Positions 1 to 64,000 of a stretch of 64,000 nucleotides of DNA are shown in pieces; within the stretch, counting starts at the first letter, position 1; each line of letters opens with the position of its first letter. The notes under the pieces were generated by a model. The model did no database searches, had not been told where the DNA came from, and saw only the letters and a program-made list of their open reading frames with translations. The position numbers and the translations under genes were made by a program. Source of the stretch: Marinobacter lutaoensis (GTDB lineage: Bacteria; Pseudomonadota; Gammaproteobacteria; Pseudomonadales; Oleiphilaceae); contig NZ_MSCW01000002.1 in the NCBI RefSeq assembly GCF_001981305.1, positions 62,001 through 126,000 on the forward strand, in the 5' to 3' direction.

Positions 1-187
1 TGACATCGAACCGGGCGTTGCGGATCAGGTCGTCGCAGTCAATCAGATCGGGACACCAGGTGGCGTCCGGGTCCAGCTCCGGAGCCCCACGCAGCAGCGC
101 TTCCAGCCAGAGGAAGTCAACATGGTGAGGTGTCAGCACCAGCACACGTAACTGATCTGGCCTCGACGTCTCCAGGGGCAGTGTCAT
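1..187 (-). CDS. Partial protein of unknown function, N-terminus only (possible response-regulator-like domain)
   Basis: An open frame runs from an ATG at 187 down to the window edge and codes for about 62 residues with no stop. The N-terminus has a hydrophobic beta-strand-like stretch (RVLVLTPHHVDFLWLEALL) that resembles the start of a receiver or receiver-like domain, but no phospho-acceptor aspartate can be confirmed in this fragment. It is divergent from rep, with about 140 bases between them to hold both promoters. The family assignment is a guess from fold-like patterning; only the open frame itself is seen directly. Confidence 0.5.
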   Translation of the reverse strand, partial: MTLPLETSRPDQLRVLVLTPHHVDFLWLEALLRGAPELDPDATWCPDLIDCDDLIRNARFDV

Positions 188-330
188 CAAACAGTGTCCA
201 TTCAGGCGTATACGGCGGAGTCCATTCTAGGAATCATAGACGATACATGGCGAAGGTACAGCGTCGCCGGCTGTTGTAGAATGGTTGATCGTGTCATTTC
301 AGCCGCTGATTCCACCCTGGTCCAAAATTT

Positions 331-2352
331 GTGAACAAGCTCAACCCCCGACAACGCGAAGCGGTCCGCTACGCCGACGGCCCCCTGCTGGTGCTGGCCG
401 GGGCCGGCAGCGGGAAAACCAGCGTGATCACCCGCAAGATCGCCTACCTGATCGAGGAAATCGGGATTCCCGGACGGCACATCGCCGCCGTCACCTTCAC
501 CAACAAGGCCGCCCGGGAAATGAAGGAACGGGTGGGCCGCATCGTCGAGCGCGACAAGGCCCGCGGCCTGATCGTCTCCACTTTCCATAACCTGGGTCTG
601 AACATCATCCGCGAGGAACACCCGCATCTGGGCTACCATCCCGGCTTTTCCATCTTCGACGCGGAGGACGCCAAGGCCCTGCTGCAGGACCTGATGCTAC
701 AGGAAGCCACCGCCGAGGCCGGCGACGAGCTGAACGACGTGCAGATGACCATTTCCGCCTGGAAAAACGCCATGCGCGGCCCGGAACAGGCCTTGAGCCG
801 GGCCGCGGACGAACGGGAGCAGCGCATTGCGCGAGTCTACCAGCGTTACAACGAATACCTGAAGGCCTACAACGCGGTGGACTTCGACGATCTGATTCTG
901 CTGCCGGTCCAGCTGTTCAGGAACTGTCCGGACGTGCTTGCCAAGTGGCGGCGCAAGATCCGCTACATGCTGGTGGACGAATACCAGGACACCAACCTGT
1001 GCCAGTACGAACTGGTGAAGCTGATCGTGGCCGAGCGGGCGGCCTTCACCGTGGTCGGCGATGACGACCAATCCATCTATGCCTGGCGGGGGGCCCGGCC
1101 GGAAAACCTGGCGCAGCTGAAGGAGGACTTCCCCAGCCTGAAAATCGTCAAGCTGGAACAGAACTACCGTTCCACCGGCCGCATCCTGCGCTGCGCCAAC
1201 ACCGTGATCGCCAACAACCCCCACGTGTTCGAGAAGGCGCTGTGGAGCGATCACACCATCGGTGAGGAAATCCGCATCATCCGCTGCCGCAACGAAGACG
1301 CCGAGGCGGAACGGATCGCCACCGAAATCCTCGACCACAAGCTGAAGAACGGGCTGGCGTTCCGGGACTTCGCCGTCCTGTACCGGGGCAACCATCAGTC
1401 CCGTCTGCTGGAGATGAAACTGCAGGCGTATCAGATTCCCTACCGGATGTCCGGCGGCCAGTCGTTCTTCGCCAAGAACGAAATCAAGGACGCCATGGCC
1501 TACTTGCGACTGCTGATCAACCCGGACGACGACGCCGCCTTCCTGCGGGTGGTGAACGTCCCCCGCCGGGAAATCGGCCCGCGCACCCTGGAGCAGCTGA
1601 GCCACTATGCCCGGGCCCGGGAGGTCAGCCTGTTCCGGGCCCTCGGCGATCTGGGAGCCGAAGCCCACGTGACCGAAAAGGGGCTGGACCGCCTGCGGCG
1701 ATTCGCCCACTGGGTGCAGAAGACCTGCGAGCGCCTGTATCAGGAAGATCCGGTGCCGGTGATCAAGCAGCTGTTCACCGACATCGAGTACGAGGAGTGG
1801 CTGCACCAGCATTCCGGCAGTCCCAAGCAGGCGGAGCGGCGCATGGAGAACATCTGGTACCTGGTGGAGTCGATCCGGCGCATGCTCGACGACGGCAAGG
1901 GCACCGCCGACGAGATCGGCATCGAGGACGCCATCAGCCGGCTGGTGCTGCGGGACATGATGGAGCAGCGAGAGGAGGAGGACGACAGCGACAAGGTCCA
2001 GCTGATGACCCTGCACGCCTCCAAGGGGCTGGAGTTTCCCCACGTGTTCATCATGGGCCTGGAGGAAGAGATCCTGCCGCACCGTACCAGCATCGAGGAA
2101 GGCAACATCGAGGAGGAGCGGCGGCTGATGTACGTGGGGATCACCCGAGCCCGGGAAACCCTGACCCTGACCTACGCCGCCACCCGCAAGCAGTACGGTG
2201 AAAAAATCGAGACCATCCCCAGCCGTTTTCTGGACGAGCTGCCGGAGGAAGACCTGCGCTGGGAAGGGCTGGGAGAACAGGATCGGGAAGCTAACCAGAA
2301 AAAGGGCAAGGCCACCCTCAGTGCCCTGCTCGGGGATCTCGGCGGGCTGTAA
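331..2352 (+). CDS. rep: ATP-dependent DNA helicase Rep
   Basis: This is a superfamily 1A 3'-5' DNA helicase of 673 residues, the same length as E. coli Rep, which helps replication forks past bound proteins. The Walker A motif GAGSGKT is at residues 24-30, followed by TFTNKAA, the Walker B region LVDEYQDTN, GDDDQSIYAWRGA, QNYRS and the C-terminal motifs LMTLHASKGLEFP and VGITRA. These stretches match E. coli Rep more closely than UvrD. The start is GTG at 331, giving the typical Rep N-terminus (LNPRQREAV). It is transcribed alone and convergent with the cytochrome c5 gene, with a hairpin terminator between them. The assignment is secure. Confidence 0.96.
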   Translation: MNKLNPRQREAVRYADGPLLVLAGAGSGKTSVITRKIAYLIEEIGIPGRHIAAVTFTNKAAREMKERVGRIVERDKARGLIVSTFHNLGLNIIREEHPHLGYHPGFSIFDAEDAKALLQDLMLQEATAEAGDELNDVQMTISAWKNAMRGPEQALSRAADEREQRIARVYQRYNEYLKAYNAVDFDDLILLPVQLFRNCPDVLAKWRRKIRYMLVDEYQDTNLCQYELVKLIVAERAAFTVVGDDDQSIYAWRGARPENLAQLKEDFPSLKIVKLEQNYRSTGRILRCANTVIANNPHVFEKALWSDHTIGEEIRIIRCRNEDAEAERIATEILDHKLKNGLAFRDFAVLYRGNHQSRLLEMKLQAYQIPYRMSGGQSFFAKNEIKDAMAYLRLLINPDDDAAFLRVVNVPRREIGPRTLEQLSHYARAREVSLFRALGDLGAEAHVTEKGLDRLRRFAHWVQKTCERLYQEDPVPVIKQLFTDIEYEEWLHQHSGSPKQAERRMENIWYLVESIRRMLDDGKGTADEIGIEDAISRLVLRDMMEQREEEDDSDKVQLMTLHASKGLEFPHVFIMGLEEEILPHRTSIEEGNIEEERRLMYVGITRARETLTLTYAATRKQYGEKIETIPSRFLDELPEEDLRWEGLGEQDREANQKKGKATLSALLGDLGGL

Positions 2353-2357
2353 CGAAA

Positions 2358-2381
2358 AACCCCCGCCATCCGGCGGGGGTT
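2358..2381 (-). terminator. Intrinsic terminator between rep and the cytochrome c gene
   Basis: A perfect 10-bp stem (2358-2367 with 2372-2381) encloses a 4-base loop. Read on the minus strand the stem is followed by a T run (the A run at about 2355-2359), so it best serves the minus-strand cytochrome gene. It probably also stops rep transcripts. Confidence 0.8.
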
Positions 2382-2400
2382 GTGACGAGGGCTCGGGCGC

Positions 2401-2823
2401 TTACTTACTCTGGGAGACCATGTGCTCAACGGCGCTCTTGATCTCCTCGTCCGGGCAGCTGGCGCAACCACCCTTGGCGGGCATGGCGTTGAACCCGTGC
2501 AAGGCGTGATCGATCAGGGTTTCCATGCCCTTCTCAATGCGCGGAGCCCAGGCGTCGTGGTTACCAACCACCGGAGCACCGGCGGCACCCGTGGCGTGGC
2601 AGGCGGAGCACACAGCGTTGAACACTTCGCTGCCGGAACGCGGACCCGCGCTGGCCGCCTGGGCCGGCGCAGCGGCTTCACCACACTCTTCCCCTTGCAG
2701 GCACACCTCGCCGACCGGCTGGATGCGCGCACGGATCTCATCTTCTACGCTTGCCACGGCAACGGCGCCGGCGGTCAGGCCGAAGCCAAGCAGAACAGCA
2801 GCCAGGACTCTCTTCATCTTCAC
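2401..2823 (-). CDS. Cytochrome c5 family periplasmic monoheme cytochrome
   Basis: This is a 140-residue c-type cytochrome. A signal peptide covers about residues 1-24 (MKRVLAAVLLGFGL... ending AVAVAS). The heme-attachment motif CSACH lies in the C-terminal half. An MPAKGGC segment supplies the axial methionine, and the GGCASCPDEE pair of cysteines is typical of the cytochrome c5 family. It should act as a periplasmic electron carrier. The longest frame starts with GTG at 2823, but an ATG two codons further in (2817) is an equally good start. A gene for such a cytochrome next to rep is a common gammaproteobacterial arrangement as far as I recall. Confidence 0.9.
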   Translation of the reverse strand: MKMKRVLAAVLLGFGLTAGAVAVASVEDEIRARIQPVGEVCLQGEECGEAAAPAQAASAGPRSGSEVFNAVCSACHATGAAGAPVVGNHDAWAPRIEKGMETLIDHALHGFNAMPAKGGCASCPDEEIKSAVEHMVSQSK

Positions 2824-3015
2824 AATGCACCTCGCATTTGAGCGTTATAATCGTCGGTCGCCGCATTATAGCGACTGCATCCAGGCAAAAAAACCGAACG
2901 GCGGGGACAGAAATTGATTTCCGCCACTTTAATTGCCATTTCGTAAGCCAACGGGCATATACAATTCGCTACCCTAGCGCCCAAGGCTCTCTTGCAACGT
3001 ACCCAGGACATTCCC

Positions 3016-3354
3016 ATGCCCGGTTTTGACAACAAGCCTTCCCACCCCTGGCGCACGCCGCTGCTGATCCTCGAATTTTCCTCCCTGGCCCTGCTGCTGG
3101 GCAGTATGGCCTGGCTGTCCGGCCAGGCTCAGACCGGCGAGCCGCTGGCGCCCGGCTGGCTGCTGCTCCCCGCCTTGGCCAGCCTGGGGGTGTTCGCCAG
3201 TTTCATCGGATTGATGTACCTGCGCTGGGTGGCGGCCGCCGGAGCCAGGAACCAGGGCCGCCCCAGGGTCGTCTTCGCGTTGCTGGCCGTCACCCTGCTG
3301 GGCATCTGGCTGTACGGCGTCACCAACACTTGGCTCAGCCTGAACACACCGTGA
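3016..3354 (+). CDS. Small three-helix membrane protein of unknown function
   Basis: This 112-residue protein has three clear hydrophobic segments (starting near LLILEFSSLALLLGSMAW, WLLLPALASLGVF and VVFALLAVTLLGIWLYG), with basic residues in the loops. I do not recognise a family. The ATG at 3016 is preferred over the upstream TTG at 2992 because AGGA lies seven bases before it. It ends just before the strong GAGGAGGT site of pldA, so the two are probably co-transcribed. That hints at an envelope role but does not prove one. Confidence 0.75.
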   Translation: MPGFDNKPSHPWRTPLLILEFSSLALLLGSMAWLSGQAQTGEPLAPGWLLLPALASLGVFASFIGLMYLRWVAAAGARNQGRPRVVFALLAVTLLGIWLYGVTNTWLSLNTP

Positions 3355-3367
3355 GGAGGTTTGCCCA

Positions 3368-4444
3368 ATGCCCGCAATGGATGTGACCCGCAGAACCCGC
3401 TGGACCCTGGGCCTGGCCGCCCTCGCCCTGAGTGCCCCGGTGGCGGCCCAGACACCCGACCTGCTGCCGGCGCCGCCGGCCGCACCGGACGACTGCACCC
3501 ACCTCGAGAACGGCGTCCAGCGACTGGCCTGCTACGACGCCCTGTTCGACGCCGAAGCCTCGATGACCGACGCCGACGATCTGGCCTCCGATGAAACCGC
3601 CTCCGATCCGGAACAGCCGGAGGAAGAGGAGAACGTGATGGGGGCACTGGTGAACCGCTACATGGCGGTGGAGAAAGCGCTCTTTTCGTTTTCCGGCAGT
3701 TTCGTCGGGCATCGCCCCACCTACATCCTGCCCATCACCTGGGTGGACACGCCCAACCCCAGCCCCACCAGCCCGCGGCTGGGCAGCACCGGCTACGATT
3801 ACCAGCTGGAACATGAGGAGGCGAAGTATCAGATCAGCTTCAAGGTACCCCTGCTGACCGGCCTGCTGGACGACCGCACCACCCTGTGGTTCGGTTACAC
3901 CCAGCAGTCCTTCTGGCAGGTCTACAATCGGGAGGACTCGGCCCCGTTCCGGGAAACCAACTACGAGCCGGAGATTTTTGTCCGCTACCACGCCGACTGG
4001 AACATCGGCGGGGGCACGGTGAACGGCTTCACCCTCGGCTTCAACCACCAGTCCAACGGTCAGCCCGAACCCCGCTCGCGCAGCTGGAACCGGATCATGG
4101 GGACCGCGGCCTACAGCCACGGCCGCTGGCTGTTCCTGGTCCAGCCCTGGTACCGGATTCCCGAGGACAAGAACGACGACAACGCCGACATCGAGGCCTA
4201 CCTCGGCCACGCCAATTACCAGGTGATCTACAAGCTGACCGAGGATCGCACCTTTTCCCTGCGGCTGATGAACAATCTGCGTTCCACCAACCGGACCTCG
4301 GTGGAGTTCGGCTACAGCTTTCCGATGGGCGACACCATCAAGGGTTTTTTCCAGTACTACAACGGCTACGGCGAGAGCCTGATCGACTACAACCACCGGA
4401 TCGAACGATTCGGCGTCGGCATCATGCTCAACGACTGGTTCTGA
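3368..4444 (+). CDS. pldA: Outer membrane phospholipase A1
   Basis: This is a 358-residue PldA-family outer-membrane phospholipase, which hydrolyses phospholipids that reach the outer leaflet. The signal peptide ends near residue 27 (LSAPVAAQ). The N-terminal part contains the family's ACYDALFDAE motif. The catalytic His and Ser lie in NHQSNGQ, followed by RSRSWNRI, which holds the conserved calcium-site and Asn residues. The C-terminal strands end in GIMLNDWF, a typical beta-barrel terminus with a final aromatic. GAGGAGGT lies eight bases before the ATG. The gene is convergent with bfr. The N-terminal extension before the barrel is acidic and longer than in E. coli. Confidence 0.93.
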   Translation: MPAMDVTRRTRWTLGLAALALSAPVAAQTPDLLPAPPAAPDDCTHLENGVQRLACYDALFDAEASMTDADDLASDETASDPEQPEEEENVMGALVNRYMAVEKALFSFSGSFVGHRPTYILPITWVDTPNPSPTSPRLGSTGYDYQLEHEEAKYQISFKVPLLTGLLDDRTTLWFGYTQQSFWQVYNREDSAPFRETNYEPEIFVRYHADWNIGGGTVNGFTLGFNHQSNGQPEPRSRSWNRIMGTAAYSHGRWLFLVQPWYRIPEDKNDDNADIEAYLGHANYQVIYKLTEDRTFSLRLMNNLRSTNRTSVEFGYSFPMGDTIKGFFQYYNGYGESLIDYNHRIERFGVGIMLNDWF

Positions 4445-4474
4445 TCAGCACCCACGCCGTGCCATCCACCCGGC

Positions 4475-4954
4475 TCAGTCGTCCGCCGGTGACGACTGCA
4501 GCTGGATGTAGTTCTGTATACCCATCTGGGAAATCATCTCCAGCTGAGTCTCCAGCCAGTCGATGTGCTCCTCCTCGCTGTCGAGGATGCTGCGGAACAG
4601 GGCGCGGGTGGTGTAGTCCTGCACCTGCTCGCAGTAGGCGATGGCTTCCTTCAGGTCAGCGTGGGCAATCTGCTCCAGCTTGAGGTCGCACTCCAGCATT
4701 TCCTGGACGTTTTCGCCCACCAGGAGCTTGTTGAGGTCTTGCAGGTTGGGCAGCCCATCCAAAAACAAAATCCGCTCGATCAGCTGATCGGCGTGCTTCA
4801 TCTCGTCGATGGACTCTTCGTATTCCTTGGCCGCCAGCTTGGTGATGCCCCAGTCTCGGTACATACGGGAATGGAGAAAATACTGGTTGATGGCGGTCAG
4901 TTCGTTGGCGAGGACTTTATTGAGGTATTGAATGACTTTTTTGTCGCCTTTCAT
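4475..4954 (-). CDS. bfr: Bacterioferritin (heme-containing iron storage protein)
   Basis: This is a 159-residue ferritin-like subunit that forms a 24-mer which oxidises and stores iron. All ferroxidase ligands fall at the standard positions: Glu18, Glu51, His54, Glu94, Glu127 and His130, with Tyr25 nearby. The heme ligand Met52 is present (DEMKHADQ), so this is a heme-binding Bfr and not a plain ferritin. bfd lies upstream on the same strand but is separated by a terminator, so bfr has its own promoter. That leader carries a perfect 9-bp inverted repeat whose inner arm includes the ribosome binding site. Confidence 0.96.
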
Positions 4955-4963
4955 AGCCGGCTT

Positions 4964-4992
4964 CCTAATGACGTGATGGATCAGTCATTAGG
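4964..4992 (-). promoter_or_regulatory. Perfect 9-bp inverted repeat in the bfr leader, overlapping the ribosome binding site
   Basis: CCTAATGAC (4964-4972) and GTCATTAGG (4984-4992) are exact reverse complements with 11 bases between. On the minus strand the arm nearest the gene reads GTCATTAGG followed by AAG, so the AGGAAG ribosome site of bfr is partly inside the stem. It could be a dimeric repressor operator or an RNA hairpin that occludes translation. The sequence does not distinguish these. Confidence 0.6.
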
Positions 4993-5015
4993 ATAGCGGC
5001 TCAGGCGCCAATAAT

Positions 5016-5039
5016 AAAAACGGAGTTTTGCATACTCCG
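5016..5039 (-). terminator. Intrinsic terminator downstream of bfd
   Basis: On the minus strand the stem CGGAGT/ACTCCG (5034-5039 with 5021-5026) has a 7-base loop and is followed directly by five T. It lies just past the bfd stop codon and separates bfd transcription from bfr. Confidence 0.8.
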
Positions 5040-5043
5040 CAGA

Positions 5044-5250
5044 TCAGGCTGGTTGAGCGAGCAGGTTGGCCAGCGTCAGATAGTCCTGGGAACGGCATTC
5101 CCGGAGGATTTCACGCGCCATGGACGCGCAACGACCACACTGGGTTCCAACCCCCAGTTCCTTGCCAAGCTGACGTACCGAGTGCACCCCGTTTTCCGCC
5201 GCCTCCCGGATATCCCGGTCGGTAATGCCATGGCACAGGCAAACGTACAT
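5044..5250 (-). CDS. bfd: Bacterioferritin-associated ferredoxin
   Basis: This is a 68-residue [2Fe-2S] protein of the Bfd/Fer2_BFD family. It binds Bfr and passes electrons to the stored ferric iron so that iron can be released. The four cluster cysteines are at residues 4, 6, 38 and 41 (VCLCHG and CGRC). It lies one gene away from bfr, its functional partner. A Fur-box-like sequence sits about 30 bases upstream of the start, matching the known induction of bfd under iron starvation. Confidence 0.95.
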   Translation of the reverse strand: MYVCLCHGITDRDIREAAENGVHSVRQLGKELGVGTQCGRCASMAREILRECRSQDYLTLANLLAQPA

Positions 5251-5281
5251 ACAACATCCTCACCCAACCAACAAACTGAGT

Positions 5282-5300
5282 GATAATTATTGTTATTTAA
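5282..5300 (-). promoter_or_regulatory. Putative Fur box upstream of bfd
   Basis: Positions 5282-5300 read on the minus strand match the 19-bp Fur consensus (GATAATGATAATCATTATC) at about 13 positions by eye. The site is in the 58-base gap between the pepQ stop and the bfd start, where the bfd promoter must be. Confidence 0.6.
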
Positions 5301-5308
5301 ATCAGGGA

Positions 5309-6598
5309 TTACAACCCCCCTCGTGTCAGATTTTGAGCACCGGACGCCAGAACCGCGACATTGTCCTCGATCCGGATGCCGCCACACCCCATGAGTTCCG
5401 CCAGCAAGGTCTGGTCCAGGTGGCGGCCCTGGGGGCCGTCCAGCAGAGGCTGCAACAACGACGGGATGAAATAAAGGCCGGGCTCGATGGTGACCACCAT
5501 GCCGGGCTCCAGGGTACGGGTCAGACGCAGGAAGGGGGCGTCGGCAGGCGGCGGCACCGGCCGGCCGGCCACGTCGTGCACCTGGATGCCAAGGAAGTGG
5601 CCGATGCCGTGGGGGAAGAAGGCCCGGGTCACCCCCGTTGCCACCTGATCCTCCTCCGACAGCCCGCGTACCAGGCCACTGGCGCTCAGAAGCGCGGCGA
5701 TCCCCAGGTGGGCCTTGCGATGGATCTCGACGTACGACACGCCCGGTGCCACCAAGGCACACAGGCGTTGCTGCAGCTGCTCCAGACCATGGATCAAGGC
5801 CGCGAACCGCCCTTCCCCCGGGCCGGCGGTGGTGCGGGTGATGTCCGAGCAGTACCCCCGGTAGCGGACACCGGCGTCGATCAACAGGCTGCGGGACCGG
5901 CCCGGCGGCCGGGTGTCGTAGAATTGGTAGTGCAGGGTACCGGCGTGCTCGTTCAGGCCGATGATGCTGTGATAGGGCGCCTCCGCCTCCCGCTGCCGGG
6001 TCGCCCGCTGATAGGCCAGGCTGATGCCGAATTCGCTCTCACCTTCGGCGAAGGCATCCCGGGCCGCCCGGTGCCCGGCCAGGGCACGGCGGTTGGCTTC
6101 CGCCAGGCAGGCCAGCTCGTAGCCGGTTTTGCGCACCCGGGTTTCATCCAGAGCCGCCAGCAGCGGCCCTGGGTTGTGCTCGCCGGGGACACCGGCCAGC
6201 AGCGCCGGGTCGCCGATCACCGCCAGGCGCCCGGGCTGCGTCAGGGCTGGCGCCTCCGGACGCTGGCGGCGGTGCAGTTCAAAATACGCCCGCCAGGGCT
6301 CATCGGGCAGTTCCGGCGTGGCATGCCAGAAGTCCACCGGCTGATACAGCCAGAGCACCGGCGCCCGGCCCGGCCGGAACCACAGCCAGCTGTGCTCCTG
6401 CCCCGCCAGACCGGTCCAGTGCACGAAGGGACCGTAGCCGTGAAATACCCAGGACTGGTCGTCACCATACCGGTATGGCGCCGCGCCCGAGGCGATCAGC
6501 ACACTGTCGTAGCCATGCTCGGCCAATACGGTTTCGTAGCGGGACTGGAGTTCGGACAGGTGGTCCCGTTGCAGGGACAGCAGGGTCGGATCAGGCAT
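5309..6598 (-). CDS. pepQ: Xaa-Pro dipeptidase (M24B metallopeptidase)
   Basis: This 429-residue cytosolic peptidase resembles E. coli PepQ (443 residues) and hydrolyses dipeptides with a C-terminal proline. The N-terminal creatinase-like domain covers about residues 1-165, and the pita-bread catalytic domain follows. Metal ligands are visible in DAGVRYRGYCSDITRT (two Asp), HGIGHFLG (His), LEPGMVVTIEPG (Glu) and GGIRIEDNV (Glu). Its start lies inside the end of the LysR gene (8-base overlap), so the two are translated from one transcript. PepQ-type enzymes also hydrolyse some organophosphates. Confidence 0.92.
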   Translation of the reverse strand: MPDPTLLSLQRDHLSELQSRYETVLAEHGYDSVLIASGAAPYRYGDDQSWVFHGYGPFVHWTGLAGQEHSWLWFRPGRAPVLWLYQPVDFWHATPELPDEPWRAYFELHRRQRPEAPALTQPGRLAVIGDPALLAGVPGEHNPGPLLAALDETRVRKTGYELACLAEANRRALAGHRAARDAFAEGESEFGISLAYQRATRQREAEAPYHSIIGLNEHAGTLHYQFYDTRPPGRSRSLLIDAGVRYRGYCSDITRTTAGPGEGRFAALIHGLEQLQQRLCALVAPGVSYVEIHRKAHLGIAALLSASGLVRGLSEEDQVATGVTRAFFPHGIGHFLGIQVHDVAGRPVPPPADAPFLRLTRTLEPGMVVTIEPGLYFIPSLLQPLLDGPQGRHLDQTLLAELMGCGGIRIEDNVAVLASGAQNLTRGGL

Positions 6599-7505
6599 GT
6601 TGGCTTTCCAGTTGTTTCCAGAGCGTCAGCAGGTCGTCGGAACGGGCTTCCCGGAGCCGGATCAGCCGGATTTCCAGGGGCACGTCCCAGCGTTCGTCGC
6701 CGGCACGGACCAGGCGACCGAACTGTTCACTGCGTTCGGTCATGCGTTGGGGCAGCCAGCCCATGCCAAAGCCCTGCTTGACCAGGGCTTTGATACTGGC
6801 GGACTGGGTGTTTTCGTTCAACGGCAGCAGGTTGACGGCCTGATTCAGGCGCGCCAGGTGCGCCTCGATGGCGGACTGCAGGAAACCACGGCTGTGGTAG
6901 GCAATCAGCGGCACCGGTTGTTCAGGGCTACCGGGCAGCGGGAAGCGGGGCGCCCCCTGATCGGTGGCCACGCTGACCGGCACCAGGTTTTCCTGGGCCA
7001 GCACCAGCCAGTCGAAGCGCTCCGGCGTCAGCCGTTCGCCCCAGGGCAGGTCCCGATGCCAGTAACACAGCACCAGTTCGCACTCGCCGGCCTCCAGGGC
7101 ATCCAGGAACTGCTCGCCAATCCAGTTGGTGGCCTTGAGGTTCAGTTGCAGCCGCTCGGCGATGCCGGCGCGCCTGGCCCAGCCCTGGTAGAAGTGAGAG
7201 AACAAGCCCTGGGTGGAGCCGACGCTGATGCGGGCGGAGGCTTCCGCTTCCAGCGCCGCGATGCGCTCACGGGTGTCACGGACATCCCGGGTGACGCGCT
7301 CGCACAGTTCCAGGAACATCTCCCCGGCCGGGGTCAGTGACAGCGGCAGGGTCTGGCGGTGGATCAGGGTGGCCCCCATCGCCTCTTCCAGAAGCTTGAT
7401 GCGCCGACTGAACGTCGGTTGACTCACGTGCTGCAACTCGGCCGCACGCGAGAAATGGCGCGTCCGCGCCAACGCCATGAAGTCTTCTAGCCAGCGTATT
7501 TCCAT
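6591..7505 (-). CDS. LysR-family transcriptional regulator, HypT/YjiE-like
   Basis: This is a 304-residue LysR regulator. The N-terminal winged helix (MEIRWLEDFMALARTRHFSR..., with VSQPTFSRRIKLLEE as recognition helix region) covers residues 1-62, and a periplasmic-binding-like effector domain follows. The WLEDF start, the RQTLPLSLTPAG stretch and the late GMGWLPQRM motif resemble the hypochlorite-responsive regulator HypT (YjiE) of E. coli. That similarity is by eye, and the effector remains unknown. It overlaps pepQ by 8 bases, so the regulator and the peptidase share an operon. No divergent target gene is next to it. Confidence 0.85.
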   Translation of the reverse strand: MEIRWLEDFMALARTRHFSRAAELQHVSQPTFSRRIKLLEEAMGATLIHRQTLPLSLTPAGEMFLELCERVTRDVRDTRERIAALEAEASARISVGSTQGLFSHFYQGWARRAGIAERLQLNLKATNWIGEQFLDALEAGECELVLCYWHRDLPWGERLTPERFDWLVLAQENLVPVSVATDQGAPRFPLPGSPEQPVPLIAYHSRGFLQSAIEAHLARLNQAVNLLPLNENTQSASIKALVKQGFGMGWLPQRMTERSEQFGRLVRAGDERWDVPLEIRLIRLREARSDDLLTLWKQLESQHA

Positions 7506-7571
7506 GGTGATTCCGGGAGTCGAACCATCGAACGGGTGCTGCAGGCATCATAGCCCACCGCCGCCGCTCCG

Positions 7572-8578
<1,007 letters not shown>

Positions 8579-8582
<4 letters not shown>

Positions 8583-9578
8583 GACTCGGCCTCCTGCATG
8601 CGTTTCTCCTGTTCAATCAGGTTGCTCACTTCGTAACAGGCCACGTCCACGTTGCCGGAACGGACATAATCCGGCATCGACCGCCGGCACTGCTCGCTGG
8701 CGAAGCGGCAGCGGGGGTGGAAGGGGCACCCCGAGGGCACGTTCTTCAGCGACGGCATGGAGCCGGGGATCTGGTACAATCGCCCCCCCCGGCTCCCCCA
8801 TCTGCGGCAGCGCGTTGATCAGACCCTGGGTGTAGGGGTGCTGGGCGTCGTTGATGATTTCCCGGGTCGGTCCCTGTTCGATGATTCGGCCGGAATACAT
8901 CACCAGCATGCGTTGGGTCACCTGGGACACCACGCCAAGATCGTGGGTGATCAGCATCAGCGCCACATTCTCACGCTCGCACAGCTCCAGCAACAGGGCC
9001 ATGATCTCCGCCTGAATGGTAACGTCCAGGGCGGTGGTGGGTTCGTCGGCGATGATGATATCCGGGTCCAGCAGCAGCGCGATGGCGATGATCACCCGCT
9101 GCCGCATCCCCCCGGACAATTCGTGCGGATACTGGTCCAGACGCTTTTCCGGCGACGGAATCTGCACCTTGCGCAGCCGGTCCAGGGCAATCTCCCGGGC
9201 CTGCCGGCGGCTGATCTTACGGTGCGCCTGGATCGCCTCGACCATCTGAGTGCCGATGGTCAGCACCGGGTTCAGGGTCATCATCGGGTCCTGGAAGATC
9301 ATGGCGATGCGGTTGCCACGGATTCGGCGCAGCTCGCGCTCGCTCATGGCGGCCAGGTCCCGGCCTTCAAACAGGATCTGGCCACCGGCGATGTAGCCGG
9401 GCTTGGCGATCAGGTTGAGAATGGAGAAGGCGGCCACGGACTTGCCGGCACCGGACTCCCCCACCAGCCCCAGGCGCTCGCCCTTGTCCAGGGAGAAGCT
9501 GATACGGCGCAGAGCCTTGAGGTCGCCGCCCCGCACCGCGAAGCGGACATCGAGGTCTTTGACTTCCAACAGTGCCAT
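8579..9578 (-). pseudogene. Dipeptide ABC transporter ATPase, DppD/OppD type, frameshifted at a G8 tract
   Basis: From the ATG at 9578 the frame encodes a normal DppD-type ATPase: Walker A GESGAGKS, signature LSGGMRQR, Walker B IIADEPTTALDVT and switch LITHDLGVV. After about residue 262 (LPQMGEPGG) the frame leaves the family pattern and reads nonsense to a stop at 8613. The expected C-terminus (LYQIPGSMPSLKNVP, then the Cys-rich GCPFHPRCRFASEQC) continues in another frame to 8579. The switch lies at eight G on the minus strand (8783-8790 as C). Seven G would give an intact protein of 332 residues ending in an ATGA overlap with the next gene. It is either a sequencing indel or a real frameshift. 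Confidence 0.88.
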
Positions 9579-9582
9579 GGCG

Positions 9583-10515
9583 TTACCCCTTGTACAGCCG
9601 TGGGTTCATGACATCCCGCAGCCAGTCACCCAACAGGTTGATGACCAGCACGAGCACCACCAGCACCAGGCCGGGGATCAGGGTGATCCACCAGGAACCG
9701 CTCTGGATGTAGTCAAAGCCGGACTTGATCAGGGAGCCCAGCGACGGCTGGGTTTCCGGCATGCCCAGCCCCAGGAACGACAGCGCCGCCTCGGAGATGA
9801 TGGCGTTGGCGATCTGCACCGTGGCGATGACGAAGATCGGCGACAGGGTGTTGGGCAGGATGTGACGGAACATGATGCGTCCGGTGCCGAAGCCCATCAC
9901 CTTGGCCGCGTCCACGTATTCCTTTTTCTTCTCCGCCAGCACCGAGGCGCGCACGGTGCGGGCGATTTGGGGCCATTCCGCCACGCCGATGATGAAGATC
10001 AGCATGTAGATGGCGATTTCGCCGAACATCAGGTTGCCGAAACTGGCCTTGAACACCGCCCCGACGATGATCGCCACCATCAGGGTGGAGAAGGACAGCT
10101 GGACATCGGCGATGCGCATCAGAATGGCGTCCACTTTGCCACCCAGATAGCCCGCCAGCAGGCCAAACAAGATGCCCAGCGCCGCTTGCAGCAGCACCGC
10201 GCCGAAACCGATCACCAGCGATACTCGGGTGCCGTAGAGAATGGTGGAGAGCAGGTCCCGACCCTGGGCATCGGTGCCCAGAGGAAAGGCCGGATCGGCG
10301 CCGGCCATGCCCACCGGCGGCAGCTCCGAGTTCATGATGTCGATCTGCGCCAGATCGTAGGGGTTGGTGGGCGCCAGCCAGGGCGCGAACACCGCCGCCA
10401 GCACCATGGTCAGCAGCACCAGGAAGCTGAGGATCGCCACCTTGTCGCGCTTGAAGCTGTACCAGAAGAAGGACTCGCGGAAGCGGTCCCAGCGGGAAAC
10501 CGTTGCCGTTGTCAT
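9583..10515 (-). CDS. Peptide ABC transporter permease, DppC/OppC type
   Basis: This 310-residue inner-membrane permease has six predicted helices. The first follows a basic N-terminus (RDKVAILSFLVLLTMVLAAVFAPWLAP). A periplasmic loop contains the family motif FPLGTDAQGRDLLS, and the cytoplasmic coupling EAA loop is EYVDAAKVMGFGTGRIMFRH. It forms a heterodimer with the DppB-type permease. Its start overlaps the end of that gene by four bases, and it ends four bases before the DppD-like gene. Confidence 0.94.
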   Translation of the reverse strand: MTTATVSRWDRFRESFFWYSFKRDKVAILSFLVLLTMVLAAVFAPWLAPTNPYDLAQIDIMNSELPPVGMAGADPAFPLGTDAQGRDLLSTILYGTRVSLVIGFGAVLLQAALGILFGLLAGYLGGKVDAILMRIADVQLSFSTLMVAIIVGAVFKASFGNLMFGEIAIYMLIFIIGVAEWPQIARTVRASVLAEKKKEYVDAAKVMGFGTGRIMFRHILPNTLSPIFVIATVQIANAIISEAALSFLGLGMPETQPSLGSLIKSGFDYIQSGSWWITLIPGLVLVVLVLVINLLGDWLRDVMNPRLYKG

Positions 10516-11561
10516 GCTTTCTTACCTGTCAGTTTGACGGTGGGGTTGACCAGACCGTAGATCAGGTCCACCAGGGTGTTGGTCACCACGAAGATCAGGC
10601 CCACCACCATCAGATACGCGACAATCAGGGGAATGTCGCTGCGGGTGATGGCCTCCAGGAACATCAGGCCCACGCCGGGCCACTGGAATACGGTCTCGGT
10701 AAGGATGGTGTAGGCCACCATGATACCGATCTGCACGCCGCCCACGGTGATCACCGGCAGCATGGTGTTCTTCAGCGCATGCAGGAAATTGATGCGCCAG
10801 GCACTCAGCCCCTTGGCCCGGGCATAACGGATGTAATCGCTCTGCAGCACCTCCATCATCTCGGCCCGGATCAGCCGGATGAACAGCGGCAGCATGATCG
10901 AAGCCAGCGACACCGACGGCAGGAGCAGGTGCATCAGCCCTTCGGACGTAAAGAAGCCGGACTCCCAGGTGCCAAACAACGGCGTCAGGTGCTCGCCCCG
11001 GCCGTAGGACGGCAGCCCACCCTCGGTGGACAGCGCCTCGTTCAGCCACTGCCCCCAGGCGGTATCGGATGGGAACCAGTTCACCGTCACGCCAATGGAA
11101 AACAGCTGAATCAGGACAATCGCAGTCAGAAACACGGGAATGGAAATGCCCACGGTACTCACGCCCATGAAGAATTTCGACAGCCACGCCTGTGGCCGGA
11201 TCGCCGAATACACGCCAATGGGCACCGACAACAGGATGATGATCAGGCTGGCACCGATCACCAGCTCCAGCGTGGCCGGCAGGTGCTCGGCGATCACCGC
11301 CAGGGTCGGCTTGCTGTAAAAGTAGGAGTTCCCCAAGTCGCCCTGCAGGGCGTTGCCGGCGAAACGCAGGTACTGGATCACCATGGGGTCGTTCAACCCC
11401 AGTTCCTCGCGGATAGCCTCGCGTTCCTCCTGGGAAACGGACATGCCCACCATTTCCTGAAGCGGGTCGCCCAGACCGTCCTGGATGGCGAAGGCCACCA
11501 CGCTGATCACGAACATGACCAGCAGGGCCTGGGAAATTCGCTGAACCAAAAACGCTAACAT
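10512..11561 (-). CDS. Peptide ABC transporter permease, DppB/OppB type
   Basis: This 349-residue permease starts with the characteristic helix MLAFLVQRISQALLVMFVIS. The segment YFYSKPTLAVIAEHLPATLELV and the EAA loop YIRYARAKGLSAWRINFLHA are diagnostic of the DppB family. It carries an insertion of about 40 residues (around GQWLNEALSTEGGLPSYGRGE) that is common in DppB homologues. It is separated from the binding-protein gene by a strong stem-loop, which would lower expression of the membrane and ATPase subunits relative to the binding protein. Confidence 0.94.
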   Translation of the reverse strand: MLAFLVQRISQALLVMFVISVVAFAIQDGLGDPLQEMVGMSVSQEEREAIREELGLNDPMVIQYLRFAGNALQGDLGNSYFYSKPTLAVIAEHLPATLELVIGASLIIILLSVPIGVYSAIRPQAWLSKFFMGVSTVGISIPVFLTAIVLIQLFSIGVTVNWFPSDTAWGQWLNEALSTEGGLPSYGRGEHLTPLFGTWESGFFTSEGLMHLLLPSVSLASIMLPLFIRLIRAEMMEVLQSDYIRYARAKGLSAWRINFLHALKNTMLPVITVGGVQIGIMVAYTILTETVFQWPGVGLMFLEAITRSDIPLIVAYLMVVGLIFVVTNTLVDLIYGLVNPTVKLTGKKA

Positions 11562-11588
11562 GGATTGAGTCCGATCGTGCTTGCAAAC

Positions 11589-11622
11589 AAAAAGCCGGCT
11601 CCGGATCGCTCCAGAACCGGCT
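11589..11622 (-). terminator. Strong stem-loop with T tract between binding-protein and permease genes
   Basis: A 13-bp stem (11610-11622 with 11593-11605, including two G-T pairs) closes a 4-base loop. On the minus strand it is followed by five T. Since the permease genes downstream lack another obvious promoter, it is probably a partial terminator or processing element that keeps binding-protein mRNA in excess. Confidence 0.8.
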
Positions 11623-11637
11623 CATTCTCACAGGGTG

Positions 11638-13188
11638 TTACTCGATGACCAGGTCACCCAGGTACGGGAAGTTCATGACGTTGAGCACCGGTTCGATGTT
11701 CACGTTGTTCTTCGCCGCCCAGGCCAGGTCCTGCCAATGCAGCGGAATGAAGGCCGCGTCGTCGTACAGCCGTTTTTCCACTTCCTGCAACAGCGCCGCG
11801 CGCTTGTCCAGATCGGTTTCGACGTTGGCCTGCTCGACCAGGGCGTCGATTTCCGGGTTGCAATAGTTGCCAGCATTGTACTGACCGGCACCGGTCTCGG
11901 CATTCGGGCAGAAGGTCAGGAACTCGTAGAAGTTGGCCGAGTCTTCGGTGTCGGCGTGCCAGCCGATCATCATCATGTCGGCGGCGCGGTTGTCGTACTC
12001 AGGCCAGTACTGCGCCTTGGGCAGAGTCTTCAGATCCACCTTGATGTTGATGCGGGCCAGCATCGCCGCCACCGCCTGGGCGATCTTGTCGTCGTTCACG
12101 TAACGGTTGTTCGGCGCCATCATGGTGATGGTGAAGCCATCCTCGTAACCGGCTTCCTTCATCAGCTGCTTGGCCTTTTCCACGTCGAAACGGGGTTTCA
12201 GGTCCGGGTTGTGGCCCTGATAGCCTTCCGGCGACAGCTGAGCAGCCGGGGTGGCGAAGCCCTTCATAATCTTGGCGGCAATGCCTTCCTGGTTGATGGC
12301 TTGGCGCACCTTCGGGTTCTTGAAGGCCTCCACCCGCTCCTGGTTCATGTGGAACAGAATGATGCGGGTGCCGCTCATGGTCACCAGCTTGGCGTTCTTG
12401 TCGTTGCGGATACGCTCCAGATCGTTGGGCGGGACCGGCGCGATGAAGTCGACACCACCGGACAGCAGCGCGGAGACGCGGGTGGCGTCTTCTTTGATCG
12501 GCGTCAGCACGATCTTGCCCACGTTACCCGGGGACTCGGTGTCCCAGTAGTCCTTGAAGCGCTCGAATTCCACCCGCACACCCTGCTGACGCTCGGTCAC
12601 CCGGAACGGGCCGGTGCCGGAGATGTGGGTGGAGGCGAACGAGTTGCCGTGTTTGAGGATGGCACTCTTGTCCTCGCCGTCCTCGGTGGTGCCGGTATAG
12701 AACTCGCTGTCCAGCGGGAAGATGTAGGTGGCGGTGTTCAGCAACAGCGGGTACGGTTCGCTGGTCACCAGCTCGAAGGTGTAGTCGTCGATGATGTTGA
12801 TGCCGGAGAACGGCTTGAAGATGGCCTTGAAGTCCTGGCTCTGTTTCAGGCGGTCAAAGGTAAACTTGACGTCCTTGGTGGTCAGCTCGTTACCCGAGTG
12901 GAACTTCACGCCCTTGCGCAGCTTGAAGCGCACGGTGTTATCGTCGATCCGCTCCCAGCTTTCCGCCAGGCGCGGCTCGAAACCGAGATCCTGCGTCCAG
13001 CGCAGCAACGGGTCGAAACTCATGTGCGACAGTTGCAGGATGCCGCCGGAGAGTTGCTCGTGAATGTCGAGGGTTACGGGATCGGCGTCGTACGCCATTT
13101 TCAGTTCCTTGGTGGCCTCGGCCGCGAGCGCCATCGGCGCGGTGGCCAGGGCCATGGAACCCATAAAAGCTGCTAAGAATTTTTTCAT
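11638..13188 (-). CDS. Peptide ABC transporter periplasmic binding protein (SBP_bac_5)
   Basis: This is a 516-residue solute-binding protein of the DppA/OppA family, first gene of the operon. The ATG at 13188 gives a clean signal peptide (MKKFLAAFMGSMALATAPMALA). The GTG at 13221 in the same frame would add 11 polar residues before it and is less likely. Family hallmarks include DPLLRWTQDLGFEPRLAESWE near the N-terminus, VKFHSGNELTTKDVKFT, and the closing WAAKNNVN segment. The peptide length preference and possible non-peptide ligands cannot be read from the sequence. The roughly 250 bases upstream, shared with yaeQ, should contain the promoter. Confidence 0.93.
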   Translation of the reverse strand: MKKFLAAFMGSMALATAPMALAAEATKELKMAYDADPVTLDIHEQLSGGILQLSHMSFDPLLRWTQDLGFEPRLAESWERIDDNTVRFKLRKGVKFHSGNELTTKDVKFTFDRLKQSQDFKAIFKPFSGINIIDDYTFELVTSEPYPLLLNTATYIFPLDSEFYTGTTEDGEDKSAILKHGNSFASTHISGTGPFRVTERQQGVRVEFERFKDYWDTESPGNVGKIVLTPIKEDATRVSALLSGGVDFIAPVPPNDLERIRNDKNAKLVTMSGTRIILFHMNQERVEAFKNPKVRQAINQEGIAAKIMKGFATPAAQLSPEGYQGHNPDLKPRFDVEKAKQLMKEAGYEDGFTITMMAPNNRYVNDDKIAQAVAAMLARINIKVDLKTLPKAQYWPEYDNRAADMMMIGWHADTEDSANFYEFLTFCPNAETGAGQYNAGNYCNPEIDALVEQANVETDLDKRAALLQEVEKRLYDDAAFIPLHWQDLAWAAKNNVNIEPVLNVMNFPYLGDLVIE

Positions 13189-13444
13189 CGCGTTTTCCGT
13201 CGCTGTTTTAGGAGTTTTCACGGAACATCGGCCCAGAAGGGCACCAGATGCCTGGCCAACAAGCTAGCCTCGGAAATCCCCTACGGCAATCGAAATTGCG
13301 ACATGCGCCTATGCGCGATATGAATGACCCGTTTTAGGGCGCGGCCCCGACCCCGCGCCCCTGCCCTCCCGGCGGGGCATGCGATACACTGGTGCACCCG
13401 TGCCCCGCGGTATTGCCACCCCACGCATCACACAGGAACTCTCC

Positions 13445-13990
13445 ATGGCGCTCAAAGCCACCGTATTCAAGGCCTCGCTCCAGATCGCCGACCTTGACCG
13501 GCATTACTACGCCGACCACCACCTGACCCTGGCGCGACACCCGTCGGAAACCGACGAACGCATGATGATCCGCCTGCTGGCGCTTGCCCTGAACGCCAGC
13601 GACACCCTGGAATTCACCCGGGGCCTGAGCACCGACGAGGAGCCCGAGCTGTGGCAGAAAAGCCTTACCGACGAGATCGAACTGTGGGTGGAGCTGGGAC
13701 TGCCGGAAGAAGACCGCTTGCGCAAGGCCTGCCACCGGGCCGACCAAGTGCTTCTATATACCTACGGCGGCCGGGCGGTGCCGGTGTGGCAGGCCAAGCA
13801 TGGCGGCAAGCTGGCGCGCCACACCAACCTGACCGTCTTCGACCTGAAAGCCCCGGAAACCGAAGCGCTGGCCAGTCTCGCCGAACGTACCATGGTGTTC
13901 CAAGTGACCATCCAAGACGGCATCGTCACCTTCAGCAACACCCAGGCCTGGGTGTCGGTCGCCCCTACCCGCTGGCAACCCGGCCAGTGA
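13445..13990 (+). CDS. yaeQ: YaeQ family protein
   Basis: This 181-residue protein aligns with E. coli YaeQ from its first residue (MALKATVFKA, then LTLARHPSETDERMMIRLLA, FTRGLSTDEEPE and TIQDG). YaeQ has a PD-(D/E)XK nuclease-like fold. Its cellular role is unclear, and reports linking it to RfaH suppression are not settled to my knowledge. The ATG at 13445 matches the family start; the 22 extra codons upstream in the frame do not. It precedes the tRNA-Arg gene on the same strand. Confidence 0.9.
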   Translation: MALKATVFKASLQIADLDRHYYADHHLTLARHPSETDERMMIRLLALALNASDTLEFTRGLSTDEEPELWQKSLTDEIELWVELGLPEEDRLRKACHRADQVLLYTYGGRAVPVWQAKHGGKLARHTNLTVFDLKAPETEALASLAERTMVFQVTIQDGIVTFSNTQAWVSVAPTRWQPGQ

Positions 13991-14011
13991 CACAAACGCC
14001 ATGCAAGGGGC

Positions 14012-14040
14012 TAGACAACGGCGGCCTTCCTACGTAAGAT
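14012..14040 (+). promoter_or_regulatory. Sigma-70 promoter for tRNA-Arg
   Basis: A -35 element TAGACA (14012-14017) and a -10 element TAAGAT (14035-14040) are separated by 17 bases and followed by a GC-rich discriminator (TGCGCT). The predicted start is about ten bases before the mature tRNA 5' end. GC-rich discriminators are typical of stringently controlled tRNA promoters. Confidence 0.65.
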
Positions 14041-14056
14041 TGCGCTCTCGAAATCA

Positions 14057-14133
14057 CCGCCCGTAGCTCAGCTGGATAGAGCGTTGCCCTCCGGAGGCAA
14101 AGGTCTCAGGTTCGAATCCTGACGGGCGGGCCA
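14057..14133 (+). tRNA. tRNA-Arg (anticodon CCG)
   Basis: A full 77-base cloverleaf is present. The 7-bp acceptor stem CCGCCCG/CGGGCGG is perfect, the D stem is GCTC/GAGC, the anticodon stem TTGCC/GGCAA has loop CTCCGGA (anticodon CCG), and the T stem TCAGG/CCTGA has loop TTCGAAT. CCA is encoded. It decodes CGG codons. Confidence 0.97.
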
Positions 14134-14148
14134 TTTCCCGCCTTCTTT
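14125..14148 (+). terminator. Possible terminator using the tRNA-Arg 3' acceptor strand as its left arm
   Basis: GGCGGG (14125-14130, inside the tRNA 3' end) pairs with CCCGCC (14137-14142) around the loop CCATTT and is followed by TTCTTTC. It could terminate transcription or mimic the acceptor stem. The tail is short, so the call is tentative. Confidence 0.45.
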
Positions 14149-14340
14149 CAATAAGTTACCCAACATCTCCATTAAATTACTGCCAAAAACTCGTCATACC
14201 ACCATCCTACTGGCAGTTCAGCGCAATGCTAAAGGAATGACCTTCGCCCATTCACACAAAAATCTCCGATTTTGGCGTAAATTTCTGTCTGTGCCCAAAT
14301 GGCGCAAATGTCATAAGAACCTCTACAGGCAAGTGCCGCT

Positions 14341-14370
14341 TTGACAAAGGTAAAATGATCGTTTTACCAT
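14341..14370 (+). promoter_or_regulatory. tetR promoter with overlapping palindromic operator
   Basis: A consensus -35 TTGACA (14341-14346) is followed after 18 bases by TACCAT (14365-14370). GGTAAAA and TTTTACC form a near-perfect 20-bp palindrome (14349-14368) that spans the spacer and the -10 element. The TetR-family start codon is at 14377. The arrangement fits autorepression. Confidence 0.65.
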
Positions 14371-14376
14371 GCAGGC

Positions 14377-14904
14377 ATGGACACCAGACGTAAGTTGCTT
14401 TGCGCTGCGGAAGCGCTTTTTGACCGGCACGGGTTTACCGCCACCGGCATGGGGCGGCTGACCCGGGCCGCCGATATGTCGAGCCGGACCCTGTACAAAC
14501 ACGCTGGCAGCAAGGCCGACCTGATCGTTGCGGTTCTGGCGGAGCGGCAACAGCGCTTCCTGAGGGCGATCCGGGTACAGAGCGTGGAGGCGCTGTTCGC
14601 GGCGCTGGAAACCTGGGTGCGCCGCGAGGGGGGACGGGGCTGCCTGTTCCTGCGGGCCTATGGGGAAACGGGCGGAGACGCGCCCGAGATTGCCCAGGCC
14701 GTATCAACCTACAAGGCAGAACTGTTCGACACCATCGAGAAGATCGTCTCGGCGGAGACCGGGGGAACGCACCAGCCCGAGCTGGCGGAGCAAATTCTGG
14801 TCCTTTTCGAAGGCGCGACCTGGGCGGCGGTTTACCGTGGGACCGGGGCCATAAACGCCGCGCGACAGGCGGCGGTGGCCCTGATCCAACAGGCACGGTC
14901 ATGA
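14377..14904 (+). CDS. TetR-family transcriptional repressor
   Basis: This 175-residue regulator has an N-terminal TetR helix-turn-helix (residues about 5-50: LLCAAEALFDRHGFTATGMG... RTLYKHAGSKADLI). The C-terminal ligand domain is short. The stop overlaps the start of the MFS gene (ATGA), so the pair is translationally coupled, and the repressor probably controls the transporter as well as itself through the palindrome upstream. The ligand is unknown. The 243 bases before the gene, after tRNA-Arg, are visibly more AT-rich than the surroundings and hold no other gene I can support. Confidence 0.88.
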   Translation: MDTRRKLLCAAEALFDRHGFTATGMGRLTRAADMSSRTLYKHAGSKADLIVAVLAERQQRFLRAIRVQSVEALFAALETWVRREGGRGCLFLRAYGETGGDAPEIAQAVSTYKAELFDTIEKIVSAETGGTHQPELAEQILVLFEGATWAAVYRGTGAINAARQAAVALIQQARS

Positions 14905-16061
14905 CAGCCGGAGCACGACTTGGGGCCACCGGCTTCGGACTGATCGCGGTTTGCTATGGCTTCGCGCGATTCGCCTTCGGACTGTTTCTTCCGCGCATCA
15001 ATGCCGACCTGTCGCTCAGTCCAACCCTGAGTGGCCTGATCTCAGGCGGGTCCTTTCTGGCGTACTGCATCACGATCATTTTGTCGGCGCATCTGACCGA
15101 GCACTTTGGCGCCCGGGCCGTGGCCACCGGGGCGGCACTGGTGGCCGGCGTCGGCATGGCCGGTATTGCCCTGGCCCCCTCCGCTTTCTGGCTGGCCGGC
15201 GCCGTCATTCTGGCTGGCTCGAGTACCGGCCTGGCGTCACCGCCCATGGCTGCGGCCGTGGCCACGGTCATCCGGCCGGCTCGACAGGAAGCCGCCAACA
15301 CCCTGATCAACGCCGGCACCAGCGTGGGTGTCATGATCTCTGGACCGGTGGCGTTGTTGCTGGGTGGCCACTGGCGGCTTGCGTTCGCCGTGTTTGCCCT
15401 CGGGGCCCTGGCAATCGCGATTGCGGTGGTGTTCACGGTGCCCGCGGCCACCCGAACAGCGAGCCAGGCCCCGGGCGGCCGGCCGCCGCTCAATGCCGCC
15501 CTCACCCGGCTGATCATCGCCGCTTTCCTGATGGGGATGTCCAGCACCGCCCTTTGGAGCTTCGGCGGACAACTGGTCTCGCTCCGTCTGGGGTGGGAAG
15601 GTTCAGGCGCGGGGCTGCTTTGGATCGCCATCGGTTCCGCCGGAATTGCCGGAGCCGGTGCAGGCACGCTCGCGGCTCGCCTGGGAATAGATCGGGTGCA
15701 CCGGCTGTTTCTCGCCGCCATGGCGGTGGGCATTCTAGCGGTTGGTCTCGCCGGCACCACCCCGGTTCTGGCCCTATCCGGCGGCCTCCTGTTCGGTGCC
15801 GCCTACATCATGCTGACCGGTATATACCTGATCTGGGGGGTGTCGGTCCTGCCGGATCGGCCGGCAACGGGTCTGATGGTCGGTTTCCTCACCATCGCCA
15901 TTGGCCAGACCGTCGGCGCCCCGTTGTTCGGATGGCTGATCGACAGCCTAACGGTGACTCACGCGGTGGTGATGTTCGCCGGTGTCGCCATCACGGCCGG
16001 CCGGGTCCGCTGCAGACCGATGGCAACGGGCCGGTCCTCGCTCTCAGGGTCCCAGGCCTGA
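14901..16061 (+). CDS. MFS transporter, YbfB/YjiJ-like
   Basis: This 386-residue major facilitator protein has about 12 hydrophobic segments in two halves, with the central break near PAATRTASQAPGGRPPLN. The opening (FGLIAVCYGFARFAFGLFLPRI) and the R/D-rich loop after helix 2 (LTEHFGARAVA) resemble the YbfB/YjiJ group, whose substrates are mostly unknown. The last 20 residues (RVRCRPMATGRSS...) are polar and unlike a typical final helix end, but no better frame continues. It is translationally coupled to the TetR gene. Efflux of the TetR ligand is the simplest reading. Confidence 0.85.
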   Translation: MTAGARLGATGFGLIAVCYGFARFAFGLFLPRINADLSLSPTLSGLISGGSFLAYCITIILSAHLTEHFGARAVATGAALVAGVGMAGIALAPSAFWLAGAVILAGSSTGLASPPMAAAVATVIRPARQEAANTLINAGTSVGVMISGPVALLLGGHWRLAFAVFALGALAIAIAVVFTVPAATRTASQAPGGRPPLNAALTRLIIAAFLMGMSSTALWSFGGQLVSLRLGWEGSGAGLLWIAIGSAGIAGAGAGTLAARLGIDRVHRLFLAAMAVGILAVGLAGTTPVLALSGGLLFGAAYIMLTGIYLIWGVSVLPDRPATGLMVGFLTIAIGQTVGAPLFGWLIDSLTVTHAVVMFAGVAITAGRVRCRPMATGRSSLSGSQA

Positions 16062-16108
16062 CCGCACGGCGCCACGGCCACCGCCTTGACCCACAGGACA
16101 TAGGCCAT

Positions 16109-16124
16109 GAAAATCATTATCATT
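16109..16124 (-). promoter_or_regulatory. Strong Fur-box match upstream of the DUF2218 gene
   Basis: Read on the minus strand, AATGATAATGATTTTC (16109-16124) matches 14 of 16 positions of the Fur consensus core AATGATAATCATTATC. It lies 32 bases before the DUF2218 start and just past the MFS stop, so it most likely controls the downstream gene. Confidence 0.65.
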
Positions 16125-16155
16125 ACATTCCCCATGCAGCCTACAGGAGTTCCCC

Positions 16156-16440
16156 ATGCCATCCGCCACCGCCCAGGTGACCGTGCCCGCCCCCGGCCCT
16201 CTGCTCAAAAAGCTCTGCCGGCATTTCAGCCACAAGGTGGAGGCCACCTTTGACGACCAGTCCGGTGAAGTGCGCTTTCCCTTCGGTACCGCCCGGCTGA
16301 CGGCCGACGCCGACACCGGGGTGCTGAGCATCCACTCAGAGGCCGAAACCGAGGCACTGCTGGAGCAAACCAAGTCGGTGGTGGGGGACCACCTGGAGCG
16401 GTTTTCGACCCGGCATCCGGTCACCGTCATTTGGTCCTGA
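16156..16440 (+). CDS. DUF2218 domain protein
   Basis: This is a 94-residue soluble protein matching DUF2218 along its length: LLKKLCRHFSHKVEATFD, a VRFPFGTARL strand, and the closing VVGDHLERFSTRHPVTVIW. The function is not known. Family members are often found beside siderophore-interacting proteins or iron genes. Here a strong Fur-like box lies immediately upstream, which supports iron regulation. CAGGAG six bases before the ATG supports the start. Confidence 0.88.
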   Translation: MPSATAQVTVPAPGPLLKKLCRHFSHKVEATFDDQSGEVRFPFGTARLTADADTGVLSIHSEAETEALLEQTKSVVGDHLERFSTRHPVTVIWS

Positions 16441-16485
16441 CCCCGCTCCGCCGCCGCGCTCCAGACGGGCTTGGCGGCGCCACTC

Positions 16486-16500
16486 ATCGATTCAATCGAT
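16486..16500. promoter_or_regulatory. Perfect 7-1-7 palindrome upstream of yeiH
   Basis: ATCGATTCAATCGAT (16486-16500) is a perfect palindrome around one central base, about 90 bases before the yeiH start, in an AT-rich patch. It is a candidate operator. No regulator gene is adjacent. Confidence 0.4.
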
Positions 16501-16587
16501 TTATATCTCGCAATTTATCCATTTTTCAGATTCAAATCCCAGACCTAGAATAACCTTATTCCACAAAGCACTATCGAGGATGACATC

Positions 16588-17580
16588 ATGTGGAAAGGTC
16601 TGGCGATTTGCGCCGCCCTGAGTGGCGGCGGCTATGCCCTGGCGCGGCTGGCGGGGGGCGGCATCAGTCCGTTGGTCTTTGCCCTGGCCCTGGGGGTACT
16701 CGTCGGCAACCTGCCGCTCCGCCCGGACCCACGCCCGCTGGAGGCGGGGCTGAGGTTCGCCACGCGCTGGCTCCTGCGCGGCGGGATCGTCCTGTTCGGG
16801 CTGTCTGTCACTCTTCAGCAGGTGCTGGCACTGGGTCCCGGGGTGCTGTTGCTGGATTTCGTGGTCATTGCCACGATTCTGGTTGCCGGTTTCCAGATCG
16901 GGACACGCTGGCTCGGACTGGACCGGGAAACCGCTCTACTCATCAGCGCCGGCAGCGCCATCTGCGGCGCCGCAGCGGTGCTGGCCACCGAAGCCACCAT
17001 TCGGGCGCGGCCCGCCGCCACCGCCATGGCGGTGGCGACCGTGGTGCTGTTTGGCAGTCTGGCCATGCTGGTCTATCCAGCGCTGTTCCCGCTGTTCGGC
17101 TGGGACCAGGGGCTCTATGGCATCTACATCGGCGCCACCGTGCACGAAGTGGCCCAGGTGGTGGCCGCAGGCAACGCCGTCGGCGCCGATGCCCTGGCCA
17201 ATGCGGTCATCGTGAAACTGGTGCGGGTGATGCTGTTGGTGCCGTTCCTGTTCATCGTCGGCCGTTGGTGGCTCGCCCGCCAGCCACGCCCCGAGGGCAC
17301 GCCGGCTCGGGCCGCCCGGCTGCCGGTACCCTGGTTCGCCTTCGGCTTTCTGGCGATGGTGGGGGTGAACAGCCTGGTGTCCATTCCGGGCCCTCTGCAC
17401 GACGGCCTGTCGCTGTTGGGGCAGGCCGCCCTGACCATGGCCATGGCGGCCCTGGGCTTCGAGACCCGGCTGGAGAAACTGCGCGCCCTCGGCGTCAGTC
17501 CCCTGATCCTGGGATCGATTCTGTTCCTGCTGCTGATTACGGGCGGCGGCGCTATGACGGCTCTGATCGCGACGATCTAG
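16588..17580 (+). CDS. yeiH: YeiH family putative sulfate/anion exporter (UPF0324)
   Basis: This 330-residue inner-membrane protein has about ten hydrophobic segments. It belongs to the Cons_hypoth698/UPF0324 family (E. coli YeiH), recognisable from GISPLVFALALGVLVGNL, LLRGGIVLFGLSVTL, SAGSAICGAAAVLATE and the GATVHEVAQVVAAG motif. In other bacteria YeiH is controlled by the LysR regulator YeiE and has been proposed to export sulfate or sulfite. No yeiE homologue lies next to it here. GAGGATGACATC precedes the ATG. Confidence 0.9.
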   Translation: MWKGLAICAALSGGGYALARLAGGGISPLVFALALGVLVGNLPLRPDPRPLEAGLRFATRWLLRGGIVLFGLSVTLQQVLALGPGVLLLDFVVIATILVAGFQIGTRWLGLDRETALLISAGSAICGAAAVLATEATIRARPAATAMAVATVVLFGSLAMLVYPALFPLFGWDQGLYGIYIGATVHEVAQVVAAGNAVGADALANAVIVKLVRVMLLVPFLFIVGRWWLARQPRPEGTPARAARLPVPWFAFGFLAMVGVNSLVSIPGPLHDGLSLLGQAALTMAMAALGFETRLEKLRALGVSPLILGSILFLLLITGGGAMTALIATI

Positions 17581-17625
17581 ATCCGGGCTGGAATTCGGGG
17601 ACGGGGTGGCAGGCAGGGCGGAGGA

Positions 17626-17701
<76 letters not shown>

Positions 17702-17715
17702 TTTCCGGGGGCGAT

Positions 17716-17744
17716 AGCATACCGTGAAGTTTTCGAATTGCCCA
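17716..17744 (-). promoter_or_regulatory. Candidate promoter of tRNA-Thr
   Basis: On the minus strand TGGGCA (17739-17744) and TATGCT (17716-17721) are separated by 17 bases, 14 bases before the mature 5' end, with a GC-rich discriminator. The -35 match is weak. Confidence 0.4.
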
Positions 17745-17786
17745 GTGCCGGATGCCGTTTTTTCCAGGGCACGCCACGCCGGTCCG

Positions 17787-19874
17787 TCAGGGCCGCTCGC
17801 CGCCCGCCCCGGCTTCCGCCAGCCGTCGGTTCAGGCCATCGGCCGGGCGCCAGTGCGCCTCGCCGGTCTGGTCATGGAAGTCGAGCAAACGGGCCTGGAT
17901 GGTGGCCAGCCCTTCCCGCTCGGCCCAGTACATCAGCCCGCCCTTGTGGGCGGGGAAGCCGTAACCGCAGTTCCAGATCACATCAATGTCGACCGGCCGC
18001 CTGGCGATGCCCTCATCCAGGATGCGAAAAGCCTCGTTGACCATCACGTACAGGCAGCGCTGCCGGATCTCCTCGTCACTCACCGCCCGAACCGTCACCC
18101 CCTGTTCGGCCCGGAATCGCTCGATCAGGCGCAGGACCTCCACGTCTTCCTTGGGGGTCCGGTCTCCCGGCTCGTAGCGGTAGACCCCGGCACCGGTTTT
18201 CTGGCCCAGGCGCCCCTGCTCCACCAACAGGTCCAGCCAGGTCCGGGGTACCGTATCGCCGGCCCGGCGCCGTTCCTCCCGGGCCCGGTAACCGACATCC
18301 AGGCCGGCCAGGTCCGACATGGCGAACTGCCCCATCGGGAAACCGAACGCCGTCAGCACCCGGTCGACCCGGGCCGGCGTGGCCCCGTCGGTGACCAGGG
18401 CCAGAGCCTCGGCGAGCCGCCGGTAGAGAATGCGATTGCCAACGAACCCGTAACCATTGCCCACCAGCACGCCCACCTTGCCCAGGCGCCGGGCCAGCGA
18501 CATGGCGGTCGCCTGGGTGGCGGCGCCGGTGGCCGCGCCCTCGACCACTTCCAGCAAGCGCATCACATTGGCAGGGCTGAAGAAGTGCATGCCGATGACA
18601 TCCGCCGGCCGGTCGGTCGCGTCGGCGATGCGGTCGATATCCAGGGTCGAGGTGTTGGTCGCCAGCACCGTGCCGGGGCGGCACACCCGATCCAGCTCGG
18701 CGAAAATCTCCCGTTTGATGCCCAGGTTCTCGACGGCGGCTTCCACTACCAGATCCACCGTCGCCAGCGCACCGTAGTCCCGGGTCGAGGACAGCCGCCG
18801 CTGGCGGGTCCGGGCTTCGTCCTCGGTCAGCCGGCCCCTGGCGACCGCCCGCGCATAATGCTGGCCGATGGCTCCCAGGCCCTGCTTCAGCGCCTCCGGA
18901 TTCACGTCGAACAGACACACCGGCAGACCGGCGTCCAAAAAGCTGATGGCGATGCCCCGGCCCATGGTGCCAGCACCAAGCACCGCGACCGAGGCCACCG
19001 GCCGGGCCAGCCGGTCATCAAGGCCCGGGACCTTGAAGGCTTGCCGCTCGGCGAAGAAGGCGTGAACCAGCCCCCGGTGTTCGTCGGAACCCTTGCACGC
19101 CAGAAACAGCTGACGTTCCGTCTTCAGCCCCTCGGCAAAGGGTAAGGTCAGCGAGGCCCTCAGGGCCTCCAGGCATTTCAGGGGCGCCTGTCGGCCCCGG
19201 GCGGAACGGGCCAGGGCAATGGCCGCCTGGTCCAGTCCGTCCCGGGCTTGGTCGGCGTCCGGAACCGGGCGGTCGCTGGCCCTTGGCGGCGGCCCATCGC
19301 GCCCCTCCAGGGTACGGGCGAAGGCTTGCCCGGCTTCAAGCAGGGGCTCGTGGACCAGGCCATGCACCAGCCCGCAGGCCAGGGCCCGCTGGGCGTCGAT
19401 GCGCCGGCCCCGGGCCACCATATCGATGGCCAGGGGCATGCCGACCAGACGTGGCAGCCGCTGGGTGCCTCCGGCGCCGGGCACCAGGCCGAGGGTCACC
19501 TCGGGCAGCCCCAGCTCGGTGTCGGGGGTCGCCAGGCGGTAGTGGCACGCCAGCGCAATCTCCAGGCCCCCACCCAGGGCCGTGCCGTGCATCAGGGCGA
19601 TCACCGGCTTGCGGCTGGCCTCGATCACGGCGGTCACATCGGGCAGGGAGGGCCCCTGCGGCAGCTGCGACAGCTCGCGGAGGTCGGCGCCGGCTATGAA
19701 GGTTCGGCCCGCACACATCAGGCCGATGGCCGTGACCTGGGCGTCCACGAGCGCCTGGGCCAGGGCATCCAGCAGACCCTGGCGCACCGACTGGTTCAGC
19801 GCGTTCACCGGTGGATGGTCGATGCGGATGACGGCGAAGCGACCGTGACGTTCATAGACAACCGGATGAGCCAA
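17787..19874 (-). CDS. Bifunctional enoyl-CoA hydratase / 3-hydroxyacyl-CoA dehydrogenase (FadB/FadJ-like)
   Basis: This is a beta-oxidation fusion enzyme of about 695 residues. The N-terminal crotonase domain has the oxyanion-hole motif [11 protein letters not shown] and the two catalytic Glu in GGGLEIAL and GLPEVTLG. The C-terminal dehydrogenase has the NAD motif GAGTMGRG and the catalytic His in [11 protein letters not shown], followed by two 3HCDH_C repeats. It hydrates enoyl-CoA and oxidises the product to 3-ketoacyl-CoA. I prefer the TTG at 19874, which has AAGGGGG upstream; a TTG at 19922 would overlap the region just after the MmgE stop. No thiolase partner (FadA) is adjacent. It is the last gene of the TAXI-TRAP operon. 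Confidence 0.92.
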
Positions 19875-19922
19875 CGGAGTGCCCCCTTGTGTTGCGTTGA
19901 AAAACTGGGCGGTGCCGGCCAA

Positions 19923-21290
19923 TCAGCCGGCTTGGCGCAGTGTGTGGATCAGGTCGAACAGCTGCAGGTGCTCCAGGTTCATCACCTGTTCCCACAGGGC
20001 CTCGGCGCAGGGACGCCCCGTTACCGGCGTCGCCAGTTCATAGAACTTGTCCCGCAGTTCGGCGTCCGTCAGCGGCTCCTCCGGGTCACCGTGGCGGTAA
20101 CGCTGCAGGTGTTCGGCCACCTGCCCGCCCCGATAGGTGATGCGCACCAAGGCCCCCCGCTTCCGTGGGTAGTCCCGGTCCAGCGCCTCGTTCACCATCA
20201 GGCTGATTCGATTCATGACCGACCGGATGGCCGGGTCGGCCAGGCGCTCTTCGGTAAACGCGTTCAGGCGCACCCGGCCGTGCACCAGCGCCGTCGCCAC
20301 CGTGAAGAAGACGCTGAAACGGGCATCGAACGACGTCTTCACGTCACTGCGGCCGACCACCTGCACCGCGGTCCGGTAGGTTTCGATCTCCACGTGTTCC
20401 ACCTCCTTCCAGGTGAAACCGTGCGCTTTCATCAGCGCCAGGGCGCCGTCGATGGCCGCGAAGGTATGGCCGCAGCAGCCGTGGTTCTTCAGGGTCACCG
20501 ATTCGATGTTGAAGGTCTCGCCGATGCCGTTCAGGGCCCGGGGCCAGTCGATGTCGGCCTCGGCCATGGCCGCGCCAAACCCCGCCGGCCCGTCCAGGAT
20601 GCGGGCGGCACCGGTAAAGCCGTTGCTCGCCAGCAGGGCCGCGGTCACCCCGGCCTCGGCGGCCCGGCCAGCGTGCAGCGGCTTGCTCATGGCGTCCGCC
20701 TGGAACGCTTCCCGCAAACCGGCGGCGAAGGTACCGGCGGTGGCCAGGGCATGGGCGAAGGCCTCGGGGGACAGTTTCAGCAGGCTGGCGGCCGCAGCGG
20801 CGGCGCCGAAGCAGCCCACCGTGCCGGTGGTGTGCCAGTGGCGGTAGTGTGCCGGCTGTACCGCCGCCCCGATGCGGGTGGAGATCTCGTAGCCGTTGAT
20901 GACGGCGCGGATCAGGTCGAGGCCGCTGGCGCCCCGGGGCTCGCCCACTGCCAGGGCGGCCGCGATCACCGGGCTGCCGGGGTGGTAGATCGCGTCGCGG
21001 AAAATGTCGTCAAACTCCACCACGTGGGATGCGGTGCCGTTGATCAGCGCGGCGGTGCGGGAGGATCCCCGGCGGTCATCGCCAACCACGGTGGCGCCGT
21101 CACGATCGTGGTCGTGCAGCTCGTCGCACAGGGCGTTCTTCAGCGAGGCCACCAGGGGCGTGGCGGAACCGGGCAGGGTGGCCGCCAGCCAGTCCAGGAT
21201 CACCCGCTTGGTCTCGTGCAGGGTGCGGGGTGCGACCGCGCCCCGGGCGATCTCACAGGCTTTTTCAGAGACATCGAGCAGAAGTGGCAT
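19923..21290 (-). CDS. MmgE/PrpD family protein
   Basis: This 455-residue member of the MmgE/PrpD (2-methylcitrate dehydratase/iminodisuccinate epimerase-like) superfamily shows DWLAATLPGS, a NGTASHVVEFDD motif, the HPGSPVIAAALA segment and KNHGCCGHTFAAIDG. The substrate is not predictable: characterised relatives dehydrate 2-methylcitrate or act on other hydroxy acids, and many are uncharacterised. No prpB or prpC lies beside it, so a methylcitrate-cycle role is unlikely here. It sits between a TRAP permease gene and a beta-oxidation gene on the same strand, which suggests it processes the imported acid. Confidence 0.88.
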   Translation of the reverse strand: MPLLLDVSEKACEIARGAVAPRTLHETKRVILDWLAATLPGSATPLVASLKNALCDELHDHDRDGATVVGDDRRGSSRTAALINGTASHVVEFDDIFRDAIYHPGSPVIAAALAVGEPRGASGLDLIRAVINGYEISTRIGAAVQPAHYRHWHTTGTVGCFGAAAAAASLLKLSPEAFAHALATAGTFAAGLREAFQADAMSKPLHAGRAAEAGVTAALLASNGFTGAARILDGPAGFGAAMAEADIDWPRALNGIGETFNIESVTLKNHGCCGHTFAAIDGALALMKAHGFTWKEVEHVEIETYRTAVQVVGRSDVKTSFDARFSVFFTVATALVHGRVRLNAFTEERLADPAIRSVMNRISLMVNEALDRDYPRKRGALVRITYRGGQVAEHLQRYRHGDPEEPLTDAELRDKFYELATPVTGRPCAEALWEQVMNLEHLQLFDLIHTLRQAG

Positions 21291-21335
21291 CGTAGGCTCC
21301 TCGGCATCAGTGCATGGGGGACAACAGGACGGCGC

Positions 21336-23198
21336 TCATGCGCACTCCTGCATCGAACGGGTCAATTTGCGCCGGCGCGTGGTGACGATGACCTGCACCA
21401 GCACTAGGCCGATGATGGCCATGCCGATGACATCGGTCAGCACGCCCGGAATCACCAGGGTCAGCGCGCCGATGGCAATCAGCCCCCGCTGCCAGGGATT
21501 CAGGTCGGCGAGGAACCAGCCCACGGTGACGGTCGCGAACGCCACGATGCCCAGCGCCGAGGTGGCGAACGTGTGCAGGATTGAGGTCAGATCCCCTTCC
21601 AGCAGCAGCCCCGGGCCGTAGACGAACAGGAACGGAATCAGGAACGCCGGCATCGAATAGAGGAAGGCCGTCATCCCGGTCTTCATGGGTTTGCTGCCGG
21701 AGATCCCGGCGGCGGTGTAGGCCGCCAACGACACCGGCGGCGTGATCGGCGCGAAGGACGCAAAGTAGAACACGAACAGGTGGGCCGCCAGGGCGCTGAC
21801 TCCCAGCTCCAGCAGCGCCGGTACCGACAGCACCGAGAACACGATGTAGGCCGGCGTCGGCGGCAGTCCCATTCCGATCACCAGCGTACCGAGCATGACC
21901 AGTCCCAGGCTGACCAACAGCGAGTTCTCGCCCAGGCTCAGCAGCACCCCGGACAGTTTCAGGCCAACCCCCGTCAGGGTGATGATGCCGACCACCAGAC
22001 CGGCCGCGGCGCAGGCTACCGACACCAGCAGCATGCGTTTGGCCGACACTTCCAGGATCTCGATGATGTCACGCCAGCCCAGGCGCTGAGCCGGATTGAG
22101 CAGGCCCACCACGATCGAGGCGGCAATCGAATAAAGGGCGGCGCGGGTCACCGACACCTTGGCGAAGACCAGGAAGTACACCAACACCGCCAGGGGAATC
22201 AGCAGGATCAGGCTGCGTTTCAGGGTCGCCCGGATGTCAGGCAGCTCGTCCTTGCTCATCCCCCGCAGCCGGCGCTTGGCCGCCTCGAAATCCACCACGA
22301 AGAAGATCGACAGGAAATACAGCAGGGCCGGCAGGATCGCGGCGATGACAATGTCCGAATAGGCGATGCCGGCCATTTCCGACATCACAAACGCCCCCAC
22401 CCCCATCACCGGCGGCAGTACCGAGCCGCCGCAGGACGCCACCGACTCGATGGCGCCGGAGACGTGGGGCTGGTAACCCACCCGTTTCATCAGGGGAATG
22501 GTGAAGATGCCGGTGGTGGTCACGTTCGCCACCGGGCTGCCGTTGATCGACCCGGTCAAGGCGGAGGCGAACACCGCCACCTTGGCCGGACCGCCCCGGC
22601 GCCGGCCGCCGATCGCGGTGGCCAAGTCGATGAAAATCTGGCTGCCGCCGGTCTTTTCCAGGAAGGTCCCAAAGATGATGAAGATGGCCACGAAGGTGGC
22701 GGCGGCGGCCGCGGCCGGGCCGAAGATCCCCTCGGTGGTCAGGTACATGGTGGTAATGATGCGGTCGAGGCTGTAGCCGCCATGGCCGAAGGTGCCCGGC
22801 ACCACATAGCCGAAGAAGCCGTACCCCAGGAATACCGCGGCGATGATCGTCAGCGGCCAGCCCACCACCCGCCGGCAGGCCTCCAGCAGCACCACGATGA
22901 AGACCGACCCGAACAGACGGTCCCAGACGGTGAGATAGCCGATCCGCTGGTTGATGGTCTGGTAGGCTTCGTACAGATAGATGCCCGACACAAGAATCAG
23001 GGCAAACAGGACGATGTCCAGCACGCGGCCGAAACGCCCGCCCCGCTGGGCGGGATGGGCCAGGAAAATCAACGCGACGATCAGGGTCACGTGAATGCCC
23101 CGCTGCAGCACCGGTGTCAGGCTACCGAATATGCCGGTATACAGGCTGAAACCGGAAACGAGCATGGCAAAGACGAAAATGGTGGAGCGCCGTACCAT
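21336..23198 (-). CDS. TRAP transporter fused permease, TAXI type (DctQ-DctM fusion)
   Basis: This 620-residue membrane protein joins the small (4-helix) and large (12-helix) TRAP subunits, as in most TAXI-TRAP systems. The large-subunit part carries LTGSINGSPVANVTTTGIFTIP, SCGGSVLPPVMGVGAFVMSE and MGLPPTPAYIV, all diagnostic. It couples import of the ligand delivered by the TAXI binding protein to the sodium or proton gradient. The binding-protein gene is directly upstream, with a stem-loop between them. Confidence 0.93.
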   Translation of the reverse strand: MVRRSTIFVFAMLVSGFSLYTGIFGSLTPVLQRGIHVTLIVALIFLAHPAQRGGRFGRVLDIVLFALILVSGIYLYEAYQTINQRIGYLTVWDRLFGSVFIVVLLEACRRVVGWPLTIIAAVFLGYGFFGYVVPGTFGHGGYSLDRIITTMYLTTEGIFGPAAAAAATFVAIFIIFGTFLEKTGGSQIFIDLATAIGGRRRGGPAKVAVFASALTGSINGSPVANVTTTGIFTIPLMKRVGYQPHVSGAIESVASCGGSVLPPVMGVGAFVMSEMAGIAYSDIVIAAILPALLYFLSIFFVVDFEAAKRRLRGMSKDELPDIRATLKRSLILLIPLAVLVYFLVFAKVSVTRAALYSIAASIVVGLLNPAQRLGWRDIIEILEVSAKRMLLVSVACAAAGLVVGIITLTGVGLKLSGVLLSLGENSLLVSLGLVMLGTLVIGMGLPPTPAYIVFSVLSVPALLELGVSALAAHLFVFYFASFAPITPPVSLAAYTAAGISGSKPMKTGMTAFLYSMPAFLIPFLFVYGPGLLLEGDLTSILHTFATSALGIVAFATVTVGWFLADLNPWQRGLIAIGALTLVIPGVLTDVIGMAIIGLVLVQVIVTTRRRKLTRSMQECA

Positions 23199-23221
23199 AG
23201 GTCACCTCGGCAAACGGAAGC

Positions 23222-23243
23222 GCCCCCGCCCAGTGGCGGGAGC
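23222..23243 (-). other. Intercistronic stem-loop between TAXI binding-protein and permease genes
   Basis: GCTCCCGCC and GGCGGGGGC on the minus strand (23235-23243 with 23222-23230) form a 9-bp stem with a 4-base loop. There is no T tract, so it more likely stabilises the upstream mRNA end than terminates. Confidence 0.6.
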
Positions 23244-23258
23244 GGGAGAGATTGGCCG

Positions 23259-24227
23259 CTATTTCGGGAGCAGGCCCATGTCCTGGTAGCAGCGCTTGGC
23301 GCCGGGGTGCAGCGGCAGAATGCCTTTCGGGTATTCCGACACCGGTGTCGACTTGAGCGCCGAGTGGCTGTTTTTGAACCGGTCCAGGTTCCGGTCGAAC
23401 AGCGCCATGCACATCTCATAGACCTCGTTCTCGTCCATGTCCTCGCGCACGGCCAGGTAGGTGGAGGTGCTGATGGTCTGCACATCCTCGTCAACCCCTT
23501 GGTAGGTGCCGGCCGGGATCACGAACGGCTCCAGGTAGGACGCCGCATCCACCATCCGCTTGAGGTTCTTCTCGCCGATGCTGGCCAGGACGATGTCGTG
23601 GGTGGCCGCGATTTCCTGCACGTTGCCGGAGGGCATGCCCACGGAGATGACCACGGCATCCACGTTGCCGTCCACCAGGGCGTCGGAGCCTTCCCGGAAG
23701 TTCAGGTAACGGGGCTCCAGGTTCTTGCCGTAAATCAGGCCCGCCCCTTCCAGGACCACCTTGGCCTTGCTGCCGGTCCCGGAGCCGGGCGCGCCCACCG
23801 CCACCGTCTTGCCGTCCAGATCGGCCACGGTGTGAATGCCGCTGCCTTTGAGCGCAACCACGTGCAGGGGCATGCTGTAGATCTTGGCGATGGGCGCCAG
23901 GGGAATGTGAGGCCGGCCCTCGAAGGGCCCGGTGCCATGAGTGGCGTTCCACAGGGTGTCCCCCCCGAAGAAGCCGATGTCGCTCTCGCCCGAACCGATC
24001 AGGCGGGCGTTTTCCACGGAGCCGCCGGTGGCCTCCGCGGTGAAGTTGTAGCCCTCCATCTCATCGTTGAGGATGGACGCGATCACGCCGCCGATCGGAT
24101 AAAAGGCGCCGGTGGTCGAGGCGGTGGCGATTTTGCGGTATTCGTCGGCCTGGGCGACCGAGCCGAGGGTGAGTGCGGCGGAAAGGCCCACGAACGCAAC
24201 AGACTTCAGAAACGTTCTTATTTTCAT
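23259..24227 (-). CDS. TRAP transporter periplasmic binding protein, TAXI family
   Basis: This 322-residue solute-binding protein has a Sec signal peptide ending near AQADEY. TAXI-family hallmarks are YRKIATASTTGAFYPIGG, the EATGGSVENARLIGSGE stretch and KTVAVGAPGSGT. TAXI proteins bind small carboxylic acids such as glutamate or 2-oxoglutarate in the few known cases; the ligand here is unknown. It is the first gene of the operon and reads away from the acyl-CoA dehydrogenase gene across a 428-base intergenic region. Confidence 0.93.
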   Translation of the reverse strand: MKIRTFLKSVAFVGLSAALTLGSVAQADEYRKIATASTTGAFYPIGGVIASILNDEMEGYNFTAEATGGSVENARLIGSGESDIGFFGGDTLWNATHGTGPFEGRPHIPLAPIAKIYSMPLHVVALKGSGIHTVADLDGKTVAVGAPGSGTGSKAKVVLEGAGLIYGKNLEPRYLNFREGSDALVDGNVDAVVISVGMPSGNVQEIAATHDIVLASIGEKNLKRMVDAASYLEPFVIPAGTYQGVDEDVQTISTSTYLAVREDMDENEVYEMCMALFDRNLDRFKNSHSALKSTPVSEYPKGILPLHPGAKRCYQDMGLLPK

Positions 24228-24655
24228 GGCAAACCTCTTGGTTGTTCTATTGTTGTGAGTTGCAAGGGTGTTCTGCGGTGGTCTGGATCATCGATTGGCC
24301 GCCCCGCAGACCGACGGGGCTTGGTGAACTTATGAACCGCAGACTAGCCAGTTCTCGGGGCCTTGAGTACAGACGATTTCGAATGCGGGCATGAGCAATC
24401 GTAATGCCGGGGGGCCTCCGCCACCGGGACGGGGTGCGGCCCTCGGCCGGCCGGGTGCGGAAAATCCCGAGTGCCGTAAGGGGGTTATACCACAGGCGAC
24501 CGTCGCCGAAGGTTACAGGCCGGCGCCCGGTCCCGCGCCCGCATGCCAATAAGTCATGGCCGACTTAACTTATGCGAAGTTGCCGCCCATGGGGATCGGA
24601 GCGAATCTAGGGTCATGCACCTTTCCCAACCAACAAACACAAGTCAGGCGACAAC
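24228..24655. other. Intergenic control region between two divergent catabolic operons
   Basis: These 428 bases separate the TAXI-TRAP operon from the acyl-CoA dehydrogenase operon. I see no convincing gene. Two adjoining inverted repeats near the right side (24550-24567 and 24567-24581) are candidate operators. The middle, about 24400-24540, is GC-rich and holds nothing I can identify. Confidence 0.6.
24550..24581. promoter_or_regulatory. Two adjoining inverted repeats, candidate operator
   Basis: TAAGTC-ATGGCC-GACTTA (24550-24567) is directly followed by AACTT-ATGCG-AAGTT (24567-24581). Both are perfect repeats with short spacers, about 75-105 bases before the acyl-CoA dehydrogenase start. 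No regulator gene is next to this module, so the factor would be encoded elsewhere. Confidence 0.4.
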
Positions 24656-25804
24656 ATGAATTTCGAGTTGACCCCAGAACAACGAGCCTTTTCCGACAGT
24701 GTCCGCCGTTTCGGCCAGGCCCATCTCGCCAGTGGTGCCCTGGAGCGCGCCCACGCCCGGGGCTACCCCTGGGAGGTCGCGCGCATGCTGGCGGAACAGG
24801 GCCTGATCGGAATCCTGGTCAAGGAAGAGGACGGCGGCATTGGCGGCACCCTGATGGACGCGGTCATCGCCATCCAGGAACTGGCCTATTCCTGCCCCAA
24901 AAGCGCGGATATCGTCCAGGCCGGCAACTTCGGCGCCATCCGCACCTTTGCCGAATACGCCTCACCCGAGCTGAAGGCACGCTACCTGCCCGACCTGCTG
25001 GCCGGCCGGACCCTGCTGGGGCTGGGCATGAGCGAGCCGGAAGCCGGCTCCGCGGCCACCGAGCTGAAGACCACCGCGACCCGGGACGGCGACCACTACC
25101 TGATCAACGGCACCAAGGTGTTCTCGACCCACAGCGCCGATGCCACCGCCTATCTGGTTTACGTCCGCTTCGGGCCCGGCCTCAACGGCATTGGCTCGGT
25201 GATCGTCGATCGGGACGCCCCGGGCCTGCAGGTGGGGCAGCCGTCCACCTTCATGAGCGGCGAGGAATGGTGTCAGCTCTATTTCGACAACTGCCGGATT
25301 CCCAAGTCCAACGTGCTGCTGGGGCCTGGCGGTTTCAAGAAGCAGATCACCGGCTTCAACGTCGAACGCATCGGCAATGCCTCCCGCGCCCTGGCGCTGG
25401 GGCGCTACGCCTTCAATGTCGCCCGCGAACACTGCCTGACGCGAACCCAGTTCGGCCGGCCGCTTTGCGAGTTCCAGGGGTTGCAGTGGAAATTCGCCGA
25501 GATGGCGCTGCAACTGGAGTCGGCCCAGCTGCTGCTGTACAAGGCCGCGGTCAACGGCGAGAACGGGCTGCCCAGTGCCTTCGACACGGCCATCGCCAAG
25601 CTGGCCTGCAACCAGGCCGGTTTCCAGGTCGCCAACGAGGCGATGCAGGCCATGGGCGCCTACGGTTTCTCGACCGAGTCCCTGGTCGAGTACTGCGTCA
25701 AGCGGACCCGGGGCTGGATGATCGCCGGCGGTTCCCTGGAAATTCTCAAGAACCGCATCGCCGAATCGGTGTTCGAACGCCGCTTCAGCCAACGCGCCAA
25801 CTGA
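24656..25804 (+). CDS. Acyl-CoA dehydrogenase family protein
   Basis: This is a 382-residue FAD-dependent acyl-CoA dehydrogenase. The N-terminal helical domain (MNFELTPEQRAFSDSVRRFG), the middle beta domain (GLGMSEPEAGSAATELKTTA, TKVFSTHSADA) and the C-terminal domain (TRTQFGRPLCEFQGLQWKFAEM, MGAYGFSTES, GGSLEILKNRIAE) are all complete. It introduces an alpha,beta double bond in an acyl-CoA. The exact chain length or branch preference is not readable. It is followed after 18 bases by the ADP-forming acyl-CoA synthetase, which would supply its substrate. Confidence 0.93.
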   Translation: MNFELTPEQRAFSDSVRRFGQAHLASGALERAHARGYPWEVARMLAEQGLIGILVKEEDGGIGGTLMDAVIAIQELAYSCPKSADIVQAGNFGAIRTFAEYASPELKARYLPDLLAGRTLLGLGMSEPEAGSAATELKTTATRDGDHYLINGTKVFSTHSADATAYLVYVRFGPGLNGIGSVIVDRDAPGLQVGQPSTFMSGEEWCQLYFDNCRIPKSNVLLGPGGFKKQITGFNVERIGNASRALALGRYAFNVAREHCLTRTQFGRPLCEFQGLQWKFAEMALQLESAQLLLYKAAVNGENGLPSAFDTAIAKLACNQAGFQVANEAMQAMGAYGFSTESLVEYCVKRTRGWMIAGGSLEILKNRIAESVFERRFSQRAN

Positions 25805-25822
25805 TTGTCCAGGGGTTTCATC

Positions 25823-27913
25823 ATGGCACACGCAGTCACCGGCCGGGCCCTGGCCCGGGCCCTGCTCAATCCCGCCAGCGTGGCACTGGTGGGCATTTCC
25901 AATAACCTTGAGAAAACCGCCGCCCGGCCGCTCCAATTCCTGCGCCGGGCCGGCTTCGCCGGCAAGGTCTACAACGTCAACCCGACTCGGGAGGAAGTAC
26001 AGGGCGAAAAAGCCTACCCGTCCCTCGCCGCCCTGCCGGAGGTGCCGGATCACGCCTTCATCCTGACCAACACCGAGCAGGCGATGGCCGCCGTCGAGGC
26101 GTGCGGCCGCCTGGGGATCCCGGTGGCCACCGTCCTCGCCGGAGGGTTTTCCGAGCAGGGGGCCGCCGGCCTGGAGCGGGAAAACCGGCTCAAGGCCATC
26201 GCCCGACAAGCCGGCGTCCGCCTGCTGGGGCCCTCCAGCATCGGCCTGGTCAACGTCCACAGCCACCTGACCCTGACCGCCAACGCCGCCTTCGGCGAAC
26301 CCGGCCTGCCCAAGGGCGGCATCTTCTGCGCCTCCCACAGCGGCAGCCTGATCGGGGCCCTGACCTCCCGCGGCCGGGCCCGGGGGATCGGCTTCAACGC
26401 CCTGGTTTCGGTGGGCAGTGAATGTGACCTGTCCGTGGGAGAGATCTGCGAAGCCACCCTGGACGATCCCGCCATTACCGGCTACCTGCTGTTTCTGGAA
26501 ACCTCCCGCAACGCCCGGCACCTCCGCCGCTTCGCTCTCGCCGCGGCGGCCCGGGGCAAACCGGTGGTTGCCTACAAGCTGGGGCGATCGGAACTGGCGG
26601 CGGAGCTGGCGGTGTCCCACACCGGTGCCCTCGCCGGCGAGGACAGCGTCACCGACGCCCTGCTCAAGGATTGCGGCATCGCCCGCGTCGACACCTTCGA
26701 GGGCCTGCTGGAGTCTCTGCCCCTGCTGGCCCGCACCCCCTACCGCAAGGCCGGCGACCGGCCGCCCCGGGTCGGTGTGGTCACCACCACCGGCGGCGGC
26801 GCCGCCATGGCGGTGGACCAGCTCGGCATTCGCGGCATCGACGTGGTGCCGCCCTCCGACCAGACCCGGGAGCAGTTGCGCCAGGCAGGCATCGACGGCG
26901 GTTCCGGCCGCATCCTCGATCTCACCCTGGCCGGCACCCGCTACGATGTCATGAAGACGACCCTGGATATCCTGGGCCAGGCGCCTGAATTCGACCTGAT
27001 CCTGGCCACCGTCGGCTCCTCCGCACGCAACCACCCGCACCTGGCGGTCAAGCCGGTCAGCGACAGCATTCACCAGGCCAAGCCGCTGGCCTGTTTCATC
27101 GTACCGGAGGCTCCCGAGGCCCTGACCCTGCTGACCGAGGCCGGTGTTCCCAACTTCCGGACACCGGAATCCTGCGGCGACGTCATCGCCGCCGCCCTCA
27201 ACCGTCGGGCCCCGAATCCGGAACTCGCCGCAGACGTGACACCGATGCCGACGACGTACCGGGCCATCGACGAAGCCCAGGCCTACCACCTGTTCGCGGA
27301 AGTGGGCCTGACGCACGCCGATTTCACGGTGATCGACGTGGACGCCCCTCTGCCCGCCCTGTCCTTCGACTACCCAGTGGTGGCCAAGGTACTCAGCGCT
27401 CGGGTGTCCCACAAAACCGACGTCGGCGGCGTGGTTCTGCCCATCCATAACGACCAGGAGCTGAAACAGGCGATCCAGCGGATCCGGTACAACGTGGAAC
27501 GGAACCTGCCGGGGGAAACGGTCAAGCAGGTGCTGGTGCAGCGCCTGACCCGGCCGGTCGGCGAAGCGCTGGTCGGCATCCGGCGCGACCCCGAGGTGGG
27601 CCCGATCGTCATGGTCGCCGCCGGCGGCATCTACACCGAACTCTACAAAGACCGCAGCCTGCGCCTGGCGCCGGTGGATCTCGAGACCGCCCGGGAAATG
27701 ATTGGCGAGGTCACTGCCTTCCAGGCGCTGACCGGTTACCGGGGACGGCCCCGGGGCGATCTGGAGGCGCTGGCCGACGCCATCGTCAAGCTGTCACGAC
27801 TGGCGGTTTCCGACCGCTATGGCATCGTCGAGGCCGAGATCAATCCCTTGATGGTGCTGGAGCAGGGCCAGGGCGCCCTGGCCGTGGATGCGCTGGTCAC
27901 CGTCGGCACCTGA
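25823..27913 (+). CDS. ADP-forming acyl-CoA synthetase (acetate-CoA ligase family)
   Basis: This 696-residue ligase makes acyl-CoA from a carboxylic acid, ATP and CoA, releasing ADP. The domains in order are: CoA-binding (ALLNPASVALVGIS, YNVNPTREEVQGEKAYPSL), succinyl-CoA-ligase-like (GVRLLGPSSIGLVN, GIFCASHSGSLIGAL), a VSHTGALAGED motif with a conserved His, and a C-terminal ATP-grasp domain (FDYPVVAKVLSARVSHKTDVGGV ending in EAEINPLMV). The ATG at 25823 has CAGGGG before it and is preferred over TTG at 25805. With the neighbouring dehydrogenase, hydratase/dehydrogenase and TRAP importer it completes an import-activate-oxidise pathway. Confidence 0.92.
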   Translation: MAHAVTGRALARALLNPASVALVGISNNLEKTAARPLQFLRRAGFAGKVYNVNPTREEVQGEKAYPSLAALPEVPDHAFILTNTEQAMAAVEACGRLGIPVATVLAGGFSEQGAAGLERENRLKAIARQAGVRLLGPSSIGLVNVHSHLTLTANAAFGEPGLPKGGIFCASHSGSLIGALTSRGRARGIGFNALVSVGSECDLSVGEICEATLDDPAITGYLLFLETSRNARHLRRFALAAAARGKPVVAYKLGRSELAAELAVSHTGALAGEDSVTDALLKDCGIARVDTFEGLLESLPLLARTPYRKAGDRPPRVGVVTTTGGGAAMAVDQLGIRGIDVVPPSDQTREQLRQAGIDGGSGRILDLTLAGTRYDVMKTTLDILGQAPEFDLILATVGSSARNHPHLAVKPVSDSIHQAKPLACFIVPEAPEALTLLTEAGVPNFRTPESCGDVIAAALNRRAPNPELAADVTPMPTTYRAIDEAQAYHLFAEVGLTHADFTVIDVDAPLPALSFDYPVVAKVLSARVSHKTDVGGVVLPIHNDQELKQAIQRIRYNVERNLPGETVKQVLVQRLTRPVGEALVGIRRDPEVGPIVMVAAGGIYTELYKDRSLRLAPVDLETAREMIGEVTAFQALTGYRGRPRGDLEALADAIVKLSRLAVSDRYGIVEAEINPLMVLEQGQGALAVDALVTVGT

Positions 27914-27965
27914 ATCACGCCATTGCGTCGAGACCCTCACCGTGCACAGCCCATGGTGACGCCTT

Positions 27966-27995
27966 GCCCTCACGTTCGAGCGTGAGGGCTTTTTT
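27966..27995 (+). terminator. Intrinsic terminator after the acyl-CoA synthetase gene
   Basis: A perfect 9-bp stem GCCCTCACG/CGTGAGGGC (27966-27974 with 27981-27989) has a 6-base loop and is followed by six T. It ends the acyl-CoA dehydrogenase/synthetase operon. Confidence 0.9.
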
Positions 27996-28015
27996 ATGCC
28001 ATCGGGGGAAACCAC

Positions 28016-28885
28016 ATGCAGCAATCCAACAGCCAAGAATGGCGTCTGGCCGGTGGCCGGCTGGCGGCCCAGGTCTGGGGACCGGACACGGCCTCCACCA
28101 CCTGGCTCGCCCTGCACGGCTGGGCCGACAACGCCGCCACCTTCGCTCGGCTCGCGCCGGACCTGACCGATACTCTGAATCTGCGGATCGTGGCGCTGGA
28201 TTTTTCCGGCCACGGCCACTCGGCACACCGTCCACCGCGCTCGGAATACGCCCTGTGGAGCTACAGCCATGACGCCCTGGACGCCCTCGACGCGCTGGGG
28301 CTGACCCGCGTTACCCTGCTCGGCCATTCGCTGGGCGCCGGGGTCGCCAACCTGCTGGCGGCGACCTACCCGGAGCGGGTCCAGGCACTGGTACTGATCG
28401 ACGGCCTGCTGGGCCGGCTGGCAACCACGGCGGGCCTGGTCGGGCAACTGCGGCGGGGGCTCTCCGACCAGCGGCGGCCGCCGTCCGAGCCGCCCCGCTA
28501 CCGGAGCGTCGAACAAGCGGTTCAGGTCCGGGTCAGCAAAAGCCTGCTCCCCATCGATGCCGACACCGCTCGCCCGATCGTGCTTCGTAACCTGGACGGC
28601 TGTGACCGAACCGGCTATCGGCTCCGGCTCGACCGCCAGGTCATGGCCGCCCGGCCCATGGCCTTCACCGAGGCCCAGGCGGTCGCCGTGCTGGCCGCCA
28701 TACGCTGTCCGGCGCTGCTGCTTCAGGGGCGTGACGGCATTATCCCGGAACGGGACCCCCGCGGGGTCTGCCGGGCCGCGATTCCGGGACTGACCCAGAT
28801 CACCCTGGACGGCGGCCACCACCTGCACCTGGCCCCGGCAACCTGCGCCCCGGTGGCCCAAGCCATTGCCCGCTGGTACGGATGA
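28016..28885 (+). CDS. Alpha/beta hydrolase
   Basis: This 289-residue alpha/beta-hydrolase-fold enzyme has the oxyanion region LHGWADNAATFA, nucleophile elbow GHSLG, a late Asp near LLLQGRDGIIP and the catalytic His in GGHHLHLAP. The LHGW start resembles the MEST/peroxisomal serine hydrolase-like group. The substrate is unknown. It starts 20 bases after a terminator with a GGGGGAA ribosome site, so it has its own promoter or is read from leak-through. Confidence 0.88.
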   Translation: MQQSNSQEWRLAGGRLAAQVWGPDTASTTWLALHGWADNAATFARLAPDLTDTLNLRIVALDFSGHGHSAHRPPRSEYALWSYSHDALDALDALGLTRVTLLGHSLGAGVANLLAATYPERVQALVLIDGLLGRLATTAGLVGQLRRGLSDQRRPPSEPPRYRSVEQAVQVRVSKSLLPIDADTARPIVLRNLDGCDRTGYRLRLDRQVMAARPMAFTEAQAVAVLAAIRCPALLLQGRDGIIPERDPRGVCRAAIPGLTQITLDGGHHLHLAPATCAPVAQAIARWYG

Positions 28886-28890
28886 CCACG

Positions 28891-28911
28891 AAAAAGGGGC
28901 CCGAAGGCCCC
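28891..28911 (-). terminator. Intrinsic terminator of the porin gene
   Basis: On the minus strand GGGGCC and GGCCCC (28906-28911 with 28896-28901) form a 6-bp stem with a tetraloop (TTCG core) followed by five T. It sits between the convergent hydrolase and porin genes. Confidence 0.8.
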
Positions 28912-28934
28912 CGCATGCGCGCCCCGCACCAAGA

Positions 28935-30017
28935 TCAGAACTTGACGTTGCCACCCATCAGCAGGGTGTTCACGTCGTCGTAATCGCCGCTGTCGCGATC
29001 CAGGGTATGGTGGTTGTAGCCGGCGTACAGGTTCAGCCACGGTACCGGCGTGTAGACGTAGCCAACCCCCAGCGTCTCGGCGGTATCGCCGTCCGCCACC
29101 CGGTCCTTGGCTTCCGCCAGGTGCAGATCCACCGCATGCCGGCCCTGCTTGTAGCCCAGTTTCACCAGGTAGAAATCGGAGTCCGGGTTGGCGTTGTCGT
29201 CGTCCTCAACCCGGGAATAGGCGCCGGTGAGGTTGACCCCGCTGTCGTGCAGCCAGGACAGGGAACCGCCGAGGGTGGTGACATCGCCGGTGACACCGCC
29301 GACATCCTTCACCGAATAGCCCAGACCGCCGGACACTTTGCCCGCCAGCGGCAGGCTGAAGCGCGCGCCCAGCTCGGTGACGTCGTTGCTGTCCTTGACG
29401 CCCTGACTCAGCGCCAGCCGCACCGGCCCCAGGGCCGGTGCGTCGTAGCGCAGCCGGTCATAACGGCTTTCAAAATCCTGATCGGTCATGGCGGACTTGA
29501 GCGCCACCTGGGTGCCGCCGGCCTCGTCGATGAACGCCAGCGCGCCCCCCACCAGGGCCGGGTTGGTGAACGACACCACCTTGGTGCCGGACAAATCGAC
29601 CTCCACATTGCCATTGGCGGCACCGTCCCCCTGGCCCAGGGAGACCTTGCCGAAATCGCCCTGAACAAACAGGTTGAGCTGCCGTTCACTGAATTCGCCA
29701 TCCACGTTCCGGACATCCGGCGTCACCACGTTGGAGGCGTTGTGCTGGTATTCCAGCTCAACGTGAGCGCCAACGGTCACATTCAGCTCCTCGACCCGGC
29801 CGCTCAGCTTTGCCCCGACCCGGCTGGCACTGTTGTCGTTGTCGACCACATAACTTTTGGAACCATCGCCGGTATCACCCATCATATATCCCAGGTTCAC
29901 TTGGCCATAGGTTTCCACATCAATATCCGGTGTTTCGGCACTTGCCAGGGAAATCATGGAATAGGAGCCCGATATAATAGCCGACAAACACAGTGCCAAT
30001 TGTTTTTGTTTTATCAT
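28935..30017 (-). CDS. Gram-negative outer membrane porin
   Basis: This 360-residue beta-barrel porin has signal peptide MIKQKQLALCLSAIISGSYS... ending LASAE. The first strand DVETYGQVNLGYM, an acidic loop (TGDGSKSYVVDNDNSASRVG) and alternating amphipathic strands follow, and it ends in GGNVKF with a C-terminal Phe as barrel-assembly signal. ATG at 30017 is chosen over an upstream start at 30086 because it has GAGGTT seven bases upstream and a proper signal peptide. It is divergent from a LysR gene that may control it. Its 5' end and leader are more AT-rich than the body. The substrate is unknown. Confidence 0.92.
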   Translation of the reverse strand: MIKQKQLALCLSAIISGSYSMISLASAETPDIDVETYGQVNLGYMMGDTGDGSKSYVVDNDNSASRVGAKLSGRVEELNVTVGAHVELEYQHNASNVVTPDVRNVDGEFSERQLNLFVQGDFGKVSLGQGDGAANGNVEVDLSGTKVVSFTNPALVGGALAFIDEAGGTQVALKSAMTDQDFESRYDRLRYDAPALGPVRLALSQGVKDSNDVTELGARFSLPLAGKVSGGLGYSVKDVGGVTGDVTTLGGSLSWLHDSGVNLTGAYSRVEDDDNANPDSDFYLVKLGYKQGRHAVDLHLAEAKDRVADGDTAETLGVGYVYTPVPWLNLYAGYNHHTLDRDSGDYDDVNTLLMGGNVKF

Positions 30018-30121
30018 CGATAATAACCTCTTTATTAAATGTGTTGTTGTTGACCAGAAATATATACATCCAAAAGAACGCCACACGACTGAAATGAAAC
30101 AAGATGCTTCATTCCAAATCC

Positions 30122-30144
30122 AAACAGCTTCAGTTAAACTGTTT
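30122..30144. promoter_or_regulatory. Inverted repeat between porin and LysR genes, candidate LysR operator
   Basis: AAACAG (30122-30127) and CTGTTT (30139-30144) flank an inner perfect palindrome CAGTT-A-AACTG (30131-30141). It lies in the divergent promoter region, 64 bases before the LysR start. Confidence 0.45.
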
Positions 30145-30207
30145 CTTCACCGGGTTACTACTTCGCATTTGTAATCCCGCCATTCATCAAACGCATGAAA
30201 CAATAAG

Positions 30208-31104
30208 ATGAGTAGAAAAGTCCCACCCCTCAATCCATTGCGCGTTTTCGAATGCGTTGCACGGCAGGGAAGCTTCACCAGGGCGGCGGCGGAGCTGTTC
30301 GTCAGCCAGTCGGCGGTCAGCCGCCAGATCGCCACGCTGGAAGAGTATCTGGGAATCAAACTGTTCATCCGAGAGCAAGGCGGCGTGTTCCTGACGGACG
30401 CCGGCGAAGCGTATCATCGCGAGGTGGGCCCAGCCTTCGCCGCCATCGCCTCCGCCACCGAGCGCCTGCAGAAGACCTCGCTGAGCTCACCGCTGCGGAT
30501 CCAGGTGTACACCACCTTTGCCGCGAAGTGGTTGATCAAGCGGCTCAACCGCTTCCAGCAGGAGCACCCGGAAATCCCGGTCCGGATCGCCACCAGCGTG
30601 GCACCCATCAACTTCGCCAAGTCCGACGCCGATGCCGCCATCCAACTGTGCGAGGAAGGCAGCTACGAGGGCCAGGGGGAGCGGTTGTTTTATGACGAGA
30701 TCGAGCCCGTGTGCAGTCCCGGGCTTATCCGGGAAGGCGCGCCCTTGTCCAAACCGGAAGATATATTCAAATATCCATTATTGCAGTCGCATTATCGAAA
30801 AACGGATTTTGGCGACTGGTGCAAATATATGGGCATTGAATTCCCGGAAGACAAGGAAATAACAGAATTCCCAAGTTCCCTGTTGGCCTATCAAGGGGCC
30901 ATTGACAATATGGGCATTGCCATGGGACAAACCCGGATGCTTCAGGATGAATTTAAATCCGGCATTCTGATCCGCCCCTTCGACAAACCCCTGACCCGAT
31001 CCCTGGCCTATTTTCTTATATATCCCGAAGGCCGATTGATTTCACCCAAGATGCGCATTTTCCGGGAATGGCTGATTCATGAAATCGAAGAGGACACCCC
31101 CTAA
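30208..31104 (+). CDS. LysR-family regulator, GcvA-like
   Basis: This 298-residue LysR regulator opens with the GcvA-group signature (PPLNPLRVFECVARQGSFTRAAAELFVSQSAVSRQIATLEEYLG) and has an effector domain that includes LRIQVYTTFAAKWLIKRL and FAKSDADAAIQL. It is divergent from the porin gene, with a palindrome between them, and convergent with an MFS gene, so the porin is its likeliest target. From about 30750 to the end the base composition is clearly more AT-rich than the first half and than the neighbours. Confidence 0.88.
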   Translation: MSRKVPPLNPLRVFECVARQGSFTRAAAELFVSQSAVSRQIATLEEYLGIKLFIREQGGVFLTDAGEAYHREVGPAFAAIASATERLQKTSLSSPLRIQVYTTFAAKWLIKRLNRFQQEHPEIPVRIATSVAPINFAKSDADAAIQLCEEGSYEGQGERLFYDEIEPVCSPGLIREGAPLSKPEDIFKYPLLQSHYRKTDFGDWCKYMGIEFPEDKEITEFPSSLLAYQGAIDNMGIAMGQTRMLQDEFKSGILIRPFDKPLTRSLAYFLIYPEGRLISPKMRIFREWLIHEIEEDTP

Positions 31105-31107
31105 ACC

Positions 31108-32325
31108 TCAGTTCGCCGCCAGCTCCGATTCCTGCCGCCGGAAGGCGGGAATCAGGGCGACGATCACCGCCACGAACGCCAGCACGAACACACCGGCCAG
31201 CAGGAAGGTGAGATTGAACGGCATCACCTCCGCCAGGAACCCCAAAATCAGCGGCGCCAGGAACTGGACTCCCCGGTTTCCCATCAGGCGCATGCCCAGG
31301 GCACTGGAGCGCTGGGCCGCCGACACATGCTCGGCCAACACCACCATCGACAGCGGCTGGGAGATCCCCGAACCGACCCCCACCAGAACCGCCAGCACCC
31401 CGAGCAGATAGACATTGCCGGTCAGCCCGGTCAGCATCAGCCCCAGGGCAACCACCACCGAGGACCACACCATCGCGGCGGCCCGGCCTCCCAGCCACTC
31501 GATCACCGACGACATGAACGGGCGGATGGCCATGGCACACAGTGCCCGGAGGCTGACCAGGGCACCGATGGTGGTGGCGGACACCGCCAGGCTTTCCAGA
31601 TAGACCGGCAGGAAACTGCCGTGGGCGCCCAGGGCAAACATCACCGCCACCGTCAGCGCGATGGAAATTTTCACCCCGGGATTGGTGCGCAGCAGCCGGG
31701 CCTGGGCCCGGTAGCCCAGCAGGGATTTCTCCGTACTCTGGCCGACGCGGGCGCTGCCCGTCAGGAAGAAGCCGCTCAGGATACCGATCAACGCGATCGC
31801 GCCCATGACCGCGAACGACAGCCGGGCACCGCTGGCGTCGATCAGCCAGCCGGCCAGCAAAGGCCCCACCAGCTGCCCGCCGGACAGGCAGGTGGTGTAC
31901 CAGCCGAAGTAGCGCTCCAGCGCCTTGCCGTGCCCCAGCCCGGAGATGATGGACTGGGCCGCCAGCACCATCAGGATGTGCGCCACCCCGATGATCAGCT
32001 GCGCCACGATCAGACCGGAGAAGCCGGGCAGCAGCAGAATCACCCAGGGCCCCGCCGCCATGCCGCAGGCGCCGGCAATGATGACCCGGCGACCGCCCAG
32101 GCGCGTGATCAACCCGCCCAGGGGAATCGCCAGCACCAGCGGCAGCAGATACGGGGCACAAAGGATCATACCGACCAGCACCGGCGTGGCCCCCAGCTCC
32201 AGGGCGTACAGGGGAATGGCGATCAGCAGCATGGTCTGCACCATGAAGGCGCTGGTCAGGCCCACGCAGATGGCGACCATGTTGGTCAGCACCTCGTTCG
32301 GCCCGGATGGATCCGGCTTCGACAT
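31108..32325 (-). CDS. MFS transporter
   Basis: This 405-residue major facilitator protein has about 12 hydrophobic helices and loops typical of the family (LGGLITRLGGRRVIIAG between helices 2 and 3; the GLGHGKALERYFGWYTT region). ATG at 32325 with GGGAGA upstream is chosen over a start 19 codons earlier. The stop is three bases from the LysR stop (convergent). The citryl-CoA lyase-like and CoA-transferase genes lie upstream on the same strand with a 22-base gap, so it may be the last gene of that operon and carry the organic-acid substrate. Confidence 0.87.
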   Translation of the reverse strand: MSKPDPSGPNEVLTNMVAICVGLTSAFMVQTMLLIAIPLYALELGATPVLVGMILCAPYLLPLVLAIPLGGLITRLGGRRVIIAGACGMAAGPWVILLLPGFSGLIVAQLIIGVAHILMVLAAQSIISGLGHGKALERYFGWYTTCLSGGQLVGPLLAGWLIDASGARLSFAVMGAIALIGILSGFFLTGSARVGQSTEKSLLGYRAQARLLRTNPGVKISIALTVAVMFALGAHGSFLPVYLESLAVSATTIGALVSLRALCAMAIRPFMSSVIEWLGGRAAAMVWSSVVVALGLMLTGLTGNVYLLGVLAVLVGVGSGISQPLSMVVLAEHVSAAQRSSALGMRLMGNRGVQFLAPLILGFLAEVMPFNLTFLLAGVFVLAFVAVIVALIPAFRRQESELAAN

Positions 32326-32347
32326 ACGTTCTCCCAGGCAGGAATAC

Positions 32348-33187
32348 TCAGACCGGCGGACAATCCCGGGGCGGCTCGCCATCGTATTGCCAGAGCCAAC
32401 CCTTGGGCAAGGGCCCCTTGTTGCGCCCCCCCTGCTGCTGTTGCTCCCAGGCGTGGGCCAGAATCCCCACGCTCCGGGACAGACAGAACAGGCCCCGGCC
32501 GAGGGGCGGCGGCAGCCCGAGTTCGGAAAAGATCACCGCAGTGGCGCCATCGATGTTCATGGGAATGCGGCGGCCCTTGGCCGCAGCCAACTGACGCTCG
32601 ATCTCCCCGGCGATGGCGGCGACCTGCCCGGTAATTTCACCGGTTTCCGCCACCTCGGCCACCAGGGCCATCAGCCGGGGTGCCCGGGGATCGGTCCGGT
32701 GAAAGCGGTGCCCGAAGCCCGGGATGATCGGTCCGTACCGCCGGCGCCAGTGGGCAAGGCCCGCCTCGGTCGCCCGCGCCAGGTCGTCACCGTCCACCAG
32801 CCGCGACCGAATGTCCTGAAACAGCATCATCGCCTGCTCGCCAGCGCCCCCGTGCACATCGTCCAGCACATTGACGGCGGAGGCCAGCGCGTTGTTGAGG
32901 GAGCCGCCGCAGGTCATGGCCATGCGGGCAATGGCGATGCTCGGTGCCTGCGGGCCGTGGTCGACGCCGGCGACCAGGGCCGCCTCGGCCAGCCGGGCCT
33001 GGCGGGGCGAGGGCATCACCCCGACCACCAGAAACCAGATCATGTCCACGAACGACACCCGGCCGATCAACTGTTGCACCGGGCAGCCCCGGAACCGGAT
33101 CCGGTCCGGCGCCATGTCGATGATCCCGGTGCGCCACCAGGCCGCGGCCTGATCCCGGTCCGGGGGGGTATCCGTCGGTCTGCTCAT
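32348..33187 (-). CDS. Citrate-synthase-fold lyase/synthase, citryl-CoA lyase-like
   Basis: This is a short (279-residue) member of the citrate synthase superfamily, of the kind annotated as citryl-CoA lyase. Catalytic elements line up with citrate synthase: His in VHGGAGEQA, His in PGFGHRFHRTDPRA and Asp in MNIDGATAVIF. The N-terminal domain of full citrate synthases (about 430 residues) is missing. Such enzymes make or break the C-C bond between acetyl-CoA and a 2-oxo acid. Its ATG overlaps the CoA-transferase stop (ATGA), so a CoA ester made by that transferase is the likely substrate. The true substrate is unknown; HMG-CoA or citramalyl/citryl-like esters are possible. Confidence 0.85.
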   Translation of the reverse strand: MSRPTDTPPDRDQAAAWWRTGIIDMAPDRIRFRGCPVQQLIGRVSFVDMIWFLVVGVMPSPRQARLAEAALVAGVDHGPQAPSIAIARMAMTCGGSLNNALASAVNVLDDVHGGAGEQAMMLFQDIRSRLVDGDDLARATEAGLAHWRRRYGPIIPGFGHRFHRTDPRAPRLMALVAEVAETGEITGQVAAIAGEIERQLAAAKGRRIPMNIDGATAVIFSELGLPPPLGRGLFCLSRSVGILAHAWEQQQQGGRNKGPLPKGWLWQYDGEPPRDCPPV

Positions 33188-34350
33188 GGGCGTGCCTCGA
33201 TCGGGTCCAGATTCGCCAGAACGGTGGCATTGTCCTGGCCCAGGGTCGGGGGCGGCGACGCCACCCGGGGCGGCCTGCCGTTGAAGCGGTAGCCGCCACT
33301 GATCACCTTCAGGGGCCGGCCGATCCCCCCGTCGTCGAAGGTCTCGATCAGGCCCCGGTCGGCCACCTGGGGGTGCGCCAGGATCTGCTCGATGGTGTAC
33401 ACCGGTCCCGCCGGCACACCTTGCGCCACCAGGGCCCGCCACCAGAACTCGGTATCCCGGATCGCCAGTCTCGCCTCGATCCGCTCGGTCAGCGCCTGAC
33501 GGTGTTCCAGTCGCGCCTGCCGGTCCGCGAAACGGGGATCGTCCAGCCACTCGGGACACCCCAGCACCCGGCACAGGGCCTCGAACTGTTCCTGTTTGTT
33601 GGCGGCGATGTTGATCAGGCCGTCACCGGTGCGGAAGGTCCCGGACGGACTGGCGGTGACGTTGTTGTTGCCGATCGGCGCGGGCGCCTTGCCGGCGACC
33701 AACAGGTTGGACACCGCCCAGCCCAGGGTGGCCAGCACCGACTCCAGCATGGATACGTCGATGAACGTGGCCGGCCGTTGCGGATTGGCCAGCGCCGCGC
33801 TGATCGCCATCGCGGCGGTCAGCCCGCCCACGGTATCGGCCAGGGGATAACCGACCCGGTAGGGTGCGGTGTCGGCATCGCCGGTCACGCTCATCACGCC
33901 GGCCATGCCCTGGATGATCTGGTCGTAGGCCGGATAGGACGCCAGCGGGCCGTCCTGGCCGAACCCGGAGATCGCGCAATAGACGAGCCGAGGGTTGACG
34001 TCCCGCAGCACCTCGAAGTCCAGGGACAGACGCGCCATCACCCCGGGCCGGAAGTTTTCCACCAGCACGTCGGCGTCGCGGACCAGGGCCAGAAAGCGGC
34101 GCCGGTCGTCGGCGTCCTTCAGGTTCAGGGTCACCGACTTCTTGCCGGCGTTCTGCGCCAGGAACGAGGCCCCCATCAGGGACGCATTCAGCTCCGGGTC
34201 GGCCCCGAGCTGACGGGCCAGGTCGCCACCTTGGGGATTTTCCACCTTGATCACGTCAGCGCCGAGGTGGGCGAGCTGGTGGCAGCAAAAGGGACCGGCG
34301 AGCACATTGGTGAGATCCAGCACGCGGTACCCGGAAAGTGGCGGGGTCAT
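33184..34350 (-). CDS. CaiB/BaiF class III CoA-transferase
   Basis: This 388-residue family III CoA-transferase moves CoA between carboxylic acids. The start (PLSGYRVLDLTNVLAGPFCCHQLAHLGADVIKVE), KSVTLNLK, VLVENFRPGVM and the ASYPAYDQIIQGMAG motif are typical, and the candidate catalytic Asp is in YPLADTVGG. The second of two tandem ATG codons (34350) has the better spacing from AGGAGG. It is the first gene of the operon and divergent from an IclR regulator, with a perfect inverted repeat in the gap. Donor and acceptor acids cannot be read from the sequence. Confidence 0.91.
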   Translation of the reverse strand: MTPPLSGYRVLDLTNVLAGPFCCHQLAHLGADVIKVENPQGGDLARQLGADPELNASLMGASFLAQNAGKKSVTLNLKDADDRRRFLALVRDADVLVENFRPGVMARLSLDFEVLRDVNPRLVYCAISGFGQDGPLASYPAYDQIIQGMAGVMSVTGDADTAPYRVGYPLADTVGGLTAAMAISAALANPQRPATFIDVSMLESVLATLGWAVSNLLVAGKAPAPIGNNNVTASPSGTFRTGDGLINIAANKQEQFEALCRVLGCPEWLDDPRFADRQARLEHRQALTERIEARLAIRDTEFWWRALVAQGVPAGPVYTIEQILAHPQVADRGLIETFDDGGIGRPLKVISGGYRFNGRPPRVASPPPTLGQDNATVLANLDPIEARP

Positions 34351-34370
34351 CATTCCTCCTGACAGAACGC

Positions 34371-34387
34371 ATTCTGCTAAACAGAAT
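34371..34387. promoter_or_regulatory. Perfect inverted repeat between CoA-transferase and IclR genes
   Basis: ATTCTG-CTAAA-CAGAAT (34371-34387) is a perfect 6-5-6 repeat, and a further CAGAA half-site lies at 34363-34367. It is the best candidate operator for the adjacent IclR regulator. Confidence 0.55.
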
Positions 34388-34462
34388 ACACGCACGAAAT
34401 CCACATTTGCAACGCCATCGGCCAACGTTAATATGGCGGGCCAGGCAACGAGGCAGGCACAC

Positions 34463-35104
34463 ATGGCAGACAACCGGGTCCAGTCCGTCGAGCGGGCACT
34501 GATGATCCTGAACACTTTCCGAACCGGCGAGGACGCCTGGACGCTGGCACAGCTGGCGGAGAAAACCGGGCTGTACAAGAGCACCATCCTGCGGATTCTG
34601 GGATCACTGGAACGGTTCGGCTACGTGATGCGCGGCGAGGACGGCCTGCACCGGCCCGGCCCGGCGCTGCTCCGTTTCGGCCGCGACAGCACCACCGCCG
34701 ACTACGATGCGGTGATCCGCCCCTACCTGAAACGCCTTCGCAACGAGACCGGAGAAACCGCCTCGTTCTACGTCCGGGACGGGGACGAGCGCGTCTGCCT
34801 GCTGCGCGAGATTGGCCACCACGAATTGCGGCACTACGTGGAGGAAGGCTCCCGGCTCGGGCTGGACCGGGGAGCGGCGGCCCGGGCACTGGTGCAGCCG
34901 CACCAGAACGACGGCGTCCACATCTCCCGGGGCGAACGCGTGCCCGGGGTCGCCGCCATCGCGGTCCCGGTGTTCGATAGCCAGGGCGGCCAGCTTGGCG
35001 CCATCACTCTGTCCGGCAGCACCGAGTCGATTCTCTCCAGCCGCCAAGACCGCTTCATCGAGCTGCTGCGGGAGGCGGCCCGGCAGATCCGAGCCCGGTT
35101 CTGA
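34463..35104 (+). CDS. IclR-family transcriptional regulator
   Basis: This 213-residue IclR regulator is shorter than the usual 250 or so. The winged helix is at residues about 5-65 (VQSVERALMILNTF... LYKSTILRILGSLERFGYV). The effector domain has TASFYVRDGDERVCL and a GVAAIAVPVFDSQGGQLGAITLSG core but lacks part of the middle segment (around RGAAARALV, directly followed by QPHQND). It is divergent from the CoA-transferase/lyase operon and upstream of the PaaG-like gene, and probably controls both. Confidence 0.88.
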   Translation: MADNRVQSVERALMILNTFRTGEDAWTLAQLAEKTGLYKSTILRILGSLERFGYVMRGEDGLHRPGPALLRFGRDSTTADYDAVIRPYLKRLRNETGETASFYVRDGDERVCLLREIGHHELRHYVEEGSRLGLDRGAAARALVQPHQNDGVHISRGERVPGVAAIAVPVFDSQGGQLGAITLSGSTESILSSRQDRFIELLREAARQIRARF

Positions 35105-35237
35105 GCGCCGGCATTCCCATTGCTCATAACCGCATGACCAGCGGGAAGTTGCCACCGCGCCCGCCATGCTTACCCTGAAGGGAGAGAACGGCCCGGGGCA
35201 CCCCGGCCGCCGCACGCACCCGCAGGGAGAGCCCGCC

Positions 35238-36029
35238 GTGACCTTCGATACCGTCAAGCTGCAACAGGAACAATCGCTGGCCATCCTGACCCTCAACCGG
35301 CCCGACCGCCTCAACAGCATCAACGCCACCATGCGCCAGGAACTGATGACCGTGCTGACCCGCCTGGCCGCGGACACCTCGGTGCGGGCCGTGCTGATCA
35401 CCGGGGCCGGCCGCGCTTTCTGCGCCGGCCAGGACCTGCACGAGCGCCGGCGCGCCCCGGGGGAACCCAGGGCCGACCTGGGCCAGTCCCTGCGCCAGGG
35501 CTACAACCCGATCGCCCGGGCCATCCGGAGCCTGGACAAGCCGGTGGTGTGCGCTGTCAACGGCGTCGCCGCCGGTGCCGGCGCCAACCTCGCCCTGGCC
35601 TGCGACCTGGTGGTCGCAAAGCGGTCTGCCCGGTTCATCCAGAGCTTCATCAACATTGGCCTCATCCCCGATTGCGGCGGCACCTGGAGCCTGGCTCGCA
35701 AGGTCGGCCACGCGCGCGCCACGGGGCTGGCCATGACCGGTACCCCCATCGGCGCGGAACAAGCGGTGGAGTGGGGACTGATCTGGCAGTGCTACCCGGA
35801 CGAGTCCTTCGGCCGGGATGCCCTGCAACTGGGGCTGGAGCTGGCCCGCAAACCCACCCGCGCCCTGGCCGCCATCAAGTCGGCCCTGGCCGGTGCCTAC
35901 CACAACACCTTCGACGAACAGCTGGCGCTGGAGGCCGAATACCAGCAACGCTGTGGCCAGTCGGACGATTATCAGGAAGGGCTGCAGGCCTTCTTCGACA
36001 AGCGTGCCCCGGCCTTCCGGGGCCGCTGA
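35238..36029 (+). CDS. Enoyl-CoA hydratase/isomerase, PaaG-like
   Basis: This 263-residue crotonase-fold enzyme is very close in pattern to E. coli PaaG, the ring-1,2-epoxyphenylacetyl-CoA isomerase. Shared stretches are TLNRPDRLNSINATM, LITGAGRAFCAGQDL, YNPIARAI, PVVCAVNGVAAGAGANLAL, LIPDCGGTWSL and the ending EGLQAFFDKRAPAF. No other paa genes are here, so it may act on another unsaturated acyl-CoA, for example one made by the nearby CoA-transferase. The start is GTG at 35238 with GGGAGA seven bases upstream. It is convergent with mvaA, 18 bases away. Confidence 0.88.
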   Translation: MTFDTVKLQQEQSLAILTLNRPDRLNSINATMRQELMTVLTRLAADTSVRAVLITGAGRAFCAGQDLHERRRAPGEPRADLGQSLRQGYNPIARAIRSLDKPVVCAVNGVAAGAGANLALACDLVVAKRSARFIQSFINIGLIPDCGGTWSLARKVGHARATGLAMTGTPIGAEQAVEWGLIWQCYPDESFGRDALQLGLELARKPTRALAAIKSALAGAYHNTFDEQLALEAEYQQRCGQSDDYQEGLQAFFDKRAPAFRGR

Positions 36030-36047
36030 GCCGAACCGGGCCGCCGG

Positions 36048-37316
36048 TCAGCCGCGCAGGGACTTGAGCAGGCGTTCGGCGATGTCCACCCGCACCCTGC
36101 CCTGGGCCACCATCTCCCGGGCCACCTGATCGATCTCCTCACCCACCGCGCCGGCCATGACCGCGATGTTCTTGGCGTGCAGGGCCATATGCCCCTTCTG
36201 GATACCGGTGGTGGCCAGTGCCTTGAGCGCGGCGAAATTCTGCGCCAGGCCAACGGCAGCGATTGTCCGCGCCAGCCGGTCGGCGCTGCTCACCCCCAGG
36301 ATGTCCAGAGCGATGCGGGCGGTGGGATGGGAACGGGTGGCGCCGCCGATCAGGCCCACCGCCAGGGGCATTTCCAACGTGCCGGTCAGGTTGCCGTCGG
36401 CATCCATTTCCCACTGGGTCAGCGACCGGTACTGTCCGGAACGGGCGGCATAGGCGTGAGCGCCCGCTTCCACCGCCCGGGTATCGTTGCCGGTGGCCAG
36501 CACCACCGCGCTGACCCCGTTCATGATGCCCTTGTTGTGGGTCGCCGCGCGGTAGGGGTCCAGATCCGCGAACTCGAAGGCGGCCAGAATGCCGTCACGC
36601 ACCTCGGCACCGCCGATGTCGGCCAGGGCCCAGGTAGCCCGGGCCCGGGCCAACCGCCGGTCCGCCAGGTTGGAGAGGATGCGCAGATAGGGACGACCGC
36701 CGGTCCACTCGGCCAGGCACGGCGCCACCGCCTCGGCCATGGAATTGACCGCGTTGGCCCCCATGGCGTCGCGGGTGTCCACCACCAGGTGGACGATCAC
36801 CATCGGCCCGGAGCGCCCCGCCAGGACCCGGACCTCCAGGTCCCGGAAGCCGCCGCCATGCGCGCGCAACACCGGGTCGGTCTCGTCGCAGAGGGCCTCG
36901 ATCTCGGCCCGGTGCTCAAGAATCCGCAGGCGCGCAAACTCCGGATTGGACACGCCCACCAGCTGCACCTGGGCGATCATCAGCGAGCCGGACATGGCCG
37001 TGGTGAAGCCGCCGGTATTCCGGCACTGGCGGGCGGCGTTGCACACGGCGGCGACCACCGACGACTCTTCGGTCGCCATGGGCACCAGCACCTCCTGGCC
37101 ATCGACAATCAGGTTGGTGGCAATTCCCAGGGGCACGTTCAGGGTGCCGATGACGTTCTCAATCATGGCGTCGGCGGTGGCGGCGTCGAGGTTGCCGGTG
37201 TTGGCCAGGTGGGCGACGGCCTCCGGCCCAAGGCCGGCGATCTCCGCCACCTTGTGCAGGCGTTCAAGGGGCGTCAGCCGATGCAGGCCGGGAATGCGCG
37301 AGGTGGTCGTTGTCAT
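36048..37316 (-). CDS. mvaA: Degradative (class II) hydroxymethylglutaryl-CoA reductase
   Basis: This 422-residue enzyme matches class II HMG-CoA reductase of Pseudomonas mevalonii, which oxidises mevalonate to HMG-CoA during growth on mevalonate. Catalytic elements visible are Glu in MIENVIGTLNVPLGIATN, Lys in THNKGIMNG, Asp in TGNDTRAVEAGAHAY and His in KGHMALHAKNIAVMAG. Gammaproteobacteria make isoprenoids by the MEP route, so a biosynthetic role is unlikely. It is the last gene of a dctP-dctQ-dctM-mvaA operon, 21 bases after dctM, pointing to mevalonate as the imported substrate. A conventional HMG-CoA lyase gene is not in the window. Confidence 0.94.
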   Translation of the reverse strand: MTTTTSRIPGLHRLTPLERLHKVAEIAGLGPEAVAHLANTGNLDAATADAMIENVIGTLNVPLGIATNLIVDGQEVLVPMATEESSVVAAVCNAARQCRNTGGFTTAMSGSLMIAQVQLVGVSNPEFARLRILEHRAEIEALCDETDPVLRAHGGGFRDLEVRVLAGRSGPMVIVHLVVDTRDAMGANAVNSMAEAVAPCLAEWTGGRPYLRILSNLADRRLARARATWALADIGGAEVRDGILAAFEFADLDPYRAATHNKGIMNGVSAVVLATGNDTRAVEAGAHAYAARSGQYRSLTQWEMDADGNLTGTLEMPLAVGLIGGATRSHPTARIALDILGVSSADRLARTIAAVGLAQNFAALKALATTGIQKGHMALHAKNIAVMAGAVGEEIDQVAREMVAQGRVRVDIAERLLKSLRG

Positions 37317-37337
37317 GGTCGGTTATCTCCTATGCAT

Positions 37338-38660
37338 TCAGGGCTGGGACGGTTGCACGATCCGCTCGGGCAGCCAGGTCACCAGGTCGGGGAACAGGAC
37401 GAACAGGGCCAGGGCCAGCAGCTGCAGCACCAGGAACGGCACGATGGCCCGATACACCGTGTCCATGCCGATGCCGTCAGGCAGCACGCCCTTGATGTAG
37501 AACAGCGTGTAACCGAACGGCGGCGTGATGTACGCCATCTGGGCGGTGATCAGAAACAGCACGCCGAACCACAGGGGGTCGAAATGGAAGGCATGGATGA
37601 TTGGCAGGAACACGGGCACGCACAGCAGGATGATGCCGATCTCGTCCAGAAACAGGCCGAGAAACACCAGCACCAGCATCATCGCCAGCAGCACCAGCCA
37701 GCGGTTGACCTCCAGGTCCTGGATGAACTGCAGCAGCGAATCCGCGCCTCCGGTGCCGGTGAAAATCGAGACGAAAATCTTGGCGCCGATGGTGATCCAC
37801 ATGATCATGGTGGTCACCCGCAGGGTATCCATCGCCGCCGCCTTCAGGTTACCGACGGTCAGCTCGCGCTGGCAGGCGGCCGACACCAGCGCGCCGATCA
37901 CGCCCACCGCGGCCGCCTCGGTGGGGGTCGCAATACCGGCATAGATGCTGCCCAGGACCGCCAAAACGATCAGGCTGGGCAGGATCAGCGACGTCAGCGA
38001 CCCCAACCGTTCCCGCCAGCCGATCGCCCGCGCCTCCTGGCGAGGTGCCTTCTCCGGCTGCAGCATCACCCGGATCACGATGTAGGCCATGTAGAGGCCC
38101 GCCAGCACCAGGCCCGGCACGATGCCGGCGGCAAACATCTTGCCCACGGAGATCTGCGCGGTCGCCGCATAGACAATGGTGATGATGGAGGGCGGGATCA
38201 GGATGCCGAGGGTGCCCCCGGCACAGATGGTGCCCAGCGCCAGGCGCTGGTCGTAACCGCGCCGGAGCATGGACGGCAACGCCAGGATACCCATCGCCGC
38301 CACCGCCGCGCCGACAATCCCGGTCATCGCCGCCATGATGGTGCAAATCACCACCGTGCCCACCGCCAGCCCCCCGGGCAGGCGCCGAAACCACAGTTCC
38401 ATGGCCCGGTACAACGCTTCGATAATGCCGGAACGCTGGAGCACGCTGGCCATCAGCACGTACAGCGGAATCGCCAGCAGGATGTCGGAGGTCATGGCAT
38501 CGAAGGTTTGCAGCACCGTCAGCACCAGCGCGTCAGTGCCCCAGAGCAGCACCGTAAACACCACCGCCAGGGCGGACAGGACGAACGCCAGCGGCATGCC
38601 GCTCAACAGCAGCAGCAACAGCCCCGCGAACATCAGCACCAGAACCAGGGAAGAGTTCAT
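37338..38660 (-). CDS. TRAP transporter large permease, DctM type
   Basis: This 440-residue membrane protein of the TRAP DctM family has about 12-13 hydrophobic segments. Typical signatures are TVVICTIMAAMTGIVGAAVAAMG, the ICAGGTLGILIPPSI motif and the late VFLPIIHAFHFDPLWFG. It forms the ion-coupled channel with the small DctQ-type subunit, whose gene overlaps it by four bases. It belongs to the same operon as mvaA. Confidence 0.93.
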   Translation of the reverse strand: MNSSLVLVLMFAGLLLLLLSGMPLAFVLSALAVVFTVLLWGTDALVLTVLQTFDAMTSDILLAIPLYVLMASVLQRSGIIEALYRAMELWFRRLPGGLAVGTVVICTIMAAMTGIVGAAVAAMGILALPSMLRRGYDQRLALGTICAGGTLGILIPPSIITIVYAATAQISVGKMFAAGIVPGLVLAGLYMAYIVIRVMLQPEKAPRQEARAIGWRERLGSLTSLILPSLIVLAVLGSIYAGIATPTEAAAVGVIGALVSAACQRELTVGNLKAAAMDTLRVTTMIMWITIGAKIFVSIFTGTGGADSLLQFIQDLEVNRWLVLLAMMLVLVFLGLFLDEIGIILLCVPVFLPIIHAFHFDPLWFGVLFLITAQMAYITPPFGYTLFYIKGVLPDGIGMDTVYRAIVPFLVLQLLALALFVLFPDLVTWLPERIVQPSQP

Positions 38661-39169
38661 GCGGACCCCTCCCCGGCCAGGGCACGCCGCGCCGCCAGGA
38701 TGGCCTCCGCCACCGCCTGCAGCAACAGCAGCAGGAAGGCCACCGGGATCAGCGCCTTCACCGGCCAGATCGGCGGATTCCAGGCGGTGAAGGAGGTTTC
38801 ACCGCTGTCAAAAGCGTTCAGCGCCACCGGCAGGCTCTGAACGATGAACACCGCCGCCAGCAACGCGATCAGGACATGACACAGGCAATCCAGCCAGCCG
38901 GCGGCGCGGCGCGGCAGCCGGGCATGGAGAATGTCGACGTTGACATGGCCGGCGGTGTGCAGCAGATAGGGCCCGGCCAGCAGGAAATAGGGGCCGAACA
39001 GCAGCGTCGACAGCTCCATCGCCCAGACCGTCGGCGCGTCGAAGAAATAGCGGGCGACCACTTCGTAACCAATGACCGCCACCATGACAAACGCAAGCGC
39101 GGAGACCGCTCCGGCCAACCAGCGGTTGAACGCCGTGACCAGGCGGCAGTAGCCAAGCACAACAGGCAT
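38657..39169 (-). CDS. TRAP transporter small permease, DctQ type
   Basis: This 170-residue protein has four predicted transmembrane helices. The DctQ motif VIGYEVVARYFFDAPTVWAMELS is present, followed by GHVNVDILHARLPRR. It links the binding protein to the large permease. It overlaps the start of the DctM-type gene (ATGA). A hairpin separates it from the binding-protein gene upstream. Confidence 0.92.
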   Translation of the reverse strand: MPVVLGYCRLVTAFNRWLAGAVSALAFVMVAVIGYEVVARYFFDAPTVWAMELSTLLFGPYFLLAGPYLLHTAGHVNVDILHARLPRRAAGWLDCLCHVLIALLAAVFIVQSLPVALNAFDSGETSFTAWNPPIWPVKALIPVAFLLLLLQAVAEAILAARRALAGEGSA

Positions 39170-39187
39170 CGTGAACCTCGGGGATGG

Positions 39188-39212
39188 GGCCGCCCGGGAT
39201 CTCCGGGCGGCC
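39188..39212 (-). other. Intercistronic GC stem-loop between dctP- and dctQ-type genes
   Basis: GGCCGCCCGG (39188-39197) and CCGGGCGGCC (39203-39212) form a perfect 10-bp stem with a 5-base loop and no T tract. It probably protects the 3' end of the binding-protein part of the message. Confidence 0.65.
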
Positions 39213-39231
39213 GTGACCAGGGCAGACCGGC

Positions 39232-40290
39232 TCAGTCGAGCAGGCCCAGCTCTTTCATGAAGGCGATCTGGCTGTCCAACACCCGGTTGGCCAGCTCGTC
39301 GTCCCCGGCTGCCTTGCGCCAGGCCCCCATGGCGGTTGCCCGGCCCTCGGCGACCATGTCCGGATTCAGATGGATCACCTTCACGCCCTGGGCCTCGAAC
39401 TGTTTCAGGGCCACGGCATCCTGGGCCAGAATGTGCTGTCTCAGGGAGGCGGAAATCTCCCGGGCAGCCACTTCCAGGGCCGCCTTGTAGGAGGCGGGCA
39501 ACGAATCGTAGGCGGCACGGTTGGCCACGTAGCTGGTCGCGGTGGTGGGCTGATGGAAACCGGGGACCACCACATAGCCGGCCACTTCACCGAGCCCGGC
39601 CTCCAGGTTGGCCGTCAGGTCGCCGCGGTCGGCGAAGTCGATCACACCCTTTTCCAGGGCTTGATACACCTCGGCGGTCGGCAACCCCGTGGTGGCCACG
39701 CCGAACGCCGCCATGACGGTGCTGGCCAGCCCCACGAAACGCCCCTTCTTGCCTTTCAGGTCGGCGAGGGACCTGAGCGGGAACTTGGAATGGATCGGCT
39801 CCTGGCCGTACACCGTCGGCGCGATGTAGAACAGGCCCGCCTTGGCATAGGCCTCGCGGGCCATGTCCAGGCCGCCTTTCTCATAGAACCAAGCTTCGTA
39901 CTGGTCCGGTTCGGGGAAGCCAAAAGGCACGGTGCTGGTGAAGGCAAACGCCGGAATGGCGCCGGCCTCGTAGCCGTCGAAGGTTTTCATCATCTGAAAG
40001 GCGCCGGCCCGCACCGCCTCGAAGGCCTGCGCGGACGGGGCCAGCTGGCCACCGGCGAACAGGCGGATCTGGAACTTGCCGTTGGTCAGCTCCGCCACCC
40101 GCTGGACAAAGTGCTTTTCGTACTCGTAGGGCGTCGTTCCGGCATCCCACAGGGCCTGCATGCGCCAGTTCACGCTCGGCAGTTCTTCGGCCGGCGCCAG
40201 CGACGGCAGCACGGCGGTGGCGGCAAGGACAAGGGCGGAGACCAGCGACTTGAGCAATCCGGGACGTTTGTTGTTGGTTGGTTTATTCAT
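39232..40290 (-). CDS. TRAP transporter binding protein, DctP type (candidate mevalonate binder)
   Basis: This 352-residue periplasmic solute-binding protein has a signal peptide ending about ATAVLPSLAPAEE. DctP-family features are VNWRMQALWDAGTTPYEYEKHF, the FAGGQLAPSAQAFEAVRAGAF stretch and LKGKKGRFVG, where the carboxylate-binding Arg would lie. The ATG at 40290 follows AAGGGGA and is preferred to GTG at 40323. As the first gene of the operon ending in mvaA it is inferred, not shown, to bind mevalonate or a similar hydroxy acid. It is divergent from a MocR regulator. Confidence 0.9.
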   Translation of the reverse strand: MNKPTNNKRPGLLKSLVSALVLAATAVLPSLAPAEELPSVNWRMQALWDAGTTPYEYEKHFVQRVAELTNGKFQIRLFAGGQLAPSAQAFEAVRAGAFQMMKTFDGYEAGAIPAFAFTSTVPFGFPEPDQYEAWFYEKGGLDMAREAYAKAGLFYIAPTVYGQEPIHSKFPLRSLADLKGKKGRFVGLASTVMAAFGVATTGLPTAEVYQALEKGVIDFADRGDLTANLEAGLGEVAGYVVVPGFHQPTTATSYVANRAAYDSLPASYKAALEVAAREISASLRQHILAQDAVALKQFEAQGVKVIHLNPDMVAEGRATAMGAWRKAAGDDELANRVLDSQIAFMKELGLLD

Positions 40291-40435
40291 AACACTCCCC
40301 TTTGTGAGTGGCTGCACCCCCAAGGTGGGAAACGTCGATGCGCCACAGTTTCTTATTCGTTCATGCGACGGTGCCGGACACTGGACTTGGCGCCCGGACC
40401 TGTTCGAAACTTAGGACAGTGCACGGAAGTGAACA

Positions 40436-40489
40436 AGGTACAATTAGAACAATTGACCCACGTACTGTACCTGCCAACAAAGGGGTACA
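40436..40489. promoter_or_regulatory. Three GGTACA half-sites, candidate MocR operator
   Basis: AGGTACA (40436-40442), TGTACCT (40466-40472) and GGTACA (40484-40489) occur within 54 bases in the gap between the divergent dctP and MocR genes. The first two form an inverted repeat, and the first and third a direct repeat. MocR regulators commonly bind sets of direct and inverted half-sites. Confidence 0.55.
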
Positions 40490-40502
40490 CTTTGAGGACG
40501 CC

Positions 40503-41894
40503 ATGGCACAGAAACCCGCGCTGGCCCAGCAGATCGCCGACACCATCGCCGAACAGATCAAACAGGGGCAATGGGCTACCGGCGCCCGACTGCCCTCGAT
40601 CCGGGCCGCCGCCAGCAACTTCGGCGTGTCCAAAAACACCATCATCGATGCCTACGACCGCCTGATCGCCACCGGCTACATCCGCCCCCGCCACGGCTCC
40701 GGTTTTTACGTCGAGGCCGCCCGCCCCGCGCATCCGGACATCAAGCCCGAACACTTCACCGAGGCGGTGGATCTGATCTCCCTGCTCCGGGAACAGCTGC
40801 ACCAGCACTACGAGGTCCGCGCCGGCGACGGCCGCCTGCCCGCCAGCTGGATGGAAAACGCCGACATCCGCCGGCAGTTCAAGCGCATCGCCCCCACCCG
40901 GGAACCGGGCGGAGAGTTCGAGTATGGCAACCCTCAGGGCCTGCCCGGGCTGCGCGAGGACATCTCCCGCACCCTGATCGACCGGGCCATCAGCGCCAGC
41001 CCCGACCAAGTGCTGCTGACTTTCGGCGCCAACCACGCCCTCGACCTGATCGTCCGGCACTTTGTCGACGCCGGCGATCCGGTGCTGGTGGAAACCCCCG
41101 GCTACTACCCCATGTTCGGCAAACTGCGCCTGCAACGGGCCCGAACCATCGGCGTGCCCCGGGGCCCGGACGGCCTGGATCTGACCTGCCTGGAGCAGGC
41201 CATCCGCGAACACCGGCCCAGGCTGCTGTTCGTCCAGCCCATGGCCCACAACCCCACCGGCACCTCCATGTCGCTGCAAAACATGCATGCGGTGCTGCGC
41301 ATCGCCGAACAGCATGACCTGACGGTCATCGAGGACGACCCCTTCGGCGACATCCTGCCCCGGGCAACGCCGCATCTGGCCTCCCTGGACGCCCTCAACC
41401 GGGTGATTTACGTGGGTACCTTTTCCAAGACCCTCTCGGCGAGCCTCCGCTGCGGCTACATCGCCGCCAACCGGGCGCTGATCCGGTCGCTGACCGACAT
41501 CAAGATGCTGACGGTGGTGAACGGCTCCAGCGTGATCGAACGCATGGTCCATGAAATGATTGTCCGAGGCCGCTACCGGCGCCACATGGCGCGGCTTCGG
41601 GACCGGGTGGGCAAGGCCGGCGCCGAGGCCGTGGCGGCCCTGCGTGGCATCGGCCTGGAGAACATCCAGCCACCCACCGGTGGCTATTACATCTGGTGCC
41701 CGCTGCCCGGCGATGTCGACGGCCTGGCGCTGGCGCACCAGGCCTCGGCCCAGGGCATTTTCCTCGCTCCGGGGCACCTGTTCACCCTCGGCGATCGGGA
41801 CGCTGCCCCCGCCCTGCGCATCAACATCGCCCATGCCCGGCACCCGCGCCTGCTTCGGTTCCTCCAGGACGAAGTGATCCGCGCGCGGCGCTGA
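40503..41894 (+). CDS. MocR-family regulator (GntR helix-turn-helix fused to aminotransferase fold)
   Basis: This is a 463-residue MocR/PdxR-type protein. The N-terminal GntR winged helix is at residues about 4-72 (TIAEQIKQGQWATGARLPSIR... GVSKNTIIDAYDRL), and a fold-type I aminotransferase domain follows. PLP-site residues are present: HNPTG, EDDPFGD, the Lys in YVGTFSKTLSASLR and the Arg in LRINIAHA. These proteins usually regulate and do not transaminate. ATG at 40503 with GAGGA upstream is chosen over an earlier in-frame start. It is divergent from dctPQM-mvaA, its likely target, with three GGTACA half-sites between. Confidence 0.91.
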   Translation: MAQKPALAQQIADTIAEQIKQGQWATGARLPSIRAAASNFGVSKNTIIDAYDRLIATGYIRPRHGSGFYVEAARPAHPDIKPEHFTEAVDLISLLREQLHQHYEVRAGDGRLPASWMENADIRRQFKRIAPTREPGGEFEYGNPQGLPGLREDISRTLIDRAISASPDQVLLTFGANHALDLIVRHFVDAGDPVLVETPGYYPMFGKLRLQRARTIGVPRGPDGLDLTCLEQAIREHRPRLLFVQPMAHNPTGTSMSLQNMHAVLRIAEQHDLTVIEDDPFGDILPRATPHLASLDALNRVIYVGTFSKTLSASLRCGYIAANRALIRSLTDIKMLTVVNGSSVIERMVHEMIVRGRYRRHMARLRDRVGKAGAEAVAALRGIGLENIQPPTGGYYIWCPLPGDVDGLALAHQASAQGIFLAPGHLFTLGDRDAAPALRINIAHARHPRLLRFLQDEVIRARR

Positions 41895-41902
41895 GGCGCC
41901 CC

Positions 41903-42682
41903 TCAGCGGGTGGCCTGGCGAATCTGCTCCGCCACCGCCTGCAGCCGGGGCAGGTAGCTGTCCCGGACCGTGGCCATGTCCACCCGCACTGCGTTGGTGC
42001 TGATGTTGATGGCCCCCAGCAACTCGCCGGCACCGGAGAACACCGGCACCGCCACCGAACGCAGGCCCAGGTCCAGTTCCTGGTCGACGATGGCGTAGCC
42101 CGCCTCGCGCACGCTCAGCAGCTCGGCCCTCAGCGCCTCCCGGTCAACAATCGAGGCGGGCGTGTGCCGGTGCAGCTCGACCCGCGCCAGGAACGCCTCC
42201 AGTTCCGGGTCCGGCAGCTGCGCCAGCAGCACCCGCCCCATGGAGGTGTACGCGGCCGGCAGGCGCGTGCCCACCGCCAGGCTGATGGCCATCAGCCGGT
42301 GCCGGGCCGCGGAGCGGACCACGTACACCACGTCATCGCCGTCCAGCACCGCCAGCGAGGACGACTCGCCCAGCTCCGCGGTGATGCCCTCCAGATACTG
42401 CTGAATAACGGCCCGGTACTGGTTCGAGGATTGGTAGGCGTACCCCAGCCGCATCACCCGGGGTGTCAGCTCGAACTGGCGCCCGCTGCGCTTGACGAAA
42501 CCGAGGGCGTGCAGCGTCAGCAGGAAGCGGCGGGCCTTGGCCCGGTCCATGCCGGTCCGCGTCGCCACCTCACTCAGGGTCATGCGCGGGTGCTCGGCGT
42601 CGAACGCCTGCAGCACCTCCAGGCCGGAGGCCAGGGCGCCGACGTAGTCGCGGTCTCCGGGTTTGAGTTTCCGATCATCCAT
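41903..42682 (-). CDS. IclR-family regulator, PcaR/PcaU/PobR type
   Basis: This is a 259-residue IclR regulator. The winged-helix domain starts at about residue 14 (VGALASGLEVLQAFDAEHPRMTLSEVA... DRAKARRFLLTL), and the effector domain carries SSLAVLDGDDVVYVVR, LPAAYTSMGRVLLA and LRSVAVPVFSGAGELLGAINIST. The pattern is that of the PcaR/PcaU/PobR subgroup that controls beta-ketoadipate pathway genes. It is divergent from pcaIJF, and two 15-bp palindromes like known PcaR/PcaU sites lie in the gap. The ATG at 42682 is preferred over 42712 because it starts at the family N-terminus. The expected effector is beta-ketoadipate or a related acid. Confidence 0.9.
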   Translation of the reverse strand: MDDRKLKPGDRDYVGALASGLEVLQAFDAEHPRMTLSEVATRTGMDRAKARRFLLTLHALGFVKRSGRQFELTPRVMRLGYAYQSSNQYRAVIQQYLEGITAELGESSSLAVLDGDDVVYVVRSAARHRLMAISLAVGTRLPAAYTSMGRVLLAQLPDPELEAFLARVELHRHTPASIVDREALRAELLSVREAGYAIVDQELDLGLRSVAVPVFSGAGELLGAINISTNAVRVDMATVRDSYLPRLQAVAEQIRQATR

Positions 42683-42734
42683 TCCATGTTCTCCAACACC
42701 AGCCAGGGGCAAGGACGACGAATGGTACCAGCTC

Positions 42735-42749
42735 GTTCGCTATACGAAC
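42735..42749. promoter_or_regulatory. 15-bp palindromic IclR operator near the regulator start
   Basis: GTTCGCTATACGAAC is GTTCG-N5-CGAAC, matching the known PcaU/PcaR-type pattern GTTCG-N5-CG-AC. It is about 50 bases upstream of the regulator's own start, suggesting autoregulation. Confidence 0.7.
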
Positions 42750-42826
42750 ATCCGCCGGAGCTGGTGAAAATTTGTTCTTGACGATCCCCAAGCAAACGCG
42801 CCATCATGTTCGCATAAAAAACTTAT

Positions 42827-42841
42827 GTTCGTAATACGAAC
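42827..42841. promoter_or_regulatory. 15-bp palindromic IclR operator near the pcaI start
   Basis: GTTCGTAATACGAAC is a perfect 7-1-7 palindrome with the same GTTCG-N5-CGAAC form as 42735-42749. It ends 24 bases before the pcaI start. A partial third copy, GTTCGCAT, begins near 42808. Confidence 0.7.
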
Positions 42842-42865
42842 TTAAAGCAACAAGAGAACCGAGCA

Positions 42866-43693
42866 ATGGCTGAATTCCTCTCTCTCCAGAACGCGGTGGC
42901 CAAGCACATCCACGACGGGGATACCGTGGCGATGGAAGGCTTCACCCACCTGATCCCCTTCGCGGCGGGCCATGAAATCATCCGCCAGGAAAAGCGTGAC
43001 CTGACACTGATCCGGATGACCCCGGACCTGATCTACGACCAGATGATCGGCGCCGGCTGCGCCCGCAAACTGATTTTCTCCTGGGGCGGCAACCCCGGTG
43101 TCGGCTCCCTGCACCGCCTGCGCGACGCGGTGGAAAAGGGCTGGCCCAACCGGATCGAGGTGGTCGAGCACAGCCACGCCGCCATGGCCTGCGCCTACGA
43201 GGCCGGCGCCTCGGGGCTGCCCCTGGCGATTCTGCGCGGCTACATCGGCAGCGACCTGCCCAAGGTCAACGACCAGATCCGCTTCATCGAGTGCCCGTTC
43301 TCCGGCGAACGCCTGGCGGCGGTGCCGTCGGTGCGGCCGGATGTGACAGTGATCCACGCCCAGCGGGCGGACCGCCGGGGCAACGTGCTGGTGGAAGGCA
43401 TCGTTGGAGTGCAGAAGGAAGCCGTGCTGGCGGCCCGGCGCAGCATCGTCACCGTGGAGGAAATCGTCGACGACCTTGGTGCCTCGGTGAACGCCTGCGT
43501 GCTGCCGGCCTGGGCCATTACCGCCATTGCCCTGGCACCCGGCGGCGCCAAGCCGTCCTACGCGCTGGGCTACTACGACCGCGACAACGCCTTCTACAAG
43601 GCCTGGGATGCGATCGCCCGGGATCGCCAGGCGTTCCTGGCCTGGCTGAACGACAACGTGTTCACGACACGCGCCGACCAAGGAGCCGAGTAA
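42866..43693 (+). CDS. pcaI: 3-oxoadipate CoA-transferase subunit A (PcaI/CatI type)
   Basis: This is the 275-residue alpha subunit of a class I CoA-transferase. The sequence (MAEFLSLQNAVAKHIHDGDT, EGFTHLIPFAAGHEIIRQ, FSWGGNPGVGSLHRLRDAVE, LPAWAITAIALAPGGAKPSY) fits the CatI branch of 3-oxoadipate CoA-transferases and not the short PcaI of P. putida or AtoD. It forms a heterodimer with the next gene product and transfers CoA from succinyl-CoA to beta-ketoadipate. Activity toward other 3-oxo acids such as acetoacetate cannot be excluded. It is the first gene of the operon, 24 bases after an IclR-type palindrome. Confidence 0.88.
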   Translation: MAEFLSLQNAVAKHIHDGDTVAMEGFTHLIPFAAGHEIIRQEKRDLTLIRMTPDLIYDQMIGAGCARKLIFSWGGNPGVGSLHRLRDAVEKGWPNRIEVVEHSHAAMACAYEAGASGLPLAILRGYIGSDLPKVNDQIRFIECPFSGERLAAVPSVRPDVTVIHAQRADRRGNVLVEGIVGVQKEAVLAARRSIVTVEEIVDDLGASVNACVLPAWAITAIALAPGGAKPSYALGYYDRDNAFYKAWDAIARDRQAFLAWLNDNVFTTRADQGAE

Positions 43694-43695
43694 CC

Positions 43696-44472
43696 ATGAG
43701 CCTCGAATTTACCGCTTCGGAAATGATGAGCGTGACCGCCGCCCGAGCACTCCGCAACGACATGATCTGCTTCGTCGGCATCGGCCTGCCGAGCGAGGCC
43801 GCTAACCTGGCGCGGCTGACCCACGCCCCGGACGTGACGTTGATCTACGAATCCGGCACCCTGCAGACCCGCCCGGACGTCCTGCCCCTGTCCATCGGCG
43901 ACGGCGAGCTGTGCGAATCGGCGCTGACCACGGTGTCGGTGCCGGAGATGTTCCGCTACTGGCTCCAGGGCGGGCACGTCAGCGTCGGCTTCCTGGGCAC
44001 CGCCCAGATCGACCGTTACGCCAACCTGAACACCACCCTGATCGGCGACTACCGCTCACCCGCAGTGCGCCTGCCCGGCGGTGGCGGTGCCCCGGAGATC
44101 GCCACCCATGCCCGGGAAGTGTTCATCACCGTCAAGCACTCCCGGCGCACCTTCGTGAACGCGGTGGATTTCATCACCACCGTAGGCTTCGGCCGCGACG
44201 GCAAGGCCCGCGAGGGTGTGCCGAATATCGGCCGGGGGCCATCCCTGGTCATCACCGACCTGTGCATTCTCAAGCCGGACCCGGACACCCGGGAACTGGT
44301 GGTCACCTCCCTGCACCCGAACGTCACCCGCGAGGACGTGATTGAGGCCACCGGCTGGGACATCCGTTTCGCCACGCAGCTGGAGCGTACCCCCGCCCCC
44401 AGCGCCGAGGAACTTGAGGTGCTGCGCGATCTGAAAGCGCGCAGCGACGCCCACCACTCGAGCCAACCGTGA
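43696..44472 (+). CDS. pcaJ: 3-oxoadipate CoA-transferase subunit B (PcaJ/CatJ type)
   Basis: This is the 258-residue beta subunit. It includes the class I CoA-transferase catalytic Glu in LIYESGTL, the [18 protein letters not shown] stretch and the [14 protein letters not shown] motif, as in CatJ-type enzymes. ATG at 43696 has AAGGAG upstream, inside the end of pcaI, and the two genes are two bases apart. It works with the preceding subunit to make beta-ketoadipyl-CoA for the thiolase encoded next. Confidence 0.88.
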
Positions 44473-44482
44473 GGCTTGCCAT

Positions 44483-45685
44483 ATGACTGACGTATACATC
44501 TGCCATCCCCGACGCTCGGCCATCGGCCGCTTCGGCGGCACCCTGGCCAGCGTGCGCCCGGACGACCTGGCCGCCGACATTCTCAAGGCGGTACTGGCCG
44601 AGGCGCCAGACCTGGACCCCGCGGCCATCGACGAAGTGCTGTTGGGCTGCGCCAACCAGGCCGGCGAAGACAACCGCAACGTGGCCCGCATGGCGGCACT
44701 GCTGGCGGGCCTGCCAACGACGGTGCCGGGCGGCACCCTCAACCGTCTGTGCGGGTCCGGCATGGACGCGGTGGGTACCGCGTTCCGGGCGATTCGTGCC
44801 GGCGAGATCGAACTGGCCCTGGCCGGTGGCGTCGAGTCCATGTCCCGCGCCCCCTACGTCATGGGCAAGGCCGACACCCCGTTCGCCCGGAACCAGCAGA
44901 TCGAGGACACCACCATCGGCTGGCGTTTCGTCAACCCCTTGATGAAAGCGCGCTACGGCATTGACTCCATGCCGGAAACCGCCGAAAACGTCGCCGAGCA
45001 ATACAAGGTGTCGCGGCAGGATCAGGACCTGTTCGCCTTCCGGTCCCAGCAGAAGGCGGCCCGGGCCCGGGACAACGGCATCTTCGCCGAGGAAATCACG
45101 CCGGTGACCATTCCCCGCCGGAAACAGGAGCCGCGGGTGTTCGACACCGACGAGCATCCCCGCAGCACCACCCTGGAAAAGCTGGCGGCGCTGCCGACAC
45201 CGTTCCGGGAAGGTGGTTCGGTCACCGCCGGCAACGCGTCCGGCGTCAACGACGGGGCCGCGGCCATGCTGGTGGCCAGTGCCCAAGCGGTACAACGTCA
45301 CGGCCTGCGGCCCATCGCCCGCGTCGTCGGCATGGCCACCGCCGGGGTCGAACCCCGCATCATGGGCATCGGGCCGGTGCCGGCCACCCGCACTCTGCTG
45401 GCGCGCCTGGGGCTGTCGCTGGATCAGGTCGACGTGATCGAACTGAACGAGGCGTTCGCGGCCCAGAGCCTGGCGGTGATGCGAGAACTGGGGCTGGCGG
45501 ACGATGACCCCCGGGTCAACCCCAACGGCGGCGCCATCGCCCTGGGTCACCCGCTCGGCATGTCCGGCGCCCGGCTGGTGATGACCGCGGCGCACCAGCT
45601 GCAGCGCACTGGCGGCCGCTACGCCCTGTGCACCATGTGCATCGGCGTCGGCCAGGGCATCGCCCTGCTGATTGAACGCACGTGA
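44483..45685 (+). CDS. pcaF: Beta-ketoadipyl-CoA thiolase
   Basis: This 400-residue thiolase cleaves beta-ketoadipyl-CoA to succinyl-CoA and acetyl-CoA. It follows P. putida PcaF closely: [36 protein letters not shown], catalytic Cys in [39 protein letters not shown], the His in [18 protein letters not shown] and the second Cys in TMCIGVGQG. The EDTTIGWRF signature separates it from acetoacetyl-CoA thiolases. It is ten bases after pcaJ in the same operon. Confidence 0.95.
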
Positions 45686-45749
45686 CAACCGGTCACAACC
45701 ACAACAACCAAAACGTCCATCGATATCCAAAAACAACGGTCACAAAACA

Positions 45750-47066
45750 ATGGAAGCAATCACCAACCTTTCCGTTCGCATGGTTCAGCGCTACCTGCCC
45801 AGCGCTTTTGTCCTCGCGGTGATCCTCACCGCCATCGTGTTCGTGCTCGGCATGACGGTCTCCGGCCAGTCGCCCGTGGCGATGGCCGGATACTGGGGTG
45901 ACGGATTCTCGAAACTGTTCAAATTCGGCATGCAGATGGTGCTGGTGCTCCTGACCGGCTACGTGCTCGCCCTCACGCCGGCGGTGCAGTCGATGCTCAC
46001 CGGCCTGACCCGGCACACCAGCACGCCCCGCCAGGCCCTGGTCCTGACCATTGTGGTCAGCTTCGTCTGCTACTACCTGAACTGGGGCTTTGGCATGGTC
46101 GCCGGCGCCATCCTGGCCCGGGAAATGGGCCGGCGGGTCGCCGTGCATTTCCCGCTGATCGTTGCCGCGGCCTATGGCGGCGAGCTGGTGCGGGGGCCCT
46201 CCTCCTCCATTCCCCTGGTGATCGCCACCCCCGACCATTTCATGGAGGACGCCATCGGTATCGTGCCGGTCAGCGAAACCCTCTACTCCGGCTGGAACAT
46301 CGCCCTGACCATCACACTGCTGGTGCTGCTGGTGATCTTCTTCCTGCTGCAAAAGCAGCCCGAGCGCATCGTCCGCCTGGACGACAGCGGCGATGATCGG
46401 CCGGACACCCAGGCCGATGCAACCGCCGGACACAGCCCAGCCGAGCGCATCGAGAACAGCCGCTGGCCCACCCTGTTCCTGGGCCTGCTGGCCGCCGCCT
46501 ATCTGATCGCTCAGGTGGTCAACCAGGGCTTCAGCATCAACCTCAACACCATCATCCTGATCTTCCTGGCGCTGGGCCTGATTCTGCACCGGAATTCCGT
46601 CGCTTACCTGAAGGCCACGGAAAAGGCGGTGACGGCGGCCCGGGGCATCATCGTGCAGTTCCCGCTCTACGCCGGCATCGCCGGAATGATGACCAACTCG
46701 GGGCTGGTGACCCAGTTCTCCGAAGCGATCATTGCCATCGCGACGCCGGGAAGCTTTCCTCTGCTGACGTTCCTCTCCGCCGGCCTGGTCAACTTCTTCA
46801 TCCCCTCCGGGGGCGGTCAGTGGGCGATTCAGGGGCCGATCATGATGGAAGCCGCAGCGGCCCTGGGGGCCGACCCCGCCCAGACCATCATGGCCTTCAC
46901 CTGGGGCGATGGCTGGACCAACCAGATCCAGCCGTTCTGGGCCCTGCCCCTGCTCGGGGTGGCCGGGCTGTCGGCTCGGGACATCATGGGCTACCTGCTG
47001 GTGTGGCTGCTGATTTCCGGTGCCGCCATCGCCGGCACTTTCATGCTGCTCGCCGCCTTCGGCTGA
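45750..47066 (+). CDS. AtoE-family short-chain fatty acid/keto acid transporter
   Basis: This 438-residue membrane protein of the AtoE/TIGR00366 family has about 11-12 helices. Recognisable segments are LSVRMVQRYLPSAFVLAVILT, NWGFGMVAGAILAREMGRR, VNFFIPSGGGQWAIQGPI and WGDGWTNQIQPFWALPLLG. Relatives take up short-chain fatty acids with acetoacetate-type metabolism. Placed after pcaIJF it may import beta-ketoadipate or another oxo acid. The start at 45750 is the family start but lacks a clear ribosome site. The 64 bases before it contain no terminator. Confidence 0.9.
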   Translation: MEAITNLSVRMVQRYLPSAFVLAVILTAIVFVLGMTVSGQSPVAMAGYWGDGFSKLFKFGMQMVLVLLTGYVLALTPAVQSMLTGLTRHTSTPRQALVLTIVVSFVCYYLNWGFGMVAGAILAREMGRRVAVHFPLIVAAAYGGELVRGPSSSIPLVIATPDHFMEDAIGIVPVSETLYSGWNIALTITLLVLLVIFFLLQKQPERIVRLDDSGDDRPDTQADATAGHSPAERIENSRWPTLFLGLLAAAYLIAQVVNQGFSINLNTIILIFLALGLILHRNSVAYLKATEKAVTAARGIIVQFPLYAGIAGMMTNSGLVTQFSEAIIAIATPGSFPLLTFLSAGLVNFFIPSGGGQWAIQGPIMMEAAAALGADPAQTIMAFTWGDGWTNQIQPFWALPLLGVAGLSARDIMGYLLVWLLISGAAIAGTFMLLAAFG

Positions 47067-47073
47067 CCCTCCC

Positions 47074-47096
47074 GACCCCCGGCCCCGCCGGGGGTC
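47074..47096. terminator. Hairpin terminator between the convergent atoE-like and lpxR-like genes
   Basis: GACCCCCGGC (47074-47083) and GCCGGGGGTC (47087-47096) form a perfect 10-bp stem with a 3-base loop. T tracts are short in both directions, but the position between two convergent stop codons supports termination for both genes. Confidence 0.7.
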
Positions 47097-47097
47097 T

Positions 47098-48114
47098 TCA
47101 TATCCGCCAGGACAGCGCCAGGGTGCCATAGGAGAAGTGGCTCTTGTTGCTCTGTTCCTGGTCCGTGGTCGCCCTCAGGATGACCGACACCAGCCAGTCA
47201 TAGGCCTGCCAGCTGGCCCCCAGCCCCACCTGCCCCACCAGCGGCTTCTGGTCAAACCGGTAGGGGCCGGACTCGGCCTCCAGATAGCTGTAGGGGATGT
47301 ACTGGCCGCCCACACCCAGGAAAACCGACCAGCCGTCGCGGCCAAGCGCGCCGGGCAGGCCGATGGTGGACGCCGAACCGGAGTAGTCGGGGATGAGGTT
47401 GTCGGGCAGCTGGCTGCCGATCCGGAACACCAGCCCCAGATCCAGGCTGGTGCTGAACGTGGACAGCCGGCCACCGGTCATCACCGAAGCCTCGTACTGC
47501 CACCCGCCCAGGCGGCCAAGCGCCAGCCGCTCCGCGTGCTGAGCCTGGACGCCGCCCACCACGTCAGTGCCCAGCTGGTGGTCCCAGCCGGCCGGCTGAG
47601 TACTGCCCACCACCTTGTGAGCCCAGCGCTGCACCGCCTCGGCGCCGCTGTCCTCGCCCACCACGCCGAGATGGACCCCATACCCGGTGACCACGCCGGG
47701 CCGGGTGCTCCACAGGGTGGACGACACCGACAGATAGCCAACGTAGGGCAGGTCGTCGTAGCGGGGCTGAACCGATTCGATGTCCTCGGGGGTCACCATC
47801 AGCTGGCGAACGCTGAAACTGAGGCTGTGCCCGGTCCCCGGCGCGCCAACCCCCGGCAGGGGCGCCAGCAGGTTCCGGGCCCGCCCCGCCAAGCACAGCC
47901 GGCAGTGCCGGTCCCGTTCCGCCGGTTCACCGAGCCAGGACAGCCGCACGCCGTTGGTGTAGCCCTGGTCGGTGCCGGTCAGCAGGTCGTTGTCCCACGA
48001 CAGGTTAAGCACATCGCCGTGGCAGACGGACACCACCGCGCCCTGGAGCACCGGCACCAGGGCACAACGGGCCAACACGGGCAACGGGGCCTTGCGCCCC
48101 GGGCACTGGGTCAT
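47098..48114 (-). CDS. LpxR-like outer membrane lipid A deacylase family protein (DUF2219)
   Basis: This 338-residue outer-membrane beta-barrel protein has the DUF2219/LpxR signature near its N-terminus (LSWDNDLLTGTDQGYTNGVRLSW), where the Asn-Asp pair corresponds to calcium/catalytic residues of LpxR. Later motifs are YDDLPYVGYLS and GWDHQLG. LpxR removes the 3'-acyloxyacyl chain of lipid A. Whether this protein does so is inferred from family only. It ends in LALSWRI. The first 30 residues act as a signal peptide but are unusually rich in Cys. It is a single-gene unit. Confidence 0.85.
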   Translation of the reverse strand: MTQCPGRKAPLPVLARCALVPVLQGAVVSVCHGDVLNLSWDNDLLTGTDQGYTNGVRLSWLGEPAERDRHCRLCLAGRARNLLAPLPGVGAPGTGHSLSFSVRQLMVTPEDIESVQPRYDDLPYVGYLSVSSTLWSTRPGVVTGYGVHLGVVGEDSGAEAVQRWAHKVVGSTQPAGWDHQLGTDVVGGVQAQHAERLALGRLGGWQYEASVMTGGRLSTFSTSLDLGLVFRIGSQLPDNLIPDYSGSASTIGLPGALGRDGWSVFLGVGGQYIPYSYLEAESGPYRFDQKPLVGQVGLGASWQAYDWLVSVILRATTDQEQSNKSHFSYGTLALSWRI

Positions 48115-48149
48115 GGTAACGGTTCTCGTGAACGTTGTTCGGGTGAGTG

Positions 48150-49730
48150 TCAGGATTTCCGGCCGAACCGGACCACCAGCTCATGGAGGGCCTCGGCGAT
48201 CCGGCCCAGCTCGCCTATACAGTGGGTGGACTTCTCGCCTTTATCAAGGGTCTGTCTGGCCATGGTCGACATCCGGCCAATCTGCTGGTCGATCTGCTCG
48301 GCCACCTGTGCCTGCTGCTCCATCGCCGAAGCCATCTGGATGGCCATCCCGGTGATCTCGCCCACCGCGCCATTGATGTCCTGCAGCGCGTGTTCCGCCG
48401 TCAGCATTTTTTCCAGGCCGAGGTCCGCGGCCTCCACACCGGAGCGGGCCATGATCACCGAACGCTCGCTCCGCTCCACCAGTCCCGACATCACTTCGTG
48501 GATCTCGGACGTGGACGCCCGGGTGCGCTTGGCCAGCTCGCGCACCTCGTCCGCCACCACCGCGAATCCGCGCCCGTGCTCGCCGGCCCGGGCCGCCTCG
48601 ATGGCCGCGTTCAGCGCCAGCAGGTTGGTCTGTTCGGCAATCTGGGCGATGGTTTCAGCCGCCGTGGCAATGCTCCGGTTCTGGTCGGAGACGGCCTGCA
48701 CCGCCTGGCTGACATCATGCACGGTCCGTTTCAACTGGTCGATGGCGTCCCGGGTGGAGGCGATCACCGACATCCCCTGGCCGGTCGCCTCCTGGACCTG
48801 CCGGGCCTTGTCCGCCGTACCCGCCACGTGCGCCGACACCTCGCCGATGCTCTGGGACATTTCGTGCATGGCGGCCGCCACCTGCTCCATCTCCTGCTGC
48901 CCCGCGCGCACCGTCTCCTGGCATTCGTGCGACAGTTCCAGCCCTTGCATGGAACGGGCGCGAACCTGGGCGGCGGCATCCTCGAGCCGGGTCAGGACAG
49001 TATCCAGATGTGCCGTCTGCGCCAGGACGGCCACTTTCAGACGGCCCAGGTCCAGCGCTTCCCGGGTATAACAGCGGGCTGCCAGGGGATCGGAAAAGCT
49101 GCCCGCCAGCACCGACGACAGCGAGCGCATCAACCGCTTGCGCTCCCAGGTCTGCCAGCCGGCATACACCAGCACCCCCACCGCCAGCAGCACCTCCGAG
49201 AGTTCCTGCCGGCCGCCGGCCAGCAGGGTCAGGGCCAGCACCAACACCAAGACCAGAAAGGCCGTCGACGGCGCCACCCGGTCGGTCCAACGGTGGATGG
49301 ACTTGCCCTGGCGCAGACGCTCGTACAGCGCCTCCGCCCTGGCCACATCCTCGCGCCGGGGACAGGAGCGGACCGACTCGTAGCCGACCACCTGGCCCTG
49401 CTCGGTGATCGGGGTGACGTAGGCGTCGACCCAGTAGTAGTCACCGTTCTTGCAGCGGTTCTTGACCAGCCCCATCCAGGGCTTGCCCGCCTTGAGATGG
49501 GCCCAGAGGTTGCCAAAGGCCTCCGGCGGCATGTCCGGGTGGCGCACGATGTTGTGGGGCTTGCCGATCAGCTCCTCGCGGGAGAACCCGCTGACCTCGA
49601 CAAACGCCTGGTTGCAGTGGGTGATGCGGCCCTTGAGGTCGGTGGAGGAAATCAGCTTCTGGGTGGCTGGGAATTCACGTTCAACAGTGGTAACCGGCAG
49701 ATTCTTTTTCATTGTCTTGCACCGATCCAT
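48150..49730 (-). CDS. PAS-domain methyl-accepting chemotaxis protein, Aer-like
   Basis: This is a 526-residue chemoreceptor. The N-terminal PAS domain (about residues 20-120: [31 protein letters not shown], with [11 protein letters not shown] and [24 protein letters not shown]) is like Aer, which senses redox through FAD. Two adjacent hydrophobic segments follow ([14 protein letters not shown] and [14 protein letters not shown]) with no large periplasmic domain. The C-terminal signalling hairpin is [20 protein letters not shown]. The ATG at 49730 has GAGGG five bases upstream. Other in-frame starts are 49766 and 49712. No che genes are nearby. Confidence 0.93.
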
Positions 49731-49830
49731 GGTGGCCCTCTTGAAGAGTGGCCAGAACGACTCCATACATGAAGCAGTTATAGGCAGATTTCGCCGGTTT
49801 TGCGAACCGATGTTTGATTAGGCTGCGACT

Positions 49831-49855
49831 TTTTTATCCCCACCCTGGATAAAAA
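49831..49855. promoter_or_regulatory. Perfect AT-rich inverted repeat upstream of the chemoreceptor and small membrane genes
   Basis: TTTTTATCC (49831-49839) and GGATAAAAA (49847-49855) are exact 9-bp reverse complements with a 7-base spacer, in the gap between two divergent genes. It could be a shared operator. It is not followed by a coding end, so termination is unlikely. Confidence 0.45.
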
Positions 49856-49921
49856 TCCGTCAATTGGCGATAATGGCCGGCGTTTTTTTCACCAGCACCG
49901 TGGTTCGGTCGTTTCTGGATT

Positions 49922-50239
49922 ATGGCTATCATCCATCTGTTTCAACTCGTCATTTTCACTGCCCTGCTGTTCCATACCGTGCAGCTGCTGCCCGCGTTCG
50001 GGCAGTTTCTGGGCACGGCGCAATCCGCGTTCCAATCCGGCTATCGCTGCGCCATACTGACTGTCCGCCTGGCCCGCAATATCCTGGGCCTGATCCTGGT
50101 CACCGCCAGCACCGCACCCAACCCGGACATCCACGCCCTGGTTCCCAAGGGCATCGCGCTGCTGGTGGTGCTGGCGGTGGTCAATGGCGTCCTGACCCAC
50201 TTTCAGGACCGGACCCGCGCCGAGGGCGTCCGTTTCTGA
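49922..50239 (+). CDS. Small membrane protein of unknown function
   Basis: This is a 105-residue hydrophobic protein with helices near residues 3-20 (IIHLFQLVIFTALLFHTVQLL), 50-62 (ARNILGLILVT) and 75-90 (GIALLVVLAVVNGVL), ending in a charged tail (DRTRAEGVRF). I do not recognise a family. It is 25 bases upstream of nfsA on the same strand and may be co-transcribed. The antisense frames over it look like shadows. Confidence 0.6.
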   Translation: MAIIHLFQLVIFTALLFHTVQLLPAFGQFLGTAQSAFQSGYRCAILTVRLARNILGLILVTASTAPNPDIHALVPKGIALLVVLAVVNGVLTHFQDRTRAEGVRF

Positions 50240-50264
50240 ACCCGGCCCAGTCTAGCGAGGTACC

Positions 50265-51002
50265 ATGAATCCCATCATCGAACTGCTGCAAGCACACCGT
50301 TCCATCCGCAAGTTTCAGGACCGTGAGATCCCCCGGCCGCTGCTGGAGACGCTGATCCGGGCCGGCCAGTGCGCCGCCACCTCCAATCACATCCAAGCCT
50401 ATACCGTGATCCGGGTGACCGACCGGGACAACCGCGCCCGCATGGCGGAGCTGGCCGGCGGACAGCAGCACATCGTCGAGGCGGCCGAGTTTCTGGTGTT
50501 CTGCGCGGACCTGAAGCGGCCCACGGAAGCCGCCGAGCGGGCCGGGGCCGAGGTGATTCGGGGCATGACTGAACAGTTGCTGGTCGCCACCATCGACACC
50601 GCACTGATGGCCCAGAACGTGGCGGTGGCGGCCGAATCGGTGGGCCTGGGGCTGTGCTATGTCGGCGGCATCCGCAACCATCCGGAGGCGGTGGCGGACC
50701 TGCTGAAGCTGCCGGAGCATGTCTATCCGGTGTTCGGCATGAGCCTGGGCTATCCTGCCCAGAACCCCGAGGTCAAACCCCGGCTGCCACTGGCGGCCAT
50801 CCTCAAGGACGATCACTACGACGACAGCGACGCGCCGGTCCGGGTCGCGGAGTTCGACGAAACCATGCACCGTTACTACCTGGAGCGCACCGGCGGCAAC
50901 AAGGACTCCAACTGGTCCCGGGAACTGAAGCCCCTGTTCACCACCAAGCTGCGCCCGCACATGCGCGACTTCCTGGTCAGCCGCGGTTTCGAGATGAAGT
51001 AA
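50265..51002 (+). CDS. nfsA: Oxygen-insensitive NADPH nitroreductase
   Basis: This is a 245-residue FMN-dependent nitroreductase of the NfsA/FRP group. The N-terminus (LLQAHRSIRKFQDREIPRPLLETLIRAGQCAATSNHIQAYTVIRV), GIRNHPEAVADLLKLPEHVYPVFGMSLGYP and the C-terminal TTKLRPHMRDFLVSRGF are typical, and the length matches E. coli NfsA (240). It reduces nitroaromatics and quinones using NADPH in the cytosol. Its last 26 bases overlap the end of the convergent iron-binding-protein gene. Confidence 0.93.
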   Translation: MNPIIELLQAHRSIRKFQDREIPRPLLETLIRAGQCAATSNHIQAYTVIRVTDRDNRARMAELAGGQQHIVEAAEFLVFCADLKRPTEAAERAGAEVIRGMTEQLLVATIDTALMAQNVAVAAESVGLGLCYVGGIRNHPEAVADLLKLPEHVYPVFGMSLGYPAQNPEVKPRLPLAAILKDDHYDDSDAPVRVAEFDETMHRYYLERTGGNKDSNWSRELKPLFTTKLRPHMRDFLVSRGFEMK

Positions 51003-51861
51003 CCAGGATCCCGACCACCTCGTCCACCTGCCGCTTCACGCTCACCAGCCCCGCGCCGGACAGATACCAGAGCCGGGGGTCCAGGTATCCGACCCGGATG
51101 TCGCCGGCACCGGCCGCCGCCAGGGCCCGCTCCAGTTCACCCCGGGGCAAGGGGGCTTGGCCGATGGCGGCACTGCGGTCCACCACCAGCACCACCTCCG
51201 GCGCCATCGCAGCCAGGTCCTCCGCGGTCACCGGATAGAACACCCGGGTGCCGCGCCGGACCGGCTCCACCGCATCCGGAATGGCCGGCGGCACCAGACC
51301 CAGCAGCTCCGACACCACCGGTTCCCGGCGCAGGGAGTACCGGCCGCCGTTGTGGGTGATCACCAGGGCCCGGATCCCGGCCGGGAGCGCCTCGCGTTGC
51401 CGCGCCACGTGCCGCCAGAGATCGTCCAGCTGATCACGGGCACGGGCTTCGGCGCCGTACAGCGCCGCCAGCCCCATCACCTTGGTTGCCAACGCCTCCC
51501 GAAAGTCGCCGTCGGCAAGTCCGACCTCTCGGACCCGAGCGATCCGCGCCAGCGCCTCCGCCGACTCGCCCTGTCGCCCGGTGATCAGGATCAGATCCGG
51601 CGCCAGCGTCCGCAACACCGCCAGATCCGGGACCTTCAGGGTACCGGCATCGGGCAGGCCGGCGGCCACCTCGGCGAGATAGTCCGGTAATCCGGCCTTG
51701 GGTACCGCCAGCACCCGTTGCCGCTGACCCAGGGCCACCAGGGTATCGAGGGCGCCGTGGTCATAGCTGACGACGGTGGGCCCGCTGCCGGGCGTGGCGC
51801 AGGCCGCCAGGCCCGCGACGGCCACGAGGGTCGCGGCTTTCAGACAGTTGAGCAGTTTCAT
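50977..51861 (-). CDS. Iron-siderophore ABC transporter binding lipoprotein
   Basis: This 294-residue periplasmic binding protein of the FepB/FatB class III group has a lipobox LAAC (Cys about residue 21), so it is predicted to be membrane-anchored. VVSYDHGALDTLVALGQRQRVLAVP, LRTLAPDLILITGRQ and FYPVTAEDLAAMAPEVVLVV are family-like. It directly follows the TonB receptor gene (12 bases), which marks it as the receptor's partner. This is unusual because a second binding protein is encoded with the permease genes across the divergent promoter. The 3' end overlaps nfsA by 26 bases. Confidence 0.88.
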   Translation of the reverse strand: MKLLNCLKAATLVAVAGLAACATPGSGPTVVSYDHGALDTLVALGQRQRVLAVPKAGLPDYLAEVAAGLPDAGTLKVPDLAVLRTLAPDLILITGRQGESAEALARIARVREVGLADGDFREALATKVMGLAALYGAEARARDQLDDLWRHVARQREALPAGIRALVITHNGGRYSLRREPVVSELLGLVPPAIPDAVEPVRRGTRVFYPVTAEDLAAMAPEVVLVVDRSAAIGQAPLPRGELERALAAAGAGDIRVGYLDPRLWYLSGAGLVSVKRQVDEVVGILVTSSRNRG

Positions 51862-51873
51862 GAATGTCTCCGA

Positions 51874-53898
51874 TCAGAAATCGACGGTCAGGCCGAGGTT
51901 CAGGCGCCGGCCATCCAGCACCACGCCGTAGCTTTCGGTGGTCACTTCCTTGTCTCCGACGTTGTACAGGCCAGCCTTCACCCGGGCCTGGTCGGTCAGC
52001 CGGTAGTTCAGCCCCACATCCACGAAGCCGTACCCGGGCGTGCCGTCGCTCATGCTGGTGCGGCTCAGGTAGTCGCTGGTCCGGCCGCGGAGGTTGGTAT
52101 CAAGCCACAGCCCCAGGCGGCTGGACGCCTGCCAGTCGAGGCCCGCGTTGAACATGTGCCGGGGCACCTGGTTCAGCGGCTCGCCCTCGAACTCGCCGGA
52201 CTGCTGCTCCGAGTCGGTGAAGGTGTAGCTGGAGCTGAACCGCAGGGTGGAGGTGAGGTCGTAATCCAGGCTCAGTTCGACCCCCTGCATCATGGCCTCG
52301 TCGATGTTTTTGCGGGTGCTCAGGAACAGGTAGTTCCGGCCCTGATACTCACACTGCCAAGTGGACGGATCGTTGCGGTCGCCGCCGGGGTCGCAGAACC
52401 GATCCTCGGCGATCTTGTCCTCAAACCGGGTATGGAACAGCATGGCGCTGGCGTTCAGCCCCGTGGCACGGTCCCGGTACACGAAGCCGAATTCGTAGCT
52501 GGTGCTGGTTTCCGGCTCCAGGTCCTCGTTGCCGATGATCAGCGCCCGCGGGTAACCGGCCGGCGAGCCCCCGCCGCCGGTGCCCCGGCCAAAGCCCTCG
52601 GTGGCCTCGGGCAGGCTGGGCTGCTTGTAGCCGGTGGAGACGCCGCCCTTGAGCGTCCACGCCGGGCTCAAGTGGTAGTTGGCGTACAGCCTCGGGCTCA
52701 GGTGGCCGCCGAACAGTTCGTCGTCGTTGTAGCGCAGGCCGGTGGTGAGGTTCAGGTCGTCGGTGACCGACCACTCCACCTCCGTGAACACGGCGGCGAT
52801 CCAGCGGTCGACGCTGGCGGTGGCTGTATCCAGGGTGCCGATCAGACCGTTGGTTTCATCCACCAGATCCTCGTACTTGTACTGACCGCCGAAGGTCAGC
52901 ATATGGCGCCCCATGAACCAGGTGCCCTGAGTGTTGGCGGTGGTGACCTTTTCCTTTTTCTCGTCCAGCTGAACCCGTTCGGACACATCGTGCTGCAGGT
53001 AGGAATTCAGCAGCAGCCGGCCGTAGCGGCCCTGGTGGGTCAGGGCGTAAACGTCCTTGTGGTAGGTGTAGCTGGTTGCCGTTTCGGTGGCGGCGATGCT
53101 CAGCCCCGGGGTGTGCTCGTAATCGAGCTTGGAGGCGGTGTAACTCACGGCGAACTCGTTGTCGTCGTCGGGGGTCAGAATCAGCTTGGCGCCGCCCTGG
53201 CGTTCGTCCTTGTCCGGCATGCTCTCGGCATTGTCACTGCCCCCCTCGAAGTGGGACTCCTCCGCGCCCTCCCAGGAACCGCTCACCTGGGCCCCGAGCA
53301 GGCCGGGGATGATCGGGCCACCGGCGAACAGGGTGGCCTGTTGGGCATCCTCGTTCAGTTCGGAGAGGGACTTGGTGTACTCGGTGGTCACCGAGCCGGA
53401 CCAGCGGTCCCCCTGCTTCCGGGTGATGATGTTGATGACCCCACCCATGGCCTCGGAACCGTACAGGGACGACATGGGACCGCGGATCACCTCGATCCGC
53501 TCGATCATCGACACCGGCGGCAGGGCAATCTGCTTGCCGCCGTCGTTGCCGTTGGTGTTGATGTTGCGGCCGGCGGACACCGGGCGGCCGTCCACCAGGT
53601 ACAGGGTGTAGGCTTCGGTCATGCCGCGAATGGTGATGTCCTGGGCGTTGCCACCGCCGTTGACGTAGAGCCCGGGGATGTTCTTGACGGCATCGGTGAT
53701 GTCATCGTACGAGCGCTTGGCCAGCTCCTCGCCGGAGATGACGGAAATACTGGCGGGGGCGTCCGAGATGTTCTGCTCGAACCCGGACGCGGTCACCACG
53801 ATCTCGTCGAGCGACACCGCTTCCTCACTCTGGGCCCAGGCACCGGAACCGCCACCGGCCATGGCCACGGCGGAGGCCAACAGGGAAAGACGACGCAT
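51874..53898 (-). CDS. TonB-dependent siderophore receptor
   Basis: This is a 674-residue outer-membrane receptor. A signal peptide (ending SGAWAQ) is followed by a TonB box (DEIVVTAS), the plug domain (ISVISGEELAKRSYDDITDAVK, MIERIEVIRGPMSSLYGSEA, GGVINIITRK) and a 22-strand barrel that ends in LTVDF with terminal Phe. The plug resembles the FepA/IroN/CirA catecholate branch. A loop has two Cys (RFCDPGG and WQCEYQG). A Fur-like box lies about 50 bases upstream. It heads an operon with a binding lipoprotein gene. Confidence 0.93.
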   Translation of the reverse strand: MRRLSLLASAVAMAGGGSGAWAQSEEAVSLDEIVVTASGFEQNISDAPASISVISGEELAKRSYDDITDAVKNIPGLYVNGGGNAQDITIRGMTEAYTLYLVDGRPVSAGRNINTNGNDGGKQIALPPVSMIERIEVIRGPMSSLYGSEAMGGVINIITRKQGDRWSGSVTTEYTKSLSELNEDAQQATLFAGGPIIPGLLGAQVSGSWEGAEESHFEGGSDNAESMPDKDERQGGAKLILTPDDDNEFAVSYTASKLDYEHTPGLSIAATETATSYTYHKDVYALTHQGRYGRLLLNSYLQHDVSERVQLDEKKEKVTTANTQGTWFMGRHMLTFGGQYKYEDLVDETNGLIGTLDTATASVDRWIAAVFTEVEWSVTDDLNLTTGLRYNDDELFGGHLSPRLYANYHLSPAWTLKGGVSTGYKQPSLPEATEGFGRGTGGGGSPAGYPRALIIGNEDLEPETSTSYEFGFVYRDRATGLNASAMLFHTRFEDKIAEDRFCDPGGDRNDPSTWQCEYQGRNYLFLSTRKNIDEAMMQGVELSLDYDLTSTLRFSSSYTFTDSEQQSGEFEGEPLNQVPRHMFNAGLDWQASSRLGLWLDTNLRGRTSDYLSRTSMSDGTPGYGFVDVGLNYRLTDQARVKAGLYNVGDKEVTTESYGVVLDGRRLNLGLTVDF

Positions 53899-53944
53899 GA
53901 CTATGACTCCTTACGTTGGGATGTTCGACACCATTAAAGATGCA

Positions 53945-53957
53945 AATGAATCTCATT
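53945..53957 (-). promoter_or_regulatory. Putative Fur box upstream of the TonB receptor
   Basis: AATGAATCTCATT (53945-53957) matches the Fur core imperfectly (about 11 of 15 positions of an extended alignment). It lies between the LysR stop and the receptor start, in the expected promoter position. Confidence 0.5.
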
Positions 53958-53986
53958 GGCGTCGAACATTACCACAAGGTAAGTTG

Positions 53987-54940
53987 TCAGCGGTTGGTAT
54001 GATGTGTTCCGGATTTCGCAACAAATGGCGCGGCCACCCCGGACGCGCCCCACCACGCCTCAGGCACCGCCGACCGGACGTGGGCAATGAATGCCCGCAC
54101 CCGCCGGGGCAGGATGCCGTGGGGGTACAGCAGCGACACCGGCAACACCGGGCCCTGCCAGTCCGGCAGGCACAGCGCCAGAGTGCCCGGATGCGCCCGC
54201 AGCCGTCGCTCCACCAGCCAGTGCGGCATCAGGCCGAGCCCACGCCCCTTGGCGATGGCATCACCCTGAACACAGAACTGGTCTACCGTGAACGACCGCC
54301 CGGACGGGGCCAGCGGATAGGCGCCGTGGCGCGGGTGGCGCAGCACCAACCCGGCGTCGGCGGAACCGAGCATGTCCACCCAGGCGTGCCGCTCGAGGTC
54401 CGCCGGCGAACTGGGGTAGCCGACCCGGGCGAAATAGTCCGGGTGGCCGTAGATGCCTTGGGTCAGGTAGCCCAACGGCTCCACCCGCAGTGCGGTATCG
54501 CCGGTCGGGCCGAGCCAGACACAGACGCCGTCGGTCAGCTGCTCCGGTACCGAGCGCTGGGTCTGGACCGACACGTGGAGCGCGTCATGGCCCGCCATGA
54601 ACGACTCCACCACCGACGAAAACCAGCCCCGGACAAAGGCCTCGTGGCAGCGCAGCACCAGCCGGCCGCTGACTTCCTCGCGCAGCTCGTCCAGTGCCTC
54701 CTGGCCGCGGGACACCAGATCCAGGATCTCCCGGCTGTAGCGGTAGAACATCCGTCCAGCCTCGTTGGGCGTCACCCGCCGCGACTGTCGACGCAGCAGC
54801 GGTTGCCCAAGCACCTCTTCCAGATGCTTGATGCGGCGACTGAGGGTGGACTTGGGCAGGTTCAGTTCCCGTGCGCTGGCGGTAAGGCTGCCGCTTTTCA
54901 CCACGGAGACAAAGGCTTCCAACTCGTTCAGGTCATACAT
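53987..54940 (-). CDS. LysR-family transcriptional regulator in the siderophore locus
   Basis: This 317-residue LysR regulator has the winged helix at residues 1-60 (MYDLNELEAFVSVVKSGSLTASARELNLPKSTLSRRIKHLEE). Its KSTLSRRI recognition helix is of the CrgA/AaeR-like subgroup. An effector domain follows (LVLRCHEAFVRGWFSSVVESF, DAIAKGRGLGLMPHWLV). It sits 88 bases before the TonB receptor gene on the same strand and is divergent from the iron ABC operon. It may be a local regulator of iron uptake, though siderophore loci more often use AraC-type or ECF regulators. Confidence 0.88.
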   Translation of the reverse strand: MYDLNELEAFVSVVKSGSLTASARELNLPKSTLSRRIKHLEEVLGQPLLRRQSRRVTPNEAGRMFYRYSREILDLVSRGQEALDELREEVSGRLVLRCHEAFVRGWFSSVVESFMAGHDALHVSVQTQRSVPEQLTDGVCVWLGPTGDTALRVEPLGYLTQGIYGHPDYFARVGYPSSPADLERHAWVDMLGSADAGLVLRHPRHGAYPLAPSGRSFTVDQFCVQGDAIAKGRGLGLMPHWLVERRLRAHPGTLALCLPDWQGPVLPVSLLYPHGILPRRVRAFIAHVRSAVPEAWWGASGVAAPFVAKSGTHHTNR

Positions 54941-55001
54941 GGGCGGCCCCGTGTTCCAGGATTTGCAACCAGTTGTTGCACGCTAGCATATTCAAATTAT
55001 G

Positions 55002-55020
55002 AATGCGAACAATTATCATT
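55002..55020. promoter_or_regulatory. Putative Fur box in the LysR/iron-ABC divergent promoter
   Basis: Positions 55002-55020 (AATGCGAACAATTATCATT) match a palindromic Fur pattern at about 15 of 19 positions by eye. The site is 70 bases before the binding-protein start and 62 bases upstream of the LysR start. Confidence 0.6.
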
Positions 55021-55089
55021 AGCTGATCACACTCACATACGACCCGCTATTCCCGGTTTCCACTGACTGTTTGCAAGGACCCCAAAGGC

Positions 55090-56061
55090 ATGTTGACGCG
55101 TTTTCCCCGCTTGTCCGCCCGATACTGGCGTTGTGCCGCCACCCTGCTGCTGGCGCTGACTGCGTCCCTGGCCAGCGCGGCCCCCCGCACCTTGGACACC
55201 GCCTTTGGCGAGGTCACCCTCACCGGCACCCCGGAACGCGTGGTCACCCTGTACGAGGGAGCCCTGGATGCCGCCATCGCGGTGGGTGTGCAGCCGGTCG
55301 GCGCCATCGTGACCCGGGGCGGTAACCAGGTGGCGGAGTACATCCAGCCCAGGGTCGGCGACGTCCAGATCGTGGGCACGCCGGGAGAAACCAACCTCGA
55401 GGCAGTCATCGCCCTGGCCCCGGACCTGATTCTGGCATCCGCCCGCACCACCGAACCCCAGTACCGGCTGCTGTCCAGGATCGCACCCACCATCGTGCCG
55501 GACGTACCTGCCTTTCAACCGGACACCTGGAAACGGGAAACCCGACTGTTCGCCCGGGCACTGGACCGCGCCGAGGCCGGCGAGGCGGCGATCGCCCGGG
55601 TCGAGGCTCGGGTCCGCGAGGTTGCCCAGCAGCTGGACACCACCCTGGCGCCGGACCGGCGCGATGCCGCCCTGGTCCGCTGGATGCCCCAGGGCCCCCT
55701 GGTGATGAGCCGCGGCCTGTTCTCCGCCAGCCTGCTGCAGGCGGTGGGCTTTCAGGTGGACGACGCCGGCATCGTCGAGGCCGGACGCCCCCACAGCCAT
55801 CCGCTCAGCCATGAGAACCTGGCCAAGGTGGATCGCCATGCCCTGTTCCTGGCGACCCTGAACGCCGACGGCGAGCAGGCCTTGGCCGCCGCCCGCCAGG
55901 CCCCGGCATTCCAGCGCCTGGAGGTGGCCAGGAACCACCGGATCGTTACCGTTAACGGCCAGCTGTGGACCAGCGCATCCGGCCCGCTGGCCGCCTTGGG
56001 CATACTGGACGACATCGCCGAGGCGCTGACCGACGGCCCCCTGGCCCGGCCGATGCCCTAG
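55090..56061 (+). CDS. Iron-siderophore ABC transporter periplasmic binding protein
   Basis: This 323-residue class III binding protein of the FecB/FhuD type has signal peptide LLLALTASLASAA. GTPERVVTLYEGALDAAIAVGVQPVG, LEAVIALAPDLILAS and a C-terminal WTSASGPLAALGILDDI are typical. It delivers ferric siderophore to the two permeases encoded downstream. It is the first gene of a four-gene ABC operon, and a stem-loop follows it. Confidence 0.92.
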   Translation: MLTRFPRLSARYWRCAATLLLALTASLASAAPRTLDTAFGEVTLTGTPERVVTLYEGALDAAIAVGVQPVGAIVTRGGNQVAEYIQPRVGDVQIVGTPGETNLEAVIALAPDLILASARTTEPQYRLLSRIAPTIVPDVPAFQPDTWKRETRLFARALDRAEAGEAAIARVEARVREVAQQLDTTLAPDRRDAALVRWMPQGPLVMSRGLFSASLLQAVGFQVDDAGIVEAGRPHSHPLSHENLAKVDRHALFLATLNADGEQALAAARQAPAFQRLEVARNHRIVTVNGQLWTSASGPLAALGILDDIAEALTDGPLARPMP

Positions 56062-56087
56062 TGCTACGACAACCCGTTGCGTCTTTT

Positions 56088-56109
56088 GCCCGCCACTTCG
56101 GTCGCGGGC
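56088..56109 (+). other. Stem-loop between iron binding-protein and permease genes
   Basis: GCCCGC (56088-56093) and GCGGGC (56104-56109) form a 6-bp stem with a 10-base loop, followed by TTCTTTG. It may be a weak terminator that lowers permease expression relative to the binding protein. Confidence 0.5.
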
Positions 56110-56132
56110 TTCTTTGCATCCTGGTATCCGCC

Positions 56133-57119
56133 ATGACCACACGCGTTCGTTACCTGATCCCCTGGGGGCTTCTGCTGTTGGCGGCACTGGCCTCCCTGCT
56201 GTTCGGTGCCGGCTCCCTGCCCTGGCAGGAAGCGGCCTCGGCCCTGGTCGGCCAGGGCCACGAGGACGCCCGTTTCGTGTTGCTGGAACTGCGGCTGCCG
56301 CGCCTGGCGGTGGGCGCCACGGTTGGCTTGGCGCTGGGCGTGGCCGGCGCCCTGCTGCAGGCACTGACCCGCAATCCGCTGGCGGAGCCCGGGCTGCTGG
56401 GCGTCAGTGCCGGCAGTGCCTTCGCGGTATCACTGGCCATCCTGTTCGGCGCCAGCACCGCCACCCTCACCACCCTGGTGGCGCAGGCCGGAGCCCTGGC
56501 CGGCTGCGCCCTGGTTCTGGCGGCCACGCGCCTGCAGGGAACCGGCCAGGACCCGGTGCGTCTGGTGCTGGCGGGGGCCACGGTCACCGGCCTGCTGCTG
56601 TCGCTGACCTCATTGCTGATGCTGATCGACCAGCGGGCGGCGGATGAAATCCGTTTCTGGATCACCGGCAGCGTCGCGGGCCGGCAATGGCACCAGTGGT
56701 GGGCCACCCTGCCCTCCCTGGCACTGGCCACCGTCGTGATCCTGACCGTGATCAGGCCGCTGGCGTCCCTGGCTCTGGGCGAGCGGGTGGCCATGGGGCT
56801 CGGGCACCGGCCGGGGCTGATCCGGCTGCTGGTGATCCTGGTCGTGGCCCTGCTGGTGGGCGCCGCCACCGCCCTGGCCGGGCCGCTGGTGTTCGTCGGG
56901 CTGGTGGTGCCCTTCGCGGCCCGGGCGCTGGCAGGCGCCGACATCCGGCGAACCCTCTGGCTCTGCTTGCCCATCGGCCCCGCCCTGGTGGTGTTTGCCG
57001 ACACCTTGTCCCGGTTGCTGGTGGCGCCGTCGGAACTGCCCCTCGGGGTGATCACGGCGCTGGTCGGTGCGCCGGTACTGATGGTGATTGTCCGCGCCCG
57101 GAGGATGCCGACCCTATGA
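56133..57119 (+). CDS. FecCD-family iron-siderophore permease (first)
   Basis: This 328-residue permease has about ten helices. FecCD signatures are LRLPRLAVGATVGLALGVAGALLQALTRNPLAEPGLLGVSAG and LVFVGLVVPFAARALAG. ATG at 56133 matches the family start. A GTG at 56061, overlapping the previous stop, would add 24 residues and could allow coupling, so the start is not certain. It overlaps the second permease gene by four bases. The two permeases form a heterodimer. Confidence 0.9.
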   Translation: MTTRVRYLIPWGLLLLAALASLLFGAGSLPWQEAASALVGQGHEDARFVLLELRLPRLAVGATVGLALGVAGALLQALTRNPLAEPGLLGVSAGSAFAVSLAILFGASTATLTTLVAQAGALAGCALVLAATRLQGTGQDPVRLVLAGATVTGLLLSLTSLLMLIDQRAADEIRFWITGSVAGRQWHQWWATLPSLALATVVILTVIRPLASLALGERVAMGLGHRPGLIRLLVILVVALLVGAATALAGPLVFVGLVVPFAARALAGADIRRTLWLCLPIGPALVVFADTLSRLLVAPSELPLGVITALVGAPVLMVIVRARRMPTL

Positions 57120-58195
57120 CCGTCTCGACGACCTCGCCCCCACCGGCCCGAAGCAACACCCGGATCACCGGGCACTGGTGGCTGCGGGCCGGGCGCTGGA
57201 GCCTGCTGATCAACCGCCGGGCGGTGGCCCTGAACCTGGTGCTGCTGCTGGTGCTGGCGGCCGTCTCGCTGGCATCCCTGGCCCTGGGCAGCCTGTCGAT
57301 TCCGTTGCCGGAGGTGATTCGGGCGCTGCGGGGCGAGGGCTCCCCCGTGACGGCCCTGGTGGTGACCGAACTGCGCCTGCCACGCCTGCTGGCCGGGTGG
57401 GTGACCGGCGCCGCCTTCGCCCTGGCCGGTGTCGTGATGCAGACCCTGGCGCGCAACCGACTGGCCACACCGGGCATCATCGGCATCGACAACGCCGCCA
57501 CGGCCTTCGCCGTGGCCTCGGTCGTGGGCACCGGCGTCAGCCTGGCCCCGCCGGCGATGGCGCTGACCGGCGCCGCCTGTGCCACCGCGCTGGCCTTCGG
57601 CTTGGCCGGCGCCACCGGCACCCGGGGCTATCGTTTCATCATTTCCGGAGTGGCCATCGGCGCCGTTTCCGGGGCCATCACCCAGGTCATGCTGAGCGCG
57701 GTGCCCCTCGATGCCGCCAACGCCGCCTACCCCTGGACCGTCGGCAGCCTCAATGCCCGCTCGCCCGACGCCCTCCGGCTGCTGGCCGTCGGCCTGGGCA
57801 TCGGCTACCTGCTGGCCTTGGGGCTGCGGCGACCCATGGCGATCCTGCAGCTGCCGGAACCGGTTTCCACCGCCCTGGGCACACGCACCGGTCAGGTTCG
57901 CCTGGCCGGCCTGGCCCTGTCGGTACTGCTGACCGGGCTGGCGGTGGCGGTCGCCGGACCGGTGGGACTGGTCGCCCTGATCGCCCCGGAGCTGGCGCGC
58001 CTGGCCAGCCATCCCGGCCGCCTGCCGCTGACCGCCTCGGCCTTGCTGGGGGCGCTGCTGATGACGGTGTCGGACCTGGCCGGCCGGCTGCTGCTGTCGC
58101 CCCTGGAAATTCCGGTCGGCATCATCACCGCCCTGGCCGGCAGCCCCTATCTGCTCTGGCTGCTGCTGCGCCAATCCCCGGACATCAACCGATGA
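57116..58195 (+). CDS. FecCD-family iron-siderophore permease (second)
   Basis: This 359-residue permease of the FecCD family has an extra cytosolic N-terminal stretch (SPPPARSNTRITGHWWLRAG) before the first helix. LRLPRLLAGWVTGAAFALAGVVMQTLARNRLATPGIIGI and VGLVALIAPELAR are diagnostic. The start ATG overlaps the preceding stop (ATGA), and its own stop overlaps the ATPase start in the same way. Confidence 0.92.
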   Translation: MTVSTTSPPPARSNTRITGHWWLRAGRWSLLINRRAVALNLVLLLVLAAVSLASLALGSLSIPLPEVIRALRGEGSPVTALVVTELRLPRLLAGWVTGAAFALAGVVMQTLARNRLATPGIIGIDNAATAFAVASVVGTGVSLAPPAMALTGAACATALAFGLAGATGTRGYRFIISGVAIGAVSGAITQVMLSAVPLDAANAAYPWTVGSLNARSPDALRLLAVGLGIGYLLALGLRRPMAILQLPEPVSTALGTRTGQVRLAGLALSVLLTGLAVAVAGPVGLVALIAPELARLASHPGRLPLTASALLGALLMTVSDLAGRLLLSPLEIPVGIITALAGSPYLLWLLLRQSPDINR

Positions 58196-59007
58196 CAGAC
58201 GCCACCATGACTGACACCACCACCGCCCCGCTGTCGGCCCGGCACCTGACCCTGGCCCACGGCGAGCACACCATCATCCATGAACTCGACACTGCGCTGC
58301 CCGCCGGTCAGGTGACCGCCATCGTCGGCCCCAACGGCTGTGGCAAGTCCACCCTCCTGAACGGGCTTGCACGCATCCACAAGCCCCGGGGCGGGGCGGT
58401 GCTACTCAATGGCGCCGACATTCATGCCCTGCCGGCGCGGGAAGTGGCCCGCAGGCTCGCCCTCCTGCCCCAGGAAACCCATGCACCGGAAGGTCTGACC
58501 GTCGCCGATCTGGTGCGTTTCGGCCGTCACCCCCATCAGCGCTGGCTGCAACAGTGGTCAGAGGCGGACCAACGGGCACTGGAGCAGGCCCTGGCGGCAG
58601 CGGATGTGGCCGACCTGGCCGACCGCCCCCTGGACACCCTGTCCGGCGGCCAGCGTCAGCGGGCCTGGATCGCCATGAGCATCGCCCAGGAAACGCCGCT
58701 GCTGCTGCTGGACGAACCGACCTCGGCGCTGGATCTGGGCCACCAGATCGAGGTGTTCGAGCTGATCCGGAGCCTGGCCGGCCAGGGCAAGACCATTGCC
58801 ATGGTGGTGCACGACCTGGCCAGTGCCTGCCGCTACGCCGATCACCTCATCGCCATGCGCGAAGGCCGCATCCTGCGCGCGGGCGCTCCCGCCGAGGTCG
58901 TCACCACCGAGCTGATCGAGGCGCTGTACGGCGTCACCTGCGACCTGATGCACGACCCGGCCTCGGGCAGCCCGGTCCTGATCAACCTCCGGCGGGTGGC
59001 GCGCTAG
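58192..59007 (+). CDS. Iron-siderophore ABC transporter ATPase (FecE/FepC type)
   Basis: This is a 271-residue ATPase. Walker A GPNGCGKST, Q-loop LLPQETHAPEGLTVADLV, signature LSGGQRQRAWIAM, Walker B LLLLDEPTSALDLGHQ and switch VVHDLASACRYAD are all present. It energises the FecCD permease pair. ATGA overlap with the preceding gene. A second in-frame ATG at residue 6 is an alternative start. No terminator is visible before the next gene, 97 bases on. Confidence 0.93.
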   Translation: MTDATMTDTTTAPLSARHLTLAHGEHTIIHELDTALPAGQVTAIVGPNGCGKSTLLNGLARIHKPRGGAVLLNGADIHALPAREVARRLALLPQETHAPEGLTVADLVRFGRHPHQRWLQQWSEADQRALEQALAAADVADLADRPLDTLSGGQRQRAWIAMSIAQETPLLLLDEPTSALDLGHQIEVFELIRSLAGQGKTIAMVVHDLASACRYADHLIAMREGRILRAGAPAEVVTTELIEALYGVTCDLMHDPASGSPVLINLRRVAR

Positions 59008-59104
59008 GTCCGCCCACTGCCTTCGTTTCGACACCAAACCATCATGGCTCTGAAAACTGGACAGGTCATTGTTGGCGAAGCCCCCTCACAAAGGAGTTGC
59101 CAAC

Positions 59105-60928
59105 ATGCTCAGAACACTCGCCTGGATCGCGCTGCCCCTGTTCGTGCTCGCCGGTTGCAACGACGACAATGACACCGATCGCGACACGGAAGCGGACGCC
59201 TTCACCGTCCACATCCTGCACATCAACGATCATCACTCCCATCTGGAGGAAGAGTCCCAGACCCTGGCGATCGCCGGCGCGGACACCACCTTCGCCCTGG
59301 GCGGTTTCCCCCGGGTGGTGGCCAAGATCGCCGAGCGTTCGGCGGCGCTGGACCCGGTCCTGACGCTGCACGCCGGCGACGCCATCACCGGCACCCTCTA
59401 CTTCACCTCCTTCGAGGGCGAGGCCGACGCCGAGCTGATGAATCAGGTCTGTTTCGACGCCTTCGCTCTGGGTAACCATGAGTTCGACCGGGGTGATGAG
59501 GGCCTCAAGGCGTTTCTGGACATGCTCGACAGCGGCAGCTGCAGCACCCCGGTGCTGGCCGCCAACGTCAAGCCCCAGGTGGGCACGCCGCTGGCGCCGG
59601 TGTCCGAAACCGACTACCTCCAGCCCTACGTCATCAAGGAGCTGAACGGAAACCGGGTCGGCATCATCGGCATCGACATCGCCAACAAGACCCGGAACAG
59701 TTCCAGCCCATTGGCCAGCACCCAGTTCCTGGACGAAACCGAAACCGCCCAGGCAATGATCAACGAGCTGGAGGCCGCCGGCGTCAACAAAATCATCCTG
59801 ATGACCCACTATCAGTACGCCAACGACCTCCAGCTCGCCCAGAACCTGTCCGGGGTGGATGTCATCATCGGCGGGGATTCCCACACCCTGCTGGGCGATT
59901 TTGACGACTACGGCCTGACCGCCGCCGGCCCCTACCCGACCGAGCGCACCGATGCCAACGGACACACCGTATGCATTGCCCAGGCCTGGCAGTATGCCTA
60001 TGCGGTGGGCGAACTGAACGTCACCTGGGACAGTAACGGACACGTCACCGGATGCGACGGCACCCCGCACCTGCTGCTGGGCGAACCCATTGTGCGCGAG
60101 GACGGCAGCGGCACCGAGTACACCCCTACCGGGGCCGAGCGTGACGAGATTCTGGCCGCCCTCGACCAGGACCCGCAGCTGAGTCTGGTCACACCGGATA
60201 CCGGTGCCACCCAGATTCTCGATGACTACACTCACCAGCTGGACGCCTTCCGCAACCAGGTGATCGGTACCGCCACCGAGGACCTCTGCTACGAGCGCAT
60301 TCCCGGCCAGGGGCGCAGCCAGCTGCCCAGCTGCGCCGGCCAGACCGACGTGCGTGGCGGCGACATTCCCAACCTGGTGGCCCAGGCCTTCCTGTACCAG
60401 AGCAAAACCGCCGACGTCGCCATCCAGAACGGCGGTGGCGTACGCATCGACATTCCCGCCGGCAGCATCACCATCGGGGACGCCTACACCCTGCTGCCGT
60501 TCGCCAACACCCTGACCAACCTGACCATGACCGGCGCCGAGATCCGCCAGGTGCTGAACGAGGCGGTGGACTACGCCCACGACCCGGACGGCTCGTCCGG
60601 TGCCTATCCCTACGCCGCCGGGCTGCGCTGGCAGGTGGACATGACCCGAGCGGCCGGCGAGCGATTGTACAATCTGGAAGTCAAAGCCAAGGGAGAAAGC
60701 GTCTGGCGTCCCCTGGACGACGGCGAGATTCTGACGGTGGTCAGCAACAGCTTCACCGCCGGCGGCCGCGACGGCTATGTCACCTTCGGCACGGTCAGCG
60801 CGGACGGACGCGCCGAGGACACCTTCCTCGACTACGCCCAGTCGTTCGTAGACTATGTCACCGACATCGGCAGCCTGAGCAAGCCGGCACTGGAGGATTA
60901 CTCCACCCAGTCCTACACCGCACCCTGA
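59105..60928 (+). CDS. nadN: NAD nucleotidase/5'-nucleotidase lipoprotein, NadN/UshA family
   Basis: This is a 607-residue metallophosphoesterase/5'-nucleotidase. A lipoprotein signal with Cys18 (LFVLAGC) is followed by the dinuclear metal motifs HILHINDHHSHLE, LHAGDAITGTLYF, LGNHEFDRG, ILMTHYQY and GGDSHTLLG, and then the C-terminal substrate domain (QNGGGVRIDIPAG, DAYTLLPFANTL). The pattern is closer to H. influenzae NadN than to UshA. It hydrolyses NAD or nucleotides outside the inner membrane for salvage. ATG at 59105 with AAGGAG upstream is chosen over 59069. Confidence 0.9.
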   Translation: MLRTLAWIALPLFVLAGCNDDNDTDRDTEADAFTVHILHINDHHSHLEEESQTLAIAGADTTFALGGFPRVVAKIAERSAALDPVLTLHAGDAITGTLYFTSFEGEADAELMNQVCFDAFALGNHEFDRGDEGLKAFLDMLDSGSCSTPVLAANVKPQVGTPLAPVSETDYLQPYVIKELNGNRVGIIGIDIANKTRNSSSPLASTQFLDETETAQAMINELEAAGVNKIILMTHYQYANDLQLAQNLSGVDVIIGGDSHTLLGDFDDYGLTAAGPYPTERTDANGHTVCIAQAWQYAYAVGELNVTWDSNGHVTGCDGTPHLLLGEPIVREDGSGTEYTPTGAERDEILAALDQDPQLSLVTPDTGATQILDDYTHQLDAFRNQVIGTATEDLCYERIPGQGRSQLPSCAGQTDVRGGDIPNLVAQAFLYQSKTADVAIQNGGGVRIDIPAGSITIGDAYTLLPFANTLTNLTMTGAEIRQVLNEAVDYAHDPDGSSGAYPYAAGLRWQVDMTRAAGERLYNLEVKAKGESVWRPLDDGEILTVVSNSFTAGGRDGYVTFGTVSADGRAEDTFLDYAQSFVDYVTDIGSLSKPALEDYSTQSYTAP

Positions 60929-60938
60929 CCTTTCCGGA

Positions 60939-60962
60939 GCCCGCCGAACGCGGGCGCCTTTC
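60939..60962 (+). terminator. Weak hairpin terminator after nadN
   Basis: GCCCGC (60939-60944) and GCGGGC (60950-60955) form a 6-bp stem with a 5-base loop followed by GCCTTTC. The stem is short and the T tract interrupted. Confidence 0.45.
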
Positions 60963-61040
60963 ACTCTCCCGCTTGAAATTGCGCCCGGTTGCCGTCATCG
61001 TCCAATCACACATCGAACCCTGCCCCGACCGGAGCCGAAC

Positions 61041-61580
61041 ATGACCCGACCCACGATCCACGTCTTCCTGTCCCACGGCCTGGAAAGCGGCCCGGGCAGT
61101 ACCAAGGTCCAGGCCCTGAAGCGGGTGGCCGAGCGTTTCCCCGGTGTTTATGCCGAGGCCATCGACCACCGGCCCAGCCGCGACCCGGACGAGCGCCTGA
61201 AGCAGATGCGCGCAGCCATGGCCCGCGCCGGCGCCGATCCCGAGCGAACCATTCTGGCCGGTTCCAGCATGGGCGGCTGGGTGTGCGCACAGACCAGTTC
61301 GGAGACCCCGGTGCTCGGCTGTTTTCTGCTGGCACCGGCGCTGGCCCTGCCCCGTTATCCACAATCTCGCCCGACCATCCGGGCCCGCCACTGCCAGATC
61401 ATCCACGGCTGGAACGATAATGTTGTACCTGTAATGCCTGTTTTGGAGTTGGCCCGGGAACAGCAACTGCCGGTGCTGCTGCTGGCCGACGGACATCGCC
61501 TCGAACGCAGTGTCGGGCGGGTCGCCGAGGCGTTCGAGGGTTTCCTCCGGCGCTGCCTGCCAGAACAGAATCAGACCTAA
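61041..61580 (+). CDS. YqiA/YcfP-like alpha/beta hydrolase
   Basis: This 179-residue small alpha/beta hydrolase has an N-terminal FLSHGLESGPGSTKVQALK, nucleophile elbow AGSSMGGW, a late Asp in HGWNDNVVPV and the catalytic His in ADGHRLE. The size and motifs match the UPF0227/YqiA esterase group. The substrate is unknown. It has a consensus-poor ribosome site and stands alone between nadN and teaA. Confidence 0.87.
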   Translation: MTRPTIHVFLSHGLESGPGSTKVQALKRVAERFPGVYAEAIDHRPSRDPDERLKQMRAAMARAGADPERTILAGSSMGGWVCAQTSSETPVLGCFLLAPALALPRYPQSRPTIRARHCQIIHGWNDNVVPVMPVLELAREQQLPVLLLADGHRLERSVGRVAEAFEGFLRRCLPEQNQT

Positions 61581-61720
61581 ATTCATTCACTTAGGATTCA
61601 CGTAAAGCGCCGGAACGGGAGCAACCGGCGCCCGCCCGTTCCTTGCGAAACCCCGCCCGTTTTGCCAGTCTGTAATGATGCAACGATGGATGAAAGCAAA
61701 TAACGAGCGGAGGCTACCCG

Positions 61721-62749
61721 ATGAAAACCATGAATCACCTCAGGAAAATGGCCGGCGTATCCATGTTGGCGCTGGCGGGCCTGACCACGGCGAACATCGC
61801 CAGCGCGGATACCTGGCGCTACGCCCACGAAGAATACGAAGGCGACGTTCAGGACGTGTTCGCCTACAAATTCAAGGAATACATCGAGGACCACTCCGAC
61901 CACACCCTGCAAATCTACCGCTTCGGCGAGCTGGGTGAATCCGACGACATCATGGAACAGACCCAGGCGGGCATCCTGAATTTCGTCAACCAATCCCCCG
62001 GCTTCACCGGCGCGCTGATTCCCGAGGCGCAGATTTTCTTCATTCCCTATCTGATGCCCACCGACATGGATACCGTGGTGAAGTTCTTCCGGGAGAGCAC
62101 GGCCATCAACGAGGCGTTTCCGAAGCTGTACGCCGAGAAGGGACTGGAGCTGCTGAAGATGTACCCGGAAGGGGAGATGGTGGTCACGGTGGACGAACCG
62201 GTCACCAAGCCCGAGGACTTCAAGAACAAGAAGATCCGGGTCATGACCAACCCACTGCTGTCGGAAACCTACGCCGCCTTCGGTGCCACGCCGACCCCGC
62301 TGCCCTGGGGTGAGGTCTACGGTGCCCTTCAGACCAACATGATCCAGGGTCAGGAAAACCCGATCTTCTGGATCGAGTCGGGCGGCCTGTACGAGGTATC
62401 CCCGAACTTGGTGTTCACCGGCCACGGCTGGTTCACCACCGCCATGATGGCGAATCAGGACTTTTACAACGACCTGTCCAGCCAGGACAAACAGCTGGTC
62501 CAGGACGCCGCCGACTACGCCTTTGAAGCCATCATCGAGCACATCGATGGCCTGGCCGAGGCCTCCCTCGAAAAAATCCGCGCGGCCAGCGACGAAGTGA
62601 CCGTCACCCGCCTGACCGACGAACAGATCGAGGCCTTCCGCGCCCGAGCGCCCCAGGTCGAGGAGAAATTCATCGAGATGACGGGCGAGCGCGGCAAGAA
62701 GCTGCTGGCGCAGTTCAAGGAAGACCTGAAAGCGGTTCAGAACGACTGA
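61721..62749 (+). CDS. teaA: Ectoine TRAP transporter periplasmic binding protein TeaA
   Basis: This is a 342-residue DctP-family protein with signal peptide ending ANIASA. The mature start [20 protein letters not shown], then [71 protein letters not shown] and [14 protein letters not shown], follows Halomonas elongata TeaA almost residue for residue as I recall it. TeaA binds ectoine and hydroxyectoine in the periplasm and recovers leaked compatible solute. GGAGG seven bases before the ATG supports the start. The small and large permease genes follow. Confidence 0.93.
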
Positions 62750-62800
62750 GCCTCAACCGCGGCCGGCGCCGGGCGGGTACCGGCCCTGGCCGCACGAACC

Positions 62801-62835
62801 CCGCTCCCGCCAAGGCATCTTCCCGCCGGGAGCGG
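62801..62835 (+). other. Stem-loop between teaA and teaB
   Basis: CCGCTCCCG (62801-62809) and CGGGAGCGG (62827-62835) are a perfect 9-bp inverted repeat with a 17-base loop. A second repeat, GGCCGG/CCGGCC (62761-62785), precedes it. Neither has a T tract, so both are likely mRNA stabilisers behind the binding-protein gene. Confidence 0.55.
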
Positions 62836-62856
62836 CCTGACCGGGAGCAACCATCC

Positions 62857-63450
62857 ATGACCGAGCCCTCTCCGGAGATCGAAGACGACACCGGCGCCTA
62901 CCAGTCCGGCCTGCCGGGATTTCTCGGCACCCTCGATGTCTGGATTTCCAAGGTTGAAGCCGTCATGCTGGCGCTGGGTGTTCTGGCGATGGCGGTGAAC
63001 ACCTGCGCCAACGTCGTCGCCCGCTTCGTGTTCAGCGAAGGCCTGTTCTTTTCCGGCGAAATTAACCGGATCCTGATCATTCTGGTGACCTTCGCCGGCA
63101 TCGGCTATGCCGCCCGGCACGGCCGCCACATCCGCATGTCGGCCCTGTACGACGCGTTCCCCACCCAAGTCCGCAAGGTGCTGATGATCGTCATCGCCCT
63201 GTTCACCTCGGCGGTGATGTTTTTTCTCTGTTATTACGCCTACGAGTACATCCAGACACTGTACAGTCGGGGCCGGATCCTGCCGGCACTGGGCTTCGAG
63301 ATCTGGTGGATCTACATCTGGGCCCCGGTGGGGTTCGCCATCACCGGCATCCAGTATCTGCTCACCGCCATCAAGAACTTCACCACCCGGGATGTCTACC
63401 TCTCCACCGGGGTGATCGATGGCTACGCCGATACCGAATCCGAGGTCTGA
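62857..63450 (+). CDS. teaB: Ectoine TRAP transporter small permease TeaB
   Basis: This 197-residue DctQ-family protein has four helices ([66 protein letters not shown]) and the motif [21 protein letters not shown], then [17 protein letters not shown]. The N-terminal tail is acidic and longer than usual. It lies between teaA and the large permease gene and completes the importer. Confidence 0.91.
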
Positions 63451-63483
63451 AGCCGCCCGGCACACGGTTAAGGAACGTCCCCC

Positions 63484-64000
63484 ATGGCAACCATAATGAT
63501 GATAATCATGATCGGGCTCCTGCTCCTCGGGTTCCCGATGATGATCCCCCTGATCACCGCCGCGGTGGTCGGTTTCGTGATGATGTTCGATGGCTTCGGC
63601 CAGATGGGCACCTTCATCCAGCAGATGATGGGCGGCATCCGGCCGGCCTCGCTGATCGCCGTACCCATGTTCATCCTGGCCGCGGACATCATGACCCGGG
63701 GCCAGTCGGCCGACCGCCTGATCAACATGGTCATGGCCTTCATCGGCCACATCAAGGGTGGCTTGGCGATCAGCACCGCCACCTCCTGCACCCTGTTCGG
63801 GGCCGTTTCCGGCTCCACCCAGGCCACCGTGGTGGCGGTCGGCTCGCCGCTGCGACCGAAGATGCTCAAGGCCGGCTACTCCGACCCGTTCACCCTGGCC
63901 CTGATCATCAACGCCAGCGACATCGCCTTCCTGATCCCACCCAGCATCGGCATGATCATCTACGGGGTCATCTCCGAGACCTCCATCGCCGAGCTGTTCA
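63484..64000 (+). CDS. teaC: Ectoine TRAP transporter large permease TeaC (partial, cut by window edge)
   Basis: An open frame from ATG 63484 runs to the window end without a stop, about 172 residues. It shows DctM-family features: a first hydrophobic segment (IGLLLLGFPMMIPLITAAVVGFVMM), GGIRPASLIAVPMFILAADIM, the helix TSCTLFGAVSGSTQATVVAVGS and LIPPSIGMIIYGVISE. By position it is TeaC. The remaining 250 or so residues lie outside the window. TeaD, a universal stress protein that often follows in Halomonas, cannot be seen. Confidence 0.9.
   Translation, partial: MATIMMIIMIGLLLLGFPMMIPLITAAVVGFVMMFDGFGQMGTFIQQMMGGIRPASLIAVPMFILAADIMTRGQSADRLINMVMAFIGHIKGGLAISTATSCTLFGAVSGSTQATVVAVGSPLRPKMLKAGYSDPFTLALIINASDIAFLIPPSIGMIIYGVISETSIAELF

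Follow-up and report, generated by a model that had tools for sequence, protein, structure and literature searches.

A TRAP importer operon ending in a degradative-type HMG-CoA reductase as a candidate system for mevalonate uptake and catabolism

An operon that joins a TRAP importer to an HMG-CoA reductase (HMGR) raises the question of what the importer carries and in which direction the enzyme works. We analyzed such an operon in a window of 64,000 nucleotides, the whole stretch of DNA under study, from a probable Marinobacter, where open reading frames and profile matches place four head-to-tail genes on the minus strand at 36048-40290 in the order dctP-dctQ-dctM-mvaA. The dctP gene (39232-40290, 352 aa) encodes a periplasmic solute-binding protein that is predicted to be a mevalonate receptor, dctQ (38657-39169, 170 aa) and dctM (37338-38660, 440 aa) encode the small and large TRAP membrane subunits, and mvaA (36048-37316, 422 aa) encodes a class II HMGR of the degradative (NAD) type. 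A gap of 62 bp separates dctP from dctQ, dctQ and dctM overlap by 4 bp, and 21 bp lie between dctM and mvaA, which bears out the original prediction of one operon with its last three genes tightly packed.

By both sequence tests applied, the mvaA product is a degradative class II HMGR. It scores 451.8 bits with the NCBIfam model for 'degradative' HMGR (TIGR00532, cut-off 259.95) and 70.9 with the NADPH-type model TIGR00533, below the cut-off of 441.8; the Pfam model PF00368 (HMG-CoA_red) matches at 370.1 bits, above its cut-off. Residues E84, D147, K262, D278 and H376 align with E83, D146, K267, D283 and H381 of the Pseudomonas mevalonii enzyme, and these are the catalytic Glu, Lys, Asp and His together with the cofactor Asp (D147 here). 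Among the matches listed, the four catalytic residues are kept in all 98 loci, as they are in alignment A1, and 96 of the 98 retain the cofactor Asp, as do 41/41 loci with a MocR gene. The nearest solved HMGR structure is that of P. mevalonii, 1qax (E 1.6e-136), in agreement with the mevalonate-oxidizing type assigned to the enzyme beforehand. PMC12292504 identifies 4I4B, which has the same chain set as 1qax, as P. mevalonii HMGR and ties the cofactor aspartate to NAD use.

Genome searches found dxr (510.8 bits), a single HMGR copy, and one HMG-CoA lyase gene over cut-off (G000:C22:39018-39908) in a leucine-degradation-like cluster, with no match to HMG-CoA synthase in this genome. On these grounds the oxidative direction has an exit while the biosynthetic direction has no entry, which fits the earlier claim that this is a MEP-pathway host with no other evident need for an HMGR. 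No HMG-CoA lyase lies within the window, which we count against a catabolic reading, and the lyase is not adjacent to HMGR in this genome. The mvaAB genes of P. mevalonii reportedly form a mevalonate catabolism system, with MvaR as a regulator in that species. The present system resembles mvaAB in having a degradative NAD-type class II HMGR that would feed an HMG-CoA lyase, but differs in that the HMGR shares an operon with a TRAP importer, that a MocR regulator stands alongside, and that the lyase is encoded elsewhere, although it is adjacent in some relatives.

All three parts of a TRAP transporter are present together: DctP (PF03480, 151.6 bits) and DctM (PF06808, 287.3 bits) exceed their Pfam cut-offs, as does DctQ (PF04290, 97.6 bits, cut-off 28.3), and DctM also matches NCBIfam TIGR00786 (331.7 bits, cut-off 268.45), where DctQ had no NCBIfam match. 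In this respect the system is like other DctPQM-type TRAP transporters; unlike those with assigned ligands, its predicted ligand is mevalonate. The closest solved relatives of DctP bind lactate, pyruvate and keto acids, the very closest carrying lactate, a small hydroxy acid. TTHA0766 (calcium-lactate) and the TakP/keto-acid binding proteins are similar to DctP in fold, with ~37% identity over the domain. The DctP clade has an invariant A-D-R-G-D-L at residues 220-225, in contrast to ADFVGP in TTHA0766 and AEWIGP in 4yzz, and the sequence alignment differs at 221-224, which may concern metal-binding residues of the pocket. Because the E-W pair at that position is presumably part of the metal/ligand site, the added arginine R222 may alter ligand contacts. 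A first look at this genome gave 26 DctP candidates. No TRAP transporter with mevalonate as its assigned ligand was found in a literature search poor in subscription papers, which is consistent with the statement that this ligand is not established for TRAP proteins; passages of PMC6018831 and PMC10403917 name TRAP and mevalonate, but separately.

Comparison with other genomes places the binding protein in a narrow clade that is linked to degradative HMGR. Within a family sample of 151 genomes, 15 of 16 binding-protein orthologs are paired with an HMGR, and in those 15 genomes the two genes lie on one contig, 1909-1946 bp apart, in the order MocR-P-Q-M-HMGR. Since order and distance are kept in 15/15, the arrangement is more than chance. 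The only binding protein without an HMGR partner and the only stand-alone HMGR without a binding-protein partner resemble remnants of the operon; the family HMGR matches G502, G506, G509 and G514 (frames of ~762 aa) were set apart as fused types. Orthologs are paired in 2/2 genomes of both the class and the phylum sample, and after the orthologs (1e-187 or better) the next-best binding-protein matches drop to about 1e-65. Among the matches listed, the linkage extends over alpha-, beta- and gammaproteobacteria, and it recurs in a single MAG labeled Deltaproteobacteria.

Wide conservation of mvaA without the TRAP genes had been named as grounds to refute the proposal. Taken literally, this is what we observed, as this binding protein is missing from 25/27 class and 13/15 phylum genomes with an over-cut-off HMGR. 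However, in all 14 phylum clusters compared (from 15 HMGR genomes, leaving out G879 with its 757-aa frame) a transporter, either this TRAP or another, adjoins HMGR, so that mvaA without this TRAP does not count against uptake. Related clusters keep MocR and HMGR constant, and HMG-CoA lyase frequently accompanies them, but the transporter may be this TRAP, a different TRAP, or one of the TctA, ABC, Bug or MFS types. Among the matches listed, a transporter match occurs within 5 kb in 25/25 MocR-HMGR loci (221 kb scanned) and beyond 5 kb in only 3/25 (201 kb scanned), a contrast that is biased because the transporter queries were chosen from genes near HMGR. In the best 80 of 581 relatives, where HMGR is constant by construction, 43 loci gave no transporter match with the queries used, which we count against the mevalonate reading; by record title many of these are archaeal and some Rhodobacteraceae, and the HMGRs encoded there may have a different role.

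HMG-CoA lyase lies within 5 kb of HMGR in 14 of the best 80 loci, in 6/14 phylum clusters, in 3/20 loci with binding protein and HMGR among the matches listed (L018, L022, L166), and also in L183, L186 and L190; it is adjacent to HMGR in 3/15 family operons. In four clusters an SMP-30/gluconolactonase-like gene directly follows HMGR, which suggests mevalonolactone as a possible substrate outside the cell. Locus L183 holds in a single stretch a scoAB-type CoA-transferase, HMG-CoA lyase, the SMP-30-like gene, HMGR, dctMQP and MocR. The SMP-30-like protein of L183 had no match in this genome in a search run without a positive control. Genes similar to scoAB stand by HMGR-MocR in L032, L036 and L183. 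Of the best 80 loci, 4 contain CaiB-type genes, as do 5/14 phylum clusters.

The regulator gene (40503-41894, plus strand) is divergent from dctP and predicted to control the operon. Its product is of the MocR/GabR type, with an N-terminal GntR domain (PF00392, 57.5 bits), a C-terminal aminotransferase-like domain (PF00155, 116.8 bits) and a PLP-type lysine that is present in 53/53 MocR proteins compared; it scores 267.8 with the PdxR model NF052282, below the cut-off of 320. MocR is beside HMGR in 25 of the best 80 loci and in 13/14 phylum clusters. The word AACTGTACC occurs in 33/37 MocR-to-operon gaps, at 69 sites compared with 1.7 in mononucleotide shuffles, counted on the same gaps from related loci in which it was found, and it reaches 7.3 sites per kb within the gaps against 0.21 per kb across whole loci. 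A fixed three-site array stands upstream of TRAP and TctA versions alike; the full triple is present in 16/37 gaps (12/15 dctP-first, 3/3 TctA-type, 1/18 HMGR-first, 0/1 other) and a site pair 25-26 bp apart in 24/37. The window contains 12 sites with at most one mismatch, of which three are in the MocR-dctP gap at 40437-40445 (minus), 40463-40471 (plus) and 40484-40492 (minus), each with one mismatch and at a spacing common to relatives, and we predict these to be MocR operators. MocR sensor domains usually read amino compounds and mevalonate has no amine, which we count against a mevalonate reading. The regulator shares GntR and aminotransferase-like domains with those of the TauR, GabR, EutR/EnuR and PdxR regulons, which have other target genes. 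PMC5320631 describes MocR regulons for GABA, taurine and ectoine, and 'mevalon', 'HMG' and 'CTGTACC' are absent from its main text.

Two neighboring units were considered as pathway parts and not adopted. The unit at 42866-47066 (catI, catJ, pcaF, SCFA_trans and a PcaR-type IclR) more simply finishes a beta-ketoadipate pathway than forms an acetoacetate branch, given that PcaF (TIGR02430) and PcaR (TIGR02431) exceed cut-off and that the genome has one intradiol dioxygenase, whose surrounding 19 kb, judged by eye to consist of ben/cat genes, gave no catIJ or pcaF match. The unit may still act on acetoacetate, and catIJ-pcaF also flank MocR-TRAP-HMGR in L020. The other unit, at 31108-36029, contains an MFS transporter, a citrate-synthase-like citryl-CoA lyase, CaiB, IclR and a PaaG-like hydratase; citryl-CoA lyase beside HMGR is repeated in no compared cluster, apart from a 25% match in L083.

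The importer could instead carry another small hydroxy or keto acid, such as 3-hydroxy-3-methylglutarate (HMG), a lactate-like acid or branched keto acids, with HMGR a mere neighbor or side-product enzyme. The ligands of the solved DctP relatives point this way, and the family III CoA-transferase at 33184-34353 near the operon, or CaiB-type genes, could activate a free acid. We nevertheless consider this unlikely, as the use of HMG would call for a CoA-transferase and a lyase without any reductase, and yet HMGR is the constant member of the best 80 loci (by construction); the binding protein is also absent where HMGR is absent, except in G443. Mevalonate forms a lactone, and the lactonase-like genes fit it better than HMG.

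That the gene order is an accident, with a co-inherited TRAP serving an unrelated substrate, draws on how common TRAP genes are, the 26 candidates here included. This we regard as very improbable in view of the same order from alpha- to gammaproteobacteria among the matches listed, the other transporters that take its place while the operator stays the same, and the correlation of HMGR distances with those of DctP (r 0.65) and DctM (r 0.70) over the 20 loci listed, with kinship ignored and many compared loci related by descent. Class II HMGRs can catalyze their reaction in either direction, and the R. pomeroyi enzyme was assayed in both directions according to PMC12292504, so a biosynthetic HMGR with an importer salvaging mevalonate or a precursor for isoprenoids might be imagined. 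We give this hardly any weight, as dxr is present without a detected HMG-CoA synthase, relatives' clusters include HMG-CoA lyase, and imported mevalonate would need mevalonate kinase rather than HMGR.

Taken together, the operon probably serves to import mevalonate and use it as food. The original prediction, in which a TRAP system takes up mevalonate or a similar hydroxy acid for a degradative HMGR, gains support from the clade-HMGR linkage and from lyase genes within 5 kb in relatives, with the ligand inferred; mevalonate and mevalonolactone cannot be separated as ligands by sequence. Periplasmic DctP would catch mevalonate, in some relatives after an SMP-30-like lactonase has opened mevalonolactone, and DctQ-DctM would carry it inward, driven by an ion gradient. 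Using NAD and CoA, HMGR would oxidize mevalonate to HMG-CoA, the lyase of the leucine-degradation-like cluster would yield acetyl-CoA and acetoacetate, and CoA-transferase and thiolase would finish the acetoacetate, with the divergent MocR switching the operon via the three AACTGTACC-type sites.

With somewhat less assurance, we think it probable that one MocR-HMGR module with one three-site operator is combined with at least six interchangeable importer kinds (several TRAP lineages, TctA, LIV-type ABC, sugar-type ABC, Bug receptors and MFS), that bacteria widely use mevalonate as food, a trait with patchy inheritance, that a lactonase in some opens mevalonolactone outside the cell, and that this TRAP is one of the first natural importers of mevalonate to be identified by gene. 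Such a design of variable transporter and constant enzyme offers a number of independent candidates to which a single test could be applied. One isoprenoid route is entered through mevalonate, which engineered microbes produce at scale. Natural mevalonate transporters are hardly known, and we predict that the importer is one of them; if this is true, its high-affinity TRAP binding protein would provide an importer and sensor scaffold for biotechnology, a new TRAP ligand, and a gene marker for mevalonate-eating bacteria in nature.

The original prediction described a dctP-dctQ-dctM-mvaA operon with its last three genes closely packed, and all four genes were found in that order on the minus strand at window positions 36048–40290. 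dctQ and dctM overlap by 4 bp, dctM and mvaA are separated by 21 bp, and the dctP/dctQ gap is 62 bp. DctP, DctQ, DctM and HMG-CoA reductase (HMGR, the mvaA product) each score above the Pfam cut-off of their own family. HMGR also passes the degradative-model cut-off (TIGR00532) and falls far below that of the NADPH model. A divergent MocR-type gene (40503–41894) starts 212 bp upstream of dctP. Degradation of the P. mevalonii type is already known, as is TRAP transport. The operon is probably one for mevalonate utilisation that includes a TRAP importer, a prediction that we consider well supported.

The host genome (3.83 Mb in 25 contigs, completeness 99.93) carries HMGR in a single copy. The host had been proposed to use the MEP route, and dxr is indeed present in the genome, while HMG-CoA synthase gave no match there at E 0.001. 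Taken together, these results leave HMGR without an evident supply of HMG-CoA for making isoprenoids. One HMG-CoA lyase lies above the cut-off (472.5 bits vs 246), so an exit would be ready if HMGR turns mevalonate into HMG-CoA. The lyase gene neighbours one for a biotin carboxylase and others that we read by eye as encoding a carboxylase and an acyl-CoA dehydrogenase, and the cluster looks like leucine/isovalerate degradation.

Other units lie in the same window. Adjoining mvaA, 31108–36029 encodes a CaiB-type CoA-transferase, a citrate-synthase-like citryl-CoA lyase (NF004864, 427.8 bits), an MFS transporter, an IclR regulator and a PaaG-like hydratase. Another group of genes, at 41903–47066, encodes a PcaR-type IclR protein, CatI, CatJ, PcaF and a transporter for short-chain fatty acids; it probably completes the beta-ketoadipate pathway, the upper genes of which are on another contig. 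Near the window end, a further TRAP binding protein is encoded at 61721–62749 (PF03480, 199.3 bits), followed by a DctQ-like frame.

Across a sample of 151 genomes from the family, stand-alone HMGRs and orthologs of the binding protein numbered 16 each (orthologs at E 5e-189 or better; next matches 2.5e-65 and weaker), and 15 genomes carried both. In 15/15 of these, dctP and HMGR share a contig at a distance of 1909–1946 bp, and a synteny survey, proposed with the original prediction, recovered MocR-P-Q-M-HMGR every time. The operon is patchy within its own family (15/151). Two genomes break the pattern: G443 has dctP but no HMGR partner, and in G514 dctM is shortened and HMGR is interrupted by an in-frame stop. 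The two sites look like operon remnants and have two neighbouring genes in common, one an orf of ~158 codons and the other read as sulfide:quinone reductase. The class (369 genomes) and phylum (398 genomes) samples each yielded 2 binding-protein orthologs, all adjoining HMGR. Four genomes of the same genus (G502, G506, G509 and G514) show HMGR in frames of ~762 aa, likely a fused type.

The DctP structure model (mean pLDDT 82.8) is closest to TTHA0766 with lactate, followed by keto-acid and related TRAP receptors. Where these receptors have ADFVGP or AEWIGP, the DctP clade has ADRGDL (residues 220–225), kept in 24/24 aligned sequences. We would guess that the extra arginine could hold a larger hydroxy acid.

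The predicted MocR operator word AACTGTACC (≤1 mismatch) occurs in 33/37 gaps between MocR and the divergent operon, with 69 sites in total vs a shuffle mean of 1.7. In the window it lies at 40437–40445, 40463–40471 and 40484–40492. A triple with spacings of 20–21 and 25–26 bp is present in 16/37 gaps and in none of 500 shuffles: 12/15 dctP-first gaps and 3/3 TctA-type gaps have it, as does 1/18 HMGR-first gaps, many of which contain single sites. The PLP lysine of MocR is kept in 53/53 loci. This PLP-fold sensor is predicted to govern a pathway for a compound that lacks an amine group; at a guess, the ligand of the sensor may be an aldehyde such as mevaldate. A word search of the main text of a MocR regulon survey (PMC5320631) returned no mevalonate regulon.

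Among HMGR loci of relatives, an SMP-30/gluconolactonase-family gene (PF08450) directly follows HMGR in L183, L186, L170 and L033. The L183 protein, whose N-terminus resembles a signal peptide by eye, gave no match as a lactonase query in the host genome. L183 also carries paired CoA-transferase genes and one for a short-chain fatty acid transporter, and we read these genes as a route in which, in such relatives, the SMP-30-like protein would open a lactone outside the cell, and the opened compound would be imported, oxidized and cleaved, with acetoacetate then activated. Within another HMGR cluster, the 705-aa frame at L178:14016–16130 joins an ABC permease domain to strictosidine-synthase/SMP-30 domains that come after it. 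In L037 and L042, from Salipiger and Rhodovulum, the genes of another TRAP lineage line up with those for a short-chain dehydrogenase and HMGR. Five Rhodobacteraceae loci (L046, L050, L073, L076, L085) have a class II HMGR with two large shared genes upstream, and neither a transporter nor a MocR match.

The HMGR loci taken from named genomes, the best 80 of 581 relatives, comprise 15 with this TRAP, 3 with another TRAP, 7 with TctA, 6 with LIV, 4 with Bug, 2 with MFS and 43 with no match to the transporter queries; HMG-CoA lyase lies within 5 kb of HMGR in 14 and MocR in 25. A transporter match lies no more than 5 kb away in all 25 MocR-HMGR loci, with this TRAP in 12, a LIV-type binding protein in 5, a Bug-type receptor in 4, and TctA and MFS in 2 each; beyond 5 kb, only 3/25 have such a match over a similar length of DNA. 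The 14 phylum clusters fetched contain MocR in 13 and HMG-CoA lyase in 6; tblastn detected a transporter in 11 (TctA 6, LIV 3, this TRAP 2), and in the remaining 3 Pfam identified one DctP of another kind and two ABC sets, one sugar-type and one LIV-type. We take this swapping of transporter kinds beside a constant HMGR as the best evidence that the transported compound is the HMGR substrate, although it is not proof, as transporters are common genes and the queries were drawn from these same clusters. The general picture is likely one of importers that are swappable around a MocR-HMGR core.
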